Shown here piece after piece: positions 1 to 64,000 of a stretch of DNA of 64,000 nucleotides. Each line of letters begins with the position of its first letter. The stretch's first letter is position 1. Below the pieces are notes generated by a model that searched no databases, was not told where the DNA came from, and saw nothing but the letters and a program-made list of their open reading frames with translations. The stretch comes from Aminobacter niigataensis. GTDB taxonomy: Bacteria; Pseudomonadota; Alphaproteobacteria; Rhizobiales; Rhizobiaceae. The stretch lies in NCBI RefSeq assembly GCF_014200015.1, contig NZ_JACHOT010000001.1, forward strand, positions 1,240,001 to 1,304,000. The letters are read 5' to 3'. Position numbers and translations under genes: made by a program.

Positions 1-68
1 CGACGCTTAGCGCGGACGGCAGCGCCTCGCTGTTCGATGCAGACGAGACCTACCGCAAGAAATCGTGA
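1..68 (+). CDS. 3' end of an unidentified protein (partial)
   Basis: An open frame enters from the left edge and stops at TGA 66-68, giving a 21-residue tail ending in FDADETYRKKS. The tail is polar with a basic end. It is too short to assign a family. It lies on the same strand as the following patatin-like gene, with 84 bases between them. Confidence 0.45.
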   Translation, partial: TLSADGSASLFDADETYRKKS

Positions 69-152
69 ACCGGCTTCCCGTCCTGCAACACAAAGATTCA
101 CGATTTTAATACGTGTCCAGTGTACTCTGTACGCGGGACAAGGGAGATCGTG

Positions 153-1124
153 ATGCTCGAATGGGCGTCGTTCCATGCGCGTCAGAACGTCCGGGAAGCA
201 AACGGCTTTTCCTCGGGCACGGGCGCCGACGATCCGAAGCTAGCCAAAGAAACCGGAATCTCCCTCGCGCTCGGCGGCGGTGCCGCGCGTGGCTGGGCAC
301 ATATCGGCGTCCTGCGTGCGCTTGACGAGGCAGGCATCCGCATCAACATGATCGCCGGCACCTCCATCGGCGCACTGGTCGGCGGCTGCTATCTCGCCGG
401 CAAACTCGACCAGCTCGAGGAGTTCGCCCGCAGCCTGACCAAGCGCCGCATCTTCGGCCTGTTCGACCTGCAGATCGTCGGCAATGGCCTGTTCGGCGGC
501 ATGAAGCTCGACTCGCGCATGCAGCAGCACATGGCGGGCGTCACCTTCGAGGACCTGCCAAAGCCGTTCGTCTGCGTTGCTGCCGAAATCCGCACCGGCC
601 ACGAAATCTGGCTGTCGAGCGGTTCGCTGATCAAGGCGATGCGCGCGTCCTATGCCCTGCCCGGTGTTTTCGAGCCGGTGACCTGCAATGGCCGCGTCCT
701 GGTAGACGGAGCGCTGGTCAATCCGGTGCCGGTCTCGGTCTGCCGTGCCAACGAGCAGCCGCTCGTCGTTGCCGTCAACCTGCACTATGACCTGTTCGGC
801 CGCGCGGCCGTCATCAAGCACAGCGCCGGCGAACTGATGGTCGAGCGCGACGCCAAGCCGGCCGACCAGTACGACGCCAACCGCAGCGCGCGTGAATCGC
901 GGCTGGGCATCAGCGGGGTAATGGTCGAGGCCTTCAACATCATCCAGGACCGCATCTCGCGGGCACGCCTCGCCGGCGACCCGCCCGACCTGTCGCTGCA
1001 GCCCAAGCTCGGCCACATCGGCCTGTCGGAGTTCCATCGCGCCGACGAAGCGATCCGGCTCGGCTACGAGGCCACCAAGGCACAGATGGACGAGATCGTC
1101 AGGCTGCAGGCCGTCCTGGGCTAA
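153..1124 (+). CDS. Patatin-like phospholipase (RssA/NTE type)
   Basis: This is a 323-residue serine lipid acyl hydrolase of the patatin family, expected to remove acyl chains from phospholipids. The oxyanion loop GGGAARG is at residues 41-47, the nucleophile motif GTSIG at 69-73 (Ser71) and the catalytic Asp in VDGAL at about 185, giving the Ser-Asp dyad. I chose ATG 153 because AGGGAG at 141-146 lies six bases upstream; an in-frame ATG at 120 has no such site. No signal peptide is evident, so it is probably cytoplasmic. The 3' end overlaps the converging recJ by 4 bases. The substrate is not known. Confidence 0.85.
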   Translation: MLEWASFHARQNVREANGFSSGTGADDPKLAKETGISLALGGGAARGWAHIGVLRALDEAGIRINMIAGTSIGALVGGCYLAGKLDQLEEFARSLTKRRIFGLFDLQIVGNGLFGGMKLDSRMQQHMAGVTFEDLPKPFVCVAAEIRTGHEIWLSSGSLIKAMRASYALPGVFEPVTCNGRVLVDGALVNPVPVSVCRANEQPLVVAVNLHYDLFGRAAVIKHSAGELMVERDAKPADQYDANRSARESRLGISGVMVEAFNIIQDRISRARLAGDPPDLSLQPKLGHIGLSEFHRADEAIRLGYEATKAQMDEIVRLQAVLG

Positions 1125-2911
1125 GGCCCGGCAAGTGACGCGTCGATGACGCGCAGTTGGACCGTGCGGTTGCCATTCCAGTGATTGACCGACAGCGACC
1201 CGGCGACATGGACCGTGCGCCCGCTGTTCCTCAGCAGGAACTCGCCAAGCGGCGCTTCGGCGGACCGGAACGAGATGCCCTGGATGCGGCCGCCACTTTC
1301 AGACCTGAGGTCGATGCGCACGTGGCCTGTGCCGATCACCCTGACATCGGCCAGCTTGTGCCTCGGCAGGACGAAGGTTGGGGCTACGTGGCCCTGTCCG
1401 AACGGACCCGCCTTTTCCAATGACTCGACGAGTGCCAGCGTCGCACCTTCGGCGGCGAGCGCGCCGTCGACAAGCAGGCTTTCCTCGTCCTGCAGGCGGA
1501 ACACGTCTGCGGCCGCGCGTGCCTCGAAGAAGGCGCGCACCTCACCGAGCTTCGCGCGCTCGACGGTGATGCCGGCCGCCATGGCATGACCGCCACCCTT
1601 GACCAACAGCCCAGCCTCGACGGCCTCCCGAACCAGACGACCGAGATCGAAGCCCGAGACGGACCGCCCTGAGCCGGTGCCGACACCATTGCCGTTGAAG
1701 GCAATGGCGAAAGCCGGGCGACGGGCATGGTCCTTGAGCCGCGACGCCAGCAACCCGACAATGCCGGGATGCCAGGTCGTGTTGGCCGTCACCAGCACCG
1801 CTGGTCCAGGCCCGGCACCGATCTCCGCATCGGCCTCGGCGCGCGCCTCGGCCAGCATTACCGTCTCCATCGCCTGACGCTCCTGGTTCAGGCGATCGAG
1901 CGTTTCGGCGATCGTGCCTGCCTCGACCGGATCGTCGGTCACCAGCAGCTTGCTGCCGAGCGCCGCGTCGCCGATGCGCCCGCCGGCATTGATGCGCGGC
2001 CCGAGCAGGAACGACAGATGGAACGTATTCAGCGGCTCGCCGATGCGGGCGACGCGGGCGAGCGCGGTGAGACCGGGATTGTTCTGCTGGCGCATCGCCT
2101 GCAGGCCCTTGACGACAAAGGCCCTGTTGACGCCGGTCAGCGGCACCACGTCGGCCACGGTCGCAAGAGCCACGAGGTCGAGCAGCTTGAGAAGATCGGG
2201 ACGCTGCGCGTCAGGCAGCCGTTCGCGCAGCACCTTGGCGGTCTGCACCAGCGTCAGGAAGGTCACGCCGGCGGCGCAAAGATGGCCCTGGCCCGATAGA
2301 TCGTCGTCGCGGTTCGGATTGACCACGGCAACCGCGTTCGGCAACGCACCGCCGACTTGATGGTGGTCGAGCACGACGACATCGGCACCGGCCTCGTTGG
2401 CCGCCTCGATCGAAGCCGCGCTGTTGGTGCCGCAGTCCACGGTGACGATCAGGCGGGCGCCACGGCCGATCAATTCGCGCATCGCATCGGGATTGGGGCC
2501 GTAGCCTTCGAAGATGCGGTCGGGGATGTAGATTTCGGCCTCGACGCCGAAGTGGCCGAGAAAACGTTTCATCAGCGCCGACGAGCAGGCGCCATCGACA
2601 TCATAGTCGCCGAAGATGGCGACGCGCTCGCCGCGCAGCACCGCATCGGCGATGCGGCCGGCGGCCTTGTTCATGTCGGTTAGCGTCGCCGGATCCGGCA
2701 ACAGGTCGCGGATGGTGGGGTCGAGGAAGCGTTCCGCATCCTCCGGCAGCACACCGCGCCCGGCCAGCACGCGAGCGACGATGTCGGGCACACCATGGCC
2801 CTGTGCGATGGCGAGCGCCAGCATATCCTGGCGCTCGGTCAGCCGGTGCTCCCATGAAACACCGGTGGCCGAACGCCGTACGCCGAGGAAATTGCGCTTT
2901 TCAATCGCCAT
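1121..2911 (-). CDS. recJ: Single-stranded-DNA-specific exonuclease RecJ
   Basis: RecJ degrades single-stranded DNA 5' to 3' in recombination (RecF pathway) and in mismatch and base-excision repair. The 596-residue protein has the DHH phosphoesterase motifs in order: DYDVDG at 102-107, VTVDCG near 157 and LDHHQ at 181-185. The DHHA1 motif GGGHAMAAGI is in the C-terminal half, followed by the usual OB-like tail. These aspartates and histidines bind the catalytic metal ions. Length fits the family. It is the first of several minus-strand housekeeping genes (recJ, glpX, hom, alaC) with short gaps. Confidence 0.95.
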   Translation of the reverse strand: MAIEKRNFLGVRRSATGVSWEHRLTERQDMLALAIAQGHGVPDIVARVLAGRGVLPEDAERFLDPTIRDLLPDPATLTDMNKAAGRIADAVLRGERVAIFGDYDVDGACSSALMKRFLGHFGVEAEIYIPDRIFEGYGPNPDAMRELIGRGARLIVTVDCGTNSAASIEAANEAGADVVVLDHHQVGGALPNAVAVVNPNRDDDLSGQGHLCAAGVTFLTLVQTAKVLRERLPDAQRPDLLKLLDLVALATVADVVPLTGVNRAFVVKGLQAMRQQNNPGLTALARVARIGEPLNTFHLSFLLGPRINAGGRIGDAALGSKLLVTDDPVEAGTIAETLDRLNQERQAMETVMLAEARAEADAEIGAGPGPAVLVTANTTWHPGIVGLLASRLKDHARRPAFAIAFNGNGVGTGSGRSVSGFDLGRLVREAVEAGLLVKGGGHAMAAGITVERAKLGEVRAFFEARAAADVFRLQDEESLLVDGALAAEGATLALVESLEKAGPFGQGHVAPTFVLPRHKLADVRVIGTGHVRIDLRSESGGRIQGISFRSAEAPLGEFLLRNSGRTVHVAGSLSVNHWNGNRTVQLRVIDASLAGP

Positions 2912-2967
2912 TCAGAGGAGGTCCACCCGCTTCGGATCGACCATAGGCGACCGCGACAAGCGCGTAA

Positions 2968-3942
2968 TCAGAATTTTTCCAGATCCTGATGGCGCGCCTT
3001 GATTTCACGAACAGTCTTGGACGAGGAGCGCAGCACGATGGTGTGCGTGGTGATCGAGTCGCGTCCGAACTTCACGCCGGCAAGCAGGTTGCCGTCGGTG
3101 ACGCCGGTTGCCGCAAACAGCACGTCGCCACGCGCCATTTCCTCGATCCGGTAGACCTTTTTAGGGTCTTCAATGCCCATGGTGGCGGCACGGGCGATCT
3201 TCTCCGGGCTGTCGAGCAGCAGCCTGCCTTGCATCTGGCCGCCAGTGCAACGCAATGCTGCGGCTGCCAGCACGCCCTCGGGCGCGCCGCCTGTGCCGAG
3301 ATAGATGTCGATGCCGGTTTCTTCCGGGTCGGTGGTGTGAATCACGCCGGCAACATCGCCGTCGCCGATCAGGCGGATGGCGGCACCGGTGGCACGCACG
3401 GCATCGATCAGCTTGGCATGGCGCGGGCGGTCGAGGATGCAAGCGGTGATCTCTCCGACCGGCACGCCCTTGGCCTTGGCGACGCTGGCAATGTTTTCTG
3501 CCGGCGACGCATCGATGTCGATGACGCCATCGGGGTAGCCCGGGCCGACCGCGATCTTGTCCATATAGACGTCGGGCGCAAACAGCAGGCTGCCCTTTTC
3601 AGCAATGGCGATGACCGCCAGCGCGTTGGGCAGGTTCTTGGCGCAGATGGTGGTGCCTTCGAGCGGGTCGAGCGCGATGTCGACCTCGGGGCCACCAGCG
3701 CCGACTTCCTCGCCGATATAGAGCATCGGCGCTTCGTCGCGCTCGCCCTCGCCGATGACGACGGTGCCATCGATGGCGAGGCGGTTCAATTCCTGGCGCA
3801 TGGCGTCGACGGCCACCTGGTCGGCAGCCTTCTCGTCGCCGCGTCCGCGCAGCCGGGCGGCAGCGACAGCCGCGCGTTCGGTGACGCGCACGAGTTCCAT
3901 GGTGAGTATCCGGTCGAGGCCGGCAACAACGCTTTTCGCCAT
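2968..3942 (-). CDS. glpX: Class II fructose-1,6-bisphosphatase GlpX
   Basis: GlpX removes the 1-phosphate of fructose 1,6-bisphosphate in gluconeogenesis using a divalent metal. The 324-residue protein carries the class II signatures IGEGERDEAPM and DPLEGTT near residues 60 and 90, which supply the metal-binding acidic residues. The ORF stays open to 4002, but I take the ATG at 3942 (MAKSVVAGLD) because an AGGACC site lies just upstream and GlpX proteins begin there. In several alphaproteobacteria glpX follows hom, as here. Confidence 0.93.
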   Translation of the reverse strand: MAKSVVAGLDRILTMELVRVTERAAVAAARLRGRGDEKAADQVAVDAMRQELNRLAIDGTVVIGEGERDEAPMLYIGEEVGAGGPEVDIALDPLEGTTICAKNLPNALAVIAIAEKGSLLFAPDVYMDKIAVGPGYPDGVIDIDASPAENIASVAKAKGVPVGEITACILDRPRHAKLIDAVRATGAAIRLIGDGDVAGVIHTTDPEETGIDIYLGTGGAPEGVLAAAALRCTGGQMQGRLLLDSPEKIARAATMGIEDPKKVYRIEEMARGDVLFAATGVTDGNLLAGVKFGRDSITTHTIVLRSSSKTVREIKARHQDLEKF

Positions 3943-4132
3943 ATCAGGGTCCTGGAGTCGATGAATTCGGAGCGCCCGAACCGGGCCGGCTCTTATTGTC
4001 AAACCCTTGTGACAACGGCAAGACCTGTAGCCCGCTTTATCGAAAGCGAAACAATATCAATCGATTGAAAGGGAGTTGAGGCTTGACTGCCCCGGCGAAG
4101 GCGCATTTCCGCCCTCGCCTGCGTCGCCAGCC

Positions 4133-5446
4133 TCAGCCGGCGCGCTCGATGCGGATGACCTGTGGCTTGTCGGTCAGGTGGCCGTCCTTGGTCACGCCGT
4201 CGACGGCCTTGCGCACGGCAGCTTCGGTGGTCTCGTGGGTCACCAGGATGACGGTCTTCTCCGATACGCCATCGGAACCGTTGGCGTGCTGGACGATCGA
4301 TTCCAGTGAGATGTCGTTGTCGGCCATGCGCTTGGCGATCGCCGCGAAGACGCCTGTGCGGTCGTGCACGGTCAGGCGGATGAAATAACCGCCGGCGTGG
4401 CTGCGCATCTGCGCCTTCTTGTAGGGGCGCAGTTCCTTGGCCGGGCGGCCGAAGACCGGGCCGTGCTGGAAGCCGGGGCGGCTCTTGGCAATGTCGGCGA
4501 TGTCGCCAACGACCGCTGAAGCCGTGGCATTGCCGCCGGCGCCGGGGCCGGAAAGCAGCAGTTCGCCCAGAATATCGGTCTCGATGGCAACCGCATTGGT
4601 CACGCCATGCACCTGGGCGATGACCGAAGCCGTCGGCACCATGGTCGGGTGCACGCGCTGCTCGATGCCGCTTTCGGTGCGCTGGGCAACGCCAAGCAGC
4701 TTGATGCGGTAGCCGAGTTCGCCTGCGGCGCGAATGTCTGCCTGGGTGATGTTCGAGATGCCCTCGAGATAGATGTCGTCGGAGGCAATCCGGGTGCCGA
4801 AAGCCAGGCTGGTCAGGATTGCCAGCTTGTGCGCCGTGTCGTTGCCCTCGATGTCGAAGGTCGGGTCGGCTTCGGCATAGCCCAGACGCTGCGCGTCCTT
4901 GAGGCACGCCTCGAAGGTCAGGCCTTCTGCTTCCATGCGGGTCAGGATGTAGTTGCAGGTGCCGTTCAGGATGCCGAAAACGCGGTTGACGCTGTTGCCG
5001 GCCATCGCCTCGCGCATCGTCTTGATGACCGGGATGCCGCCGGCCACCGCCGCCTCGTAGTTGAGCAGCACGCCCTTCTTTTCGGCGACCTCGGCGAGCG
5101 CCACACCATGCTTGGCGAGCAACGCCTTGTTGGCGGTCACGACGTGCCGGCCAGCGGCGAGCGCGGCAGACACGCAGGAACGCGCCGCACCTTCGTCGCC
5201 ACCAATCAGTTCGACAAAGACATCGATGTCGGCCTTCTCGGCCAGTTCGATCGGATCGTCGAACCACTTGGCGCCACTCAGGTCGACGCCACGATCGCGC
5301 GAACGGTCACGCGCGGAGACAGCGGTGACGACGATTTCGCGGCCGCACTGGCGGGTGAGTTCGGCCGCCTTGTCGCGCAGCACGCGCGCCACCGAAGCAC
5401 CGACCGTGCCGAGACCGGCAATTCCAACACGCAATGCTTCAGCCAT
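4133..5446 (-). CDS. hom: Homoserine dehydrogenase
   Basis: This enzyme reduces aspartate semialdehyde to homoserine with NAD(P)H, the branch point toward threonine and methionine. The 437-residue protein has a Rossmann motif GLGTVG at 11-16, the TANKALLAKHG segment at 104-114 with its catalytic lysine, and the family signature NGTCNYI at 161-167. The last 80 or so residues form an ACT domain (YFIRLTVHDRTGVFAAIA), so threonine feedback is likely. It is the monofunctional type without an aspartate kinase domain. The gap to the upstream aminotransferase gene is 54 bases, consistent with one transcript. Confidence 0.95.
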   Translation of the reverse strand: MAEALRVGIAGLGTVGASVARVLRDKAAELTRQCGREIVVTAVSARDRSRDRGVDLSGAKWFDDPIELAEKADIDVFVELIGGDEGAARSCVSAALAAGRHVVTANKALLAKHGVALAEVAEKKGVLLNYEAAVAGGIPVIKTMREAMAGNSVNRVFGILNGTCNYILTRMEAEGLTFEACLKDAQRLGYAEADPTFDIEGNDTAHKLAILTSLAFGTRIASDDIYLEGISNITQADIRAAGELGYRIKLLGVAQRTESGIEQRVHPTMVPTASVIAQVHGVTNAVAIETDILGELLLSGPGAGGNATASAVVGDIADIAKSRPGFQHGPVFGRPAKELRPYKKAQMRSHAGGYFIRLTVHDRTGVFAAIAKRMADNDISLESIVQHANGSDGVSEKTVILVTHETTEAAVRKAVDGVTKDGHLTDKPQVIRIERAG

Positions 5447-5500
5447 GGTCGACGGCGCCTCTTACTTCAGTCGTTCTGGGAATGTTGTTCGTGGCGCCGC

Positions 5501-6718
5501 TCAGCGATGGGCTGCGAGCGGAACCACGTTGTTTGGATGCTTGGCGGTGGTTTGCAGGAAGCGCTTGATGCTTCGTGCCGCCTGGCGGATGCGGTGTTCG
5601 TTTTCGACCAGCGCAAGACGGACATAATCGTCGCCGTGCTCGCCGAAACCGACGCCCGGAGCCACGGCCACGTCGGCGTGCTCGATGAGCAGCTTGGAGA
5701 ACTCTAGCGAACCGAGATGCTTGAACGGCTCGGGGATCGGCGCCCAGGCAAACATCGTCGCTGCCGGCGCCGGGATTTCCCAGCCGGCGCGGGCGAAGGA
5801 ATCAACCATGACGTCGCGGCGCTTGTGATAGACCTCGCGCACCTCGGCAATGTCGGTGCCGTCGCCGTTGAGGGCCGCGGTCGCCGCCACTTGGATGGGC
5901 GTGAACGCACCATAATCGAGATAGGACTTCACGCGCGTCAGCGCCGCGATCAAGCGCTCGTTGCCGACGGCAAAGCCCATGCGCCAGCCCGGCATCGAGA
6001 AGGTCTTCGACATCGAGGTGAATTCGACCGTGACGTCGATCGCGCCCGGAACCTCAAGCACTGAAGGCGGCGGATTGCCGTCGAAATAGATCTCGGAATA
6101 GGCGAGGTCCGACAGGATGATGATGTCGTTCTTCTTGGCGAACGCGACCACGTCCTTGTAGAAATCGAGCGTCGCGACCTGTGCCGTCGGGTTCGAAGGG
6201 TAATTGAGGATCAGCGCCAGCGGCTTGGGGATCGAGTGACGCACGCCGCGCTCGAGCGCGGGAATGAAGCCGTCATCGGGCTTCGCCTGCAGCGAGCGGA
6301 TGACGCCGCCCGACATGATGAAGCCGAAGGCATGGATCGGATAGGTCGGATCCGGGCACAGGACCACGTCGCCGGGGGCCGTGATCGCCTGCGCCATGTT
6401 GGCGAAGCCTTCCTTCGAGCCGAGCGTCGCCACGACCTGCGTGTCGGGGTTCAGCTTCACGCCGAAACGGCGGGCGTAATAATTGGCCTGGGCACGGCGC
6501 AGGCCGGGAATGCCGCGCGACGAAGAGTAGCGATGGGTGCGCGGGTCGCGGACCACTTCGCACAGCTTGTCGACGATCGCGGTCGGCGTCGGCAGGTCGG
6601 GATTGCCCATGCCAAGGTCGATGATGTCGGCGCCGCGCGATCGGGCGCTGGCCTTCAGCCGGTTGACCTGCTCGAAGACATAAGGCGGAAGGCGGCGGAC
6701 CTTGTGAAATTCTTCCAT
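5501..6718 (-). CDS. alaC: Class I aminotransferase, AlaC type
   Basis: This is a PLP-dependent fold-type I aminotransferase, probably interconverting alanine/2-oxoglutarate and pyruvate/glutamate. The 405-residue protein closely follows AlaC: RLPPYVF near the start, MGNPD, the SNPTAQ loop, SDLAYSEI (Asp204, Tyr207) and the PLP lysine in SMSKTFSMPGWRMG (Lys238). The ATG at 6718 has GGAACT just upstream and avoids running to the end of the next gene. It directly precedes hom, so the two may be cotranscribed. Similar sequences are sometimes annotated as LL-diaminopimelate aminotransferase, so the substrate is not certain. Confidence 0.85.
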   Translation of the reverse strand: MEEFHKVRRLPPYVFEQVNRLKASARSRGADIIDLGMGNPDLPTPTAIVDKLCEVVRDPRTHRYSSSRGIPGLRRAQANYYARRFGVKLNPDTQVVATLGSKEGFANMAQAITAPGDVVLCPDPTYPIHAFGFIMSGGVIRSLQAKPDDGFIPALERGVRHSIPKPLALILNYPSNPTAQVATLDFYKDVVAFAKKNDIIILSDLAYSEIYFDGNPPPSVLEVPGAIDVTVEFTSMSKTFSMPGWRMGFAVGNERLIAALTRVKSYLDYGAFTPIQVAATAALNGDGTDIAEVREVYHKRRDVMVDSFARAGWEIPAPAATMFAWAPIPEPFKHLGSLEFSKLLIEHADVAVAPGVGFGEHGDDYVRLALVENEHRIRQAARSIKRFLQTTAKHPNNVVPLAAHR

Positions 6719-6766
6719 GTCAGTTCCAGGTAAACGGGGGCTCGGCGATGCGTGCGCGATATACAC

Positions 6767-7156
6767 TCAATTGCAGGCGGGGTCGATAGTCTCGCACTTG
6801 CCTTCGATGGCCTTCAGCGTGTCGTCGCCGTGCTTTCGGGCAAGCGTGGTCATCGCCGCCGAATTGCCGCTGCCGGCACCGGCCTTGGCACCTTGCCGCC
6901 GCTGCGCGGCGTGAAGTTGGGCGAGTTTTGCCGCCTTCTGCTCCTCGGTGAACTGGGGTGCCGCGGCCGTCGGCCGGATGTTGAGATTAGGATAAGTGCC
7001 GGTGTCCTGCGCACCGCGACCACCTGCAAGGGCGGGACCAGTGTCGGCGCTCGTCGTGCTGGTGCAGCCGCTGGCGACCACGGGCAAGGCCAGCAATCCC
7101 GCCGATACGACTAGGCGGGCGCAGAAAAAAATATGCCGACCAACACGATGTGTCAT
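6767..7156 (-). CDS. Predicted lipoprotein of unknown function
   Basis: The 129-residue protein starts at ATG 7156 with a GGGGAAA site upstream. It has a basic N-terminus, a hydrophobic stretch and a lipobox-like VVASGC, so export and lipidation are likely. The mature part is Ala/Thr-rich and low in complexity, then becomes charged (FTEEQKAAKLAQLHAAQ) with a short helical segment and a C-terminal pair of cysteines (GKCETIDPACN). I do not recognise a family. It is divergent from phaC, with 99 bases between starts holding both promoters. Confidence 0.7.
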   Translation of the reverse strand: MTHRVGRHIFFCARLVVSAGLLALPVVASGCTSTTSADTGPALAGGRGAQDTGTYPNLNIRPTAAAPQFTEEQKAAKLAQLHAAQRRQGAKAGAGSGNSAAMTTLARKHGDDTLKAIEGKCETIDPACN

Positions 7157-7255
7157 AAAGTTTCCCCGACAGGCGCGGTAGAGCGCGTTGGACCCGGTAA
7201 GACGTCGCATGATAGTATGTCAATAAAAGGCCCTTTGGGAGGACCTCGAAAGACC

Positions 7256-9085
7256 ATGGCGAAGGTAGACGATTCGGACAAGCCGAGTGGCGATTCCCCC
7301 TCCTCCGTCGAGCAATACCTCGTCAAAGATCCCGAGCGCTTCGCGCTCAACATGGCCCGCATGATTGAACAGGCCGGCAAGGCCGCGTCCGCATGGGCCG
7401 AGCCGCGCGAGAAGGGCGAACTGCGCGACACCGTCGCCGAACCCATGACCGACATGGTCAAGACTTTCTCCAAGCTCACCGAATACTGGCTGTCGGACCC
7501 GCAACGCGCGCTCGAAGCGCAGACCAGGCTGTTCTCCGGCTATCTCGATGTCTGGAGCAAGTCGGTCCAGCGCATGGGCGGCGACGAGGTCGAAGATGCG
7601 GTCAAGCCGGAGCGCACCGACAAGCGCTTCCTCGACCCCGAATGGGGCCGCAACGCCTTCTTCGACTTCCTCAAGCAGGCCTATCTGGTCACTGCCCGCT
7701 GGGCAGGCGACCTTGTCGACCACGCCGACGGCCTCGACGAGCACACCCGCCACAAGGCCGGCTTCTATGTGAAGCAGGTCGCCAACGCGATTTCGCCGTC
7801 CAATTTCATCCTCACCAATCCGGAACTGTTCCGCGAGACGGTCGCCAGCAACGGCGAAAACCTGGTGCGCGGCATGAAGATGTTCGCCGAGGACATCGTG
7901 GCCGGCAAGGGCGACCTCAAGCTCAGGCAGGCCGACTATTCCGGCTTCGAGATCGGCAAGAACATCGCCACCACACCGGGCAAGGTGGTCGGCCGCAGCG
8001 ACGTCGCCGAAATCATCCAGTATGCGCCGACAACCGACAAGGTGCTGAAGCGTCCGCTGCTGATCTGCCCGCCCTGGATCAACAAATTCTACATCCTCGA
8101 TCTCAACCCGCAGAAATCCTTCATCCGCTGGGCCGTCGAGCAGGGCCACACCGTCTTCGTCATCTCCTGGATCAATCCCGACCAGCGCCACGGCCTGAAG
8201 GACTGGGAGGCCTATATCCGCGAGGGGCTGCAATACGGCCTCGACACGGTCGAACAGGCGACCGGCGAGCGCGAGGTCAACGCCATCGGCTATTGCGTCG
8301 GCGGCACGCTGCTGGCCGCGGCCCTGGCGCTTCTGGCGCAGGAGGGCGACCACCGCATCCGCTCGGTCACCTTCTTCACGACGCAGGTCGATTTCACCTA
8401 CGCCGGCGACCTCAAGGTCTTCGTCGACGAAGACCAGATCGCCGCCCTCGAACGCGCGATGAAGGACAAGGGTTTTCTCGACGGCACCAAGATGGCGACC
8501 GCCTTCAACATGCTGCGTTCCGGCGACCTTATCTGGCCCTACGTCGTCAACAACTACATGCGCGGCAAGGACCCGCTGCCGTTCGACCTGCTCTACTGGA
8601 ACGCGGATTCGACGCGCATGGCGGCAGCCAACCACTCCTTCTACCTGCGCAACTGCTATCTCGAGAACAACCTGTCGCAGGGCCGGATGGAGCTTGCCGG
8701 CCGAACCATCTCGCTCGCCGACATCACCATTCCCGTCTACAATCTGGCGGCCCGCGAGGATCACATCGCCCCTGCCCGCTCGGTCTTCCTCGGTTGCCAG
8801 TATTTCGGCGGCGATGTCGACTATGTCGTCGGCGGCTCGGGTCACATCGCCGGCGTGGTCAATCCCCCGGCCGCCGGCAAGTATCAATTCTGGTCGAGCG
8901 GCAAGCCAACGGGCGACTTCGACACATGGCTCAAGGGCGCCACCGAGACGCCCGGCTCGTGGTGGCCGCACTGGCACCGCTGGATCGAGGCCAAGGACGA
9001 CAGGCGCGTCGACCCCCGCAAGCCCGGGATAAGCGGCCCGGTGCTGGAAGACGCGCCCGGCAGCTATGTGAAGGTCCGCGTGTAA
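7256..9085 (+). CDS. phaC: Class I poly(3-hydroxyalkanoate) synthase
   Basis: PhaC polymerises (R)-3-hydroxyacyl-CoA, usually 3-hydroxybutyryl-CoA, into storage polyester on granule surfaces. The 609-residue length fits class I. The lipase-like box is GYCVGG with the catalytic Cys347 replacing serine; the partners are Asp502 (AAREDHIAP) and His530 (GGSGHIAG). The N-terminal domain and the motif WINKFYILDL are typical. GGGAGG lies 12 bases before ATG 7256, which is a little long; an ATG at 7217 in the same frame is the alternative. No phaA, phaB or phaR is in view nearby, but a depolymerase-type esterase occurs at 30.6 kb. Confidence 0.95.
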   Translation: MAKVDDSDKPSGDSPSSVEQYLVKDPERFALNMARMIEQAGKAASAWAEPREKGELRDTVAEPMTDMVKTFSKLTEYWLSDPQRALEAQTRLFSGYLDVWSKSVQRMGGDEVEDAVKPERTDKRFLDPEWGRNAFFDFLKQAYLVTARWAGDLVDHADGLDEHTRHKAGFYVKQVANAISPSNFILTNPELFRETVASNGENLVRGMKMFAEDIVAGKGDLKLRQADYSGFEIGKNIATTPGKVVGRSDVAEIIQYAPTTDKVLKRPLLICPPWINKFYILDLNPQKSFIRWAVEQGHTVFVISWINPDQRHGLKDWEAYIREGLQYGLDTVEQATGEREVNAIGYCVGGTLLAAALALLAQEGDHRIRSVTFFTTQVDFTYAGDLKVFVDEDQIAALERAMKDKGFLDGTKMATAFNMLRSGDLIWPYVVNNYMRGKDPLPFDLLYWNADSTRMAAANHSFYLRNCYLENNLSQGRMELAGRTISLADITIPVYNLAAREDHIAPARSVFLGCQYFGGDVDYVVGGSGHIAGVVNPPAAGKYQFWSSGKPTGDFDTWLKGATETPGSWWPHWHRWIEAKDDRRVDPRKPGISGPVLEDAPGSYVKVRV

Positions 9086-9300
9086 CCTGCTGTAATGCGT
9101 GGTGAGTTGACGCCCTTAACAAAGGGGGCGAGAACATGGCGCCTATCATGATCTCGCCTTAATTGGCGCATAGCCCGACACTGGGGAGATCATTGCAAGT
9201 GATCGGGTGCCGTTTCTTGTTCAGAAACGTGGTTGCGTAAACGTACGATTTTCATCGCCAAACGTGATCTTTGGCCTGCAGTGCATGAGAGGGGACCAGC

Positions 9301-10491
9301 TTGAGGTCAGGACGACTGCGATTCGCAGACCGGCGATGCGGCGTTGCGCTGACCGTCCTGGTTTCGCTGCTGGCCGTATCCTGCTCCTCGACGGGCGAGC
9401 CCAATCTCGAGCTCGCAAACCCCGCACTCACCGCTGATGCAACCGGCCAGGCTGCCGGGACCGACGCGGCCGCGACGCCTGGTACGGCGCCCGCCACCGC
9501 CAATCTGGCCATGAACGCCGAGGGCAACGCCGCCCTGCCCGACCAGGTCGGTTATGTTCCCCTTGCCAAGCCAGGCGGAGAAACGCCGGCCGAAGCTGCC
9601 CTTGCCAGCGAAGAAGCTGCGCAGGCGCCCGTCGCGGCAGCGGCGGCCGCCCAGCAACCGGCGACCGAGCAACAGCCGGTTCAAGCTGCCGAAGCCCATG
9701 CCGCCAAGCCGCCGGCGCAACAAGACACCGGCTTCTATCTGACCAACGGCCCTGCCCCCCAGCAGGCCGAGCAGCCCAAGAAGAAGGGCTTCCTTGCCTC
9801 CCTCTTTGGCTCTTCGCCGGCGAAGGCCGCGCCGGCCGAGCAAAAGGCAAAGCCGTTGATCGCGACGGCCGCCACCGCTCCGTCGCCGGAACCCGTGGAA
9901 GCCAAGGCCAAGCCGATCATCACGCTTGCCTCGGCAAAGTCGGATGCCAAGCCGGTCGAACTGGCCTCGCTCGGTGGCGGCGGCGATTCGAACTGGGCGC
10001 TGCCCGGCGTGCGCCAGACCGACCTATTCGAGATCAAGCGCAAGTCGGGCATCGACGACGACAGCGACGTCGACCTGCACGAGGACGAGGACCCCGGCCT
10101 GGAAGTGGCATCCGCCGCCGGCATGGCGCGTCTTGCTCCCAACGGATTGCTCAAGCAGACCGAGAGCGTCGACGTCGCCTGTCTGAAGCCGTCGCTTGTG
10201 CGCATCCTCAAGGCGGCCGAGCAGCACTACGGCAAGAAGATGATTGTGACGTCTGGCTACCGCAACGCCGAGCGCAATCGCCGCGCACGCGGCGCCAAGA
10301 ACTCGCAGCACATGTATTGCGCTGCCGCCGACATCCAGATCCCAGGCGTCGGCAAGTGGGAACTGGCCACTTTCCTGCGGGCGATGCCCGGTCGCGGCGG
10401 CGTCGGCACCTACTGCCACACCAATTCCGTGCACATCGATGTCGGACCGGAACGCGAATGGAACTGGCGCTGCGGCCGCCGCCGTGGATAA
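9301..10491 (+). CDS. Lipoprotein with C-terminal M15-type D-Ala-D-Ala peptidase domain
   Basis: The 396-residue protein begins at TTG 9301, chosen because GAGGGG lies six bases upstream and no ATG precedes the signal sequence. LLAVSC is a lipobox, so it is probably anchored in the membrane. Residues about 30-260 are Ala/Pro/Lys-rich linker. The last 130 residues match the peptidase M15 (DUF882/YcbK) fold: TSGYRNAERN, SQHMYCAAADI and SVHIDVG supply the zinc ligands (His, Asp, His). It is likely to trim peptidoglycan stem peptides in the periplasm. The long low-complexity linker may reach through the wall. Confidence 0.8.
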   Translation: MRSGRLRFADRRCGVALTVLVSLLAVSCSSTGEPNLELANPALTADATGQAAGTDAAATPGTAPATANLAMNAEGNAALPDQVGYVPLAKPGGETPAEAALASEEAAQAPVAAAAAAQQPATEQQPVQAAEAHAAKPPAQQDTGFYLTNGPAPQQAEQPKKKGFLASLFGSSPAKAAPAEQKAKPLIATAATAPSPEPVEAKAKPIITLASAKSDAKPVELASLGGGGDSNWALPGVRQTDLFEIKRKSGIDDDSDVDLHEDEDPGLEVASAAGMARLAPNGLLKQTESVDVACLKPSLVRILKAAEQHYGKKMIVTSGYRNAERNRRARGAKNSQHMYCAAADIQIPGVGKWELATFLRAMPGRGGVGTYCHTNSVHIDVGPEREWNWRCGRRRG

Positions 10492-10570
10492 GCCAAAAAA
10501 ATTTCGCGACGCAGCAAAAAGACGGGTTGCCTGTCGCGAACAAGCCAACTATACACCGCCTCACCTGAGC

Positions 10571-10645
10571 GCGCCCATCGTCTAGCGGTTAGGACACCGC
10601 CCTTTCACGGCGGTAACAGGGGTTCGATTCCCCTTGGGCGTACCA
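10571..10645 (+). tRNA. tRNA-Glu (anticodon UUC)
   Basis: A cloverleaf can be drawn: acceptor GCGCCCA with TGGGCGT, D-loop AGCGGTTAGGA, anticodon stem CCGCC/GGCGG with loop CTTTCAC giving anticodon TTC, T-loop GGTTCGATTCC, and an encoded CCA at the end. It lies on the same strand as the preceding peptidase gene, 79 bases after its stop. Confidence 0.95.
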
Positions 10646-11298
10646 GGTTTTCCAACCACTTAGCTGATCCATTCGACGCCGTTCAGATGACGGTCACATG
10701 AGCATTTCATGGGACCGATTTCCGGCCAGCCTTTGGCTGTCTGTCACTTCGCAGACTGTCGGGGACGACTCGTAGAGAACGCTACTCGATGCTCTTGCGT
10801 CGAGCGGCAATGGCGCGTTCGGTGAAAGAAGGCTCAGCGGGCGCGTCAGTATCTGTGCTTGATCGTACTTGTGACCACGGGGTCCAGGTTTCGGTCACCG
10901 TTGCCGGATAGCGCCACCAGCACACCAAGACCGATGGCAATAGGCGCAAAGAGCAGCGTCACATTTGCCAGGCACTTCAGTGGAGCCCACCGGTCGGAGG
11001 TGATTTTCCGTTCGTCATCCATCGGGCAATCCTGAGTCGGCTGTTTCACTCCCGTCGGTAGTTGCCCCATTTGGCGCGATTAAGCCCCATCCACCGGGTC
11101 TTCCGGACATGGTTAAGGATGCGCTAAGCGCCCTCGGGCGCCGCTCCCGTTCGCGACAGACGAGAGATGAACAGCCTCGACCTTGCCGTTGTCCTTTCAC
11201 GGCTAGGCGCTTGGTGCGCTTGCGCCTACAGTCTCAACCACCTCCGTGAGGCTCCGGCATCTGACCGGAGCAATGTCCGCAAGTGGAAGCGCGAATCG
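10646..11298. other. Mostly non-coding gap after tRNA-Glu
   Basis: This 650-base stretch holds only one weak minus-strand ORF (10846-11022, listed separately). I see no tRNA, repeat array or insertion sequence. No att-like repeat of the tRNA-Glu 3' end is visible here. The left part is moderately AT-richer than the surroundings but has no convincing promoter. Confidence 0.4.
10846..11022 (-). CDS. Small single-helix membrane protein, hypothetical
   Basis: A 58-residue ORF starts at ATG 11022 (MDDERKITSDRWAP). It has a charged N-terminus, one hydrophobic helix (about 20-40, LLFAPIAIGLGVLVALS) and a short polar tail. The profile of a charged end plus one helix is plausible for a small membrane protein. 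An upstream in-frame start at 11070 is possible. No family recognised; it could be a chance ORF. Confidence 0.4.
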   Translation of the reverse strand: MDDERKITSDRWAPLKCLANVTLLFAPIAIGLGVLVALSGNGDRNLDPVVTSTIKHRY

Positions 11299-11475
11299 AT
11301 GCCTGCCATGAAAGCCACTGTCGTTCTTGTTGCCTGCCTGGCCGTGTCCTCATGCGGCATGGCGAAAGCCGCAAGGCAAACCGGTCAGACGTTCGACAAA
11401 TACGGCTGCCTGGCGCGGGATTTCAAAGGCCAACCCTCGTGCGACGCGGCTGACAGCGCAACACCCAAGCCATGA
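11299..11475 (+). CDS. Small lipoprotein, hypothetical
   Basis: The 58-residue product starts at ATG 11299 (MPAMKATVVLVACL) or at the ATG three codons later. A hydrophobic stretch ends in the lipobox AVSSC, giving a mature peptide of about 37 residues with two further cysteines (YGCLARDF and PSCDAAD) that could form a disulphide. It resembles short rhizobial lipoproteins of unknown role. The frame is open upstream to 11167, but that extension does not look like a signal sequence. Confidence 0.5.
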   Translation: MPAMKATVVLVACLAVSSCGMAKAARQTGQTFDKYGCLARDFKGQPSCDAADSATPKP

Positions 11476-11511
11476 CGGAACCTGACGGCCGGCCTACCAG
11501 CACAGCGCGCT

Positions 11512-12306
11512 CTACTTCGCGGCGCGGCGCCTGGTTGCCTTGCCCGTGGCGGCGGTTGTCGAGGCGTCTTTCAGACCAGCTTCGATAAGCTCTCCCGTGC
11601 GGCGATAGTGTTCGGCAAGGAGCTTGACCGCGCCCTCGCCGTCCCGCTGCAACGCGGCTTTCATGAGCGCCGAGTGCTCTTCCATCAGATTGCGCGGCCG
11701 CGCCCGCAACTCATCCGACAGCACCGGCCGGCGATATCGCTCCGTCCTAGTGTAGAGCTGCGCCGCTATGTCGAGCAATGCCGCCGAGCCGCAGGCCGAG
11801 ATCAGCGCGTGGTGGAAGCTCTGATGCCGATCCTCCAGGGCCTGGTCGAAGGCGCCGTCGACTTGCGTCGGCTGCGATTCGTGCCTGGCGACGGCCTTGC
11901 CGAAAGCATGAAACGAGGCCACCACCCGCGCCTCCCAGTCGTCGGTGCCCAGGCTGACGGCCCGCCGCAGCGCCTCCGATTCGACCAGGATGCGGATGCC
12001 GATCACATCCCACATCTCGTCCAGCGACACCCCCGCGACGCGAAATCCGCGCAGCGAAGCCAACTCGGCTAGCCGATCGCTGCTCAGCCGCGTCAGCGCC
12101 TCGCGCAAAGGAGAAAAGCTGAGGCCATAGCGGTCGCGTAGCACGGCAAGGCGCAGCGGCGCGCCGGCGGGGAAAACGCCGTTGAGAATATCGTCGCGGA
12201 TCAGCCGATAGGCGCGATCGGCAAGCGATCCTTCGGGGACGGCGAACTCTGACTCGGACACGGGGCTTTGTCTCGAATAGCGATAGACATGGCAGACCTC
12301 GGCCAA
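11512..12306 (-). CDS. GntR-family regulator, FadR/FCD subfamily
   Basis: The 264-residue protein has an N-terminal winged helix (about residues 25-92: SLADRAYRLIRDDILNGVF, then SPLREALTRLSSD and the wing RGFRVAGVS) and a C-terminal all-helical FCD effector domain with metal-binding His/Asp positions (RHQSFHHALISACG, EEHSALMKAAL). It diverges from the FAH-family gene at 12457; the 150-base gap holds a direct repeat and a palindrome that could be its operator. It probably regulates the adjoining catabolic genes in response to a carboxylic acid. The effector is unknown. Confidence 0.85.
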   Translation of the reverse strand: MAEVCHVYRYSRQSPVSESEFAVPEGSLADRAYRLIRDDILNGVFPAGAPLRLAVLRDRYGLSFSPLREALTRLSSDRLAELASLRGFRVAGVSLDEMWDVIGIRILVESEALRRAVSLGTDDWEARVVASFHAFGKAVARHESQPTQVDGAFDQALEDRHQSFHHALISACGSAALLDIAAQLYTRTERYRRPVLSDELRARPRNLMEEHSALMKAALQRDGEGAVKLLAEHYRRTGELIEAGLKDASTTAATGKATRRRAAK

Positions 12307-12325
12307 TCTACCGGCTTACAGATTT

Positions 12326-12352
12326 TGTGCAATGTGCAAGATTTTATAAAAT
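12326..12352. promoter_or_regulatory. Candidate operator: TGTGCA direct repeat and AT palindrome
   Basis: TGTGCA occurs twice at 7-base spacing (12326-12331 and 12333-12338), followed by the perfect 12-base palindrome ATTTTATAAAAT (12341-12352). Both lie between divergent GntR and FAH-family genes, just upstream of the putative promoter at 12356. The position suits a GntR operator; the assignment is inference. Confidence 0.35.
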
Positions 12353-12355
12353 ATG

Positions 12356-12383
12356 TTGACGCAGGCCGACGGCCATCTATGTT
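12356..12383 (+). promoter_or_regulatory. Candidate sigma-70-type promoter for the FAH-family gene
   Basis: TTGACG (12356-12361) and TATGTT (12378-12383) are separated by 16 bases, about 75 bases before the ATG at 12457. The fit is reasonable but not decisive. Confidence 0.35.
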
Positions 12384-12456
12384 GCGGGCGAACGAAATCG
12401 GGACGGAGGGCGCCATGTCGGCGACCGCTTCGTCGCCAACAAACAGAGGTGAAAAC

Positions 12457-13368
12457 ATGCGTTTGGTTACCTATCGCAGCAGTGTGACTGCGGCAGCGCG
12501 TCTCGGCGCGCTCGTCAACGACCTGGTCGTCGACCTGCAGGCGCTTGCGGCCTACTACGACCTGGAACTGCCAAGCGACATGCTGGAATTCATCGACCTT
12601 GGCCCCGCTGCGCTCGATACCGCGCGCAAGATCATCGAGGATTCGACCGATGACTGGCCGGTCGGCACCGTCTTCTACGCCGCCAACGTCAAGCTGCTGG
12701 CCCCGATCCCGCGCCCGCGCAAGAACATCTTCGGCATCGGCCTGAACTATGTCGAGCACATCGCCGAATCGGCGCACATGCTCGAAAACGCCGCAAACCT
12801 GCCAAACGAGCCAGTCATCTTCTCGAAGCCCCCGACCACGGTGTGTGGCCCCGGCGACGCCATCGAGCACAATGCCAAGCTCACCCAGCAGCTTGACTGG
12901 GAAGTGGAACTGGCCGTGGTCATCGGCCAGCGCGCCAAGCGCGTTTCGGAAGAAGACGCGCTGGACCACGTCTTCGGCTACAGCGTCATGATCGACGTGT
13001 CCGCCCGCGACTGCCGCCGCGCCGGCCAGTGGATCGTCTCCAAGGGCCAGGACACCTACGCTCCCTTCGGCCCCTGCATCGTCACCGCCGACGAGATCGC
13101 CGATCCGCACGCGCTCGATCTCTGGCTCACCGTCAACGGCGTCACCAAGCAGAAGTCGAACACGCAGCACATGCTGTTCAAGGTTCCCTACCTGATCTCT
13201 GACATCAGCCAGGGCATCGCGCTCGAACCCGGCGACATCATCGCCACCGGCACCCCGGAAGGCGTTGGCGCGGGGCGCACGCCCAAGGAATGGCTGTGGC
13301 CGGGCGACGTCGTCGAAGCAGGCGTCGATGGCATCGGGCGCCTGCGTTGCCCGGTCGTCGCCGTCTAA
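12457..13368 (+). CDS. Fumarylacetoacetate hydrolase (FAH) family enzyme
   Basis: The 303-residue protein is a metal-dependent enzyme of the FAH superfamily, which hydrolyses, decarboxylates or hydrates 2-oxo/enol dicarboxylates. ATG 12457 follows AGAGGTGA. The catalytic metal ligands are in DWEVELAVV (Glu149, Glu151) and MIDVSARD (Asp180), and the core ends with the family motif DIIATGTPEGVG. An N-terminal domain of about 80 residues is present, as in FAHD2- and ureidoglycolate-lyase-like members. Its partners (another FAH enzyme, an RraA aldolase and an importer) suggest a small pathway for a cyclic or aromatic-derived acid. The substrate is unknown. Confidence 0.85.
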   Translation: MRLVTYRSSVTAAARLGALVNDLVVDLQALAAYYDLELPSDMLEFIDLGPAALDTARKIIEDSTDDWPVGTVFYAANVKLLAPIPRPRKNIFGIGLNYVEHIAESAHMLENAANLPNEPVIFSKPPTTVCGPGDAIEHNAKLTQQLDWEVELAVVIGQRAKRVSEEDALDHVFGYSVMIDVSARDCRRAGQWIVSKGQDTYAPFGPCIVTADEIADPHALDLWLTVNGVTKQKSNTQHMLFKVPYLISDISQGIALEPGDIIATGTPEGVGAGRTPKEWLWPGDVVEAGVDGIGRLRCPVVAV

Positions 13369-13384
13369 ACGTCCAGATGCGCGG

Positions 13385-13407
13385 AGCCGCCTCGTCGAGA
13401 GGCGGCT
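13385..13407 (+). terminator. Hairpin after the FAH-family gene
   Basis: AGCCGCCTC (13385-13393) pairs with GAGGCGGCT (13399-13407) over a 5-base loop, 17 bases after the stop. The following bases TTCCATCATC are only weakly T-rich, so it is a probable but imperfect terminator. Confidence 0.5.
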
Positions 13408-13604
13408 TCCATCATCGTCCCCAGCTTTTCTCCAAGAGCATGCTCAGCATCGACCGCAGATCGCGATGCGTCGAAAGCAAGAACCTTTGTCGTCTGATGG
13501 AGCAGGAAAGATTGCAAAGGCCGCAGGCGTGAGTTTGCGGGGGCGAGCACAGGCAATGTGCCGCTTAACTCGCCTTCCCTGGCATCCGGCGATTGCGCCG
13601 ACGC

Positions 13605-14258
13605 CTAGGACTTGATCGCCGACAGGCGGTTCCTCAGGTCGAGAAGATCGAGCGTGCAGGCACCGTTGCGGATGGCCTCGCGCAATGCCACCTCCTTGGC
13701 TTCGCGCTGACGCGCCGCAGCAATCGCGTCGGCGACATCTGCCCGACGCACGACGACGAGACCGTCCTCGTCGCCCAGGATGGCGTCTCCCGGTGCGACG
13801 GGCTCTCCGGCAAGGCTGATCGGCCGGCCAATGCTGCCCGGCTTGTTCTTCGTCGTGCCCTTGATGCACAGGCCGCGCGCAAAAACCGGGAAATTCATCT
13901 GCCTGATGGTCGTTGCGTCCCGGACGCAGCCGTCGATGACCAAGCCACGGATACCCCTGGCAAGGCACGCTTCCGCAAGCAGGTCGCCGAAGGGACCATC
14001 GTCAAGCGCCCCCTGGTGATCCACGACCAGCACATCGCCGGGCCGCGCCACGGCGATCGCAGCATGGATCATCAGGTTGTCGCCGGCCGGACAATGCACG
14101 GTCAGGGCGGAGCCACAGATGCGCATTGCCGGATCAAGCGGTTTCAGGGCGCCGGACACCGCGCCGCGCTGCCCGTTTGCCTCGTGGATCGTCGCCGAAG
14201 AGAACGCGGCGAGTTCTTCCAGGAGGGATGGAACGGGCCGCTCGTAGTCAGCATCCAT
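13605..14258 (-). CDS. RraA-family aldolase/decarboxylase-like protein
   Basis: The 217-residue protein belongs to the RraA/HMG-CHA aldolase family, whose enzymes cleave 4-hydroxy-4-methyl(carboxy)-2-oxoacids to pyruvate and often decarboxylate oxaloacetate. The family elements GDLLAE (91-96) and IDGCVRDATTI (108-118, with Arg113 and Asp114 for substrate and metal) are present. It follows the small FAH enzyme on the minus strand after 22 bases, so the two are probably cotranscribed. An enzyme role is more likely here than the RNase E inhibitor role of E. coli RraA, given the catabolic neighbours. Confidence 0.8.
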   Translation of the reverse strand: MDADYERPVPSLLEELAAFSSATIHEANGQRGAVSGALKPLDPAMRICGSALTVHCPAGDNLMIHAAIAVARPGDVLVVDHQGALDDGPFGDLLAEACLARGIRGLVIDGCVRDATTIRQMNFPVFARGLCIKGTTKNKPGSIGRPISLAGEPVAPGDAILGDEDGLVVVRRADVADAIAAARQREAKEVALREAIRNGACTLDLLDLRNRLSAIKS

Positions 14259-14280
14259 GATCGCGCCCTCGTCGCGTTTG

Positions 14281-14973
14281 TTACGCCGCGGCCGAGCCGA
14301 TGCGGATCGTCAGCGGTTCCAGTCCGGCAATGGTGCCGACCAGTTCGTCACCGGGTCCGACGGGCCCAACGCCGTGGGGCGTGCCGGTCAGGATGACGTC
14401 GCCGGCGTGGAGCTCGAAATAGGTCGAGAGGTTGGCGATGATTTCCGGCACCTTCCAGATCAGCAGGCTGATGTCGGAGTCCTGCCTGGCCTCGCCATTG
14501 ACGGTGAGCTTGATGTTGCCCGAGGAGACGTGCCCCACCTTCTCCACCGGCGTGATCGGGCCGCAGGGGCAGGACTGGTCGAACGACTTGGCGATTTCCC
14601 ATGGCCTGCCGCTGCCCTGGATGTCGCGGCGCGTCATGTCGAACCCGACGCCATAGCCATAGACATGATCGAGCGCTTCGGATTCGGGAATGTTGTAGCC
14701 GCCCGATTTCAACACGACCGCCAGTTCCATCTCGTGGTGGAAGTCCTTGGTCATGGTGGCGTAATGGATCGTCGCCCCATCCTGGACGATTGCGTCGGTC
14801 GGCTTCTGGAAAAAGATCGGCGGATCGCGATCCTCGTTGCCACCCATCTCGCGCACGTGGGCAACGTAGTTGCGTCCGACGCAATAGATGCGGCGAACCG
14901 GAAACCGCTCCGCCTTGCCCACAACCGGCAGCGATACCTGCTGCGGTGCCTCGACTACGTACCCATTGGCCAT
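14281..14973 (-). CDS. FAH-family hydrolase, fumarylpyruvate-hydrolase-like
   Basis: The 230-residue protein is the short form of the FAH fold, without the N-terminal domain of the gene at 12457. The motif IYCVGRNYVAHV opens the catalytic core; the metal ligands are in HHEMELAVV (Glu81, Glu83) and GFDMTRRD (Asp112); DVILTGTPHGVG closes it. Short members include fumarylpyruvate and acylpyruvate hydrolases of gentisate, nicotinate and tyrosine breakdown. It lies upstream of the RraA gene in one unit and diverges from the ABC importer at 15344. Confidence 0.82.
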   Translation of the reverse strand: MANGYVVEAPQQVSLPVVGKAERFPVRRIYCVGRNYVAHVREMGGNEDRDPPIFFQKPTDAIVQDGATIHYATMTKDFHHEMELAVVLKSGGYNIPESEALDHVYGYGVGFDMTRRDIQGSGRPWEIAKSFDQSCPCGPITPVEKVGHVSSGNIKLTVNGEARQDSDISLLIWKVPEIIANLSTYFELHAGDVILTGTPHGVGPVGPGDELVGTIAGLEPLTIRIGSAAA

Positions 14974-15343
14974 ATTGGCTCCTCCCTGTTGAACGACTTA
15001 CGTAGAGCACACAAACGCGCGCCTCGCAGCAAAAATGTATGATTTTTTCCTGCTGGCATTTTTATGCATTCAAAATTCGAACAGCGCTAGACTATGGAGT
15101 TTCTGAAATTGCATCAGACCCTGCGAATTCTTGGTGCAACATCACGCGAGATTAGGTCAATCCCCGCGAAAATACCCATCAAAGGCTGGAGAAGGTCCGT
15201 CGACGCCCCCTTCAACCCGGACCTTTCATACAGGCGCAGAAATCTAGGAAATATGTTTTTGACAGATATTCCGAAAAATGTAGATTGTTGGAAGGCGTTG
15301 TTGACGGAACAAATCCGCGCAGCCGCCACGGGAGGAATAGCTT
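14974..15343. promoter_or_regulatory. Divergent intergenic region ahead of the ABC importer
   Basis: The 370 bases between two start codons are AT-richer than the coding flanks, especially 15030-15080, which has runs of A and T around ATGTATGATT and ATGCATTC. It has room for promoters of both units and for the two nearby GntR regulators. A plus-strand ORF at 15094-15372 crosses the real ribosome site and is not credible. One good promoter candidate is listed separately. Confidence 0.4.
15259..15286 (+). promoter_or_regulatory. Candidate promoter of the ABC importer operon
   Basis: TTGACA (15259-15264) matches the sigma-70 -35 consensus and TAGATT (15281-15286) is an acceptable -10 at 16-base spacing. 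It lies 57 bases before the substrate-binding protein start. Confidence 0.45.
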
Positions 15344-16369
15344 ATGAAAATGGGTCCGGAACTACACCGTAGCGCCACGGTGGCGTTGACTTTGGTTTTC
15401 GCCTCGGTCGCTGGCGCAACCGGAAGCGCGTATGCCCAGGAGACCAAGGTCACGATCGTCGTGCCCAATCCCTCGGCCATCAACAATTTCCCGCTGCATG
15501 TCGCGATCGGAGAAGGCTACTTCAAGGAACAGGGCCTTGACGTCACTGTGGAGGCGGTGAACGGCTCGGCTTCGGTGCTTCAGTCAATGGCGGCTGGCCA
15601 GGCCCAGATCGGCAATCCAGGCCCCGGCCCGCTGCTCGGCGCCCGCGCCCGCGGCGAAGACGTCGTCTTCATCTACAACCAGTTCCCGAAGTCGATCTTC
15701 GGCCTCGTCGTCAAAGAGGAATCGGCGATCAAGACGCCAACCGACCTCAAGGGCACGACGGTCGGCGTCGGCACGGCCGATGGCGCTGAAGTCGGCTTCA
15801 GCCGGGCCATCCTGTCCAAGGTCGGCCTGGCAGAAGGCAATGACTACAAGTTCCTCGCCGTCGGCGACGGCGGCACGGCGGCTGCGGCATTCCTGAACAA
15901 CGAAGTCGAATCCTACGCGGCGGCCGTGAGCGACGCGGCGATCATCGGTGCGCGCGGCATCCCGTTGCGCGAGATCACGCCTGAGGAATTCCTCTCCTTC
16001 TTCGGCAATGGCTGGGCCGTCACCCGCAGCTATCTCGATACCAATCCGAAGGTCATCGAAGGTTTCGGCAAGGCGCTGGTCAAGGCAACGAAGTTCGGGC
16101 TGGACCCGGCCAACAAGGACGCCGTGCTCGCCCATGCCGCGGTCGGCAATCCGCAGGAAGCCGAGGATCCGAAGTTTGCGGCGGCACTTCTGACCGCCAT
16201 CCAGGATCGCGTCACGCCACTCGATGTCTCCACCGGCTACGGCTACCAGCCGCCGGAGCACTGGAAGATGTGGCATGAAAGCCAGGTGGCAACGGGCGCC
16301 CTGTCCAAGCCCCTGGACGACCTGAACGCGGCCTACACGAATGATTTCGTGAAGGCCTGGAACGAATGA
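15344..16369 (+). CDS. ABC importer periplasmic binding protein (NMT1/SsuA type)
   Basis: The 341-residue protein has an N-terminal signal peptide (hydrophobic core to about residue 30, likely cut after AYA-QE). It has the NMT1/THI5-like fold typical of binding proteins for sulphonates, nitrate, taurine or aromatic acids: FPLHVAIGEGYFKEQGLDVT, then MAAGQAQIG and PTDLKGTTVGV. GGAGG stands eight bases before the ATG. Its stop overlaps the next start as ATGA, so translation is probably coupled. With FAH and RraA enzymes next door the ligand is probably a carboxylate; this is inference. Confidence 0.88.
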   Translation: MKMGPELHRSATVALTLVFASVAGATGSAYAQETKVTIVVPNPSAINNFPLHVAIGEGYFKEQGLDVTVEAVNGSASVLQSMAAGQAQIGNPGPGPLLGARARGEDVVFIYNQFPKSIFGLVVKEESAIKTPTDLKGTTVGVGTADGAEVGFSRAILSKVGLAEGNDYKFLAVGDGGTAAAAFLNNEVESYAAAVSDAAIIGARGIPLREITPEEFLSFFGNGWAVTRSYLDTNPKVIEGFGKALVKATKFGLDPANKDAVLAHAAVGNPQEAEDPKFAAALLTAIQDRVTPLDVSTGYGYQPPEHWKMWHESQVATGALSKPLDDLNAAYTNDFVKAWNE

Positions 16370-17178
16370 ACGCACCTCAGCGATCCGCATTCGATGGGGC
16401 CGGCCTGGCAGGCCGGCCCGTATACGAGCTCAGGGGCGTCGCAAAAAGCTATGCGCGGCGCTCGATCCACGCGCTCGACCGGGTCGACCTGACCTTGACC
16501 GAGGGGAGCTTTTCCTCGGTCATCGGCCCCTCCGGCTGCGGCAAGTCCACGTTGCTCAAGATCATGGCGGGCGTGCTGCCGCCGACCGAAGGCAGCGTCT
16601 ATCTCGAGGGCACACCGGTCACCGGCACGCGCCGGGACATCGGCATGATGTTCCAGCAGGCGACATTGTTCCCGTGGCGCACGACGCTCGAGAACATCGT
16701 CCTGCCGATCGAGATCCGCGACGGCAAGAAGGCGGCGCGAGCCATGCACGACGAGGCGCGGGCCTTGCTCGACCTTGTCGGACTGAAGGGGTTCGATGCC
16801 GTGCGGCCGAACGAACTGTCCGGCGGCATGGCCCAGCGCGCGGCAATCTGCCGGATGCTGATCACCAAGCCCGCAGTGCTGTTGCTCGACGAGCCATTCA
16901 GTGCGCTCGACGAACTGTCCCGCGACTTCATGAACATGGAGTTGCAGCGTATCTGCATGGAACGCAACGCCACCGCGTTCCTGGTCACCCACTCCATTCC
17001 CGAAGCGGTGATCCTGTCCGACACCGTCTATGTCATGTCGCCGCGGCCCGGAAGCTTCGTCGAGGCGATCAAGATCGACCTGCCGCGGCCAAGGACGCTC
17101 GACATGATGACCGATCCGAAATTCGGCGAGTATGTGCGCCGCATTCGCGCTCGGCTCGACAAGGGAGCATTCCTGTAA
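16366..17178 (+). CDS. ABC importer ATPase
   Basis: The 270-residue ATP-binding subunit resembles SsuB/TauB/NrtD. It has Walker A GPSGCGKST (54-62), a Q-loop (MMFQQATLFPW), the signature LSGGMAQRAAI, Walker B LLLDEPFSALD and the H-loop LVTHS. The signature has Met-Ala where many have Met-Arg/Gln, a mild variation. It overlaps the binding-protein stop by four bases and its own stop overlaps the permease start (TAATG), so the three genes form one operon. Confidence 0.93.
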   Translation: MNAPQRSAFDGAGLAGRPVYELRGVAKSYARRSIHALDRVDLTLTEGSFSSVIGPSGCGKSTLLKIMAGVLPPTEGSVYLEGTPVTGTRRDIGMMFQQATLFPWRTTLENIVLPIEIRDGKKAARAMHDEARALLDLVGLKGFDAVRPNELSGGMAQRAAICRMLITKPAVLLLDEPFSALDELSRDFMNMELQRICMERNATAFLVTHSIPEAVILSDTVYVMSPRPGSFVEAIKIDLPRPRTLDMMTDPKFGEYVRRIRARLDKGAFL

Positions 17179-18032
17179 TGACCGCTATCGACAATACGGA
17201 TCAGCGCCCGGAAACGATCTGGAGCGAACATGTCTCCTTCATGGACAGAATCCCGCGCACGATCGCCATGGCCGGACTGCTGGTCGGCTTCGTCGCCCTG
17301 TGGCAGCTGATCTATACGATCGGGGTCGTCTCGCCGATCATCCTTCCCGGGCCGTGGGAGACCGGTGCCGACATCGTCTTCGTCGGCAAGAACCTGCTCT
17401 CGGGCGGCTATATGCTGACGGCGTTGTGGATCACCATCAAGGAGGTGATCTTCGGATTCGCCATTGCCATCACGATCGGCTTCCTGCTTGGCGTTCTTGT
17501 CGGCGAGACGACGTTCGGCGAACGTGCCGTGCTGCCTTACCTAGTTGCCATCGACACGATGCCGAAGGTTGCCTTCGCGCCGCTGTTTCTTGCCTGGCTT
17601 GGCTTTGGCATTGCCTCGAAAGTGGCGCTTGCCGCGTTCATCGCAACGTTCCCGATCGTGGTCGGAACGGCAGCGGGGCTCTACGTGGCCGACGAAAACG
17701 CGCGCATGCTGTTCAAGACCATGGGAGCCAGCCGCTTCCAGACGCTGTTCAAGATGAAATTGCCGCTGGGCCTGCCGCAGATATTCACCGGACTGAAGAT
17801 CGCCGCGGTCGGCGTGATGGCAGGCGCCATCACGGGCGAGTTTCTTGGCGGCGGCAAGGGTTTTGGCGAACTCATCCGCGTCGCCTCCTCCCAGCTCAAC
17901 ACGCCGAGGGTGTTTTCGCTGATCATTTTCCTCAGTCTCCTGGGACTGACACTGTTTTGGTCGGTGGTGTGGCTGGAGAAGAAGCTGGTTTTCTGGCACA
18001 AATCCAGCGTGAGCGGAGGCATCGGCACGTGA
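17178..18032 (+). CDS. ABC importer permease (SsuC/TauC type)
   Basis: The 284-residue protein starts at ATG 17178 in the TAATG overlap with the ATPase stop; the frame is open further upstream but only through the ATPase gene. There are about six hydrophobic segments, from MAGLLVGFVALWQLIY to SLIIFLSLLGLTLFW. The cytoplasmic EAA-type loop (FKTMGASRFQTLFKMKLPL) docks the ATPase. It is the membrane channel of the importer encoded by the two preceding genes. Confidence 0.92.
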   Translation: MTAIDNTDQRPETIWSEHVSFMDRIPRTIAMAGLLVGFVALWQLIYTIGVVSPIILPGPWETGADIVFVGKNLLSGGYMLTALWITIKEVIFGFAIAITIGFLLGVLVGETTFGERAVLPYLVAIDTMPKVAFAPLFLAWLGFGIASKVALAAFIATFPIVVGTAAGLYVADENARMLFKTMGASRFQTLFKMKLPLGLPQIFTGLKIAAVGVMAGAITGEFLGGGKGFGELIRVASSQLNTPRVFSLIIFLSLLGLTLFWSVVWLEKKLVFWHKSSVSGGIGT

Positions 18033-18057
18033 GGCTTGGCGATAGATTGGGCAACCC

Positions 18058-18783
18058 ATGACACTGGTCGATCAGGCTCTCGCCGAGTCGAAGACTGGCG
18101 AAGGCAGCCGTGCCGAAAAAGTGACGACGGCGACCTTCGTCTACCAGCACCTGCGCCGGGACATCCTCAAGGGCGAGTTGAAGCCCGGCCAGAAGCTGCA
18201 GATCGACCAGGTCGCGGCACGTTATTCGGCCGGCACCAATCCGGTGCGCGAGGCGCTCAACCGGCTGTCGTCCGAGCGCCTCGTCGATCGCCACGAGCAG
18301 CGCGGCTTCTCGGTGCCGCAGCTGTCGCTCGAAAGCCTACGCGAACTGGTCAAGACGCGCTGCTGGCTTGAAGCGAAGGCGCTGGAGGAGTCCATCGCCA
18401 ACCGGACGCAGGCGTGGGAGGACAATGTCATCCTCACCTATCACCGCCTGTCACGCACCAAGGTCCGGCTGCCGGAGGACGGCGGCGACAACTCCGAATG
18501 GGAAATCAAGCATCGCGCCTTCCACAACGCGCTGATTGCCGCCTGCGGCTCCTCGCTGCTGATCAACTACTGCAACGAGATGATGGATCACGCCGAGCGG
18601 TACAGGTACATTTCCATGATCATCGCGACGACGCCGCGTCGCGATTCCAACGAAGAACATCGCCTCATCATGGAGGCGACGATCGACGGCAATGTCGAGC
18701 TGGCGAAAGAGCATCTGGTCAGCCAGTACCAGACGACGCTGCGGCTTCTGGAAGAACAGCTCGAAATAGTCGGGGCGGCGTAG
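18058..18783 (+). CDS. GntR-family regulator, FCD type (second)
   Basis: The 241-residue protein has a winged helix (about 25-95: YQHLRRDILKGELKPG, then NPVREALNRLSSERLV and RGFSVPQLS) and a helical FCD effector domain with the histidine pattern HRAFHNALIAACGSS and EEHRLIM. It starts 26 bases after the permease stop and is probably transcribed with the importer. It is a paralogue of the regulator at 11512-12306, so the locus carries two FCD proteins, one at each end. Confidence 0.85.
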   Translation: MTLVDQALAESKTGEGSRAEKVTTATFVYQHLRRDILKGELKPGQKLQIDQVAARYSAGTNPVREALNRLSSERLVDRHEQRGFSVPQLSLESLRELVKTRCWLEAKALEESIANRTQAWEDNVILTYHRLSRTKVRLPEDGGDNSEWEIKHRAFHNALIAACGSSLLINYCNEMMDHAERYRYISMIIATTPRRDSNEEHRLIMEATIDGNVELAKEHLVSQYQTTLRLLEEQLEIVGAA

Positions 18784-18886
18784 CGCGCGACGACCGCAAT
18801 GGCGAGATCGCTGTCCAGGCACTTTACGAGCCTCGCCTGAGCCCCTACTCCGACTGCAACATTGCCCGGCAGCGGAAGGAAGAATC

Positions 18887-19111
18887 ATGTCCGACGACGT
18901 CATCGTGAAAGACAGCAACGGCGCCCAGCTCAACGACGGCGACTCCGTTACCCTGATCAAGGACCTGAAGGTCAAGGGAACCTCCGAGACCATCAAGCGC
19001 GGCACTTTGGTCAAGAACATCCGCCTGACCGGGAACTCCGGCGAGGTCGAATGCAACACCAAGCAGGTCAAAGGACTGGTGTTGAAAACCGAGTTCCTCA
19101 AGAAGGCTTGA
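18887..19111 (+). CDS. PhnA-like (YjdM) short protein
   Basis: The 74-residue protein matches the C-terminal domain of PhnA/YjdM: VKDSNGAQLNDGDSVTLIKDLKVKG, then KRGTLVKNIRL and ECNTKQVKGLVLKTEFLKK. The N-terminal zinc ribbon of E. coli YjdM is missing, as in other alphaproteobacterial short forms. GGAAGGAAG precedes the ATG. Despite the name it has no proven part in phosphonate use; it is a small SH3-like beta barrel. It stands alone between the regulator and an SH3-domain gene. Confidence 0.8.
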   Translation: MSDDVIVKDSNGAQLNDGDSVTLIKDLKVKGTSETIKRGTLVKNIRLTGNSGEVECNTKQVKGLVLKTEFLKKA

Positions 19112-19170
19112 CCCGCCCGCGCAACAGGCGCGTCAACGCGGTTTTAAGCTCTCGGGTCCAGACTCGGCGC

Positions 19171-19902
19171 ATGGGTGGATTCGCGCTTCCAAAACTGAGA
19201 TGGCTGGTGCTTGGCGCGCTTGCGGCGGGCGGCTGGGCCATGACCCAGGACATGCCCAGCAAGGCGCGGATCGACGACCGCCCCGCGAGGGCGGCAAGCC
19301 GGCCCAAGAACGACGCCACCCCCCGCAGGGAAACGGCCACAGTACGACCCAAGGCGAGTGTTGGCTCAGCTTCCGAAACCAATGTCGTGCGGCCGAAAGC
19401 CGATGTCGCAAGGCGCGAAGCCAAGGCCGCGCCCAAGCCAAGCCAGCAGAAGCTGGCCGCGGCACAGCGCCCGAAGGTCGAACCATCTGCTGGCAAGCCC
19501 GCTGCCCTGAAGAAGCCGGCGCAATCCGAATCCACCCTGCGGCCGCCTGCCGACCTCAAGACCGGCTCGATCTCGCGGGCCCCGACGCCCATGCCACGCC
19601 CCAGGCCCTCGCCTGAGGCAACGGCCGCGAAAGCTGTGGCGGCCAAACCGAAGGCCGAGGCCGCACCCCAGCTCAACGTGCTCTACACCAGTACGACGGT
19701 CTATCTGCGCCAGCGCCCGCATGTCTCGGCGCCCGTCACCTCCAGCCTGAAGCAGGGCGAAAGCGTCCGCGTCTTTGCCCGCGACGGCAAATGGACGCTT
19801 GTCTCATCCTCCGGCCGCAAGGGCTGGGTCCACGGCGAAAACCTGCGGCCGGCCGATCCAGGCGCGCCACGGCCCAAGCAACAACTCGCGCAACCGGGAT
19901 AG
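19171..19902 (+). CDS. Membrane-anchored protein with C-terminal bacterial SH3 domain
   Basis: The 243-residue protein starts at ATG 19171. A hydrophobic segment at about 8-24 is an uncleaved anchor or signal. It is followed by a long Lys/Pro/Ala-rich linker (30-175) and an SH3_3-type domain (about 178-228: STTVYLRQRPHVSAPVTSSL, then VRVFARDGKWTLVSS and GWVHGENL). Such domains bind the cell wall. It is probably periplasmic; its exact role is unknown. Confidence 0.75.
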   Translation: MGGFALPKLRWLVLGALAAGGWAMTQDMPSKARIDDRPARAASRPKNDATPRRETATVRPKASVGSASETNVVRPKADVARREAKAAPKPSQQKLAAAQRPKVEPSAGKPAALKKPAQSESTLRPPADLKTGSISRAPTPMPRPRPSPEATAAKAVAAKPKAEAAPQLNVLYTSTTVYLRQRPHVSAPVTSSLKQGESVRVFARDGKWTLVSSSGRKGWVHGENLRPADPGAPRPKQQLAQPG

Positions 19903-20060
19903 ACGGTCCTACCCGGCTGACAAGGCAATTTTCGCCGCCCAAATGGCGCATATCGCTGCGGTTTGGGCTTTGCGGGTTGAAACCGAACGCATCCGGTGCC
20001 AAATCTGCGGAAATGGCTCGCACGCGCTGCGGGCAGCCCAGACATACCCGGCAGAGGTCA

Positions 20061-20888
20061 ATGGTCAGCTATCTCGACGCCGCCACGGCGCCCCTCAGGA
20101 ATACAGGCCAGATCCGCCTCTACGGCGCGGACGCCTTCGAAGGCATGCGCAAGGCCTGCGCGCTCACCGCCCGATGCCTGGACGAACTGGTCGACCGCGT
20201 GGCGCCCGGCGTCACCACCGAAGCCATCGACCGTTTCGTCTTCGAATTCGGCATGGACCATGGCGCAATGCCCGCCACGCTCAACTACCGCGGCTACACC
20301 AAGTCGAGTTGCACCTCGATCAACCACGTCGTCTGCCACGGCATTCCCGACAACAAGCCGCTCAAGGATGGCGACATCGTCAATATCGACGTGACCTACA
20401 TCCTCGACGGCTGGCACGGTGATTCAAGCCGCATGTACCCGGTGGGCACCGTCAAGCGCGCCGCCGAGCGCCTGCTCGAAGTCACGCATGAATGCCTGAT
20501 GCGCGGCATTGCCGCCGTACGCCCCGGCGCGCGCACCGGTGCCATCGGCGCCGCCATCCAGACCTATGCCGAGGCCGAGCGCTGCTCTGTGGTGCGCGAC
20601 TTCTGCGGCCATGGCGTGGGCGCCCTTTTCCATGATGCGCCGAACATCCTGCACTACGGCAACGTCAACGAAGGCGTCGAGATGCGGGAAGGCATGATCT
20701 TCACCATCGAGCCGATGATCAATCTCGGCCGGCCGCATGTGAAGGTGCTGTCCGACGGCTGGACGGCAGTCACCCGCGACCGCTCCTTGTCGGCGCAATA
20801 CGAGCACACCATCGGCGTGACGGCCAACGGCTGCGAGATCTTCACGCTGTCGCCCAAGGGGCTCGACCGGCCGGGCCTGCCCGCATAA
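20061..20888 (+). CDS. map: Type I methionine aminopeptidase
   Basis: Map removes the initiator methionine from nascent proteins. ATG 20061 follows AGAGGT; the 275-residue length fits type I with a short N-terminal extension. The metal ligands are seen in [16 protein letters not shown] (two Asp), [12 protein letters not shown] (His), FTIEPM (Glu) and QYEHTIG (Glu), and the substrate histidine in NHVVCHG. The long ORF reading upstream to 19791 overlaps the SH3 gene and is not used. radC follows after 44 bases. Confidence 0.95.
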
Positions 20889-20932
20889 TATCGCATCGCC
20901 GGAGACACTCCGGCGGGGGCGACATCGGCGGC

Positions 20933-21685
20933 ATGGCGAGCGACGAGCACGACGAGCGCGGTTTCTTCGGCGAGCGGCCTCTGCCGACGATCAAGCGCGC
21001 GGCCGCTCAGGAAAAGCCCCACTATCTCGGCCATCGCGACAGGCTGCGCGAGCGGTTTTCAGCCACGGGCGGCGAGGCGCTTGCAGACTACGAACTGCTC
21101 GAGCTGCTTCTGTTCAGGCTGATCCCGCGCTCGGATACCAAGCCGGTGGCCAAGGCCTTGCTCACCCGTTTCGGTACCCTTGCCGAAGTTCTCGGCGCCC
21201 CCGCCAATCTCTTGCAGGAAGTCAAAGGCATCGGGCCGTCGGTCGCGCTCGACCTCAAGGTGGTGGCGGCCGCGGCCAGGCGCCTGGCACGCGGCGAGAT
21301 CAGCGGCCGCGAAGTGCTGTCATCATGGAACCAGGTGCTCGACTATTGCCGGGCGGCGATGGCCTTCGAGGCGCGCGAGCACTTCCGCATCCTGTTCCTC
21401 GACAAGAAGAACGTCCTGATCGCCGACGAGGTGCAGCAGACCGGCACCGTCGACCACACACCCGTCTATCCGCGTGAAGTGATCAAGCGCGCGCTGGAGC
21501 TTTCGGCAACCGCGCTCATTCTCGTCCACAACCATCCTTCCGGCGACCCGACGCCGTCGCGTGCCGACATCGACATGACCAGGACCATCATCGACACCGC
21601 CAAGCCACTCGGCATCGCGGTGCATGACCACATCATCATCGGCAAGAACGGTTTTGCCAGCATGAAGGGGTTGCTGCTCATCTGA
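20933..21685 (+). CDS. radC: RadC family JAMM-domain protein
   Basis: The 250-residue protein has a helix-hairpin-helix region (about 89-108, [18 protein letters not shown]) and a C-terminal MPN/JAMM domain with zinc ligands [14 protein letters not shown] (His199, His201, Asp212). It was named as a DNA repair gene, but the evidence in E. coli was later revised, so its role is open. It follows map closely and converges on tig, with a terminator hairpin between. Confidence 0.92.
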
Positions 21686-21731
21686 CCCGATGGCCGGTCG
21701 CCCAGGCGGCGCCCTGCACCATCAGGAATCA

Positions 21732-21763
21732 AAAAGGCCGCCGGATCGCTCCAGCGGCATTTT
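21732..21763. terminator. Bidirectional terminator between radC and tig
   Basis: GCCGCCGGA (21737-21745) pairs with TCCAGCGGC (21750-21758) over a TCGC loop with one mismatch. AAAAA precedes and TTTT follows, so it can act for both converging genes. Confidence 0.65.
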
Positions 21764-21786
21764 CGTTTCGTCTAAGGGACGGCGCC

Positions 21787-23247
21787 TTATTCGGCGTCGG
21801 CTTCCTTGGCCTTCTTCTTCGGAGCGGCCTTCTTCTTGGGCTCTTCGCCCTCAGCCTTGTCGGCCTTCTTGGCCGAAGCCTTCTTCGCCGGCTTTTCCGA
21901 TGCCTCGTCCTCGTCGTCGGCGAGCAGCTCTTCCTTGCTCACCTTCTTGTCGGTGACGGTGATCTGCGACAGCAGGTGATCGACGACCTTCTCCTCGAAC
22001 AGCGGCGCGCGCAGGTTGACCAGCGCCGACGGGTTGTTGCGGTAGAAGTCGAACACTTCCTGCTGCTGGCTGCCCGGGTAGCGGCGAACCGTGTCGAACA
22101 GGCCGCGCTGCAGCTCTTCGTCGTTGACCGTCACGCCAGCCTTTTCGCCGATCTCGGCCAGAACCAGGCCGAGGCGCACGCGACGCTCGGCAAGACGCTG
22201 ATATTCGGCGCGGGCTTCTTCTTCAGTCGTCTCTTCGTCGGCGAAGGTACGGCCGGCGATCTCGAGATCGCGGGTCACCTGGCTCCAGATGTTGCCGAAT
22301 TCGGCTTCGACGAGCTTGGAGGGCGCCTCGAACTGATACGAACCGTCGAGCTGGTCGAGCAGCTGGCGCTTGACCTTCTGGCGCGTCATGGCGCCGAACT
22401 GGTTCTCGATCTGGCCGCGAACGATGTCACGCAGCTTCTCCAGCGATTCCAGGCCGAGGTTCTTGGCAGTCTCGTCATTGACCTCGAGCTTGCCGGGAGC
22501 CGCGACTTCCTTGACGGTGACGTCGAAGGTCGCTTCCTTGCCGGCCAGATGGCTGGCCTGATAGTTTTCCGGGAAAGTCACGGTGACGAGCTTCTCGTCG
22601 CCGGCCTTGGCACCGACCAGCTGGTCCTCGAAGCCGGGGATGAATTCCTTGGAACCGAGCACCAGCGGCTGGTCGCCACCCGTGCCGCCATCGAAGGCAA
22701 CGCCGTCGATCTTGCCGACGTAGTCGATGGTGACGCGGTCGCCTTCGGCCGCCTTGCCGGTCTTCGGCTCATAGGAACGCGCCGATTCGGCTACGCGGTT
22801 GACCTGCTCGTCGATTTCGCTTTCCGGGACGTCATAGACCGGGCGCGACACCTTGATGTCGGAGAAGTCCTTGATCTCGATCGCCGGGATGACTTCGTAG
22901 CTCAGCGAGAACTCGAAATCGGCGCCGCCCTCGAGGATCTTCTCGGCTTCCTTCTCGTCCTCGGTCATCACCACGTCCGGCTGCATCGCAGCCTTTTCGC
23001 CGCGGTCGGAAATGATCGTGCGGGTCGAGTCGGTCAGGATCTCATTGACAACCTCGGCCATGAAGGACTTGCCGTAAACCTTGCGCAGGTGCTGCATCGG
23101 CACCTTGCCCGGACGGAAGCCGTTGATGCGGACCTTGTCCTTGGCAGCCGAAAGCCGCTTCACGAGACGGGCTTCCATGTCGCCGGCAGGAACCGAGACC
23201 TTGATCTCGCGCTTGAGGCCGGAGTTGAGCGTTTCGGTGACCTGCAT
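21787..23247 (-). CDS. tig: Trigger factor
   Basis: Trigger factor is the ribosome-bound chaperone and peptidyl-prolyl isomerase that meets nascent chains. The protein of about 486 residues has the N-terminal ribosome-binding signature [17 protein letters not shown], a central FKBP-type domain (about 160-250: [14 protein letters not shown]) and a helical C-terminal domain. The C-terminus carries a long Lys/Ala/Glu tail ([13 protein letters not shown] and similar) usual in alphaproteobacteria. Two in-frame ATGs (23250 and 23247) follow AAAGG; I use the inner one. A TTG at 23253 is also in frame. Confidence 0.95.
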
Positions 23248-23250
23248 CAT

Positions 23251-23590
23251 CAAACCTTTGTTTTACGTATGGCGCGGCTTGGACGGCTCCCTGCCGTTCC
23301 GCCTGCCGGAATTCGTTTGCCGGGGGTGGCTTCAAGTTCGCAAATCGGCATCCAAGGTCCGCCATATGCGGTCCGTTCGTTCCGCCGTCGTCCGAAGATT
23401 ACGATAAGCTGTTGTTTTTCTGACTTCTTATCGCATCCTGCAGAGACGGGCCTTTGCGTCCCATCTTATTCGACAGGCCTTTTGTCACAGGCGGGGCCAA
23501 TTTTCAACTATCTTCGCGGTTTCTCCCGGTCGAGGTGATTTCCGCTCCGAGATTGACAGAATGATGGCAGCATGGGATTGGCGTTCGCAT
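23251..23590. other. Intergenic region between tig and tRNA-Leu
   Basis: About 340 bases hold the divergent promoters of tig (minus) and tRNA-Leu (plus). The ORFs here have no ribosome site or family features. Nothing else is recognised. Confidence 0.4.
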
Positions 23591-23675
23591 GCGGATGTGG
23601 CGGAACTGGTAGACGCCCTGGATTTAGGTTCCAGTGCCGAGAGGCGTGTAGGTTCGACTCCTATCATCCGCACCA
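23591..23675 (+). tRNA. tRNA-Leu (anticodon UAG)
   Basis: An 85-base class II tRNA with acceptor GCGGATG/CATCCGC, anticodon stem CTGGA/TCCAG with loop TTTAGGT (anticodon TAG), a variable arm TGCCGAGAGGCG and T-loop GGTTCGACTCC, ending with encoded CCA. tRNA-Leu genes are common integration sites, and accessory genes begin directly after it. No second copy of its 3' end was found in this window. Confidence 0.95.
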
Positions 23676-23773
23676 CATCCCCTCCTGTAAGCTGTTTTTA
23701 TTACACAATTTTCCGAGCTTGTGGCACCGTTTGGGGCGCATTCTGTGGCACAAAGCGCGCAATAAATAACAAC

Positions 23774-24061
23774 CTACGGCTTGTCGTGGAACAGCCTTGC
23801 CGGATCGGGATGGCTCTCAAGGATTTGCAGGTAGGCGTCTTCGAGAGCCATCATTGCCGCTAGCCGGCTTTCGCAGCGATCAGCACCGCGTGCCCCGCCC
23901 CACGCCGGGAACCATCGCCAGTACCTTTCGCCCTTGATGCTGTCCGCATAGATGCGCCCTACCCGGCGTTCTCCGTCGAAAGCGCTGTAGTCCTCGCGCT
24001 CGGGATCATCGTCCCATGTACGACGCCACTGTGCGCTCGGACGATTGCTTCCGTCTGCCAT
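23774..24061 (-). CDS. Hypothetical protein, 95 aa
   Basis: The ATG at 24061 overlaps the stop of the upstream gene (ATGA), so the two minus-strand genes are translationally coupled. The protein is rich in Arg, Trp and acidic residues (RRTWDDDPEREDYSAF, RYWRWFPAWGG) and has no signal or membrane segment. A central part (RRVGRIYADSIKGERYWRW) looks like a small beta domain, followed by a helical tail. Short proteins of this type are common in rhizobial prophages and islands; I cannot name a family. Confidence 0.6.
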   Translation of the reverse strand: MADGSNRPSAQWRRTWDDDPEREDYSAFDGERRVGRIYADSIKGERYWRWFPAWGGARGADRCESRLAAMMALEDAYLQILESHPDPARLFHDKP

Positions 24062-24369
24062 CACTCTTCTTTCCAGATCGGAACGCGCTTGATCTGAATG
24101 GCGACAAGCCGGCGGATCTTCCTGCCGACCATCTCCCGCGAGCCCGAAAAGATACGCTCGACATGGAGGAGCCCGTGGCCGCCTGTAACACTCTCGCAGG
24201 TCATCCGGCCAGCAAGGGAATCGACGTCGACATCGCCGAAAAGCTGCATAAGGTCTGTCGCGTAATAGACATGGGCACGCTTGCAATAGGCGCACCGGAC
24301 CTCGACGAGCTCGCGGGCATCGTTCAGCTTGGACAGCGGATAGGGCTTCGACTTGTTGGGCGCGGGCAT
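24061..24369 (-). CDS. Hypothetical protein with CxxC pair, 102 aa
   Basis: The protein starts at ATG 24369 (MPAPNKSKPYPL). It has one CAYCKRAH motif near residue 26, which could be half of a zinc site, and a C-terminal basic region (RKIRRLVAIQIKRV). It is the first gene of a two-gene minus-strand unit and diverges from the small gene at 24430. No strong ribosome site is seen before this ATG. The function is not known. Confidence 0.55.
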   Translation of the reverse strand: MPAPNKSKPYPLSKLNDARELVEVRCAYCKRAHVYYATDLMQLFGDVDVDSLAGRMTCESVTGGHGLLHVERIFSGSREMVGRKIRRLVAIQIKRVPIWKEE

Positions 24370-24429
24370 GAGAACGAAATAGGAACAAACTCCTTGCGGA
24401 GTCAATTCACATCACGCTAACCTATGGGC

Positions 24430-24603
24430 ATGAGCGACGAACAATCCACCGCCCCGTACAAGGCGCCATCAGGCCTCTACGTGCATTGGTGCGAGCACCC
24501 GGGCTGCAAAAAGGATGGCAGCCGGGGTTTTGCCGTCGGCAAGCAGGCGCCGCACTGGTTTTGCTATGAGCACAAGGCCGAGGGCGAGAGGTACATTTCC
24601 TAG
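24430..24603 (+). CDS. 57-aa zinc-finger-like protein
   Basis: This gene is short but clear. The 57-residue product has paired metal-binding residues: WCEHPGCKKDG in the middle and HWFCYEH near the end, a Cys/His pattern that would fit one zinc ion. An in-frame ATG at 24424 is the alternative start. It ends two bases before the GGAGG site of the next gene, so the two form an operon. Similar small Cys/His proteins are found in alphaproteobacterial phages and islands, without known function. Confidence 0.6.
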   Translation: MSDEQSTAPYKAPSGLYVHWCEHPGCKKDGSRGFAVGKQAPHWFCYEHKAEGERYIS

Positions 24604-24612
24604 GAGGCTTCG

Positions 24613-24927
24613 ATGCGCCTTTTTCTCGACATTCCCGGCGCCGCGCCGGCGGACCTTGCCCGTGGCGTAGCGGCGGCCCAGGCGATCCTCGACATGTACG
24701 GAGTAACGCCTGAACAGGGCGCAAGCTCAAGATGGAAGGTAGAACACGCGCACGAACCCTACTACTCCCTGGAGGACGGCGAGAGCTTGGAACCCACCAT
24801 GGAAGACGAGAAGGTCGCCGCAATCTGGTACAGAGCGGAGGCAGCGGCGGTAAAGGCATGCGGCAAAGACCCGGCTCCATATGACCCCGATGATCATCCC
24901 GGTCCACTAGGGTGCAGCCGCGATTGA
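24613..24927 (+). CDS. Hypothetical protein, 104 aa
   Basis: TAGGAGG stands seven bases before ATG 24613. The product is acidic and soluble, with an N-terminal helix (ARGVAAAQAILDMYG) and a second helix (DEKVAAIWYRAEAAAVKAC). I do not recognise it. It lies between the zinc-finger-like gene and the SRAP gene on the same strand. Confidence 0.6.
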   Translation: MRLFLDIPGAAPADLARGVAAAQAILDMYGVTPEQGASSRWKVEHAHEPYYSLEDGESLEPTMEDEKVAAIWYRAEAAAVKACGKDPAPYDPDDHPGPLGCSRD

Positions 24928-24960
24928 CGTCACCCGCACGCCACGGCAGTCTCGAAACCC

Positions 24961-25725
24961 ATGTGCAACCTCTACAATTTCTCCTCATCGCAAGATGAAT
25001 TGCGTGCCCTGACCAAGGTGCTCGACGACATCGCCGGCAACCTTGAACCGTCGATTGACGTCTATCCCGGCCGCAATGGGCCTGTAGTGCGCAACTTCGA
25101 AGGGCGCCGGCAGCTCGCCATGCTCAACTGGGGTATGCCGACGGCTTCTAACGTACAATTCCAGGCGACCAAGGCCCGTGCGGCAAAGCTTGAGGCGAAA
25201 GGGCAGGCTGTCGATTTCAAGGCGCTGCTGGGAAAGGAGCCCGACAAGGGTGTGACCAACATCCGGCGGACGGACAGCAAGCACTGGGCTCCCCATCTCG
25301 GCGTCGAGAGCAGGTGCGTGGTGCCGTTCACCAGCTTCGCAGAGCCAAGCCCAGTCGAAGGCGATAAGGACCCCCTCACGGGCCGGCATCGCAATTTCTG
25401 GTTTGCGCTCAACGAAAGCCAGCCGCTCGCCGTTTTCGCCGGGTTATGGACGCATTGGCGCGGCGCACGCACCATTCGTGATGGCGTCCTCGACTGGGAA
25501 GTCTACGCCTTCCTGACCACGAGCCCGAACACTGTCGTCGCCCCTATCCACGAAAAGGCGATGCCCGTCATCCTGACGACGACGGACGAAATTGAAACAT
25601 GGCTGGCGGCGCCTTGGTCAGAGGCGAGCAAGCTGCAGCGTCCGCTGCCTGACGATATGCTGACGATTGTGGATCTGCCACCGAGCCAACTCATTTCACC
25701 TCAGTCCCAGGCCTCGTTGATCTAG
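24961..25725 (+). CDS. SRAP (YedK/HMCES-type) abasic-site DNA-protein crosslinker
   Basis: The 254-residue protein is of the SOS-response-associated peptidase family. These proteins form a stable crosslink with abasic sites in single-stranded DNA. Cys2, freed by loss of Met, is the crosslinking residue (MCNLYNF). Other family elements are the TNIRRTDS loop with its Asn, the active-site Glu region RCVVPFTSFAEP and the His in IHEKAMPVIL. Many phages and islands carry SRAP genes. It is next to unknown small genes rather than to lexA or a polymerase. Confidence 0.9.
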   Translation: MCNLYNFSSSQDELRALTKVLDDIAGNLEPSIDVYPGRNGPVVRNFEGRRQLAMLNWGMPTASNVQFQATKARAAKLEAKGQAVDFKALLGKEPDKGVTNIRRTDSKHWAPHLGVESRCVVPFTSFAEPSPVEGDKDPLTGRHRNFWFALNESQPLAVFAGLWTHWRGARTIRDGVLDWEVYAFLTTSPNTVVAPIHEKAMPVILTTTDEIETWLAAPWSEASKLQRPLPDDMLTIVDLPPSQLISPQSQASLI

Positions 25726-25737
25726 GAGACAGCTCGA

Positions 25738-26007
25738 ATGTCGAATACCGGTCACGTCGTCCCTCAGCAGAAGATGCCGAAGCTGATCGTCGTCGCAGCA
25801 TTCAATCGCGACGACGAAGGTGACCTGAAGCCCGCATTCGATCCTCGTCAGATGCAAAGTGAGGACGCTGCCGTTCGCCTGGCCAAAATGATCGAGAGCC
25901 AGCACGCCGGCGTCATCGCATGGTCACGAGAAGCAAATCCCGCCATTGGCGAGTACGGCGAACCGACGATACTCTACCGGGCAGGCGAAGTGCCCGACAT
26001 GGAGTGA
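25738..26007 (+). CDS. Hypothetical protein, 89 aa
   Basis: The gene begins 12 bases after the SRAP stop, with TAGGAGACAGC upstream. The product has a beta-alpha start (PKLIVVAAFNRDDEGDLKPAF) and an alpha-helical middle (SEDAAVRLAKMIESQ), ending in a beta segment (HAGVIAWSREANPAIGEYG). It is likely to be cotranscribed with the SRAP gene. No family recognised. Confidence 0.6.
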   Translation: MSNTGHVVPQQKMPKLIVVAAFNRDDEGDLKPAFDPRQMQSEDAAVRLAKMIESQHAGVIAWSREANPAIGEYGEPTILYRAGEVPDME

Positions 26008-26054
26008 GGACAAAATCACATTGGTAGCTGGGCTGTCCGGCGAGATGATCGAAC

Positions 26055-26312
26055 ATGATGTGGTTCTGGCCGGCTGTAAGTATAAGAGAGATCGCGAGCG
26101 GTCACACTTACAACGTGAAGACGGTCGAGGTCGCTGTCGAGCAGATGGAAACCTGGCCACTGCCAGAGAACGGCAAGCGCGGCCCAAAATGGCGGAAAGC
26201 CTACAAGGTCTGTTTCGACGCTCTGGAAGGCATGGCCGAGGCCAACACTGCCGGGAAGGCTTTCGAAGCTGCGGCGAAGGAGGCCGGAGTGCTGCGGAAC
26301 AACTCCCCTTGA
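26055..26312 (+). CDS. DUF982 domain protein
   Basis: The 85-residue product fits DUF982, a small family widespread in rhizobia: FWPAVSI, the VKTVEVAVEQMETWPLP stretch, WRKAYKVCFDALEG and KAFEAAAKEAGVL. The function of the family is unknown. ATG 26055 is followed by another ATG; no strong ribosome site is seen. It is in the same plus-strand row as the SRAP gene. Confidence 0.7.
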   Translation: MMWFWPAVSIREIASGHTYNVKTVEVAVEQMETWPLPENGKRGPKWRKAYKVCFDALEGMAEANTAGKAFEAAAKEAGVLRNNSP

Positions 26313-26342
26313 AATCCGCCATCTCCTGAATACGCTACAACC

Positions 26343-26618
26343 ATGAGCACCCGCATCGACTTCGCCGACGAGCTGGAAAGCGCATCGAACCGGATAGCGG
26401 ACATCAGCCGGGCCGATCTGCAGATCATGTTGCGCCGGGCAGCGCTCAGGCTACGCAACGTCGAAGGCATTGTGCTTGAGCCCGATGTCAACGAGGCAAT
26501 CGACGCGCTCGCATACGATCTCAAGATGAACAGGAAAGACCTGATCCGCGTCATCATCCGCGAATGGCTGGAGAAAGGCGCATATCTGCCGGTGCGTATT
26601 GAGGACGACGAGCCATGA
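26343..26618 (+). CDS. Hypothetical helical protein, 91 aa
   Basis: The product is mostly helical and charged. Its second half (VNEAIDALAYDLKMNRKDLI, then IREWLEKGAYLP) resembles a ribbon-helix-helix-like DNA-binding arrangement, but the match is weak. Its stop overlaps the start of the next gene (ATGA). It could be a small regulator; this is inference. Confidence 0.6.
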   Translation: MSTRIDFADELESASNRIADISRADLQIMLRRAALRLRNVEGIVLEPDVNEAIDALAYDLKMNRKDLIRVIIREWLEKGAYLPVRIEDDEP

Positions 26619-26749
26619 GCCCCGTCCTTTTCTCGATTGCCGCGATTGCCATCTCGGCTTTCGCAATCTGGCATCGGTCAGTGGTCGGCTGGATCGTCGC
26701 GGCCGGCGCCAATGTCGCGGCGATGTGGCTCATGTGGCCGACGCTCTGA
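26615..26749 (+). CDS. 44-aa membrane protein
   Basis: ATG 26615 overlaps the previous stop, so translation is probably coupled. The 44-residue product is nearly all hydrophobic, with two short helices (VLFSIAAIAISAFAIW and GWIVAAGANVAAMWLMW) and His-Arg between. It is a plausible small membrane protein of unknown function, and closes the plus-strand row. Confidence 0.5.
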   Translation: MSPVLFSIAAIAISAFAIWHRSVVGWIVAAGANVAAMWLMWPTL

Positions 26750-27042
26750 GACGCTCGCGGAATAGCCCGCCCGCGCAAACCCGCGCACCAATGAAAAAAA
26801 GCCGGCCACCGGTCCGCCGACAGGCCTAGAGGTTGAGATCTGTAGCCGGAAAGGTCAAAAACGGCCACGGGTTGTGCGTTGTCAGACCTCGGAAAGAGCA
26901 CCGAGCTTCCATTGATCGTGCCGATCGCTAAATCGGGCGATAGCGAACCTCAAACTGGCGTATTGCGCCCTAGCCGCGCTGGCCACCAGCAGGGTAGAGA
27001 ATGGACCTAAACGTCCATTCTCTCGCTGTCACAAAGCTTGGC
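26750..27042. other. Non-coding gap between the small-gene row and katE
   Basis: These 293 bases lie between a plus-strand row and the converging katE. ORFs here lack start signals. A run of seven A's near 26794 and a strong inverted repeat at the right end are the only structures seen. Confidence 0.35.
26996..27023. repeat. Perfect 11-bp inverted repeat after katE
   Basis: AGAGAATGGAC (26996-27006) pairs exactly with GTCCATTCTCT (27013-27023) over a 6-base loop. It lies 20 bases past the katE stop and could end its transcript, although no T-run follows on the minus strand. Confidence 0.5.
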
Positions 27043-29157
27043 TCAGCGGGCTTTGACAGAAGGTTCTCGGCTCCACATTCGTAGTTTGCCCAATGTTTTG
27101 ACGAAAGCTGGCATATCCTGGGGCGTCGAAAGCCGAACGACACCCTCGTCCAGCACCTCGCTTCCGCAGACCTGGTCGAGCAGCACCTTGGCCGCCGTAA
27201 CATGCCCGATGAATTTGCAGTGCACGAAGGCGTCGGAAACAAAATCGCGGACATCCGGATTGTCGATCACGGCCGCCATTGCCTTCTCGGCCGGCAAGAG
27301 TGCGACTGCGTCATAGAGCACGGAAGGCGCGCCTCCGATCATCTGGTCCGCCGCAGCGATACTGCCATCGCTCAGCTTGGCCCCACCGACTTTTGGCGCG
27401 ATGATCTCGAAGCTGGCCCCGGCCTTGGCGAGCGCATCCTTCAGGGCGGAAAGCAGCCCTGCATCGGTTCCATCGGTGACAAGAATACCGAGTTTTCGTC
27501 CTTCAAACCGCTCCGGTCCCTTGGCCAGGATACTCAGTGAAGCTGCCGGCTCGAGATCCTGGCGCGTGGGCACAGCGGCATCAGCTGCCTTGGGCATGGC
27601 CTTCAGCCCAAGATCGGCGGCCACAGCATTTGCCAAACCCATATCGATGTTGAGCAGGTGCGACACCAAACGCTCGCGAATGACCGGCGTCTTGACCTTG
27701 GAGAGCTCGAACGTCAGCGCTGCTGCTATATGCGACTGCTCGGTCGGTGTCTGGCTCACATAGAACTGCCGCGCCTGGCTGTAGTGATCGGCGAAGCTTT
27801 CGGCGCGTATGCGTTGCTTCGGCCCCTCCTCGACGTCAGCAAACGAGCGGAACCCCAATTGCGGTGACTCCCGCGGGCCTTCGCCCCAGGAATTTGGCTG
27901 GTAGTTCGCGCGGCCTACCGGGTTTCGCACGGCCATATGGCCGTCCTGCTGGAAGTGGTTGAACGGGCATTTCGGCGCATTGATCGGAAGGTGCGTGAAG
28001 TTGGTGCTGCCTAGCCTTTTGATCTGGGTATCGAGATAGGAAAAGTTCCGGCCCTGAAGCAGCGGGTCGTTGGAAAAATCGATGCCCGGCGGCACGTTCT
28101 GGGTCATGAAAGCGACCTGCTCGGTCTCGGCAAAGAAATTGTCCGGCATGCGATCGAGGACCAGGCGACCGACCGGGATCGGAGGCAACAGCTCTTCGGG
28201 AATGAGCTTGGTGGCGTCGAGGATGTCGAAGTCGAAACTATCAGCGAAATCCTGGTCGAACAGTTGGACCTGAAGTTCCCATTCCGGAAAATTGCCAGCC
28301 TTGATCGCGTCCCACAAATCGCGGCGATGGAAATCGGGATCCGCACCGTTGATCTTCACCGCCTCGTTCCAGACCACGGACTGGAGGCCAAGCTTCGGCT
28401 TCCAGTGGAACTTCACGAAGGTCGATTCATCCTTGGCGTTGACCAGTCGGAAGGTATGGACGCCGAAGCCTTCCATGAACCTGAACGACCGCGGGATCGC
28501 TCGATCGGACATCACCCACATGATCATGTGCATGCTTTCCGGCGTCAGCGAAATGAAGTCCCAGAAATTGTCGTGGGCCGACTGCGCCTGTGGAAAGCCG
28601 CTATCGGGCTCAGGCTTCACCGCGTGGATGATGTCGGGAAACTTGATCGCATCCTGGATGAAGAACACCGGGATGTTGTTGCCCACGATGTCCCAGTTGC
28701 CTTCCTGGGTATAGAGCTTGACCGCGAAACCGCGAACGTCTCGAGCCAGATCGACTGAACCCTTGCTGCCTGCGACGGTTGAAAACCGAACGAACGCCGG
28801 CGTCTTTTCGCCGGCACGCTGGAATATGTCGGCGCGGGTATATTTTGCCAGCGACTTGTAGGTTTCGAAATAGCCGTGAGCCCCATAACCACGCGCGTGC
28901 ACCACGCGCTCGGGAATGCGCTCATGATCGAAGTGGAAAATCTTCTCGCGAAAATGGAAATCCTCAAGCGCCGTCGGGCCTCTTGTTCCGATCTTCAGCG
29001 AGTTCTGATCGTCGGCAACCGGGCCTCCCTGCGCGGTAGTGAGTACCGGGGTATTGCCTTCGGCTAACTGGTGCAGCTCGCCCCCTTGGCCACGCTGGAG
29101 CTTCTGGTCATGGATCGTGGCGACTTTGCCCAGCGAGCGGTTCGATGACTTGGCCAT
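27043..29157 (-). CDS. katE: Large-subunit catalase KatE (HPII type)
   Basis: The 704-residue monofunctional haem catalase breaks down hydrogen peroxide. The catalytic His region is [20 protein letters not shown]; the haem-ligand Tyr lies in the [12 protein letters not shown] stretch. After the core (to about residue 540) comes the C-terminal flavodoxin/DJ-1-like domain of clade 2 catalases ([13 protein letters not shown]), which lacks known activity. Such enzymes are usually stationary-phase and stress induced. The stress genes upstream (29352, 29713) fit that theme. Confidence 0.96.
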
Positions 29158-29351
29158 GGTTGGTTCCTTGGAGAGGGGGTGCGGCTCCGCACATCCTCCT
29201 CAATGCCGCCGCGCCGGTGCGGTTCCATTGTCGATTTGGGTTGAAGCATTGAGATATCCACCGGGCCTGGGTCACGCACCAAATCCGGCCGTCTGTGGAA
29301 CTTTTCCTTCTCTCGACGGTTCTTCTGTCGGCAATACCAAGGAGAAAAATA

Positions 29352-29663
29352 ATGAAATTTCTGATACTTAGCGCAGCGCTTCTCGCTGCCACGGGGTTGC
29401 ATGCGCAAGCGCAGACCCAGCCATCAACCGATCCTCAGACCCCGGCCATTGCTACCCCGGACACAGTCAATCCGACTGCTCCTGTAGCTGGCGCGAATAG
29501 CTTCACCGAAGCGCAAGCCAAGGCCAAAATCGAAGAAGCCGGCTTTCAGAACGTGACGGCGCTGGTCAAGGCCGACAGCGGAATTTGGCAGGGCAAAGCC
29601 ACCAAGGACGGCAAGGAAGCAGCCGTTTCGCTCGACTACCAGGGCAACGTCGTCGTCCAGTAA
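29352..29663 (+). CDS. PepSY-like periplasmic protein, 103 aa
   Basis: AAGGAG stands eight bases before ATG 29352. A signal peptide (FLILSAALLAATGLHAQA) is followed by a Thr/Pro-rich linker and a small domain (FTEAQAKAKIEEAGFQNVTAL, then GIWQGKATKDGKEAAVSLDYQGNVV) with the pattern of PepSY-like folds. It is probably periplasmic. It diverges from katE and precedes a stress protein gene. Its precise role is unknown. Confidence 0.75.
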   Translation: MKFLILSAALLAATGLHAQAQTQPSTDPQTPAIATPDTVNPTAPVAGANSFTEAQAKAKIEEAGFQNVTALVKADSGIWQGKATKDGKEAAVSLDYQGNVVVQ

Positions 29664-29712
29664 TCGCGCCCAATAACCTCACCCAATCATTTCACGAAGA
29701 AGGAAGATCACA

Positions 29713-30330
29713 ATGGTAAGTGTGACAGGGTTGTTCGACAATTATTCCGACGCACAGACAGCGGTTGAAGAACTGCAGCAAGCCGGAATTTCGCACGACG
29801 ACGTCAGTGTCGTTGCGAGCAATGCAGATGGCTCATATGACGCCCCCTCGTCAGAGACAGCCGAAGCAGCGGGCACCGGAGCGGGCATCGGCGCCCTGGT
29901 TGGCGGAACGGGCGGCCTGCTCACCGGCCTCGGCGTGATGGCGATCCCTGGGGTTGGTCCGGTGGTGGCAGCCGGATGGCTGGCGGCGACTGCCGCAGGC
30001 GCAGCGGCCGGTGCATTGGCGGGTGGTGCGACAGGCGGTCTCATCGGGGCATTGACCGATTCCGGCATCCCCTCCGAAGACGCCCATGTTTACGCCGAAG
30101 GCGTCCGACGGGGTGGTACGCTCGTGACCGCACGCGTCACCGAAGGCGCTGACGAAGACACCGCAAGGTCCATTCTGCACAACGCCAATCGGGTCGATCT
30201 CGGCCAGCGTCGAGCAGCATATGCCGACGACGGTTGGACGGCCTTCGACGAAACAGCGGACCCGTTCTCGCCTGAGGCGGTTGAGGAAGAACGCAGGCGT
30301 TATGCCTCACGCATCCCTCCGGTGAGGTGA
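29713..30330 (+). CDS. General stress protein (YflT/17M type) with glycine-zipper helices
   Basis: The 205-residue protein starts with the YflT-like fold (VTGLFDNYSDAQTAVEELQQAGI). A long Gly/Ala-rich region (about 55-120) forms glycine-zipper-type helices (GAGIGALVGGTGGLLTGLG). A second alpha/beta part (DAHVYAEGVRRGGTLVTARV) completes the family pattern. AAGGAAG precedes the ATG. Members are stress- or osmotically-induced with unknown biochemistry. It follows the PepSY-like gene after 49 bases. Confidence 0.8.
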   Translation: MVSVTGLFDNYSDAQTAVEELQQAGISHDDVSVVASNADGSYDAPSSETAEAAGTGAGIGALVGGTGGLLTGLGVMAIPGVGPVVAAGWLAATAAGAAAGALAGGATGGLIGALTDSGIPSEDAHVYAEGVRRGGTLVTARVTEGADEDTARSILHNANRVDLGQRRAAYADDGWTAFDETADPFSPEAVEEERRRYASRIPPVR

Positions 30331-30567
30331 ACAGTCAATCGCCGCAGCCTATGACGTTTTCTTCGGACGCGGCGCCAAAACCCGTTGAAACGTAAGCTTA
30401 GGCACTCTGAGAGCAAGGCCTGTTGAGTAACCCTCAGCAGGCCTTGCTTGTACCGGCGGCACCCACACTTTGCGGCAGCTTTAATTGTGCACTGCAGCAA
30501 CAATATGATCGCCCCCGCGTTGTGTACGGCGCTGTCCCATCCGGGCCGCGGAAAAAGGGACAGCCAC

Positions 30568-31680
30568 ATGCGAAGCTTGTCGGATACGATTTCACGTCTG
30601 GTAGCCCATCGGGCGCAGCGACGGGCCGAACCCTCCACAAGCGACGCCTACTCGCTCGTGGAGTTGACGAATTTCGGATCAAATCCTGGCGCGCTGCGAG
30701 CCAAAACCTACATTCCCGAAAATCTCACAGCTCATTCGCCGCTGGTCGTTGTGCTTCATGGCTGCACCCAGACCGCAGCCGGCTACAATTTCGGCGCCGG
30801 GTGGTCCGACCTTGCCGACGCTGAGGGCTTTGCCCTGCTGTTTCCAGAGCAGCAGCGCACCAACAACGCCAATCTTTGCTTCAACTGGTTCGACACTGGC
30901 GACATGAGACGCAATGCTGGTGAGCCTCTTTCGATCCGGCAGATGATCGAGACAATGGTCACGACCCATCGGCTTGATCGCAAGCGGATTTTCATCACTG
31001 GGCTTTCAGCAGGCGGCGCGATGACCTCGGTGATGCTTGCGACCTACCCAGACGTGTTCGCCGGTGGGGCGATCATTGCCGGATTGCCGTATGGAAGTGC
31101 CAATTCCATTCCCGAAGCCTTTGATCGCATGCGCGGGCACGGCGGGCCTTCGAAGGCACGGCTTCAGCAGATGCTGCGTGCCGCCTCACCACATACGGGG
31201 CCGTGGCCCACGATCTCTGTGTGGCATGGGTCCTCCGACCTGACCGTCGTTTCTTCAAACGCCGACGATATCGTACAGCAATGGCGGACCACCCAAGGAA
31301 TTGACGACCAGTCGATCCCGTCGGAGACGGTTGTTGACGGCCATACCCGGCGCGTTTGGAAAGACGGCTCAGGTCGGGACGTGATCGAGCAATACGACAT
31401 TGCCGGGATGGGGCATGGCACGCCTCTGGCCACTGCAAAAGAAGCCGGCCGTGACGGACTGGGGACAGCCGGCCCTTTCATGATCGACGTAGGTATCTCG
31501 TCGACCCACCACATTGCGCATTTCTGGGGGATCGCAAAGTTGGCGGAGTTCGAGCCGAAGAGAGAACCTAGAGGCATACGTCCACAGGACAAGGCGATGG
31601 CCCCCTCCAGGGCGGCTCCGGCAGATGGGATAAGGAAAACGATCGAAGATGCGCTCAGGTCAGCGGGCCTAATGCGCTGA
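30568..31680 (+). CDS. PHB depolymerase family esterase (LpqC-like)
   Basis: The 370-residue alpha/beta hydrolase begins at ATG 30568, seven bases after AAGGGA. The oxyanion motif VVLHGCTQTAAGY, nucleophile GLSAGGA (Ser147), a late Asp (WHGSSDLTV) and His (GMGHG) complete the triad. The family includes short-chain PHB depolymerases and feruloyl esterases. No clear signal peptide is visible, so intracellular PHB or oligomer breakdown is possible but unproven. The 240-base gap upstream has no other gene. Confidence 0.85.
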   Translation: MRSLSDTISRLVAHRAQRRAEPSTSDAYSLVELTNFGSNPGALRAKTYIPENLTAHSPLVVVLHGCTQTAAGYNFGAGWSDLADAEGFALLFPEQQRTNNANLCFNWFDTGDMRRNAGEPLSIRQMIETMVTTHRLDRKRIFITGLSAGGAMTSVMLATYPDVFAGGAIIAGLPYGSANSIPEAFDRMRGHGGPSKARLQQMLRAASPHTGPWPTISVWHGSSDLTVVSSNADDIVQQWRTTQGIDDQSIPSETVVDGHTRRVWKDGSGRDVIEQYDIAGMGHGTPLATAKEAGRDGLGTAGPFMIDVGISSTHHIAHFWGIAKLAEFEPKREPRGIRPQDKAMAPSRAAPADGIRKTIEDALRSAGLMR

Positions 31681-31750
31681 GCCAAATCAAAAAACCGAGC
31701 TTTGACCACGCGGTTTGAATGCCACGCTGGAGCTGGTCGACCTAAAAACG

Positions 31751-31781
31751 AAAAGCCCCGCCACCTTGCGGCAGCGGGGCT
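31751..31781. terminator. Hairpin between the esterase and a small minus-strand gene
   Basis: AGCCCCGC and GCGGGGCT form an 8-bp stem with a loop of about 14 bases. AAAACGAAA precedes it, which is a T-rich tail for the minus-strand gene at 31787, and it may also end the esterase transcript. Confidence 0.55.
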
Positions 31782-31786
31782 CAAGT

Positions 31787-31969
31787 TCATGCCGGCAAGA
31801 CCTCACGCGCTTGCCGCCTCTTGATACTGTCTGCCTTCTTGGCCCGGTTGAGGTTTCGTTGCGCCTCGCTGCGAGCCATCCCGATCAGGTAGGTGAGAAA
31901 CGGGTCTTTCGCGAAGCGCGACAAGTCCAATGCACTTTTCAGATGTGTGACTATCTGTTTTTGAGGCAT
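31787..31969 (-). CDS. Hypothetical basic protein, 60 aa
   Basis: GGGGGAG stands eight bases before ATG 31969. The 60-residue product is basic and helical (YLIGMARSEAQRNLNRAKKADS, then IKRRQAREVLPA), with a C-terminal Arg/Lys-rich tail. The Shine-Dalgarno site and terminator-like hairpin after the stop support a real gene. No family recognised. It sits at the left border of the prophage region. Confidence 0.5.
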   Translation of the reverse strand: MPQKQIVTHLKSALDLSRFAKDPFLTYLIGMARSEAQRNLNRAKKADSIKRRQAREVLPA

Positions 31970-32149
31970 ATTGGCACTCCCCCGTGTAAGTGCAAACAGA
32001 TGCTACCACCACAGGAGCTGAACTGCTTGTCCCGCCGGGCCACGCCCCTGTGATTCATGGTGACAACTGACCTCAATTTGATGCTTAATTGGCCATCTAC
32101 ATCCCTTGTTTGATCAATATTGTTCGCATGCAAACGAATATCAGATTGG
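31970..32149. other. AT-richer intergenic region at the left prophage border
   Basis: The 180 bases are richer in A and T than either side (32090-32150, including TTGATCAATATTG). No gene is seen. The prophage's left attachment site may lie here, but no second copy of a core is within the window to prove it. Confidence 0.35.
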
Positions 32150-32449
32150 TCAGGGCAGTTTGAAGCCTCCGCCCATCATGAAGGCGACGATGGCCAGGAT
32201 GATGCCGCTGATGACCAGCTTGGCAATCCAGTTGAGGGTGCCGCTCACACCGTCGATCTTGGCGTCCAGCGTCGAGAACCGCATGTCCATGTGCTTGAAC
32301 TGCTCGTCCTTGCGCGCGTCGGCGATGTCGCTCTGACGCTGCCAAGCTTCGAGGTTCGACAGCCGCCTGTCGCTGGCCGCCGTCTGATGCTCTAATGACA
32401 CCACACGAGAACGCAGATCGCCGTCCATCTCCGTTGTCCGTTCGCTCAT
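32150..32449 (-). CDS. XhlA-like coiled-coil membrane protein (holin accessory)
   Basis: The 99-residue product starts at ATG 32449, overlapping the previous stop (ATGA). It has a coiled coil (LRSRVVSLEHQTAASDRRL) followed by a single C-terminal membrane helix (WIAKLVISGIILAIVAFMM). This matches the arrangement of XhlA, a holin-associated protein of phage lysis. It is the last gene of the late operon. The function is by layout and analogy only. Confidence 0.55.
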   Translation of the reverse strand: MSERTTEMDGDLRSRVVSLEHQTAASDRRLSNLEAWQRQSDIADARKDEQFKHMDMRFSTLDAKIDGVSGTLNWIAKLVISGIILAIVAFMMGGGFKLP

Positions 32450-32541
32450 TTCACCGCCCTTGCAGTCAGCCAGCCCATGAACAGGCCGAAGCCGATCAGC
32501 AGGACATCGTTGATTGGTATGATGAGAACCGTGGCCGTCAT
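32446..32541 (-). CDS. 31-aa single-helix membrane protein
   Basis: This tiny gene lies between two overlapping neighbours. The product is one hydrophobic helix (TVLIIPINDVLLIGFGLFMG) with a short basic end. Its stop overlaps the next start (ATGA) and its start overlaps the end of the 72-aa gene, so it appears translationally coupled. It could be a small holin or lysis regulator. Confidence 0.4.
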   Translation of the reverse strand: MTATVLIIPINDVLLIGFGLFMGWLTARAVK

Positions 32542-32756
32542 CGCTTCCACCCGCACAGCTTTTCGCCGGTGTTGAGATAGGCCAGGTGCCGCGCGGCCTC
32601 GGCGTCTGACATGGCATCGTACACCTGCTGCGAATATCGGAGATCCGGCGCGATCTCGCAGAAGCTGCCCTTGGCCGTCGTGCAGGCTGCCAGCCCGGTC
32701 AGGACGACGATCAGCAGCAGGATGCGGGGGATGATGTCGGCGAGCCGGCGCTTCAT
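32538..32756 (-). CDS. Rz1-like outer spanin lipoprotein
   Basis: The 72-residue protein has a signal and lipobox (VLTGLAACTT), so the mature form is an outer-membrane lipoprotein of about 49 residues. It ends in LNTGEKLCGW, a tail pattern I associate with small phage lysis proteins. It starts four bases within the end of the coiled-coil membrane gene (32753-32992), the usual tight packing of inner and outer spanins. The pair would fuse inner and outer membranes at lysis. Confidence 0.6.
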   Translation of the reverse strand: MKRRLADIIPRILLLIVVLTGLAACTTAKGSFCEIAPDLRYSQQVYDAMSDAEAARHLAYLNTGEKLCGWKR

Positions 32757-32992
32757 TTGCTGGCCCTCTTGGCGAGTTCGGCGCGCACCTGATCGGCCGG
32801 CATGGCACCGACGTCGTTCTGCACCTCGTCGCGGATGTCGCGGGCCTTGCCTTCCTCGGCGGCGTGCTTGGCCCGCTCCTTCTGCGCGCCGCGGCTGTTG
32901 CCCTTCAGGAACGCCACCAGTGCCGCAATCACGCCGCCCATGATCGCGAGTAGCGTCGGGTTGGAGAGGAACGAGAGGAGCAGCGTCGTCAT
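32753..32992 (-). CDS. Inner-spanin-like membrane protein
   Basis: The 79-residue product has one N-terminal helix (LLAIMGGVIAALVAFLKG) and a charged coiled-coil tail (GAQKERAKHAAEEGKARDIRD), the architecture of Rz-type inner spanins. It starts inside the last codon of the holin-like gene (ATGA) and its stop overlaps the Rz1-like start. Without a search this stays a call from architecture and position. Confidence 0.55.
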   Translation of the reverse strand: MTTLLLSFLSNPTLLAIMGGVIAALVAFLKGNSRGAQKERAKHAAEEGKARDIRDEVQNDVGAMPADQVRAELAKRASK

Positions 32993-33192
32993 TTGATCCT
33001 CGACACAAGAAGAAGGCCGAAGACGCCGAATGCCGCCATGATGGCGATGGCCTGCCATAGTGTGATCGGAAGCCAGATTGACCACAAAGCCAGCCCAATC
33101 CCGGCGGCGAGAGCCATGACCCCAAATGCTGCCACGTACGCCAGAAACAAAATCGCGCCGCCGATTGCTTGCCCGAGACCTTCCATGGTCAT
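32989..33192 (-). CDS. Holin-like membrane protein, 67 aa
   Basis: The product has two to three hydrophobic helices (GAILFLAYVAAFGVMALAAGIGLALW and ITLWQAIAIMAAFGVFGLLLV) and only short loops, as expected for a small holin. ATG 33192 overlaps the stop of the previous gene; an inner ATG at 33186 is also possible. It sits between the endolysin and the spanin-like genes. Confidence 0.55.
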   Translation of the reverse strand: MTMEGLGQAIGGAILFLAYVAAFGVMALAAGIGLALWSIWLPITLWQAIAIMAAFGVFGLLLVSRIK

Positions 33193-33362
33193 TCTCCTGC
33201 CGGCTGGTTGGGGATCTGATAGACGCCGCCGGCAACCAGAGCACCGACGATCAGGTCACGCACGACCGCATCGAGACCGGGGATGTCGACCTCGAAGTGC
33301 CGCAGACCGATCAAGGCACCGATGCCGAACGCCGCGACGAAGAATTTCGAATACTTCCGCAT
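33189..33362 (-). CDS. 57-aa membrane protein of the lysis module
   Basis: The product starts at ATG 33362 just after the endolysin stop. It has two moderately hydrophobic segments (FFVAAFGIGALIGL and IVGALVAGGVYQI) joined by an acidic stretch. It may be a holin or antiholin; the family is not recognised. Confidence 0.5.
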   Translation of the reverse strand: MRKYSKFFVAAFGIGALIGLRHFEVDIPGLDAVVRDLIVGALVAGGVYQIPNQPAGE

Positions 33363-33364
33363 GG

Positions 33365-34063
33365 TCAGTGTCCTTTCTTCGAGAAGAGCGCGGCAATCGC
33401 CTTGCCGATGAGTTGCAGCCAGAAGGCCAAGCCCTTGGCGAGTTCGGTTGTTTGCGGTTTCTGCAAAGAAGGTTCGGCGGGCGCTGGAGCAGACATGACC
33501 GGCTTCGTGGGCTCGGGCTGGACAGGTTGGCCGACAGCCACCCTCACCCGGTCGAGCAGCGCCTCGACGGTCTCCGGCTTGACTAGCGACTTGTTGAGGC
33601 CGTCGCCGGCATAGAAGGACTGGCCACGCGAAACCTTGCGACTTCCCCCCTGTGTCGGCGCCAGCACAGGCAGCGAGGCCCATTCCTTCGCCAGTCGCTT
33701 GCCGAACTCGCTGCGGCTGATCTTGCCGGCCATGAAGGCTTCGTAGCCACGACGCTTGAGCAGGTGATAGCCAAGCCGGTCTTGAAAATCGGCGTTGAAG
33801 ACCGGGGCACCGGACAGGTGAAGCTCCTTCGACAGGTCTATCAGCGTCGCCCGCATGAACTGGTAGCGGCCGGAGGCTGACGACCTGAAGCGCCTGGTCC
33901 AATTCTTCTGCTCGTTGATGATGTCGCCGAGCATCATCGTGGTCAGCGGCTTCGGGAGTTTGCCCTGGTTGTTGCCATAGATCGTGTCGTAGCCGCGAGG
34001 CGCTTCAATGCCGCCGATGAAGTCGAGCAGAAGCGCCGCTCCGGTGGGAACGGTTATGTCCAT
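33365..34063 (-). CDS. Endolysin, lambda-type lysozyme/transglycosylase
   Basis: The 232-residue protein has the lambda endolysin pattern in its first 150 residues: GGIEAPRGYDTI with Glu20 as the likely catalytic acid, SASGRYQF, then QDRLGYHLLKRRGYEAF and an Ala-Ser-Leu-Pro motif (WASLPV). It would cut glycan strands at lysis. A Pro/Ala-rich linker leads to a C-terminal hydrophobic segment (LAFWLQLIGKAIAALF). That tail is unusual for lambda R and may tether the enzyme to the membrane. No separate signal peptide is seen. It sits upstream of four membrane genes of the lysis module. Confidence 0.75.
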   Translation of the reverse strand: MDITVPTGAALLLDFIGGIEAPRGYDTIYGNNQGKLPKPLTTMMLGDIINEQKNWTRRFRSSASGRYQFMRATLIDLSKELHLSGAPVFNADFQDRLGYHLLKRRGYEAFMAGKISRSEFGKRLAKEWASLPVLAPTQGGSRKVSRGQSFYAGDGLNKSLVKPETVEALLDRVRVAVGQPVQPEPTKPVMSAPAPAEPSLQKPQTTELAKGLAFWLQLIGKAIAALFSKKGH

Positions 34064-34128
34064 GGTGGTTCCTTTTCAGATTGTAGGGAGTGTGTTACCC
34101 GACCCAAGGAACTTACTTGGGGGGACTC

Positions 34129-34800
34129 ATGAGAAATCTACTGCTTGCAGCAGGTGTGCTTGCACTCAACGTCGGAACGGCCGCAGGACAAGATCAGGTC
34201 TATGACTGGGCGGGCGCTTACATCGGCCTGCAGGCGGGCCACGGTTGGGGGGATGCGGACCACGTCACACACTCCGCGACACTGTTCCCGTTCACCCACA
34301 ATGATATCGATGGTTTTGTGGGTGGTGCCTATGTCGGCTTTAACCATCAGTTCCCCAATAAGATCATCGTAAGCGTGGAAGGGGATATCGCTTGGACTAA
34401 CTTGCAGGGTGGACCAGATCTGTCAGTCAACGCTGCTGGCATCCCGGATGGAGCTGCAACCGCAGAAACCGACGTGGAATGGACCGGTGCTGTTCGTGCC
34501 CGGCTGGGGTACTCTGTCGGCCGCGTCCTACCTTACATCGCGGGTGGGTTAGCTATCGCGAAGGCAGATACGAATAGCTCCCGCGGCATGTATAATGGTC
34601 AGGTACGTGATGTGTTGGCCGGCTGGACGTTGGGTGGCGGTGCTGAGTACGCGGCGACTGATCAGCTAGTGATGCGCCTTGAGTATCGTTACAGCGATTT
34701 CGGACGCGCGAGCGCGACCACATATCCTCCCGTAAATGCACTCCAATCACTCGACCTCAAAACCCACGATGTACGCTTTGGCATCGCCTACAAGTTCTGA
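34129..34800 (+). CDS. Omp25/31-type outer-membrane beta-barrel protein (phage cargo)
   Basis: The 223-residue product has a signal peptide (LLLAAGVLALNVGTAAGQ) and an eight-strand barrel: YDWAGAYIGLQAGHGWG at the start, VEGDIAW, WTGAVRARLGYSVG, YIAGGLAIA, GWTLGGGAEYA, MRLEYRYSDFG and a terminal aromatic F. This fits the Omp25/Omp31 family. It faces opposite to the late genes and is flanked by convergent endolysin, with a 6-bp hairpin (CCCAAG/CTTGGG at 34103-34121) just before its ribosome site. It may alter the host surface in the lysogen, for example to block another phage. This is inference. Confidence 0.8.
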   Translation: MRNLLLAAGVLALNVGTAAGQDQVYDWAGAYIGLQAGHGWGDADHVTHSATLFPFTHNDIDGFVGGAYVGFNHQFPNKIIVSVEGDIAWTNLQGGPDLSVNAAGIPDGAATAETDVEWTGAVRARLGYSVGRVLPYIAGGLAIAKADTNSSRGMYNGQVRDVLAGWTLGGGAEYAATDQLVMRLEYRYSDFGRASATTYPPVNALQSLDLKTHDVRFGIAYKF

Positions 34801-35061
34801 CCTCCGAACGATCGGCCACGCAATGCTCCATTGAGATGTCAGCCGCAAGTGGGCGGCTTCAGTGGCAGGTCAGAGTTGTTGAGGCTTGGCTCAATGAAGC
34901 GGATGCGCCGGATCTGCGTCAGCATGCGCGCGAAAGCGCTCGACGACCTGAAGAACGTCTGCGCAAGAGTTGCCCGCCTGAGATTGAACTGATCGGATAG
35001 CGATATCTGGCGATATCTGGTATCCCGCCCGCAGGTTGGTTGACTTGATGGGAATTCTGAC
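34801..35061. other. Gap between the two plus-strand cargo genes
   Basis: A possible 54-residue ORF (34836-35000) begins at ATG 34836 and looks protein-like (EAWLNEADAPDLRQHARES), but has no ribosome site. It may be a remnant of a coding gene. After it the 10-mer CGATATCTGG is repeated in tandem (35001-35020), each copy holding the palindrome GATATC. This could be a control site for the next gene. Confidence 0.35.
35001..35020. repeat. Tandem 10-base repeat CGATATCTGG (two copies)
   Basis: Two identical copies lie 42 bases ahead of the GTG start of the methyltransferase-glycosyltransferase fusion. The GATATC centres suggest dimer binding. No other copies were noticed in the region. Confidence 0.5.
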
Positions 35062-36303
35062 GTGCGCTTTAAAGAAGCTTTTGAGAACCATTACGACAGC
35101 CAGATTCAGCTATCACCGTTTCAGGCACAGTTAATTGGGTCAGCGATAAAGTCGCGGTCGCCTGGTTGCCGTCTTCTGGTTTTCGGCGTGGGCTACGACA
35201 CCCCGTTGTGGCTGTCCCTCAACGATGACGGTGAGACTCATTTTCTCGAAAGTTCATCCGAGTGGATAGACGTAGCTAGGGCGAAGACGCCCGAGATATC
35301 CGTCAGCCTTCTGCCGACATTTGACTTGACGGTTGAGAAAACTGCTAGCCTCTCGGGGTCTGACCTTTCAAAGTTCCCCCCGCCGAGAGAACTTACGCAG
35401 CAACAATGGGATGTGATTGTTGTCGACGGCCCGCCCGGTTTCTCCCCGGGCGACCCGGGGCGCGCCATCGCAATCTATTGGGCATCGGTCCTTGCTTCGC
35501 CAAGCTCGCACGTTTTCTGCGATGACTATGAGCGCCCACTAGAGGCGCGCTTTGCGAACGAACTACTTCGCGGACGTCCTGGCTCGTCATCCTATGTGTT
35601 TCCCGCCAGCGACAATATTCCGTACCGTAAGCTCTTTTGGTCGGCTGGCTCACCTCTGCCTACGGCGCCTTCTGCCAACAGACCCGTGGTGCTTTCAATC
35701 GCTACACCGGACTATGCCATTCGCTGGCGTTTTTGCATCGACAGTCATTATTCCTATTGTCGCCGACTTGGGTACGAATATCAGATGGTCGACCCAAGTC
35801 ATTATGCGCTCCATCCGAAATGGGCAAAGCTCGAAGCCGCCGTGTCATGTCTGGAGGGCGGGCATGACGTGCTCCTTATTGATGCCGATGCGGAGATTGA
35901 CAAACGCTGCCCGCGGTTCGCCGATTTGTTTGAGCAATCTCCAAGCGTCGATATTCTTTCAGTGAAAGGTATTTCGGGCCGCCCGAATTCCGGAGTGCTC
36001 GCACTGCGCGGCGGTCAATCTAGCGTCGCTGCGACATTTCTGAGGGAATGCCTGGCCCGAAGAGAGGAGCCTGTTCCAACCGAAGACTTTGTGACCGAAG
36101 AGGGAGAAAACGGTCACGTCATATGGCTGTTGAAGCAGGCTCGATTTGCAGAACGCTCCGGAGATTTGCCCCGATTTTGGAATTGCTCGGACCCGGAATC
36201 AGCTGAGCAGGCGTATGTCCGCCACTATACAAATCATCTTAGAGATCATCTCGAACATATTCAGTTGCTCGGCGTCTCTAACGCGGCCAATCGAGATTCG
36301 TGA
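35062..36303 (+). CDS. DUF579-type methyltransferase fused to a GT-A-like glycosyltransferase (phage cargo)
   Basis: The 413-residue protein starts at GTG 35062. Residues about 36-170 follow the DUF579 family (plant glucuronoxylan 4-O-methyltransferase type): RLLVFGVGYDTPLW, WDVIVVDGPPGF, PGRAIAIYW and HVFCDDYERPLEARF. From about 208 a second domain begins (VVLSIATPDYAIRW), with a DxD-type site (DADAEID, 274-280) and NSGVLALRGG, as in GT-A glycosyltransferases. It is on the plus strand, lower in GC than its neighbours, and its 3' end overlaps the tail fibre gene by 43 bases. It probably modifies a surface sugar; the target is unknown. Confidence 0.7.
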   Translation: MRFKEAFENHYDSQIQLSPFQAQLIGSAIKSRSPGCRLLVFGVGYDTPLWLSLNDDGETHFLESSSEWIDVARAKTPEISVSLLPTFDLTVEKTASLSGSDLSKFPPPRELTQQQWDVIVVDGPPGFSPGDPGRAIAIYWASVLASPSSHVFCDDYERPLEARFANELLRGRPGSSSYVFPASDNIPYRKLFWSAGSPLPTAPSANRPVVLSIATPDYAIRWRFCIDSHYSYCRRLGYEYQMVDPSHYALHPKWAKLEAAVSCLEGGHDVLLIDADAEIDKRCPRFADLFEQSPSVDILSVKGISGRPNSGVLALRGGQSSVAATFLRECLARREEPVPTEDFVTEEGENGHVIWLLKQARFAERSGDLPRFWNCSDPESAEQAYVRHYTNHLRDHLEHIQLLGVSNAANRDS

Positions 36304-38231
36304 TCTTTCAGCTTAAGCCACATGGCATTGCAGACGACGGCAACCATCTCCATGGCGAGCCACTTCCGGGACGCCAGCTCGCCGATCGAGAGGCCATTGT
36401 GTTCCCAATCAGCCTGCGTCGGCATGCCGGGCAACGCTTCTTCGGCTCGCATTTTCGCGAAATACTGCTCCGGGTCGCGCGGATCAAAACCCGCATCGCA
36501 CATGGCCTTGAAGATGCGCGCAGTGCCGTGGATACGGGGTACGATAGTTGCAGGCGTCACGACTTCTTCGAATAGCGGGTGCTCCACCACGCTGATGCCA
36601 TTGCCATTCTCATCCCAAACCGGGATCAGATCGGCGGCCTGGACCGTAACGGTCTCGTATGTCTCGATAAAGCGTCGAACGAGACCACCATCTTCTGCCA
36701 CTTCGTCGAGAGCGCGAACAACTGGCACCAGCCGATCCACCATCACAGGGACATCTTCGCGACTTTCGGGCACTTGAATGTCCGGGACCATGGCGTCCCA
36801 CTTCGCGATATCGATCTCGCCATTCTCGATAAACTCCTTCGACATCGCCATGCAGGTGAGCAAGCTGTTGTCGTCGTATACGGCGCCGAAATTTATGGTG
36901 TTGTCGCCCTTGTCTCCGCCTGTCGCTGAAGGGTGAAACAGGCCCAACAGTATCCGGAGCCGCTCAACCCTGGAATTACCTACGGTGGTAGCAGTCTCAA
37001 ACCGAAGCGACGTTCCAGCGCCCGCACCGGCGCTCCAATCGTGCGAAGAAAATGCAGCAACGGCGGCCCCATAATTATAGGCGCTGCTCTTCTGGCCCCC
37101 AAAAAAGAAGATGCCAAGGCGCTGATCAGCAGCGTTGATGTTGCCCGCCGCAACCAGCCCTACCCCACCACCTGAGCTAGAACCCAACGCCGTTGTGCCA
37201 ACGAACCGGCCATTCGACGCGGCGACGCTGGACGTGCACTCAAACTTGGCGTCCACCGGTGCGGCACCAATACCAATCTTGCCGTCGAAATACAGACCAT
37301 CAGTGTTCAACAGCGGCACTACGTCACCGCTGGTTCCGACATTCTTCGCGGCAGCAGTTCCAAGGGACGATGAGTTGGCCTTCTCTCCGTCGAGCTCCTG
37401 AATAGCAGTCTGGACGTTCGTGGCCGAAACGTTGCCGGCGGGTGTAAATACGATCGAAGCAGCCGTCCCGCCACCAGATGAAGAAATGACGGGGTGGGCC
37501 GGGTCGCTGCTGTCGACCGTTACATTGGAGCCGGCGACTACCGACTGCACCACACCCGGCGCGCCTGGCGCGCCATCTGCCCCCTTGGCCGCGGTCACTT
37601 CCCAAACCGTAGCCCAATTGGCGCCGACGCCCGGCTCTGTTGATGCAGCAGAGGTGTGCGGCACAAAGCAGCGGTAAGACGTACCGTCGTGCACCAATCC
37701 GTCGTTATATTCGTAGGCAGTCGCGGCAGCCCAGCCAGCGTCAACCCAGTGCAGCGTCCCCCCCGGACCTGCGGGGCCAGTAAGACTAAAAGGCCCATCC
37801 CAGCCGCTGCCTGTGCGCTTGTAGATGTCTAGCCCATAGCCGATCTCCACGCGCAGCCACAGGAAGCCTGCAGCAGGCACAGGCGACAGTGCATCGCGCT
37901 CTGCCAACGTGCCAGCGCCATCGGGGTGGATGCCGGCCAGCGACAGTTTGGTCAGGATCTGCGCCAGCCGGTCGTTGATCCATGCAGCGCGCACCGCTTC
38001 CGAAGTCTCGCGGGCAATGGCGTAGGCGCCGGCTGCCGAAGCGTCGGGCCACGGATAGGCGAGCGTGAGCGACGTGTCGCTCTCGACGCTGGCGATCGGC
38101 ACCGACATGCCAGCGAACGAGAACATGCCGCCGGTAACCAGCGCCACACTCCAAGCCGTGCCCGTGCCGGTCACAATCGCCGAGCCGTTCGACACGGAGA
38201 CCGTGCCGGCCGAATAAACCGAAGATGTCAT
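36261..38231 (-). CDS. Tail fibre/collar protein
   Basis: The 656-residue protein is the last tail gene. The N-terminal part (about 1-110) is Ser/Thr/Gly-rich with repeated beta strands, as in fibre bases; a collagen-like bit (TGPAGPGG, KGADGAPGAPG) follows, then a predicted fibre shaft (STSVAASNGRF type). The C-terminus (about 470-656) is helical and acidic with a predicted coiled region (KLKDHESRLAALE), often used for trimerisation. It is the likely adhesin. Its last 43 bases overlap the opposite-strand fusion gene. Confidence 0.75.
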   Translation of the reverse strand: MTSSVYSAGTVSVSNGSAIVTGTGTAWSVALVTGGMFSFAGMSVPIASVESDTSLTLAYPWPDASAAGAYAIARETSEAVRAAWINDRLAQILTKLSLAGIHPDGAGTLAERDALSPVPAAGFLWLRVEIGYGLDIYKRTGSGWDGPFSLTGPAGPGGTLHWVDAGWAAATAYEYNDGLVHDGTSYRCFVPHTSAASTEPGVGANWATVWEVTAAKGADGAPGAPGVVQSVVAGSNVTVDSSDPAHPVISSSGGGTAASIVFTPAGNVSATNVQTAIQELDGEKANSSSLGTAAAKNVGTSGDVVPLLNTDGLYFDGKIGIGAAPVDAKFECTSSVAASNGRFVGTTALGSSSGGGVGLVAAGNINAADQRLGIFFFGGQKSSAYNYGAAVAAFSSHDWSAGAGAGTSLRFETATTVGNSRVERLRILLGLFHPSATGGDKGDNTINFGAVYDDNSLLTCMAMSKEFIENGEIDIAKWDAMVPDIQVPESREDVPVMVDRLVPVVRALDEVAEDGGLVRRFIETYETVTVQAADLIPVWDENGNGISVVEHPLFEEVVTPATIVPRIHGTARIFKAMCDAGFDPRDPEQYFAKMRAEEALPGMPTQADWEHNGLSIGELASRKWLAMEMVAVVCNAMWLKLKDHESRLAALETPSN

Positions 38232-38240
38232 GATTTGCCC

Positions 38241-39905
38241 TTAGAGGCTGAGGGGGATGGCGAGGACGTAGTAGCGGATACCAACCAGCGATGGGCCGTT
38301 TTGCGGGCTCGCCGTGTACGGATCTCCGAGGGTTGCATCCTCCAATTCGATGCGCCACGGCTGTCCACTGGACTGATAGACGTGCAGAGCGTCGTCGAAG
38401 ATCTTGCAGTTGATCGAGCAGCCGGCGGGCTTGTTGTTGTAGAGAAACGCGTTGTTGACGCTGCCGAAAATCCGGTGCGTTCTGTTGAACACCGACCGGT
38501 TGGAACCGTCTGACCACCGCGCAATCATCTTCGGAAAAGGTAGGAAATCGCCGTTGGGGTTATCGACAGCGATTACTGCCTTCTTCGCCCCCAAGAAGGC
38601 GTCGTCCGTCGTGCCGAAATCTGCAGCTGCAAGCCAGCCTTCCGCGACAATAGGGATCGCAGGCAACCGGCTGTCGAGGATGATCTCGTTCAGCCCCGGC
38701 GCGCTGTCCGACGAGCCTGGCGTCTTCAGCTGGATGTAATCGACCGATCCGTCATTGCTCTTGTGAAAGACCTTCGATCCGCCTGTCGTCGGCGCGGAAT
38801 TGTCGTCGGCGTAGACGACATAGCGCATGTTGAAGTTCTGATCGCCGATGTTGTTGACGGTGATCCTGTTCTCCCCAATGACAGGGACGTAGTTGAGCTG
38901 AATCCTGTTTGTCCTGGACGTGCCAGACGGCAGAAATGGCGGGTGGTAGAACTGCGCCTCCGACGTGCGCTTGACTATGAAGTCGACATAGGTGCCGAAT
39001 GTTACCGGCATCTTGGTCGGAATGTCCGCCGAGGCGCCCGAGTTGATGGTGATCTGGCCGGCGCCGATGACCTTGGCCGGTACACGCTCGCTGCTGAAGA
39101 TGAAGGCGTCGTGATCACCCTCGGCAACGTCATGCCCGGGATAGGCCATCTTCACCGCATCCGGCGCGATGCGCAAAACCTTCTGACCCTCCACGGGTGT
39201 TCCCGCATAGGAGGGCAACGGCACGTTATCGATGGGCAACTCGAAGACAGAGTGCAACTGGCGAAACCGGTCGCCGCCGCCGCCGAGAGCATGTGGTGAA
39301 AGGGTAGTGGCAAAGTTGTTGAATTCGTTGATGCTGTAGCCGAACAGGCTGTAGTTCCGCCTGTTCAGTGTGATCACGGACGACATGCTGACTCTCGCGT
39401 CGTCTCGGAACCACGTCACACCCGTTAGCCTGCCGCCGACATATCCCGACTCGTAGGCGCCGCTGCTTCTGACGTTCACCGGCGAGTACGAATTGCTGAC
39501 GCCGTCGAATCGGTTTTCAGCAATAGTGAACCTCCGCGTCTCGATGAGGGGTGTGTATGCAAAACCGAGATTTTCAGGGAAGATTATCTGCGCCTGCATT
39601 CCGTCGGTGATGCTGCCATTGTTGCGCAAGGCGTAGACCACAAGGAGCGCGTTGACCGATGTGCTCCCCGAAGGCTCGTAATATGTGGCGGTCGCGCCGT
39701 CGGCGGCCGGCTTCGGCCACTTCGTCAGATCAAAGCTGATCTCCATCACGTCGAAGACGTAGCCGAGCTTGTGCGCCCATTCGCTGTCGAAGATGTATTT
39801 ATGCCAGTCGGTCGACGGCGTCGTCAGCGGATCGTCGCCGTCGTTTTTCATCACCTTCAGCACCGGGCCGACGCCGGGCTTCAGCCCCATGAACCAGCGC
39901 GTCAT
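38241..39905 (-). CDS. Tail-associated structural protein, 554 aa
   Basis: The protein is beta-rich and soluble with no signal. It starts just inside the end of the J-like gene (39902-39905 overlap), in the position of tip-attached proteins. Segments such as RLTGVTWFRDDARVSMSSV and ENRITVNNIGDQNFNMRYV suggest beta domains. I do not recognise a family. It is probably a structural component or adhesin of the tail tip. Confidence 0.65.
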   Translation of the reverse strand: MTRWFMGLKPGVGPVLKVMKNDGDDPLTTPSTDWHKYIFDSEWAHKLGYVFDVMEISFDLTKWPKPAADGATATYYEPSGSTSVNALLVVYALRNNGSITDGMQAQIIFPENLGFAYTPLIETRRFTIAENRFDGVSNSYSPVNVRSSGAYESGYVGGRLTGVTWFRDDARVSMSSVITLNRRNYSLFGYSINEFNNFATTLSPHALGGGGDRFRQLHSVFELPIDNVPLPSYAGTPVEGQKVLRIAPDAVKMAYPGHDVAEGDHDAFIFSSERVPAKVIGAGQITINSGASADIPTKMPVTFGTYVDFIVKRTSEAQFYHPPFLPSGTSRTNRIQLNYVPVIGENRITVNNIGDQNFNMRYVVYADDNSAPTTGGSKVFHKSNDGSVDYIQLKTPGSSDSAPGLNEIILDSRLPAIPIVAEGWLAAADFGTTDDAFLGAKKAVIAVDNPNGDFLPFPKMIARWSDGSNRSVFNRTHRIFGSVNNAFLYNNKPAGCSINCKIFDDALHVYQSSGQPWRIELEDATLGDPYTASPQNGPSLVGIRYYVLAIPLSL

Positions 39906-42376
39906 GCGAAAGTTTCGATGCTGGCGTTGGTGCCGGCACCCTTGATCTGGAGCTTGTTGTTGGCCGAACGCAGTTCCTCGACAATCGCCAAACCGATGCG
40001 CGCTACCTGCAGCTTCAACTCCCCACCCTCGAACACCAGCGGCTGCCCTTCGGTCGTTCCGTCCGTGACGACAAACTGGTCGGCTTTGACCACGAACCGT
40101 GAGAACGGCTGCATCGGATCACCTCCGACAAAACCGGCTTCCCACATGGTCGCCGCCGACACCCAGTCGTCACCGACCGTTGCGCGTACCTGCATGACGA
40201 TCTGTGCGACGACATCACCGCTGCCCGCTTGTGCCGTCATGCGCCAGAGACCGCCGGCGGATAGGTCGCCGACAGAAGCTTCGACTGCAGTCACGGCACC
40301 CGCCAAAGCCAGAAGCTCACCGTCGATCTCTTCGACCGAGGCCGACAGGCTGGACATCGCCGTTGCCGTCGCATTGCGGAACCGGACGGCAACCGAATTC
40401 TCCTCGGCCACCACGCCAGCCGCGTCGGATGCGGCAAGCGCGATCTGCTCAAGGCGAGCCCGGATATCGTCGGCATCCTGCGCCATTTGCAAAAGGCGCT
40501 GATAGATGTCGGCCTTGACCTGGCCAAGCCCGACCGAAACCGACGGCAAGGCCGCTTCGGGCGTCGACACGGTCGCCCATGCCGTCCAGAACGTGGTGCG
40601 CACCGGCGAGGTCACCAGACGGTGGCGATACTCATAGTCAGCATTGGCCAGCACGCCGTCGCCTGTCACCAGAACCTGCACAGGCACGTCCGCCCGCTTC
40701 ACGATGCTTTCCGCGGCACCATCAGGCCGATACTCGATCTCGACGGCCACAACCGTGATGTCGTCGAAGGCATCCCACGTGAAGCGGATCCCCGGAATAC
40801 GCTCGGGTGAACCGGCATTGAGCACCTGCACGCCCGAGGCGAGGAAGTTGCTGGCAGCAGTGGCATAGCTGCCCTCGCCCGGTGCAGTCGGTAGCACTGG
40901 CGTGGTGGTGTATTCGGTCGGATCGAAGATGCCGGCGCCGACTTCCTGCAGTTCCAGATAGATGTTGCGGGCGCCCTGCTGGCCGAGCGCGCCAAGCCGC
41001 TTTTGCCCGATCTGGAACCTGCGGTCGCCATGCTTCGCCGAATTCCAGCGAACCCAGCGGCCGGGAGGCGTGCGATCGAGGAACCTCGGGTGCAGGCAGA
41101 TGGCCGCATTGGCTTGGAACCGGCTCGCCTTGATGGCGATGTCGGCCAGGCGGTCGGCCACCTTCGCGTCATTGACCGCGCCATAGGGGATCGACGCAGC
41201 CAGCCGCTCACGATCCTCGGCAAGGGCGGCCTCGTCGATGCGCGTGGCGAAGGGCACGGTCTCGTAGAAGCTTTCGGGGTCGCGCCAGGTGCCCGCAACG
41301 GTGTTCACCAGCTCCGACCGCGTGCGGTATTTCGAGAACCGGAAGGGCTCGTCGATCATGATGTCGTCGTCGGTGAAGGTCGCCACCACCGCCTGTTCGG
41401 CACCAACGAGCGGATACTCGCCCGAGGCGTCTTCCACCCATGTCGCGGCGCACGCCTCGAGCAGCGGCTGCATGTTGGCGTCGTGGCTGACGCCATTGCC
41501 GGCTGCCGCGATGATACCGGCCTTGTAGCGGCGACCGCTGCCGATGAACTCGTCGCAGATGTTGGCCGCGACCGTCCACGGGCCAAGCGGCAGGCGTGAA
41601 GCCGGCACGCCCTTGCCGACCATCAGTTCGGTGCCGTTGTAGAAGCCCCGCTCCAGCGCATACATCATCAGCACCGGGTTTTCGGAGAACTCCCAGGTCG
41701 ACTGATCACTCCACCGGTGCGAGCCGTCCCCGCCGACGCTGGTATCTTTGCGCCAGTCATAGAGCGGGGCGCCCTGGATCTCGTAGAAGCCCTGCCAGGG
41801 CTGCTGCATCTTCTCGCGGTCGAGCGTCTGGGTGGCCACAGCATAGGCGACGCCGGCGCCGCGATGTGCAGCGGTCCAGCGCGTCGGCGGGTTGGCGTTG
41901 GCGATCAGCCCGGCATCCGCGGCCTGGTCCATGGTGCCGATTTGCACCTTCTGCCAGATCGTCCCGTTGATGCCCTGCACGCGCAGCCCACGCAGAGCAT
42001 CAGGTGCGCCGCCGAGAAGCCGCCATTCCCCCTCCGCCCGAACCCGTGTCACGCCTGTGATGCGAAAATGCGAAAGGACATAGACGTCCTGGATGCGGCG
42101 GTTTCCTTCGCCATAGGCGTTGCGATAAATGTGGTGCCCGGCAGTGCCGACCTTGCCGAGCGCGACGGAGCGCGGCATGTCCTCGCCATAGCTGGTCTGC
42201 AGCTGGACGGCCTGCGCCTGCTGCTTTGGCTGGAAGATGGCACCGAGTGCGTACTTCAGTGCAATGCCAAGCCCGAGGCGTGCAACGCCGGCAAGAATCG
42301 TCGAGCCGCCCAACCAGCTGAACGCGCCGGTGACAGCGCCGCCGATCGCGGTGAAGATCGGTGCGAGAAAGCCCAT
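39902..42376 (-). CDS. Tail-tip host-specificity protein (lambda J-like)
   Basis: The 824-residue protein starts with a hydrophobic Gly/Ala-rich stretch (FTAIGGAVTGAFSWLGGSTIL), then the J-like opening (SYGEDMPRSVALGKVGTAGHHIYRNAYGEGNRR) and later fibronectin-like beta parts (VQVLVTGDGVLANADYEYRHR). Such proteins form the tip that meets the host. The gene stops with a 4-base overlap with the next structural gene and begins after the DUF6950 gene. The C-terminal part contains an Ala-rich helical stretch (about residues 640-700). Confidence 0.8.
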   Translation of the reverse strand: MGFLAPIFTAIGGAVTGAFSWLGGSTILAGVARLGLGIALKYALGAIFQPKQQAQAVQLQTSYGEDMPRSVALGKVGTAGHHIYRNAYGEGNRRIQDVYVLSHFRITGVTRVRAEGEWRLLGGAPDALRGLRVQGINGTIWQKVQIGTMDQAADAGLIANANPPTRWTAAHRGAGVAYAVATQTLDREKMQQPWQGFYEIQGAPLYDWRKDTSVGGDGSHRWSDQSTWEFSENPVLMMYALERGFYNGTELMVGKGVPASRLPLGPWTVAANICDEFIGSGRRYKAGIIAAAGNGVSHDANMQPLLEACAATWVEDASGEYPLVGAEQAVVATFTDDDIMIDEPFRFSKYRTRSELVNTVAGTWRDPESFYETVPFATRIDEAALAEDRERLAASIPYGAVNDAKVADRLADIAIKASRFQANAAICLHPRFLDRTPPGRWVRWNSAKHGDRRFQIGQKRLGALGQQGARNIYLELQEVGAGIFDPTEYTTTPVLPTAPGEGSYATAASNFLASGVQVLNAGSPERIPGIRFTWDAFDDITVVAVEIEYRPDGAAESIVKRADVPVQVLVTGDGVLANADYEYRHRLVTSPVRTTFWTAWATVSTPEAALPSVSVGLGQVKADIYQRLLQMAQDADDIRARLEQIALAASDAAGVVAEENSVAVRFRNATATAMSSLSASVEEIDGELLALAGAVTAVEASVGDLSAGGLWRMTAQAGSGDVVAQIVMQVRATVGDDWVSAATMWEAGFVGGDPMQPFSRFVVKADQFVVTDGTTEGQPLVFEGGELKLQVARIGLAIVEELRSANNKLQIKGAGTNASIETFA

Positions 42377-42379
42377 GCG

Positions 42380-42796
42380 TCAGCCGACCTTGAATGCGGT
42401 TTTGATTTCGGTCTGGGGATAGAAGGCCAGCCCGGCTTCGACCTTCACAGCCAGCCCGCGCTCGGTGATGAAGCCAGCGGCCAGCACGCCTTCGCGCTCG
42501 ACAACGCCGACATCGCCACGCTGTGCCATCAGCCGGCCGACAGGCGGGAAGAGCTTGGCGAGCACCGCTTCGACATCAGCGCACTTGCGCCGGCGCATCA
42601 GCTTGGCCGCGCCCAGCTCGCTCGAATACGCCCCGCGGATCCTCGTGGCAGGATCGACGCCAGTGACGGCCTCGACAGCATCGGCCACCGTCAGCAGGCA
42701 GTCGGCGACGCCCCATTCGCCAGGCGTCTCGAGGTGATGCTCGACGACAAGCGCGAGCCGTCGCTCCCAGTCCGGGAGACGCTGCAGTTTCAGCAT
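42380..42796 (-). CDS. DUF6950 tail-assembly protein (lambda K-like position)
   Basis: The 138-residue protein follows DUF6950: EWGVADCLLTVADAVEAVTG, RIRGAYSSELGAAKLMRR and GDVGVVEREGVLAAGF. The Cys in WGVADC and the phage setting next to J recall NlpC/P60-like gpK, a peptidase used in tail-tip assembly, but no complete catalytic triad is certain. It overlaps the upstream 50-aa gene by 7 bases. Confidence 0.7.
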   Translation of the reverse strand: MLKLQRLPDWERRLALVVEHHLETPGEWGVADCLLTVADAVEAVTGVDPATRIRGAYSSELGAAKLMRRRKCADVEAVLAKLFPPVGRLMAQRGDVGVVEREGVLAAGFITERGLAVKVEAGLAFYPQTEIKTAFKVG

Positions 42797-42942
42797 GATG
42801 ATGCTAGCGCAAGTTGAGGCTGCGAAGTTGTCGGCAGCGATAGAAACTGCTCTGCGTCAATGATCAAAACGGGCTTCGCGTTGCGCTCAACATAGGCCAT
42901 TCCGCTACCGAGCAGCATTTCGTTGGCGGTTTTCATGTCCAT
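42790..42942 (-). CDS. 50-aa phage protein of unknown function
   Basis: A small ORF starts at ATG 42942 (MDMKTANEML). It is followed without gap by the DUF6950 gene, whose start lies in its last codons. The product has a beta-like centre (RNAKPVLIIDA) and polar tail. It fills a gap in the tail operon and may be a small tail accessory protein. Confidence 0.45.
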   Translation of the reverse strand: MDMKTANEMLLGSGMAYVERNAKPVLIIDAEQFLSLPTTSQPQLALASSC

Positions 42943-42950
42943 CGCGAACC

Positions 42951-43514
42951 TCAGAGCTTGATGTCGAAATATTCGGACTTCACGCGGCTGGCGAACTCGA
43001 AGAACTTGTCGCCAGGCAAAACCAGTTGCTGGTCTTCGTGGCTGGCAGAGCGGTAGCCGTCGCGGTGGTTGTCGATCGCGCCCGAAATCACATTACCGAC
43101 GAGCTTTAACTCGCCGCCCTCTGTGACGTGGTCGATCGTATCGCAATAGCCGTAGACCATCGGCTCGACATGCAGCATCACCCGCGTGTCGGGATCGAAA
43201 TAGGCGTCGTAGACCGTCAGCGGACGGCCCTTGTAATCTTCGCTCTCGATCAGCAGCAGCTTGTCCGGCTCCAGCCCGAAATCGCGCTTGGCCGTCAGTT
43301 CCACCGAAAACGTCGCCGCCGCAGTGCCAACGCCATAGACCGGCTCGGAAATCGATATCAGCGTCGACGGCCAATATGTCAGGCCACTCCACACAAGATC
43401 GGCGTTGCCGTTCCAGAAGCCATAGGTGCCAGTGCCGCATTCGATCTTCATCAGCGAGCGGATCACCGCCCGCCCCTCGTCCAGAACCTGTTGCAGGCGT
43501 GTCGGAAAGGTCAT
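42951..43514 (-). CDS. Tail protein, lambda L-like position (DUF2163-like)
   Basis: The 187-residue protein sits between the M-like gene and the DUF6950 gene, the place of gpL. Features are TGTYGFWNGNADLVWSGLTYWP, a central beta part (AAATFSVELTAKRDFG) and a late MVYGYCDTIDHVTEGGE. The pattern recalls DUF2163-type proteins of gene transfer agents and siphoviruses. The start overlaps the upstream stop by four bases. Confidence 0.65.
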   Translation of the reverse strand: MTFPTRLQQVLDEGRAVIRSLMKIECGTGTYGFWNGNADLVWSGLTYWPSTLISISEPVYGVGTAAATFSVELTAKRDFGLEPDKLLLIESEDYKGRPLTVYDAYFDPDTRVMLHVEPMVYGYCDTIDHVTEGGELKLVGNVISGAIDNHRDGYRSASHEDQQLVLPGDKFFEFASRVKSEYFDIKL

Positions 43515-44119
43515 TTCGGCACCTCGACCAGCGTGAAGGATGCAGCTGGTAGATAGTCGTCAGGCATTGAGCCAGAACCCGAGAGCATGCGGGTATTGAG
43601 TTCGAGGTCACGGAACTTCACTTCGGCGCCTGGCACGATGTATTCCGGAATGGCAGGCTCGACGGTCAGGCTGATCGCTCCAGCCGATGCCACCGCCCCA
43701 ACCATGACCCGATGGAGCGATCGATAGTCGCCGCTCTTCAGGCTGATCAGATCGCCGCGGCGCAGGTCCAAGCCGTTGGTGACGCTGCCGACGGCGATGA
43801 TGAAGCCATCGGTGACCGACACCAGAGAGCCTGTGTTGCTCAAGGCGGGGTTGGCTTCATCGCCCACATAAGCCTGTGGCACCTTGAGGTACTTCGGCGC
43901 AAAGAGGACAGTCTCCATGCCGGTGCCGGCTTCTTCGAGGAAAGCCCGAAAAGCAGGCGCGTGCTCAGCGACGAGCGGCCCGGTCTCAACTTCAATCCGC
44001 CAGAACGGGTCAGCGTACTCGACAAACGCCACTGCCCGCTGACCGGCCCGCGAGACCGAGGTCGACCGAGCTATCTGAGGCAAACCTTTCACATAGGGGA
44101 CGGCAGGAAAGCCGATCAT
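43511..44119 (-). CDS. Distal tail protein, lambda M-like
   Basis: The 202-residue protein follows the tape measure gene with a 4-base overlap, which is the normal place of gpM. It is beta-rich (QRAVAFVEYADPFWRIEVETG, LRRGDLISLKSGDYRSLH) without signal or membrane segment. It would cap the tail tube and join the tip. No independent family match is claimed. Confidence 0.65.
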   Translation of the reverse strand: MIGFPAVPYVKGLPQIARSTSVSRAGQRAVAFVEYADPFWRIEVETGPLVAEHAPAFRAFLEEAGTGMETVLFAPKYLKVPQAYVGDEANPALSNTGSLVSVTDGFIIAVGSVTNGLDLRRGDLISLKSGDYRSLHRVMVGAVASAGAISLTVEPAIPEYIVPGAEVKFRDLELNTRMLSGSGSMPDDYLPAASFTLVEVPK

Positions 44120-46404
44120 GCCAATCCCCTTGTTTTGATCTCGCGAAGGGCTTTCACGACACGTGGCGTGAAATCCTTGTCCGCGAACTGCTCCAATGCC
44201 TTGGTCACTTCTTCTGAAGTGTCTCCACCACCGCCCTGGATGCTCACAACCGGCGCGAAGTTGAAGTTGGCCTCGACGGGCTGGTTATTGTTGGCAGCGC
44301 GGCCAAGCATATGGTTCGGCACCACCTGTTCGCCGCCGCGGAACCGCACCAGTTCCGGCCCACGTTCGCCGACCATTGCCACACCTGCCCGCGCCGAGGC
44401 CGTGCCATCGGCATAGCCCCGAAGACCAGCCCACGGATCGGAGCCGCCGCCACCAAGCCCAAGGAGCGAACTGAGGAGGCCATAGCCACCGGTCGACCCA
44501 CCGCCGAACAGCATGTCGAGCCCACTGTCGAGCAGCTTGGATGCGATCTTGCCGAGCGCATTGACGGCAGCATCAGCGAAGGACTTCCACAGGCCCTCGC
44601 CGTTCCGTAGACCGTCGGCAAAGTCGGTGAAGAACCCTCGCGAAGCATCCTGCGCAAAGTCCAATGCGTCCTGCGCATTCACCGTCGCCGCTTCGATGGA
44701 AGCCATAGAGGCCGCTAGGGTGGACAGTTCGCTACGCTGGGCGGCGGTAAGCTCGATGCCCTTACGCTGGGCCTCGTTCAGCAGGTCCGTTTCGTAGGCC
44801 AGCTTTGCAGCAGCCTCCCCTGTCAAGCCAAGGGCGGCCTGTTCTGCCATGAGGCTGGCTATACGGAGGTTTGCGCCATCGACGATGTCGGAGTACTTCT
44901 CTGCCTCCGTCTTGCCGCCGCTCTTCTTCTTGCCCTTCTCGTCGACGGTCGTCATCCAACCGGCGAGTTCCTTGAGCTTGCCGGATGCAGCAGAGGCGCC
45001 GTCGCTAATCGCGGCCCCGAACTGACCAAGGCGATCTTGACCCATGATGCGATCGTACTCGGCAAGCTGGCCCTTGTTAGCCTTGGACAAGGCATCGGCA
45101 TACGGATTGGCGAGTTCCTTCATGGGAGAGACAGGCCCGATCGACGCCATCGGCTCCATGCCAAGTGCCTCTGCCGCAGTGTTGGCTTTTGCAATCAGCC
45201 AATCAATCATGGCGGCCGCATTCTGGATCATCAGGTTCATCCCCTTGATCACCAGATTTGCGGCACCGAATGCGGCGGCCCCAACGATCGAAGGTAGATT
45301 GGCCCACATGAACTTGATGTCGGAAAAGACCATCTCGAATGAGTTGATGATGAAATTGCCGGCAGTTTTCATGATGCCGACAACGTCGACGCCGATCGCG
45401 GCTTTGATCTCATCGCGGAGCAAGTAGGCCGCCGTACCTACTGCGGAAATTCCAGCGATCAACCAACCGATCGGGCCTAGTGCCGCCAGCCAGGCAGTGG
45501 TGAATGACCCCGCAGTAGCGAGCGCTGCTACGCTGATGCGCGCCAAGAGAGCGATTATGCTCACCATCCCGGTCACCATCGCGGGGGCATAGATCAAGGC
45601 CAGAGCGGCGGCCGCCATCGTGGCATATGGGGCAACGGTCTCAAGCGAAGCGGCCAAGGCACGAATTACAGTGGCGCCAAGCTTTGCCCAATCAACCATT
45701 TGAATTCCAGCCGCGATCAGCGTGATGGTGGCGATGACAAGCAAACTGACCGGCGAAATGACTGAGAGCAGGGCGGCGCCGATGCCCTGAAGCGGCTTCT
45801 CCATCTGGGCAACAACCGCCGCGACCTGGGTGCCCTGCTGCAATCCGATCTGGAGCGCGCCCATACCCATTTGAGCGGATACGGCGATGTCTTGCCACTG
45901 TGCAGCAAGATTGCCGACGTTGGCCGCACCGGAGCCCATCACCCTGAAATTCTGGTTGGCTGCAGTGGTGTGGAGACGGGCGGCATTGGCTGCTCTAGTT
46001 GAAGCAGCGGCTTCCGCATCCATAGCCGCTGCTGCCTTCAATGCTGCCGACGCATCACGAGAAGCCGCTACAGCGGCGGCATGGGACGCGCTGGCTCGTG
46101 CATGGTCAGCCTTTGTCACCTCAAGCGCTGCCTTCGCCAGACGCTGGGAGGCCATCGCCGCCTGTACGTCAGCCCGCGTTGCATTTTCCGACGCACGCGC
46201 GGCCGCCGTCCTCGCTACTGATTCCTGATATGCTGCTCGGGCCGCCGCCACCGCTGCGGCACTCGCGTTCTTGGTCGCCGCGGCAACGCCATTGGCGGCA
46301 GCCTGCGCGCGCCTGGCCGAGTTTGAAAGCTGATCGAGGGAGATCTTTCCCTTGTCGACCTGGCTGGAATCAACGGCCAAGCCGAGTGCGGCCACATCGG
46401 TCAT
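44116..46404 (-). CDS. Tail tape measure protein
   Basis: The 762-residue protein is the longest helical protein of the tail run. It has an Ala-rich coiled-coil region (about 25-200: SASHAAAVAASRDASAALKAA), two or three hydrophobic helices (about 205-330) and a C-terminal part with APVVSIQGGGGD. It follows the G/GT chaperones, as in lambda gpH. It sets tail length and is released at injection. By length, the tail would be roughly 110-120 nm if the usual 0.15 nm per residue holds, which is a family rule of thumb. Confidence 0.85.
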   Translation of the reverse strand: MTDVAALGLAVDSSQVDKGKISLDQLSNSARRAQAAANGVAAATKNASAAAVAAARAAYQESVARTAAARASENATRADVQAAMASQRLAKAALEVTKADHARASASHAAAVAASRDASAALKAAAAMDAEAAASTRAANAARLHTTAANQNFRVMGSGAANVGNLAAQWQDIAVSAQMGMGALQIGLQQGTQVAAVVAQMEKPLQGIGAALLSVISPVSLLVIATITLIAAGIQMVDWAKLGATVIRALAASLETVAPYATMAAAALALIYAPAMVTGMVSIIALLARISVAALATAGSFTTAWLAALGPIGWLIAGISAVGTAAYLLRDEIKAAIGVDVVGIMKTAGNFIINSFEMVFSDIKFMWANLPSIVGAAAFGAANLVIKGMNLMIQNAAAMIDWLIAKANTAAEALGMEPMASIGPVSPMKELANPYADALSKANKGQLAEYDRIMGQDRLGQFGAAISDGASAASGKLKELAGWMTTVDEKGKKKSGGKTEAEKYSDIVDGANLRIASLMAEQAALGLTGEAAAKLAYETDLLNEAQRKGIELTAAQRSELSTLAASMASIEAATVNAQDALDFAQDASRGFFTDFADGLRNGEGLWKSFADAAVNALGKIASKLLDSGLDMLFGGGSTGGYGLLSSLLGLGGGGSDPWAGLRGYADGTASARAGVAMVGERGPELVRFRGGEQVVPNHMLGRAANNNQPVEANFNFAPVVSIQGGGGDTSEEVTKALEQFADKDFTPRVVKALREIKTRGLA

Positions 46405-46463
46405 GCTTTACCTCTTGATCGCCATCTGTCTATCGTCGCCGCCCGTTGAACGAGGAGGTTCGA

Positions 46464-46745
46464 ATGCGAATACTGTTCTTGCTGGCTGTACTGATGAGTA
46501 GTTCGGCGCTCGCGGAGAGCACTGACGAAGCGGTCAAGAAGACCGTGTTCAGACTCACAACTGCTTTTCAGTGCGCCCCAATTATCAAGGACCAGGGACC
46601 ATACGAATGGGCCAAGAAGAACGCAGCCGAACTCGTGGGAAGCACCAAGGCAGCCGAACTGGCCGCGCACGTCGAAGGCCAAAGCCTCGACGGTAGCCCG
46701 CTAAACGAGAAGTTCTGTCGCAAGATGCTGGAGAACTTCAAGTAG
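46464..46745 (+). CDS. Small secreted protein, 93 aa (phage cargo)
   Basis: GAGGAGG stands seven bases before ATG 46464. A signal peptide (ILFLLAVLMSSSALAES) is followed by a 75-residue acidic-basic mature part with two cysteines (FQCAPII and FCRKMLENF) that could pair. It is on the plus strand, between the tape measure and the chaperone genes, and converges with the latter with an 8-base overlap. No family is recognised. It is likely a moron acting in the periplasm. Confidence 0.65.
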   Translation: MRILFLLAVLMSSSALAESTDEAVKKTVFRLTTAFQCAPIIKDQGPYEWAKKNAAELVGSTKAAELAAHVEGQSLDGSPLNEKFCRKMLENFK

Positions 46746-47109
46746 CGCCTGGCCGAGACCGCTCGGCTGCTTCTGACTGCTCCTTGGCAATCGCTGACAT
46801 AAACGCTCCGTCCATGGCGCGGAGGATCGAAATCTCCTCCCGCCTGATGACGGTGCCACTGAGCGCTGACCAGTTCGCGATCTCGGTCATGGAGAGCGGG
46901 TTAGGCCCGCTGAAACCATGGGATCGGCCGGCGCTGATGTCCCAGAACCATTCGAGCAAATACTCGAAGTCGGGCTGGATGGGATCGAGGTCAACCGCCG
47001 GCAGTCCAAACCGCTCGTTCCTCTGCCGGCGTGTCTCGCCATTCTCGTCTGGGGTGTTGAGCCGGACGTGCTGGGCTATGTGCTCGGCGAGGATTGGCCC
47101 GAGTTCGAG
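46738..47109 (-). CDS. Tail chaperone T-like extension, made by -1 frameshift
   Basis: The reading frame from CTC 47109 to the stop at 46738 encodes 123 residues (LELGPILAEH onwards). It overlaps the end of the G-like gene in the -1 frame. The part after the slip has helices (FEYLLEWFWDISAGRSHG). No plausible start codon with ribosome site precedes it, so it is expected only as a fusion with the G-like protein, about 245 residues in total. This is the gpGT layout of lambda. Confidence 0.75.
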   Translation of the reverse strand, partial: LELGPILAEHIAQHVRLNTPDENGETRRQRNERFGLPAVDLDPIQPDFEYLLEWFWDISAGRSHGFSGPNPLSMTEIANWSALSGTVIRREEISILRAMDGAFMSAIAKEQSEAAERSRPGAT

Positions 47110-47474
47110 AAAAAAGCGGCTTCGTCTCCGAGCGCCTGGTCGACCTGCTTGGCGATCCAGACGACGGCCAGCAGCTTGCCAACGTTGATCTTGGATAGCT
47201 GCGGATTCTTGAGATCGCCCAAAGTGAGCCCGTCTGCCCACTTCCAACCGACGATGGCCGCCGACAGAAGCTCGACGGTGTTGTCCTCGATCTTTTCGGC
47301 GGTGACCGTATTGCGGCCGCCGCGTAGGGCACGGTTCTTGATGGCGCGTTCAACGGCCTTGACCGCATCTGCCTCCAAGGACGTGCATTCGATCTGGAGA
47401 CCAATCGGTGCGCCAGTGGCCGGGTGCTTGATGTCGACCGAGATAGTCGACGGCTGGATAGCCAGAATGTCCAT
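47076..47474 (-). CDS. Tail assembly chaperone, lambda G-like
   Basis: The 132-residue protein lies between the major tail protein and tape measure genes, where siphoviruses place gpG. It has a beta-rich start (STISVDIKHPATGAPIGLQIEC) and helical core (EADAVKAVERAIKN, then ATIVGWKWADGLTLGDLK). Near its end is the slippery heptamer that gives the fused GT product. It helps the tape measure to assemble and is absent from the virion. Confidence 0.8.
   Translation of the reverse strand: MDILAIQPSTISVDIKHPATGAPIGLQIECTSLEADAVKAVERAIKNRALRGGRNTVTAEKIEDNTVELLSAAIVGWKWADGLTLGDLKNPQLSKINVGKLLAVVWIAKQVDQALGDEAAFFSNSGQSSPST
47109..47115 (-). promoter_or_regulatory. -1 programmed frameshift slippery site T TTT TTC
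   Basis: On the minus strand the bases read T TTT TTC in the frame of the G-like gene (codons GCT TTT TTC). A slip by one base gives TTT TTT then CTC GAA, which is the T-like frame. The site fits the X XXY YYZ rule and lies 11 codons before the G stop. Confidence 0.75.
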
Positions 47475-47489
47475 GCGTGATTTCCTTGA

Positions 47490-48257
47490 TTACGCGCCGA
47501 CGAGACCGACGGGCAGCGAATAGGCCACCGAGGATGCCCCGGCAGGGTTGACGGCGACGACGCCCACGCGCACGGCATCGCCGGACTGGCCGGCCGCAAG
47601 CGCATGGGGTTTCGAGGTTGCGCCGCCGATGTTGGTGAACGTGCCATTGCCCGACGTATCCGCCTGCCACTGATAGGTGAAACTGGTCGGGTTGCCGGTC
47701 CAGATGCCTTCCTGTGCGGTGAGGATCGCGCCCTGCGCCAGGCTGGCGCCGGTGATCGAGGGCAGCGCTGCGTTGGTGGGAACGACGAGCGACTGGGGAT
47801 CAACGACTATCTCTCGCTGATTGAGCGCAAGAGTGAACACTTCGAGGATGAAGTCTTCGTTCCGGCCGTTCGGGCGGGTCGGGCCGGTCACCAGGCCACG
47901 GTTGTAGTAGACCGAATTGGTGTGGTTGGCCGTCGGCGCGTCCTTGTCCTCGAACTTCACCGCGTAGTTGAAGTTGGTCTTTGCCGCGGCACGGAGGGCG
48001 AGTTGACCCGGATCGGTCGGGTTGCGGGCGCACTCGATGGTCGGGTCACCCGCGTTCGCGATTCCCTTGCCCTTTTGGGTAACGTCGGTCGACAGTTCGT
48101 CATAGCTGACGATGTTGGTGTTCGTGCCGGCCTCGCCGACAGCCCCGACGTTGCTGACCTCGATCCAGGTCAGGGCTTCATACGCGGCCTGGTTGAGATC
48201 GATGGGCTGGGGCGTTGCGCAGATGTAGACCTTACGGTCCTTGTTGGTCCGTGCCAT
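47490..48257 (-). CDS. Major tail protein with C-terminal Ig-like domain
   Basis: The 255-residue protein is in the position of the tail tube gene, just ahead of the G/GT chaperones. The first 165 residues fit a tail-tube fold (NTNIVSYDELSTDV, VKFEDKDAPTANH). The last 90 (about 165-255: PSITGASLAQGAILTAQEG, FTYQWQADTSGNGTF, VRVGVVAVNPAGAS) look like an Ig-like domain, as on the outside of lambda gpV. Such domains can bind cell surfaces weakly. Confidence 0.82.
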   Translation of the reverse strand: MARTNKDRKVYICATPQPIDLNQAAYEALTWIEVSNVGAVGEAGTNTNIVSYDELSTDVTQKGKGIANAGDPTIECARNPTDPGQLALRAAAKTNFNYAVKFEDKDAPTANHTNSVYYNRGLVTGPTRPNGRNEDFILEVFTLALNQREIVVDPQSLVVPTNAALPSITGASLAQGAILTAQEGIWTGNPTSFTYQWQADTSGNGTFTNIGGATSKPHALAAGQSGDAVRVGVVAVNPAGASSVAYSLPVGLVGA

Positions 48258-48292
48258 CGTGGTTTCTCCTTTTCAATGGCTGGCATGAAAAA

Positions 48293-48310
48293 GGCGGCCC
48301 GAAAGCCGCC
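48293..48310 (-). terminator. Strong intrinsic terminator inside the late operon
   Basis: On the minus strand GGCGGC, TTTCGG and GCCGCC form a 6-bp GC stem, followed by TTTTT. It lies 36 bases before the major tail gene. It would cut late transcripts unless the phage makes an antiterminator. Confidence 0.65.
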
Positions 48311-48323
48311 TGATGACCCGGAT

Positions 48324-48358
48324 GGCCGGGAATGACAGTGCCGGTTCCAATCCCGGCC
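48324..48358. repeat. 8-bp inverted repeat beside the lipoprotein gene
   Basis: GGCCGGGA (48324-48331) pairs with TCCCGGCC (48351-48358) over a 19-base loop. It is directly upstream of the plus-strand lipoprotein gene. Confidence 0.4.
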
Positions 48359-48379
48359 CGGCCTTGTTAGGCTGCCCAG

Positions 48380-48703
48380 ATGCAGACGAAAGCACTCGGC
48401 CTTGCACTTGCTCTTGCCCTGATCTCAGGGTGTGCGACGCAGACAGGCAGCGGGCCGGTTGACCCGTCGAAGTACAACGCGCTGTCGTGCAATGAACTCA
48501 ACAACGAGATCGGCGACACCGCGCAGAGCATTTCGGCGACAGCCATCAATAGAGGCCGGGTCGCGAGCTGGAACGTACCGCTATGGGCACCTGGTGGCGC
48601 CAAGGCCGTCAACCTGATCAAGGAAAAGCAAACGACGAGGATCGAGGGGCTACAAGCCGAACAGGCCGCGATTGATACCGCCCGCAGACGCAACTGCAGC
48701 TAG
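48380..48703 (+). CDS. Lipoprotein, 107 aa (phage cargo)
   Basis: The product has a signal and lipobox (LALALALISGCATQ), so it is probably membrane anchored. The mature part is mostly helical, with ALSCNELNNEIGDTAQ and a helix near the end (LQAEQAAIDTARRRNC). It has no recognised family. It is on the plus strand between two late genes and overlaps the end of the converging DUF4128 gene by 4 bases. Superinfection exclusion is one possible role. Confidence 0.7.
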   Translation: MQTKALGLALALALISGCATQTGSGPVDPSKYNALSCNELNNEIGDTAQSISATAINRGRVASWNVPLWAPGGAKAVNLIKEKQTTRIEGLQAEQAAIDTARRRNCS

Positions 48704-49113
48704 GCAAAGCACTCGTAGGCGATGGTCACCGGCACTTGGATGTGCGTATCGCCATCGATCGGTTGGCCGACGTCGGGGGCTTTGGTGACGCTGACCCGAC
48801 GGCCCTCGCTCCACATCTCCGTGCCACACGCGAAGTGCGCGGCCACATTACCGGCAATCTCGCCAGCGACCGCAACGTTTTCGTTCTTCCGCCCGAACAC
48901 GTCGATCTGCAGGAGCCCAAGGCGCTGGTGAGGATCGGTGGAGCCGAGAAACAGCCGGCGGTTCACATTGGGAATGTGAGTGACCCGGAGATACCCGCCT
49001 GTTGGCTTGGCGAAGCTCTCGTTTGGCCAGGCAATCGGCAAGACAGGCGACAAGACTAGCCCCTGTGCCCTCGCCTTCAGGGCGAGCCAGATCGATGTTT
49101 CGACTGATGGCAT
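48700..49113 (-). CDS. Tail terminator-like protein (DUF4128)
   Basis: The 137-residue protein fits the DUF4128 family, often found as tail terminator (gpU-like) in siphoviruses: SIWLALKARAQGL, YLRVTHIPNVNRRLFLG, LLQIDVFGRKNENVAVAGEI and a beta tail (THIQVPVTIAYECF). It lies between the gp10-like gene and major tail protein, as expected. Confidence 0.75.
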   Translation of the reverse strand: MPSVETSIWLALKARAQGLVLSPVLPIAWPNESFAKPTGGYLRVTHIPNVNRRLFLGSTDPHQRLGLLQIDVFGRKNENVAVAGEIAGNVAAHFACGTEMWSEGRRVSVTKAPDVGQPIDGDTHIQVPVTIAYECFA

Positions 49114-49258
49114 AGATCACCTTTCGTGATAGGCTTCCAAGTGCCGGCGCCTATCCGGCTCCGGGCAAGCCAGCGGAAAGGCCCCCGGCAGTATCCCCTG
49201 AGTGGTTGAAACACCGGCGGGGATCCGGGTGGGTGCCGCATACTTTTACTCGATGCCC

Positions 49259-49675
49259 TTACAGTCCTAGCCGGCGCTTCACTTCGCCAGCCTTCTCGGC
49301 GACGATCGTTTCCCACCGCTGGGCAACCATTGTCACCCAAGGTCGCGGTGACCTTCCCTGCGCGCCGAAATGCACGAAAGCGGCATAGTCCGCGGTGTAG
49401 CCGAGGTAGATCGTGTCACCCAGATCAGCGCTGTTGATGACCAATAGGATGTCTCCGAGATCGCCCGGCACTGAAATGCCTGGATTGGCTCGGGTCAATG
49501 ATGGCATGGCCGTTGTCGAGGCCATCAGTGAGGACCGGAGAAACCCCGTCTCGCCGACAGGTACGAGTTGGTTCAGTTGCGACACCAACTCCTGGGCGGC
49601 TTCTTTGAACACCGCCTCAAGCGCACCGTCCACCTTCTGCGCCCACTGACCGACGGTTGCGGCGAAGCTGCCCAT
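49259..49675 (-). CDS. HK97 gp10-like head-tail joining protein
   Basis: The 138-residue product starts at ATG 49675, overlapping the upstream stop. GETGFLRSSLMAS, GYTADYAAFVHFGAQGR and PWVTMVAQRWETIV are the hallmarks of gp10-like minor tail proteins that fit at the neck. It is followed by a 145-base gap without gene before DUF4128. Confidence 0.78.
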   Translation of the reverse strand: MGSFAATVGQWAQKVDGALEAVFKEAAQELVSQLNQLVPVGETGFLRSSLMASTTAMPSLTRANPGISVPGDLGDILLVINSADLGDTIYLGYTADYAAFVHFGAQGRSPRPWVTMVAQRWETIVAEKAGEVKRRLGL

Positions 49676-50715
49676 CAGCGCAACAACTGAGCGACGAAAT
49701 CGATCTTGTATTCGGTGAAGCACTTGCAGCCGACGGTGTGGCGCGTTGGCGTGCCGGGAGCATGCGGATATCGGATCTGCGTCCCGTCAGAGGCTATGAA
49801 CGGCTGATCATACGGGACGGTCTGCCCGTGCATGCGAACATGTTGCTGGCGCGGATGCTCCTGCGACGTGTGGCGCCAAGTCTTGGTGATATGCTGAGCT
49901 TGCACCCTGCCGGCCTCGATCTGCTGGCGAAAGGCGATGTCTCGGGATGCACCCAGCGCCGAGAACGTCTCATGCAGCGCAATCGTGTCACCACGCAGCT
50001 TTAGCAGGTTGTCGGAATAGCGCCCGACGATCCGTTGAACCGCTTCATTAGAGATTGCTTTACCATCTCGCAGGGCAGCTATGACCGCACGGTCGAAGCG
50101 CCTGTCCCTGCGCGCCCGCGTCAGATAGTTGCGAAGTTGGTCGGGCTCACCGGAAAGCAGCTCTTGGCGGGCTCGGGCAACGTAGTCGCCTTGAGTTGTG
50201 GTGAGTCCGATCAGCCCGCCCTCACGCTTGCCTGTGATGCGATTGACCCGTCCCATGATGTTGAGCGCGCTCCTGGTCGGATTGTCGCCTCGAGCAAGCC
50301 CCTCAGACAGCGCTGCGCGAATAGCGGCCTGCTGATCCGCGATGATGTTGCTGACCAGTGTCGCACTATGCTCGCGCAGCCACTCCTCGGCGGCTAGGTT
50401 CCTTGCATCCCACCGGATGACGATCTGATGGCCGTTCGGATCACGTAGCGTCGGCATCTGCTCGATGGTGGCTACACCGCCGCCGTTGAATGCCTGCCGG
50501 ATAGCCTCGTCCAGGGGCCGGAACGCTGCTTGGTCGAGGTGCATGGCAGAGATGGCGCCGTTGATGTCGCCGCGCTCCAGACGCTCCACGATCCGGCGGA
50601 GAACGATGTTCGACTTGATGTCGTCGATCGCTTCCATGAAAGCGGCCCGCAGAACAGGCGTGAGGTCCGCGACAAGCTGTTCCAGCCGTTCGCGAGGTGA
50701 TAGGCGTTTGAGCAT
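49675..50715 (-). CDS. Minor head protein (Mu F-like)
   Basis: The 346-residue protein has a helical N-terminal region, then a C-terminal part typical of phage Mu gpF-like head morphogenesis proteins (HITKTWRHTSQEHPRQQH, VRMHGQTVPYDQPF, PHAPGTPTRHTVGCKC). The final His-x-x-Gly-Cys-x-Cys is frequent in this family. It usually comes right after the portal; here it is several genes later, which is unusual. Confidence 0.72.
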   Translation of the reverse strand: MLKRLSPRERLEQLVADLTPVLRAAFMEAIDDIKSNIVLRRIVERLERGDINGAISAMHLDQAAFRPLDEAIRQAFNGGGVATIEQMPTLRDPNGHQIVIRWDARNLAAEEWLREHSATLVSNIIADQQAAIRAALSEGLARGDNPTRSALNIMGRVNRITGKREGGLIGLTTTQGDYVARARQELLSGEPDQLRNYLTRARRDRRFDRAVIAALRDGKAISNEAVQRIVGRYSDNLLKLRGDTIALHETFSALGASRDIAFRQQIEAGRVQAQHITKTWRHTSQEHPRQQHVRMHGQTVPYDQPFIASDGTQIRYPHAPGTPTRHTVGCKCFTEYKIDFVAQLLR

Positions 50716-50729
50716 GGGGAGACAGCCAA

Positions 50730-51137
50730 ATGTCAGACAGGATCGATGAGGTTTTTGAGCGGCGGTTGGCTAAAGTACGGCCGATCAACGAGATCGTCGG
50801 CATTGCCACAACCGCTACAGCTTGGGTGGGATTGTCTGCTTTTTCGGTTACGTTTATTTGGTTCACCACTGAATTTGACCATATCGCAGCGTTCGCTGTT
50901 TTGCGGTACCCGGTGACGGTGGTGGCGTGTCTTACGTCGATCTTCGCGGCATACGGTCTTTTTTGGCCGCTTTTGAAGGCGTGTCGCGATCTCTGGAATC
51001 AGCCTGGTTCTTCAGGCTATCTTTTCGTCTGGGTTGGCACCTGGGGTCTCTTTTTCGCTTCTATGGTCTGGCTTCTTGGCATAGGCATTACTTTCGCCGG
51101 TCTAGCGGCAAGTTTGATGCCAGCGGCGCCCCACTAA
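50730..51137 (+). CDS. Multi-helix membrane protein, 135 aa (phage cargo)
   Basis: ATG 50730 follows GGGGAG by nine bases. After a charged N-terminus there are three or four membrane helices (IVGIATTATAWVGLSAFSV, TVVACLTSIFAAYGLFW, LFVWVGTWGLFFASMVW, IGITFAGLAASLM). It is on the plus strand, set between the F-like gene and the head-tail connector. No family recognised; membrane-bound superinfection exclusion is a possible role. Confidence 0.65.
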   Translation: MSDRIDEVFERRLAKVRPINEIVGIATTATAWVGLSAFSVTFIWFTTEFDHIAAFAVLRYPVTVVACLTSIFAAYGLFWPLLKACRDLWNQPGSSGYLFVWVGTWGLFFASMVWLLGIGITFAGLAASLMPAAPH

Positions 51138-51493
51138 GCCGCGCACCAAGCCTTATATGCCACGACAGACCCTGCAGGCGGTATCGGCGTCAGGTTGGTG
51201 ATGACACGCTCGGCGCCGTCGATAACGAGCATGTCGGTGATCTGTGGCTCAACCTCGGGCACAGCGAACGTCACCATGTCGCCGGTCTCGACGATCAGCA
51301 CGCCGTTCTCATAGCGCTGGTGAAGCCTCTTGACGGTAGCAGCTAGTGGCCACGTCTCGACTGTCTCAGGCGGGGGCGTCCATTCATTCGGCGGGGTGCC
51401 GAGCGTAACGCGCTTCAACTGGACAGCACCTTGCTTGAACTCATCCAACAGTTCGGCCGCAACACCCTGCATCTCGTTGTAAAAGCCGGTCAT
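51134..51493 (-). CDS. Head-tail stopper-like protein
   Basis: The 119-residue product starts at ATG 51493 (MTGFYNEMQG). It has a short helix then a beta-rich body (GAVQLKRVTLGTPP, RYENGVLIVETGDMVTF, DMLVIDGAERVITNL), the pattern of SPP1 gp16/HK97 gp7-like connectors. Its stop overlaps the end of the converging membrane gene. The assignment is by position and shape. Confidence 0.62.
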   Translation of the reverse strand: MTGFYNEMQGVAAELLDEFKQGAVQLKRVTLGTPPNEWTPPPETVETWPLAATVKRLHQRYENGVLIVETGDMVTFAVPEVEPQITDMLVIDGAERVITNLTPIPPAGSVVAYKAWCAA

Positions 51494-51712
51494 TTGCACA
51501 CCAACGTTTTTTCTTTCGCCGATTGACGGACCCAAGTGGTCGCTGCCCTCCGACTACCCATGGTGGCCCCTGCCTATTCCGCGCGAGGCGTTCTGAACTC
51601 GCCAAGAGCCTCGGCCTTGGTCACAAGCCCGCAGCCAAGCAACCCGCTAAGCGTGTTCCTCGGAAGGCTAAGGCCTAGTCAATCATCGGCCCTCTGGGCT
51701 CAGCGACGAAGC
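51494..51712. other. Gap between two connector genes
   Basis: This 219-base gap lacks a convincing gene. A plus-strand frame from TTG 51523 to TAG 51676-51678 ends with a basic tail (HKPAAKQPAKRVPRKAKA) that looks protein-like, but has no ribosome site. It may be a small moron or chance. Confidence 0.3.
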
Positions 51713-52249
51713 TCATGCCCTGAGCACCTTGCCGAACAGCGCGGGGCTACGCGAAATACTCAATATCGACGACAGGACGTCATCGATCACAGTTAAGACC
51801 GGCCGCTGATCGGTGACGCCCGACCCGACTGCATATTCCACAGCAATTTCGCCGACCTTGGCCGACTTCTTGATCTTGCCGGGTGTCACGTCGGGTGAGA
51901 GCGAGCCAGGCGCCGCCAATTCACGGACGGCGGCTTCAATAGTCGCGTTGACGATCTCGACCGGGATCTCGTTTTTGTCGATGTATTCTGGCGGGCAGGA
52001 ACGGTCATAGGCATTGATGCGCGGCCATTCCAGCGCCTGCTCACGCCGATTGGTGCGAGAGCCTGGGAAGCTGCCTCGATAGCGCCCGTCGAGCCAGGTT
52101 GTAGCCCGCCGCAATGCCTGTTCGGCTGCTGCTTCAGGCGTTGTTGGAAAGGTCAGCCCGCGCGCCGTGGCATAAGCAGCAGCGTCCGCAACTGAAACAT
52201 AGCTCTCTGCCGTCGGGGAGCCCGAGCCTGTCTCTACAATCAGAGGCAT
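51713..52249 (-). CDS. DnaT-like head completion protein
   Basis: The 178-residue protein fits the putative DnaT-like ssDNA-binding family in Pfam, which in phages works as head-tail adaptor: SYVSVADAAAYATARGL, EQALRRATTWLDGRY and EWPRINAYD. It is in the connector block after the capsid genes. No replication role is implied. Confidence 0.75.
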   Translation of the reverse strand: MPLIVETGSGSPTAESYVSVADAAAYATARGLTFPTTPEAAAEQALRRATTWLDGRYRGSFPGSRTNRREQALEWPRINAYDRSCPPEYIDKNEIPVEIVNATIEAAVRELAAPGSLSPDVTPGKIKKSAKVGEIAVEYAVGSGVTDQRPVLTVIDDVLSSILSISRSPALFGKVLRA

Positions 52250-52252
52250 GAG

Positions 52253-52696
52253 TCAGTCCTTGTGTCGGATACTCTGGACGGGGCCAAACGCGCCAGATGC
52301 ATGTTCCTTGGCCGCCTCGATCGCTTGCTCGGCGGTTGCCCCGGCAAACATGGCGCCGTATGCCGTTGCCGACCCGGCTCCGATCGAAAAGTACGGAGCC
52401 TCATAGACTTCATCGCCTTTGGCGGTGCGAAGCCGCAGTGCCCCTTCTGGCGGGACAATCAAGACGATGAACGACGAGCGGTTGTCTGGTTCGGCGTCAG
52501 CCCTCGGCTCATCACCGCGATAGCCGCCCTTGACCCATCCGAGATAAGCACAGCATTCGGCTGCATTGCCGGCGACGCCGTGCAGCGCGCCGTCGATGCC
52601 CTTCGCCAGCTTCACCGCCCACCCGTGGGAGGCATCGCCGATCCATGAGCCGCTGTCGGACGCCATGACGCCCGCACGATAGGCGATTGTTGTCAC
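52253..52696 (-). CDS. HslV-like Ntn hydrolase encoded by the phage
   Basis: The 147-residue protein resembles HslV and proteasome beta subunits. After loss of Met it starts with Thr (MTTIAYRAGVMASDSG), the nucleophile of this family, and has further HslV-type elements: GWAVKLAK with a Lys in the catalytic position, IDGALHGVAGNAAEC, FIVLIVPPEGAL and YFSIGAGSATAYGAM. It lies between capsid and connector genes. A role in head maturation or in degrading a host protein is possible, but no ATPase partner (HslU) is near. Confidence 0.75.
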   Translation of the reverse strand: MTTIAYRAGVMASDSGSWIGDASHGWAVKLAKGIDGALHGVAGNAAECCAYLGWVKGGYRGDEPRADAEPDNRSSFIVLIVPPEGALRLRTAKGDEVYEAPYFSIGAGSATAYGAMFAGATAEQAIEAAKEHASGAFGPVQSIRHKD

Positions 52697-52941
52697 ACGC
52701 CGGCCTCAACCATGCGGCGGCGGAGTTCATCCACGTCCCATCCGGGGAACGGCTTCTTGCCGAGCTTGGCCAGATAGTCAGCCCGCAACGCGGAAAGATC
52801 GCCTTCGTTGACGCCGGCGGTGTCATCCAAGTCGCGGAGCTCGCCTCCGATCACCCAGCCGTTTCGCTCATGGTCTTCAACGCAGGTCGAATGGACGCCG
52901 AGCGTCTCGCCATTCTTGGTCATTGCAATAAGTTCGGACAT
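52693..52941 (-). CDS. 82-aa phage protein with small helical C-terminal domain
   Basis: The product starts at ATG 52941. Its start overlaps no gene, but its stop overlaps the HslV-like start by four bases, so they are coupled. The end (ADYLAKLGKKPFPGWDVDEL) looks like a small HeH/LEM-type helical domain often fused to phage head proteins. Function unknown. Confidence 0.55.
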   Translation of the reverse strand: MSELIAMTKNGETLGVHSTCVEDHERNGWVIGGELRDLDDTAGVNEGDLSALRADYLAKLGKKPFPGWDVDELRRRMVEAGV

Positions 52942-53008
52942 GGTTGTCTCGCTTCGGTTGGAGAGGAGCCGAGGGCGCGCGAACGCCCCCGACAATCAGA
53001 TCGGGCTA

Positions 53009-54157
53009 TCAGCCGGCGAGAAGCGCGATGTGTTCGCTCTTGATGGCGCGGAAGCCCCAGGCGAGGCGAACGTGGTAGACGGTCTGCAGGAACTGACGGT
53101 AGACCGCGACCTCGAAGGCGAGGCCGGTACGCGGATCCACGATCTGGGTCACGTCATCGGCGCTGTCACCACCCTTCGGCATGGCCGGCGCGCGGGTGGC
53201 GAGGACGATTGCCGAGCGAGCGAAGGCGACGTTCGGCGTGTAGCTGTTGCCGATCGTGAGCGCGTTGGCGGTGGGGATGGTCATCAGCGCGCCCGGCTTA
53301 TTGAGCGCGATCGTGCCAGGTGCAGCAACACCGGCGCCCACCACGTACTTGTTGGCAGCATCGGCAGCAAAGGAGACCACGTCGCCGGCAAGCACTGTGC
53401 CCGTGCCGGTGACGAGCGCGATGTTGCTGACGCCGGGCGCAGTGGCACCTGACGTCACGTAGGCCGCGCCGGAACCCTTGGCGTGCATGCCAACAGCATG
53501 GGAGTGACGGATCGCCATGTTCATCACGCGATCGGTCATGCCGTTGCGCAGCATGTCCGAGGAACCGGCCTCGTTGACCTTGAACAAGCCCGACTGCTTG
53601 CCACGAAGATTGCCCATGGCTGCATGGCCAAGCGCAAGCTGAATGTCCGTCGTTGGGGTGCCGTTCTCTTCGAGGATGCGTAGGACACCCGCAAAATCCG
53701 TCAGGTCGGCGGCGGTGCCGAATGGCGTCGTGCCGACCGTGCCATAGGCGCGCGAGGCGCGCTTGTAGGCTTCGAGCCAAAGGTCGGCCTCGATCTCGTT
53801 CACCAGCGTCCGCATCGCCTGGTAGAAGCGATCGGCCTGGACCGACGAAAACGTACCGGCATTCTCGAGACCTTTGGTTTCTTCGCCATTCCAGCGGACC
53901 GGAACGTGCTTGGACTTGGAGATGGTCACCGGCACGTTGTCGACGGTGCTATCGCCGGTGTCCGGTGCGTTGACACCGGGGGTGTTGTTCGCCGAGGCCG
54001 CCGCGGTCGTCACAGGGACGAGGACGTTCTCGTTTAGCGCGGCGCGCGCAATGCTCGAGCTACGCGACACGGCCGGGATAAAGCCAGTCAGTTCGCGCGA
54101 GATGACGTCCAGAGCTTCGTAAAGGTCCGGAATGAGGTCAGTCAGGGTGTTTGCCAT
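53009..54157 (-). CDS. Major capsid protein (P22 coat-like)
   Basis: The 382-residue protein follows the scaffold gene. Its start (DVISRELTGFIPAVSRSS) and middle (VNEIEADLWLEAYKRASRAYG, GHAAMGNLRGKQSGLF) fit the P22-type coat family with an HK97 fold. A Gly/Ala/Val-rich part (about 240-300) may be an inserted domain. A 9-bp inverted repeat covers the region of its ribosome site (listed separately). Confidence 0.82.
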   Translation of the reverse strand: MANTLTDLIPDLYEALDVISRELTGFIPAVSRSSSIARAALNENVLVPVTTAAASANNTPGVNAPDTGDSTVDNVPVTISKSKHVPVRWNGEETKGLENAGTFSSVQADRFYQAMRTLVNEIEADLWLEAYKRASRAYGTVGTTPFGTAADLTDFAGVLRILEENGTPTTDIQLALGHAAMGNLRGKQSGLFKVNEAGSSDMLRNGMTDRVMNMAIRHSHAVGMHAKGSGAAYVTSGATAPGVSNIALVTGTGTVLAGDVVSFAADAANKYVVGAGVAAPGTIALNKPGALMTIPTANALTIGNSYTPNVAFARSAIVLATRAPAMPKGGDSADDVTQIVDPRTGLAFEVAVYRQFLQTVYHVRLAWGFRAIKSEHIALLAG

Positions 54158-54158
54158 G

Positions 54159-54204
54159 GGATGGCCCTTTCAGGTTTCGAGTTTGGGGAGGTGTTGGGCC
54201 ATCC
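54159..54204 (-). promoter_or_regulatory. Inverted repeat next to the capsid ribosome site
   Basis: GGATGGCCC (54159-54167) and GGGCCATCC (54196-54204) are exact complements 28 bases apart, starting two bases before the capsid ATG. In the mRNA the stem would partly cover the AAAGGG ribosome site. Confidence 0.4.
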
Positions 54205-54258
54205 GACCCGGGGCGCCGTCCCTCATCCAAGGTCCGGCGATCTGCTTGGACACGCGCG

Positions 54259-55053
54259 TCAGTCGATGACCTTCACGCCTTCCTTGATCTTGGCTGCGCG
54301 ATCCGCGTGCGGCAGCCCTTCGAATTCCGTTCGGGAGATGGTCTTGCCGCCCTGCCCGCCGCCGTTTCCCGGCTTGGCGCCAGAGCCACCGCCGGTGCCC
54401 TTCAGGATGCTGTCTTTGTATGGGTACTGGTCGACCAGAATCTCCATCGCTTCGTCGAACTCAGCGATCTCGCCTGGCTTGGCGCGAGAGAACAACTTGT
54501 TGCCGGCGGCGTCGAAGGCCACGACCTTGCCGTCCTCGATTTTGAAGTGCTCGCCGAATACCTTCTGAGCAGCTGGGCCCGGCAAGGTGGTCTTGTCCGT
54601 GACGAACTTCGATCGCGCGAAACGCCCGCCGATCATCTCGCCGTTGAGGGCTGCCTCTAGTTTGTCGCCTCGGGTCTTTTCGGCGGCAAGCGCCTCGGCA
54701 TTTGCCTTGTTCGCTGCGGCGACGGACTCCTCGGCGGCCTTCTTGATTCCGGCCTTCAACTCCTCGACCTTGCCGGCCTCCATGAGCTTGCCGGCGTCGA
54801 GGTTCTTGAAGGTCTCCAGCGCCTTCTTGGCCGCGTCGGCGTCCTCGATGCCCTCGAAGGCCTTCAGTTTCCCTTCGGCCGCCTCCTTGGCCTCGCGGTG
54901 GCCCTTTGCCTCACCGTTCAACCTGGTGATGGTGGCAACGGTGCCCGGCGCATCGAACGCGACCTCCTTGCCGTCGTCATGAACAAACACGGGCTTGCCG
55001 TCCTGGACCTCGGCATAGGTCTTGCCGTCGACGGTTACGATCTTCAGCTTCAC
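54259..55053 (-). CDS. Capsid scaffold-like protein (DUF6651)
   Basis: The 264-residue protein lies between portal and coat. It has a small N-terminal beta part (VDGKTYAEVQDGKPVFVHDD), a long Lys/Glu/Ala coiled coil (about 50-135: EAKEAAEGKLKAFEGIEDAD) and a charged C-terminal part with a Gly-rich loop. This matches phage scaffold proteins, which leave or are cut before packaging. Because no separate protease is seen, removal may use the HslV-like protein or simple exit. Confidence 0.68.
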   Translation of the reverse strand: MKLKIVTVDGKTYAEVQDGKPVFVHDDGKEVAFDAPGTVATITRLNGEAKGHREAKEAAEGKLKAFEGIEDADAAKKALETFKNLDAGKLMEAGKVEELKAGIKKAAEESVAAANKANAEALAAEKTRGDKLEAALNGEMIGGRFARSKFVTDKTTLPGPAAQKVFGEHFKIEDGKVVAFDAAGNKLFSRAKPGEIAEFDEAMEILVDQYPYKDSILKGTGGGSGAKPGNGGGQGGKTISRTEFEGLPHADRAAKIKEGVKVID

Positions 55054-55158
55054 GGTCGTCTCTTTCCGGGCATCCGCCCTTGGCTATGGCGCATCCGCGC
55101 CGAAACACCCGCCGGACATCCGCCGGCAGGCCAATTCGTCAGTGATATTGGGTGATGG

Positions 55159-56649
55159 TTAGTCCTCGTTCGTCGGCGGCAGCGCGCCCGTCAGGGCGTC
55201 TTCGTCGTCATCCCCCGGCACTTCGGCCAGGATCAGATCCATATCGACATCGGCATCGTATTCCGGTGCCAGCCAGTCGCGCCGTTTGGCCTCGTTGATC
55301 AGCGCTTCGCGGCTGATGTCCTTGGCCTCGCGCATCTTCAGGAGGACATCGGCCGCCTTATCGGTCTCGACGTCGATCGCGAAGTCGGTGTGCACCGTCA
55401 CTTCTGGCTCGCTGCTGTCGCCAAGCCACTTGCAGGTCAGGGCAAGAGCCTGCTCGAGCGCATCTTTCAGGTTCAATGCCCACGCTTGGATTGCCGTGTT
55501 GCCCTTCTGTGCCGCGAACGCCGTGGTGACGACAGTCAGGTTACCGGTCTGCGCAGTCAGCGGCTGGCGGCCGAGCTCGCGCAACTGCTGTTCCGTCACC
55601 TTCACCTGATCGGCCAGGAACTTCAGCGAAGCCGCCGTCGGTTCAATGAAAGCCCACTCCCCATGCTGCCCCTCGCCGTTTGGTGGGGCGTACAGAACCC
55701 GCTTCGGACCAACTGGTGCCGGCTGCACCTTGCCGGCGGCATCAACGGGGGGCGAAACACCATTGCCGGCCAGCATCGGGAACGCGGTGTTCTCCGATGC
55801 GTACTTGAGGCCACTTTCCTGCTGGTAGTGCTCAATCTGCAGGTAAGCTGCGTCCTGCATCGGCGGGACGAACTGCCACGATCCTTCCTTGCGCCGTCCG
55901 GTGATGAACGGGACGATTGCGATGACACCGATAGCGATAGGCCCGCCACCGAGCGACACCCATTCCTTTTCGTCGCTATTGGACTTTTTCTGTTCCTCGA
56001 ATAGTTCCCATGTCGCAGGACCGTAGGCCCCGCCGTCCCGCTGCTCCCGATTGAGCACGCGGACACGGCTGACCATCTTCTCGCCATATCCATCCCGGAC
56101 CGTCTCGGGCTCATGGATACGGGCATGGATGAACTCTTCCTTGCCACCAATCACCGCCGAGTAGACGGCGAGCATTCGGGTTGCCGGCACATGCACCCAA
56201 TAGGGCCGGGCGCCGAGTTCCTTCTCCGCCTGCCGTGTGGCACCTTCCGGCACTGGGGTCTTATCGACGAAGATCCAGTCCACCGCGGCATTGATTCCGT
56301 CGAAGAACCGATTGGCCGCGAAGACATGCAAGTGATTGCCCTGCCCGTCGATATCCTCGATCAGGTCGATGACGGCCGTCGATGCGCTCTTGTCAACAAT
56401 CCCGACCTCGCGTGAGAACGGTTTGGCGGCCAGGTTCTCAACGATATCGCGATAGATGTTGGTGAACTTGGCATTCCGCCTGCGGAACTCGTAGTCTTCC
56501 CTGTCCTCGCCCGAGAACTTCGGCAGGTACTTCTCGCCCGCAGCACGCATAGCGGTAGCGCCCCCCAAAATGGTCTTCACCATCTGCCAGTAGGGCAGCA
56601 TTGCCGAATAGTCCGACGACGGCGTGTCGGGCGTCGTATCGTCAGCCAT
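55159..56649 (-). CDS. Portal protein (DUF4055)
   Basis: The 496-residue protein starts at ATG 56649 (MADDTTPD), overlapping the terminase stop by 8 bases. FSGEDREDYEFRRRNAKFTNIYRD, YWVHVPATRMLAVY and KVTEQQLRELGRQPL fit DUF4055, a known portal family. The C-terminus is acidic. The ring of 12 would thread DNA into the head. The order terminase, portal, scaffold, coat agrees. Confidence 0.82.
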   Translation of the reverse strand: MADDTTPDTPSSDYSAMLPYWQMVKTILGGATAMRAAGEKYLPKFSGEDREDYEFRRRNAKFTNIYRDIVENLAAKPFSREVGIVDKSASTAVIDLIEDIDGQGNHLHVFAANRFFDGINAAVDWIFVDKTPVPEGATRQAEKELGARPYWVHVPATRMLAVYSAVIGGKEEFIHARIHEPETVRDGYGEKMVSRVRVLNREQRDGGAYGPATWELFEEQKKSNSDEKEWVSLGGGPIAIGVIAIVPFITGRRKEGSWQFVPPMQDAAYLQIEHYQQESGLKYASENTAFPMLAGNGVSPPVDAAGKVQPAPVGPKRVLYAPPNGEGQHGEWAFIEPTAASLKFLADQVKVTEQQLRELGRQPLTAQTGNLTVVTTAFAAQKGNTAIQAWALNLKDALEQALALTCKWLGDSSEPEVTVHTDFAIDVETDKAADVLLKMREAKDISREALINEAKRRDWLAPEYDADVDMDLILAEVPGDDDEDALTGALPPTNED

Positions 56650-58189
56650 TGGCATAGGTTCCAAAGATTGCTGTTGCCGGCTTCGGAGCCAGCGCCAATT
56701 CGTTCAGCGCGTCGGCGAAAGCGTCGACCTGGTCGTCATGCTGTGCGTTTGGGAAAGAACACACCTCATCGAGGAACGTTTCGTTCCAAGGCCCGCGTAC
56801 CAGCTTCACGTTGCCGGCTTCCGCCTGGGCAGAGGCAGGCTTAGCACGCACTGATTTCTCACCCGTCGGCCGGACAGCAATCACGTCGTACCCGGCCAGC
56901 AGCTTGATCTTAGTCGCGGCATCAGCCTTACCAGCGGCGCCTGGGTCTTCGGGCATTCTGATGCGAACCGGCAACCCATCCTGGCTGGCCGTGTTCTTCA
57001 GATTCCTCTCGACGTCGGCTGGCGACCAGCGATCGCGCTTGACATCCTCGACGTAGAAGACGCCGCCAACCCACGCCATCCGAAGGCCGACGGTCCAGTC
57101 AGGCTGCTTGCCAGCCTTCTGCTGTGTGGCAGCAAAGTCCCAAGCTCTGCAGCGAACCGCACCGGCAGGAACCGCATCGACGATCTCGAAGTCGCCGCGC
57201 TGGAACATACCGCCCGAACGAGGCGCCGGCCGCTGCTGGAACTGACCCGCAACGGCGTAGGAGCCCATCGGCACTTTGTCGCGTTCAACCACCTCTCGGG
57301 GGAAGCGCTCGGGGAACAGTAGCTCCCCGTCTTCGGTGCGTGGATCCTCAAACCCTATCGAGGTGAAGCACTTCCGATCCGGCTCGAACTCCATCGGAAG
57401 CATCAGGTGCTCATATCCGAGCGCGAGCTTCTTGATCTGCCCTGAAACATCATCCTCGTGCAGACGCTGCATGATGACGACGATCGCCGACCGGATCGGG
57501 TCGTTCAGACGGGTTGGGACCGACTCGCGGAAGATGCGAGATGTGTTGATCCGCTCGGCCTCGCTTTCGGCCGTCTCAGTCGAGTGCGGATCATCGATGA
57601 TAACGCGATCGCCGCGACCACCGGTGAGGCTTGCAAAGGGGACACCCTCGCGATTGCCTGTCTTGGTGTTGGCGAAGGACGCCTCGCCTGCCCTGACAAG
57701 CTCCACCTCAGGCCACAGCGCCCGATACCACTCCGACTGCACCAGATCGCGCATGCGGCGACTGTCGCGCTTGACGTACTTCTCCGCGTAACTCGTGGTC
57801 AGATACCGAAGTGACGGGCGCGCAACTGGCCCCCATTCCCACGCCGGCCATAGTACTGAGGTCAGCAGCGACTTCATCGTGCCAGGCGGCACATTGATCA
57901 ACAGGCGGTTGATGCGACCGTCGGTCACCGCCTCCAGGTGGTCGGAGATCGCGTCAAGGTGCCAGCCATGCACAAAGGTCGAGTTGGGCTCAACGACATG
58001 CCAGGCCTCACGGACGAACCCGGAGAGCGTCTGGCACCGTGCCCGGATACGCTCGGCGTCCCGAGCAACTCGCTCTCGCTCTGCCTCAGCTGCCCTACGC
58101 GCCCTCTCCTGCCTGATCTGGCGCATCATCGTCGCCGGGTCCGGCAAGCGGGCCGAAGATGCTTTCGAGCTGATCGAGTTCATCACCAC
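56642..58189 (-). CDS. Terminase large subunit
   Basis: The 515-residue protein packs DNA. The ATPase has a Walker A-like NVPPGTMKS (99-107), a deviant form usual in terminases, and a Walker B RVIIDDP with the acidic pair. The nuclease half has WDFAATQQ and a late DDQVDAFADAL with metal-binding Asp residues. A charged N-terminus (RQIRQERARRAAEAERERVARD) precedes. It overlaps the small subunit gene by 95 bases. Confidence 0.93.
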   Translation of the reverse strand: MVMNSISSKASSARLPDPATMMRQIRQERARRAAEAERERVARDAERIRARCQTLSGFVREAWHVVEPNSTFVHGWHLDAISDHLEAVTDGRINRLLINVPPGTMKSLLTSVLWPAWEWGPVARPSLRYLTTSYAEKYVKRDSRRMRDLVQSEWYRALWPEVELVRAGEASFANTKTGNREGVPFASLTGGRGDRVIIDDPHSTETAESEAERINTSRIFRESVPTRLNDPIRSAIVVIMQRLHEDDVSGQIKKLALGYEHLMLPMEFEPDRKCFTSIGFEDPRTEDGELLFPERFPREVVERDKVPMGSYAVAGQFQQRPAPRSGGMFQRGDFEIVDAVPAGAVRCRAWDFAATQQKAGKQPDWTVGLRMAWVGGVFYVEDVKRDRWSPADVERNLKNTASQDGLPVRIRMPEDPGAAGKADAATKIKLLAGYDVIAVRPTGEKSVRAKPASAQAEAGNVKLVRGPWNETFLDEVCSFPNAQHDDQVDAFADALNELALAPKPATAIFGTYANG

Positions 58190-58457
58190 TCAGTTTCGTC
58201 AGATCGACTGTCTGGATTGGGCCGCCGCGGGGGCCGGAGTGCTGCACAGCTGCCAGCTTGGGATGCACATAAGGCGCTGCAGCTTTCGCCATGTCATCGC
58301 GCCTGCCTGCATCGGCCTTCGGGTTGCGCATGACCTTCAGCATGTATTCGAGAGGTGTATCGCCAGTAGCCGCGACCTTCGCCTGGCGCGCTGCTGATGC
58401 TTTGTTCGGTGCACCGAGCTTGCGACCAGCCCCTGGCCTATTGCCGCCACGAGACAT
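58095..58457 (-). CDS. Terminase small subunit-like protein
   Basis: The 120-residue protein starts with SRGGNRPGAGRKLGAPNK, the usual opening of many phage small terminases. It has a helical middle (TPLEYMLKVMRNPKADAGRRDDM) and an acidic tail (GPGDDDAPDQAGEG). It would bind the packaging site. It lies just upstream of the large subunit with a long overlap in another frame. Confidence 0.78.
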   Translation of the reverse strand: MSRGGNRPGAGRKLGAPNKASAARQAKVAATGDTPLEYMLKVMRNPKADAGRRDDMAKAAAPYVHPKLAAVQHSGPRGGPIQTVDLTKLSGDELDQLESIFGPLAGPGDDDAPDQAGEGA

Positions 58458-58504
58458 CTTTGATTTCCTGCATCGGGTCTTGATTGTTTTTCAAAGGGGG
58501 CCAC

Positions 58505-59056
58505 GTGGCCAAGGCAAACTGGCCATTTGGCAAGCTGGCGACTATCCTGCTGATTGCATGGCTATTGCTCGGCCTCTTGCCGGTGTTTAGCCTGATGTTC
58601 GGCCCGTCATTCCTACCTTCGAGCAAATGGGCATCCAAAACAAACACCCTTGGTCTGATAGCAGGCTTTGGATTTGCTATGTTGGCTGTCTGGCTGTTGT
58701 CTAAGGCAGCGGGTCAGGATTCGGACAGTCATTTAACTAAATTTGGCACATTCATTGGCGCTCTGATCTTCGGCTTCATGCTCGGGAAGAACGTCGTCGT
58801 CATCACCGGTCCGATGGCGATTGCTCTGATCGCAGGCGACGAGATTGAACTCCACTACACTGTAAAACGCGCAAATAGCATCGGTACCAAATGGTGCCGT
58901 TCGTCCGTCGATCTTGATCTGCCCATGCCTTTCAACAGTGTTTGCCGTATTTCCAGCGAATTCAGGGATACCCTCACCCAGGGGACACGCGTAGTAGTCT
59001 CTGGCCGCGGAACCAGTTTAGGCGTCTATGCACAGGATCTGCGCCGAGCTGATTGA
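58505..59056 (+). CDS. Three-helix membrane protein, 183 aa (phage cargo)
   Basis: GTG 58505 is chosen because AAGGGGG stands five bases upstream; the reading frame is open a little more upstream. Helices are ILLIAWLLLGLLPVFSLMF, LGLIAGFGFAMLAVWLL and IGALIFGFMLGKNVVVI. The C-terminal 90 residues look soluble and beta-rich (IELHYTVKRANSIGTKWC). It is on the plus strand next to the small terminase and is divergent from it. Function unknown; a phage exclusion role is possible. Confidence 0.62.
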   Translation: MAKANWPFGKLATILLIAWLLLGLLPVFSLMFGPSFLPSSKWASKTNTLGLIAGFGFAMLAVWLLSKAAGQDSDSHLTKFGTFIGALIFGFMLGKNVVVITGPMAIALIAGDEIELHYTVKRANSIGTKWCRSSVDLDLPMPFNSVCRISSEFRDTLTQGTRVVVSGRGTSLGVYAQDLRRAD

Positions 59057-59147
59057 TAGGTGGAGATGAAGCCGACGAAGCGCTGCTGCTTGTCGGTCAG
59101 CGCCATTGGTGCTTACCTGTGGTTGCGTTCAAGCATGGGGGTTTTCA

Positions 59148-59279
59148 ATGGGATCACTGGTGAAGAGAGGTGCCGGCAAGGCACCGCGACGCAAGACTGC
59201 CAAGGAATTGACCCGAGACGCAATCAAACGTGGGAACAAGGGCAATTCGAACAATAAGAAGTACGGCAAGAAGAAATAG
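59148..59279 (+). CDS. 43-aa basic protein
   Basis: GGGGG stands six bases before ATG 59148. The product is very basic (SLVKRGAGKAPRRKTAKE, then KKYGKKK at the end) and might bind nucleic acid. It is followed by an A-run and hairpin. It forms a plus-strand row with the membrane gene before it. Confidence 0.5.
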   Translation: MGSLVKRGAGKAPRRKTAKELTRDAIKRGNKGNSNNKKYGKKK

Positions 59280-59294
59280 CCGCCGTATCCCCCA

Positions 59295-59334
59295 AAAAAG
59301 GCCCCGGTGTTTGACGCCGGAGCCTTGGGGTCTT
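59295..59334. terminator. Bidirectional terminator hairpin
   Basis: GGCCCCGGTG (59301-59310) pairs with CGCCGGAGCC (59316-59325) over TTTGA with one mismatch. AAAAAA precedes it (59295-59300) and CTTTT follows (59333 on), so it can serve both strands, separating the 43-aa gene from the converging secreted-protein gene. Confidence 0.6.
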
Positions 59335-59345
59335 TTCAATCTGGG

Positions 59346-59654
59346 TCAGACCGCCCGAATGTGCGGGTCGATGTGCGAATAGCTGTCGACGGCGATGCGC
59401 CAGGTGGTCAGCGGCTGGTTGGCAACGGCGTAGGCCACGGCGTGGGCGTCACGACTTCGCATCTCGTGCTGGCGCTCAGCAACGAGGATCGCATCGACCG
59501 GGGCCACATCGGGCAGCACGTAGACGTAGGCAGCGGCGGTCGGAGTATTGAGACCGTATTCGCGCTCCAGCGCCGAGGCTGGCATGCTCAGGAAGATGGC
59601 AGCCGCGAGCATGGCGAGGCCGCCGAAGAAGAGACTTCGGAACGTTCGAACCAT
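59346..59654 (-). CDS. Secreted protein, 102 aa, hypothetical
   Basis: The product starts at ATG 59654. A signal peptide (FFGGLAMLAAAIFLSMPASAL) is followed by about 70 residues with VYVLPDVAPVDAILVAERQHE. It is likely periplasmic. The gene is on the minus strand but away from the packaging genes, with a terminator after it. The ribosome site is weak. Confidence 0.6.
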   Translation of the reverse strand: MVRTFRSLFFGGLAMLAAAIFLSMPASALEREYGLNTPTAAAYVYVLPDVAPVDAILVAERQHEMRSRDAHAVAYAVANQPLTTWRIAVDSYSHIDPHIRAV

Positions 59655-59763
59655 CTGGGGTTTCTTTCGGGGTTGATTACCGGGGATCACCCGCCCGGCC
59701 GGGAACTCATCTCGACAGGTGCCGAGAGTGATGGGAGGATGCGCGCCTCAACGGGAGGGGAAG

Positions 59764-59964
59764 ATGCGCGAACACTATGAGAGACAGATCGCCATAATTG
59801 AGGACCGTATCGCCCTCATGGAGGCTGGCAGGTTCACCACCCGATCTATGACTGCAGAACACCCTGTCTGGGTTGACACCACAGCTGGCAACCTCGCGCA
59901 CGACAGGCAAACTGTCGAAATGCTCAAAGGCGTCATCGCACGCTTCTACCCAGATGAAGAGTGA
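59764..59964 (+). CDS. 66-aa helical protein, hypothetical
   Basis: GGGAGGGG stands a few bases before ATG 59764. The product has a coiled-coil N-terminal half (EHYERQIAIIEDRIALMEAG) and a second helix (LAHDRQTVEMLKGVIARF). It lies six bases before the next small gene on the same strand. Function unknown. Confidence 0.6.
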   Translation: MREHYERQIAIIEDRIALMEAGRFTTRSMTAEHPVWVDTTAGNLAHDRQTVEMLKGVIARFYPDEE

Positions 59965-59970
59965 CGGCCT

Positions 59971-60168
59971 ATGCCCCGACTGACCAACACGGCACCAAAC
60001 AGGGTGCTTCAGGTCGATACCCAGGTGGTCAACGAAGAGCCGCTACTGGCCTTGCTCAACCTTGAAACCGACGACGGGGCAATCGAGCTTGCCATCAACC
60101 GCTCAGTGGCCGAGCTGATGATTGATCAGTTGATGACCTTGCTGGGCTATGACGAAGACGAAGAGTGA
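59971..60168 (+). CDS. 65-aa acidic protein, hypothetical
   Basis: The product starts at ATG 59971, in one unit with the gene before. It is acidic (LLNLETDDGAIELAINRSVA, LLGYDEDEE) with a beta start and helical end. It may be a small phage control protein. No family recognised. Confidence 0.55.
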   Translation: MPRLTNTAPNRVLQVDTQVVNEEPLLALLNLETDDGAIELAINRSVAELMIDQLMTLLGYDEDEE

Positions 60169-60397
60169 TCAGGCCGGCGGGAAAGCGCGTGAACCTTGCC
60201 GCCCACACCGATTGCTCGGCGGAGCCAGACGCTACATGGCTCACTTACGTGGTCGTGTCCGTCCTTATGGTTAAAGCCGGCTTGCACCGCTGTCGTCCTG
60301 AACTGGGGCTATCGTAGCCCGCTCGGAACCGCCCCGGTCTCGTGATAAATCACCCCGCCCGTTTGACGGGTGCCCTTTGTTTTAGAAGAGAGGTGAC
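60169..60397. other. Gap before the low-GC cassette, with a hairpin
   Basis: No gene is seen. GCCCG/CGGGT with loop TTTGA near 60358-60373, followed by GCCCTTTGTTTT, is a weak terminator candidate for the plus-strand genes to its left. This marks a boundary to the AT-richer cassette. Confidence 0.35.
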
Positions 60398-60910
60398 TCA
60401 AGGCTTGCAGTGAGCTTCAGTCACGCCAGGGTCTGTCGCAAATATACCTGCCCACAGATCAGGCTTTACTGCTCCCGTCCATAATGTTGACACCCTAGCT
60501 TGAAAATACACATTAGCCAGATCAGAAGGATACTCAGGAAACTCGATACCAAATGACTTTGACTCGCCGCCCTCTAGGAATTCTATGTTGAAATAGTCAC
60601 CGAAAGGGTCGCTGACAACTTCTTTGGCGTGCGCGATCGTGAAGCCTTCAGTGGGAAGATGGGGATCAAACGTGCAGAAACGGACCCGCCATTCAAGTGT
60701 GATAAGATCACTAGCGACAGGTCCCGAGTTCACAACCGTGACAACTGCGCGTTCTTTGGTAAGACTAACTCCAACTGGCGTGCGATTCAAAAATTCTGAT
60801 CGATGAGAGCGACCATAAGTTCTTCCGGTGTCGGCCTCATACAAAGGAATATAGACATGGGCTACAATTTCCTGCTCGCCCTCGTCCCGCATGTGAATGC
60901 CGGCCATCAT
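60398..60910 (-). CDS. Predicted beta-sandwich (CARDB-like) protein paired with the phospholipase-like gene
   Basis: The product of about 170 residues starts at ATG 60910 or 60907, after AAGG. It looks beta-rich, with a stretch like CARDB/Ig-type adhesion folds (ERAVVTVVNSGPVASDLITLEW) and no signal or membrane helix. It ends 10 bases after the larger gene's stop, so they are in one operon. Both genes are lower in GC than phage neighbours. The role is unknown; it could be a partner, inhibitor or targeting unit. Confidence 0.65.
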   Translation of the reverse strand: MMAGIHMRDEGEQEIVAHVYIPLYEADTGRTYGRSHRSEFLNRTPVGVSLTKERAVVTVVNSGPVASDLITLEWRVRFCTFDPHLPTEGFTIAHAKEVVSDPFGDYFNIEFLEGGESKSFGIEFPEYPSDLANVYFQARVSTLWTGAVKPDLWAGIFATDPGVTEAHCKP

Positions 60911-60920
60911 CCTTGAACTC

Positions 60921-62711
60921 CTATACGTAGTATTCACCCGGAGGAGTCTCTTCCCAACCCTTGTAACCAGACCCCCTATCTCCATCTAAATCAAAGTCAA
61001 ACAGTGGCAAGGATCCGTCGAGCAGTGCAATGCTGAAGTCAACAGCGTTGCCAAAAACACTACTTCCGCCATATCTGTTCGCAATACGAGCGCCTTCGTC
61101 AGGAGTAGTGGCGTAGCCCAATTCGAGAATTGCCTGGATGTTCATGGTGTTCCCAGGAGCTACCATCCAATCCGGTCGCTTCCCCCCAATATTGGGGTTC
61201 ATCGGAATTGTAGCGTCCGGTTCGTGTAAACTACCTATCCATCGAGGCGGAACCAGCCAATAGAATGGCGGTTTCACATGAGTTGAGGTTGCAAGAGGGT
61301 ATTGGTTTCCCTCGTATCCTCTTGAGACTATCATATCCTTCAAGAATCCAAAATTTTTGAAATCCTCGTTGCTGCAATATCCCCACCCCGTAAGGCAAAG
61401 CATTGTACGCATTGCACTCACAATATAGAAAAGTGCAAGATTAATTATATAAATGATCCAACGCGGGACTGCGGCCACGAACCTAAACAATACAGCCCAC
61501 GGCAATGTTGCTATCATTAATAAAAGGGTGAGACCCTTTCCGATCCAATTGAAAAGAGCTGAAAGGAAATCCATTATATTACCATTCCATCCTGGAAGCG
61601 GCCCCGGATCATTCCTTCTCAGCAAGTCCTTTAGCTCCTCTATGACTTCATTTGCATTACCCGGAGGCGCTTTCGGCCTCCCAACCGTGCCGTCGGTCGA
61701 CATGCGTAAGTAATTCCGCATGAAGCGGTAGGCAAAAAGAAAATCATCAGTAGAAGGGTATCCACCCTCTAGGAGGCTTGGAACCATTGGAGGGGTATAC
61801 ACCTCTCGCATGCACCGCACGACGAGTTCTGCAACTTGCTCAGAATCCACGGTGTTCAAATAAATGAGTTTATCTAGCCGTGACTTGAGTATGTCTCGTC
61901 GCTTGACATTGTTCCACAGCCACGTGTCCGAAATAGTTTCCAGCACAAGGTGGCGATAGGCGTGGTTGCGGAACGGGCCTTCGACAAGGCTATTGATGAA
62001 CGGATGGCCACAAATATCACCCGCATAGTGGGTCAAATAACCCTTCGCATAAGAGGTCTGAACTGGCCCCCTTGCATTAGCTAGAAGGCTAGAGGCAAAT
62101 GCTCCGCTTCGCCTGTAATGGAGAATGTCCATCCACCACCATTCGTCATATAGTCCTGGCGGAAGCCTATCTTTCCAAGGCGGATCGTTAGTGTATGGGT
62201 GCCCGAACATACGAAATGGGAAACCAACAGTATCTGTCGATTGAACAACCCAATCGCGAGAAAGGTATTCTGGATTTTTAATGAAACCCGCCGGTAATTT
62301 GGCGACGATGTCAAGAAGTGGGTTCTTGATAGATATCGCATTTGGCGCTAGCGCAATTCCGAGTTTGACAGTTAGAAAGAATGCGTCAATCACTGTATTG
62401 ACAGTATAACGTAGATCAGTAGAAAGACCACCTGTAAGCCAGTCGGCGATATCATCGACTGGCTTGGTAAGTTCATCAGTTATTTTCTTAATATCCTCTT
62501 TGGTACGATTTATCACGCTTAGAATTTCTAAGACCGCAGCCATTCCCTTTCTTAGCTCTGGTTTTTTTATTGCTGGGTCGAACATAAACAGGGTCGTATC
62601 TGGCCCTATCGAGCCAAATCTATATGCGTTTTCATGATGATCTGGAAAAAGGTCTGGCCGCTTCGAATGGGCCAATTCGGCAAAAATGATGTGGCTTCCG
62701 AATTTCGGCAT
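60921..62711 (-). CDS. Zinc-dependent phospholipase C-like protein with membrane helices
   Basis: The 596-residue protein starts at ATG 62711 (MPKFGSHII). Features of the Zn_dep_PLPC (PF00882) fold are KFGSHIIFAELAHSKRPD, FGSIGPD (33-38) and LTHYAGDICGHPFIN (226-240), with HLVLETISDTW after. His198, His228, Asp232, His236, His254, Glu258 and Asp262 could bind zinc. Near residues 395-450 come two hydrophobic helices (LTLLLMIATLPWAVLFRFV, IIYIINLALFYIVSAM). No signal peptide is seen, so the catalytic part may act inside the cell. A toxin or defence effector is possible. Confidence 0.75.
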   Translation of the reverse strand: MPKFGSHIIFAELAHSKRPDLFPDHHENAYRFGSIGPDTTLFMFDPAIKKPELRKGMAAVLEILSVINRTKEDIKKITDELTKPVDDIADWLTGGLSTDLRYTVNTVIDAFFLTVKLGIALAPNAISIKNPLLDIVAKLPAGFIKNPEYLSRDWVVQSTDTVGFPFRMFGHPYTNDPPWKDRLPPGLYDEWWWMDILHYRRSGAFASSLLANARGPVQTSYAKGYLTHYAGDICGHPFINSLVEGPFRNHAYRHLVLETISDTWLWNNVKRRDILKSRLDKLIYLNTVDSEQVAELVVRCMREVYTPPMVPSLLEGGYPSTDDFLFAYRFMRNYLRMSTDGTVGRPKAPPGNANEVIEELKDLLRRNDPGPLPGWNGNIMDFLSALFNWIGKGLTLLLMIATLPWAVLFRFVAAVPRWIIYIINLALFYIVSAMRTMLCLTGWGYCSNEDFKNFGFLKDMIVSRGYEGNQYPLATSTHVKPPFYWLVPPRWIGSLHEPDATIPMNPNIGGKRPDWMVAPGNTMNIQAILELGYATTPDEGARIANRYGGSSVFGNAVDFSIALLDGSLPLFDFDLDGDRGSGYKGWEETPPGEYYV

Positions 62712-62919
62712 TTCACACCTCTTTTCCAAAGCATGTGATTTACGCACGGAACGATGGATTACGCAACGTCAGGCTGCACCACGGCAGGCGCACAGCTTCT
62801 AACACCCAGTCGATTGGGATAGGGTCAGCAAGTGCTGAATGACCGCCCCCTCGCCCACCACCCGGCATGCGTAATCCGCACCGGGCGGCTGGAAATTAGA
62901 TCGGGCAAGCGTTCGAAGT

Positions 62920-63564
62920 CTAAGCTGCCTTCTGCCGCTGGGCATCGCCTTCAACGGGCTCAAGAAGGTCAGGTCTGATCGTCGGTTTTGCGCCGTCTGC
63001 CATCCAGTGTGTACCTGTGGCGACGATATGCAAATCACTACCCTGATTTGGCATCATTGGCACCACCCTCGACCAGTTAGGTGCCTGTAACGATTGAGCA
63101 TTTTTGAGGATAAGCCTCGCAACGTGTTCAAATGCATCGTTGAGGCGGCGCTCTGCCGTACTACGCGAACGGCCAGACTTCTTGCAGAAATGCCGGAATG
63201 ACCCGGCGACGCGGGGAGCTGCAAGGCACATCGACCACTTGCCGACCAGGATGCGGTTTTCGTCGCCGTCGACATAGTCGAGCAGCCAACCGTACATCAC
63301 TTCCTCAGCCCTCGATATGGCCTTGCTGGACGGACGATAGGGCACGTGGTTGCCGTTGATACTGTAGCCTGGATGGTGACCGCCGATAGCCTCGACCTGC
63401 ACTGCAGGCCACAGCGAACGCACCGCCGCCGGCCGAAGGTTTCGCACGTCCATGTGCGCCATGGTGTCGGCCGCCTCGATGAAACGAGCGCGCACGATGG
63501 TAATCAGATCGGCTATTGCGGCCTTCTCGGAATAGTCAAACTGCAAGGCGCTGCTCTGGCTCAT
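62920..63564 (-). CDS. DUF6362 family phage protein
   Basis: The 214-residue protein starts at ATG 63564 (MSQSSALQFDY). RFIEAADTMAHMDVRNLRPA, RSLWPAVQ, PSSKAISRAEEVMYGWLLDYV and CKKSGRSRSTAERRLNDAF fit the DUF6362 pattern. The last part has a helix-turn-helix-like look. Such genes stand near terminases in rhizobial prophages. It overlaps the next upstream gene by 29 bases. Confidence 0.7.
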   Translation of the reverse strand: MSQSSALQFDYSEKAAIADLITIVRARFIEAADTMAHMDVRNLRPAAVRSLWPAVQVEAIGGHHPGYSINGNHVPYRPSSKAISRAEEVMYGWLLDYVDGDENRILVGKWSMCLAAPRVAGSFRHFCKKSGRSRSTAERRLNDAFEHVARLILKNAQSLQAPNWSRVVPMMPNQGSDLHIVATGTHWMADGAKPTIRPDLLEPVEGDAQRQKAA

Positions 63565-63961
63565 CGAGAATCGTCTCCAGTTGCTTGTAGATGAGGATGC
63601 GAAGGGAGGCGCGGACTGGCCACGGCCGGCGGGCGACAGCCTCACCGCGCAAAGGACCAAGCGGGATGCGGTCCAATGCGTCGAGCACGTCCCCTGCGCG
63701 TTCCATTGCCCAATCCTGGCGTTGCACGAGGATGTCGGAGATTGCGCCGATCGTTTCCGACCAAAGCTCGTCGCGGTTGTTCCGCGTCTGCTTGATGCAG
63801 CGAAGGACGAAAATCAGGTGCCCATCGCCGTACTGGTTGCGGATCTCATGCATGGTGCCGCGGGCATGGCTCTGGGCAGCTGCGCGCCGACGGTAGACCG
63901 GGACCAACTTGATCCCGAGCCCGTCTAGCAGCGCGTCAAGCTTGCCCTTTGGTCGCGTCAT
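63536..63961 (-). CDS. Conserved phage protein, 141 aa
   Basis: The product has a basic start (TRPKGKLDALLDGLGIKLV), a GDGHLIFVLRCIKQTRNNRDE middle, and LWSETIGAISDILVQRQDW. The same pattern occurs in prophages of Rhizobiales with the DUF6362 gene, in my recollection, but the function is not known. Its start codon overlaps the stop of another gene entering from the right. Confidence 0.6.
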   Translation of the reverse strand: MTRPKGKLDALLDGLGIKLVPVYRRRAAAQSHARGTMHEIRNQYGDGHLIFVLRCIKQTRNNRDELWSETIGAISDILVQRQDWAMERAGDVLDALDRIPLGPLRGEAVARRPWPVRASLRILIYKQLETILDEPEQRLAV

Positions 63962-64000
63962 GTGCTCACCGGTGCCGGAAACTTGGCCTGCAGCCTGCCA
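63958..64000 (-). CDS. C-terminal end of another minus-strand phage gene (partial)
   Basis: An open frame comes from the right edge and ends in QAKFPAPVST with a TGA that overlaps the next start (ATGA). This fits the tight packing of the operon. It is too short to name. Confidence 0.45.
   Translation of the reverse strand, partial: GRLQAKFPAPVST

Follow-up and report, generated by a model that had tools for sequence, protein, structure and literature searches.

A prophage gene of Aminobacter niigataensis predicted to join a DUF579 methyltransferase to a GT34-like glycosyltransferase

The fusion gene and its prophage

The window, i.e. the whole stretch of 64,000 nucleotides that was analysed, carries at 35062..36303 on the + strand a gene for a polypeptide of 413 amino acids in which a DUF579 methyltransferase half precedes a GT34-like glycosyltransferase (GT) half. 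It is a single unbroken frame that comprises 413 codons, starts with GTG at 35062 and closes with a stop codon ending at 36303; six codons separate the upstream in-frame stop from the GTG, none of which is ATG, GTG or TTG. The motifs GVGYDTPLW, VDGPPGF, PGRAIAIYW, CDDYERPLEARF and DADAEID, on which a first-pass annotation of the sequence had been based, are all found in the protein, and its claim that both halves belong to one protein was borne out by the single frame and by the occurrence of the same fusion in five other genomes, which together rule out a sequencing join or a frameshift. The gene is present in one copy in its own genome.

The surrounding DNA is a prophage, as the first-pass annotation had proposed: terminase, portal, capsid, tape measure, J-like protein, fibre and endolysin genes were recognised with PHROGs, and an integrase-type gene (PF00589) lies beyond the window. 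The corresponding IMG/VR entry of 56,029 bases starts at window position 31681, so that the portion inside the window spans 31681..64000; the 12,620 bases compared show no difference from the window. Calculated from the length of this entry, the prophage ends at about 87709, where the integrase-type gene also ends. The longest word shared by the left and right flanks has 15 bases (31439/89993) and lies off the predicted ends, and no att sites are claimed. The prophage is siphophage-like and carries DnaB besides the integrase-type gene.

The fusion gene is oriented opposite to the late genes and occupies a cargo slot between the fibre and endolysin genes. The tail fibre gene (36261..38231, − strand; phrog_24607 tail protein, E 8e-20, and tail fibre families) is convergent with it, the 3′ ends overlapping by 43 bases, and the gene of the central tail fibre J-like protein is found at 39902..42376 on the − strand (phrog_5616, E 2e-183, and phrog_31). 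The other end of the slot is formed by the endolysin gene (33365..34063, − strand; phrog_90, E 3e-35). A second likely cargo gene, encoding an outer-membrane beta-barrel protein (34090..34800, + strand; PF13505, E 3.5e-18), is placed between fusion and endolysin, and has 15 other matches in the host genome, the best at 48%. The GC3 of the fusion gene (0.56) is close to that of the neighbouring beta-barrel gene (0.59) and lower than in the fibre gene (0.69) or in the genes for J-like protein and endolysin (0.79). A search of 33900-36600 for sigma-70-like promoters gave no site. Separately, the tail fibre protein encoded at 36261-38231 contains a stretch resembling a carbohydrate-binding module (CBM_5_12, 25.7 bits, just under the cut-off of 26.2).

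The methyltransferase half

The N-terminal half (residues ~12-171; 35095..35574, + strand) belongs to PF21729 (IRX15_IRX15L_GXM), of which we take DUF579 to be the older name. A Pfam search with the first 208 codons gave E 5e-26, which confirms the family named in the first-pass annotation and rules out a chance motif; the half scores 91.8 bits and the whole protein 89.4 bits against a gathering cut-off of 27.8. TIGR01627 is matched as well, at 85.7 bits. This is below the curated NCBI cut-off of 149.85, and the half was not filed under that family. The predicted structure (pLDDT 91.9) has a class I SAM O-methyltransferase fold with O-methyltransferases as structural matches, and both motif I and the acidic residue after strand 2 that mark class I SAM methyltransferases are present. 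The putative SAM-binding motif FGVGYD (35182..35199, + strand) is well conserved, with F41, G42 and D46 invariant in 24 aligned rows and G44 nearly so. A profile search of solved structures with the DUF579 half found no related chain.

The plant GXM and IRX15/IRX15L proteins are members of the same family, and the N-half shares with them a score far above the Pfam cut-off; unlike them, it stays below the TIGR01627 cut-off. The plant proteins are described as Golgi enzymes acting on xylan (PMC3921138, in part), whereas the present domain is prophage-borne and fused to a GT. According to the available part of the same report, plant GXMs methylate glucuronic acid (GlcA) on xylo-oligomers, and free GlcA and UDP-GlcA were not methylated (PMC3921138).

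The glycosyltransferase half

A linker predicted with low confidence (residues 185-202; 35614..35667, + strand; pLDDT <50) leads to the C-terminal half (residues ~207-408; 35680..36285, + strand), for which a GT-A fold had been suggested and for which structure matching of the model gives a clear GT-A fold. The family search proposed for both halves succeeded for the N-half with PF21729, but not directly for the C-half: its C-terminal 205 codons matched no family in Pfam (maximum E 10), NCBIfam or PHROGs, and a single-sequence phmmer search against the PDB gave weak, unconvincing matches (E 0.016-0.68). Only a profile built from relatives of the C-half matched a GT34 enzyme, xyloglucan xylosyltransferase 5 (XXT5, E 1.2e-4). 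The best solved fold is domain 1 of chlorovirus A064R, and the XXT1 fold was also matched. Members of GT34 (PF05637; xyloglucan xylosyltransferases, GMA12/MNN10) have the GT-A fold and the DxD motif in common with the C-half, here as DAD (35881..35889, + strand), a putative metal and nucleotide-sugar site in which D274 and D276 are invariant in the alignments, as is H388, the putative metal-binding histidine late in the domain. Unlike GT34 members, the window domain has no direct Pfam match, and because PF05637 is not matched directly we file it as GT34-like only; its distant relatives L008, L047 and L048 exceed the PF05637 cut-off. In the GT tree the window domain clusters with the other fusions (support 83/38), and it groups with the GTs of T4-like contigs with support weaker than the starred level. 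Since the deep forks of the DUF579 tree are weak, we claim no number of joining events.

Relatives in bacterial genomes and gene transfer agents

The fusion is not peculiar to one phage, as had first been supposed, since it is found in five more bacterial genomes and its halves recur as split pairs in T4-like contigs (see below). Four of the five bacterial relatives, from Methylobacterium segetis (L014), Afipia massiliensis (L015), an Afipia MAG (L016) and M. oxalidis (L017), show 56-58% identity over 394-407 amino acids, and the fifth genome (G1165) is from the family of Afipia. In all five the fusion lies beside a gene for a DUF2793 protein, presumably a spike or fibre, and in four it is visibly next to g15 of a gene transfer agent (GTA) of the RcGTA type. 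On one strand of M. oxalidis, a g15-type protein with GTA_TIM, Phage-tail_3 and Rcc01698_C domains is followed by the DUF2793 protein, the fusion and a phage lysozyme; the order is the same in M. segetis, with g15 at 82% and the DUF2793 protein matched by BLAST, so that in Methylobacterium the fusion is co-directional with both genes. In A. massiliensis the fusion and the DUF2793 gene point towards each other and overlap by six bases, and next come g15, NlpC/P60, baseplate hub, tail tube, head completion and HK97 capsid genes. The Afipia MAG locus matches this arrangement, and the sequence of G1165, in which the DUF2793 gene is found at 93%, does not extend as far as g15. In RcGTA, the head spike fibre and the tail fibre bind capsular polysaccharide, according to the part of the report available (PMC10218006). 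Whereas the fusion thus adjoins RcGTA-type genes in Afipia and Methylobacterium, the prophage of the window does not belong to this type: it carries an integrase-type gene and DnaB and has no match to the g15 or DUF2793 proteins. For g15, the window gave no match at E 1e-6 with the Afipia or Methylobacterium protein, nor with that of Afipia at 1e-3.

An outer-membrane beta-barrel gene is also located within the Afipia GTA structural cluster (L116:15523-16374), as another is beside the prophage fusion (34090-34800); a shared receptor-decoy role of the two is conceivable.

The fusion relatives are under purifying selection, with dN/dS of 0.17-0.22 in four pairs among them; pairs with the window gene are saturated for dS. 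The gene is rare, being present in 1 of 61 genomes with its own included (absent from all 60 relatives). PF21729 occurs in 2/397 genomes of the order and 2/398 of the phylum, and the C-half in 4/397 of the order, own genome included in each count. Among 111 Methylobacterium genomes two have the fusion and a third a GT match only; among 198 genomes of the family of Afipia there are two with the fusion and two more with a GT match only. A scan of genome contigs with the window protein alone gave no match, and a peptide-pattern scan returned 22 loci, 4 fused and 18 without DUF579 in frame, which is not a census as a single peptide pattern served as query. Gene calls in all fetched regions are simple frames.

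Split pairs and other combinations in viral contigs

Besides the window's own prophage, ten IMG/VR contigs carry a relative of the C-half, and in nine of them a DUF579 gene is located directly upstream. These pairs comprise five distinct DUF579 and seven GT sequences (one cut by a contig end), and the two genes share four bases in six loci and a single base in the remaining three, which are identical. For L043, PHROGs named terminase, ssDNA-binding protein, UvsX, UvsY and a DNA helicase, the last being UvsW by our own reading. UvsX and UvsY genes, 75-100% identical to those of L043, lie upstream of the pair in all nine contigs, the pair coming after uvsY, and the helicase gene is 3′ of it in all four contigs that are long enough. 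The tenth contig (L039) has the same UvsX/UvsY and a GT without adjacent DUF579. The interval between UvsY and helicase also contains Methyltransf_24 and cytidylyltransferase genes, GT8 (L043), a sulfotransferase and FkbM (L037), several genes without Pfam match and a pyruvyl-transferase-like gene at 20.0 bits, below its cut-off of 25.3. A tblastn search with the window protein and both L043 proteins found no match among 50,697 records of named phages (E 0.01 and 1e-4), so that the pair is known only from uncultivated contigs and the window prophage.

The interval between uvsY and the UvsW-like gene forms a glycan cassette in L043, where it holds eleven genes as simple frames, and likewise in L037, L041 and L038; a Pfam search with eight of the L043 cassette genes at E 1e-3 left four of them without a match. 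In L050, L053, L064 and L070 the site after uvsY also begins with DUF579 (in L070 after one extra gene) and is followed, judged by eye, by different GT-like genes, as in a modular glycan slot.

Single viral proteins of 900-1290 residues combine still more domains. Two of them, of 900-990 residues (L047:6339-9302 and L048:6600-9323), have GT25 or, in one case, an RXYLT1-type domain, GT8, DUF579 and GT34 in a row; the third (L049:6129-9995) has two DUF579 domains with Stealth and capsule synthesis matches below the cut-offs. In a bacterial protein (L071) GT2 is joined to DUF579. Fusions, split pairs and multi-domain proteins together indicate that DUF579 and GT activities have repeatedly been brought together. 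In a survey of 24 DUF579 loci besides the window's own, a GT of this family was matched strongly in two (the large fusions L047 and L048), weakly in two (L057, L070) and not at all in the other 20, within the DNA fetched. As a separate observation, genome G123 encodes a 1017-aa protein (L011:58-3111) with GT61, this GT domain and an FkbM methyltransferase, and also has a separate DUF579 gene (L003).

The cargo slot in related prophages

With the J-like protein as query, 50 of the family's 247 genomes gave a match, the window's own among them. The fusion is absent from all 18 related prophage regions fetched, of which 16 have a readable slot, the contigs of L093 and L101 ending in or just after the fibre gene. 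At least five of these 16 slots hold another enzyme that could act on glycans between fibre and endolysin: Acyl_transf_3 together with a sulfotransferase just under its cut-off (L092), Acyl_transf_3 (L096), Hexapep (L102), Methyltransf_11 (L108) and Capsule_synth (L095). This count is a lower bound, as Pfam was run on eight informative-looking slot proteins only; by eye, no such enzyme was seen in the other 11. The endolysins of the slots were identified by eye, save for those of L092 (GH108) and L095 (65% to that of the window), and none was recognised in L094 or L103. As in the window, the cargo gene opposes the late genes in L096 and L108, as does the sulfotransferase-like gene of L092. The suggestion that the fusion gene modifies a surface glycan gains support from this setting and from the acyltransferase-3, hexapeptide, methyltransferase and capsule-synthesis genes in some sister slots; acyltransferase-3 proteins are membrane acyltransferases suited to cell glycans. 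Seroconversion cargo of prophages includes O-antigen acetylases and glucosyltransferases, and the fusion gene has in common with it a variable slot occupied by acyltransferase-3 and other transferases. To our knowledge the known examples are single-activity enzymes, and no transfer-plus-methyl-cap fusion was found among them in titles and abstract starts of the open-access literature.

Discussion

The sugar that the enzyme probably adds and caps would be one recognised by phages or carried by them, and the presence of both halves in one chain fits the original idea that one protein could do both. We propose, with moderate confidence, that the fusion gene is prophage cargo encoding a soluble two-step enzyme that adds a sugar and O-methylates it, altering a host surface glycan read by phages. 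The GT-A half, with its DAD metal site, would transfer one sugar from a nucleotide sugar onto a glycan built in the cytoplasm, and the DUF579 half would use SAM to O-methylate the added sugar and so cap the chain. Placed between fibre and endolysin, such cargo would alter the surface polysaccharide read by the fibres of the phage, which may exclude related phages and keep progeny from re-binding debris. What the analysis shows are the two predicted folds, the conserved SAM and DxD motifs, the single chain, its recurrence, purifying selection among the relatives and the transferase slot; catalysis, the order of the steps, acceptor and phenotype are inferred.

The closest studied analogue, absent from the first-pass annotation, is A064R of chlorovirus PBCV-1, which combines two rhamnosyltransferases and a 2-O-methyltransferase in one chain acting on the capsid N-glycan, as described in the available part of the report (PMC9614988). 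GT and sugar methyltransferase are joined in one viral protein as in the fusion, for which the sugar acceptor is putative; unlike the fusion, A064R contains two GTs, places the methyltransferase at the C-terminal end and targets a capsid N-glycan (PMC9614988, in part). Transfer followed by methylation is the favoured order because the A064R methyltransferase is described as acting on rhamnose added by a domain of the same protein (PMC9614988) and plant GXMs as acting on GlcA of xylo-oligomers (PMC3921138). The other genes found in the slot, together with the glycan cassettes, favour a cell-surface acceptor; in the part of their report available, the authors of a pelagimyophage study likewise inferred a cell-surface role for GT genes (PMC7029224).

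Several observations speak against the host-surface reading. The nearest GT of solved structure has the capsid glycan of its own virus as target, the Methylobacterium gene runs in the same direction as particle genes, the region around the window gene yielded no sigma-70-like promoter, 11 of the 16 readable sister slots showed no such enzyme, and two of eight other viral DUF579 loci (L058, L063) have no obvious glycan genes nearby. T4-like phages are, as far as is known, lytic, in which case lysogenic conversion cannot apply to them. The first two points would suit an enzyme that glycosylates and methyl-caps the tail fibre or spike of the phage or GTA itself, tuning receptor binding, stability or protection; this is the main alternative, which we consider rather unlikely. 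Its case would draw on A064R domain 1 being the best solved fold for the modelled C-half and on the A064R target, reported as the virus's own capsid N-glycan (PMC9614988, in part), as well as on the fibre-type neighbours that the fusion has in two unrelated tail systems, the siphophage-like prophage and the GTA clusters, where all five other copies lie beside the DUF2793 gene. The membrane acyltransferases and the capsule-synthesis gene of the sister slots suit cell glycans instead, and the T4-like pair after uvsY has no adjacent fibre genes within the DNA fetched.

It is improbable that the gene serves life in soil or with plants by editing a host exopolysaccharide, plays no part in phage adsorption and is just tolerated at the fibre side: GT relatives do occur in polysaccharide loci of bacterial replicons and the low GC3 suggests recent import, but the fusion lies beside phage or GTA genes in six of six genomes and GT-DUF579 pairs are present in phage contigs. 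Still less credence is due to the view that the gene is decaying or inactive and at present serves no function, to which the rarity of the fusion, missing from all 60 relatives and all 18 related prophage regions, might point, since the frame is intact, the motifs of both halves are conserved and the relatives have dN/dS well below one, the window gene itself being too distant for dS.

Phage-borne glycan-modifying cargo is as such of an already known kind. In the open-access literature we found no report of DUF579 in phages or GTAs, nor of a DUF579-GT34-like fusion or of its link to fibre loci, the DUF579 papers listed there being on plants; this is weak evidence of absence, as subscription papers were mostly outside the search. 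What the fusion adds is that sugar transfer and a methyl cap appear tied in one chain which recurs beside fibre-type genes in unrelated particles. A further-reaching proposal, which we regard as speculative and doubtful, is that phages and GTAs have an enzyme dedicated to adding and methyl-capping a sugar on their own receptor-binding fibres, a bacterial-virus counterpart of A064R, and that plant xylan methyltransferases are part of a superfamily in which the main role of the bacterial members lies in the conflict between phage and host over glycans. If true, the A064R counterpart would be represented by the paired genes of T4-like phages, by the fused gene of alphaproteobacterial prophages and GTAs, and within multi-GT fusions. 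The fusion offers a way to ask which glycan, that of the cell or that of the particle, decides infection or the receipt of GTA DNA, and the small soluble bacterial DUF579 proteins may provide material for studying a family of plant cell-wall enzymes.
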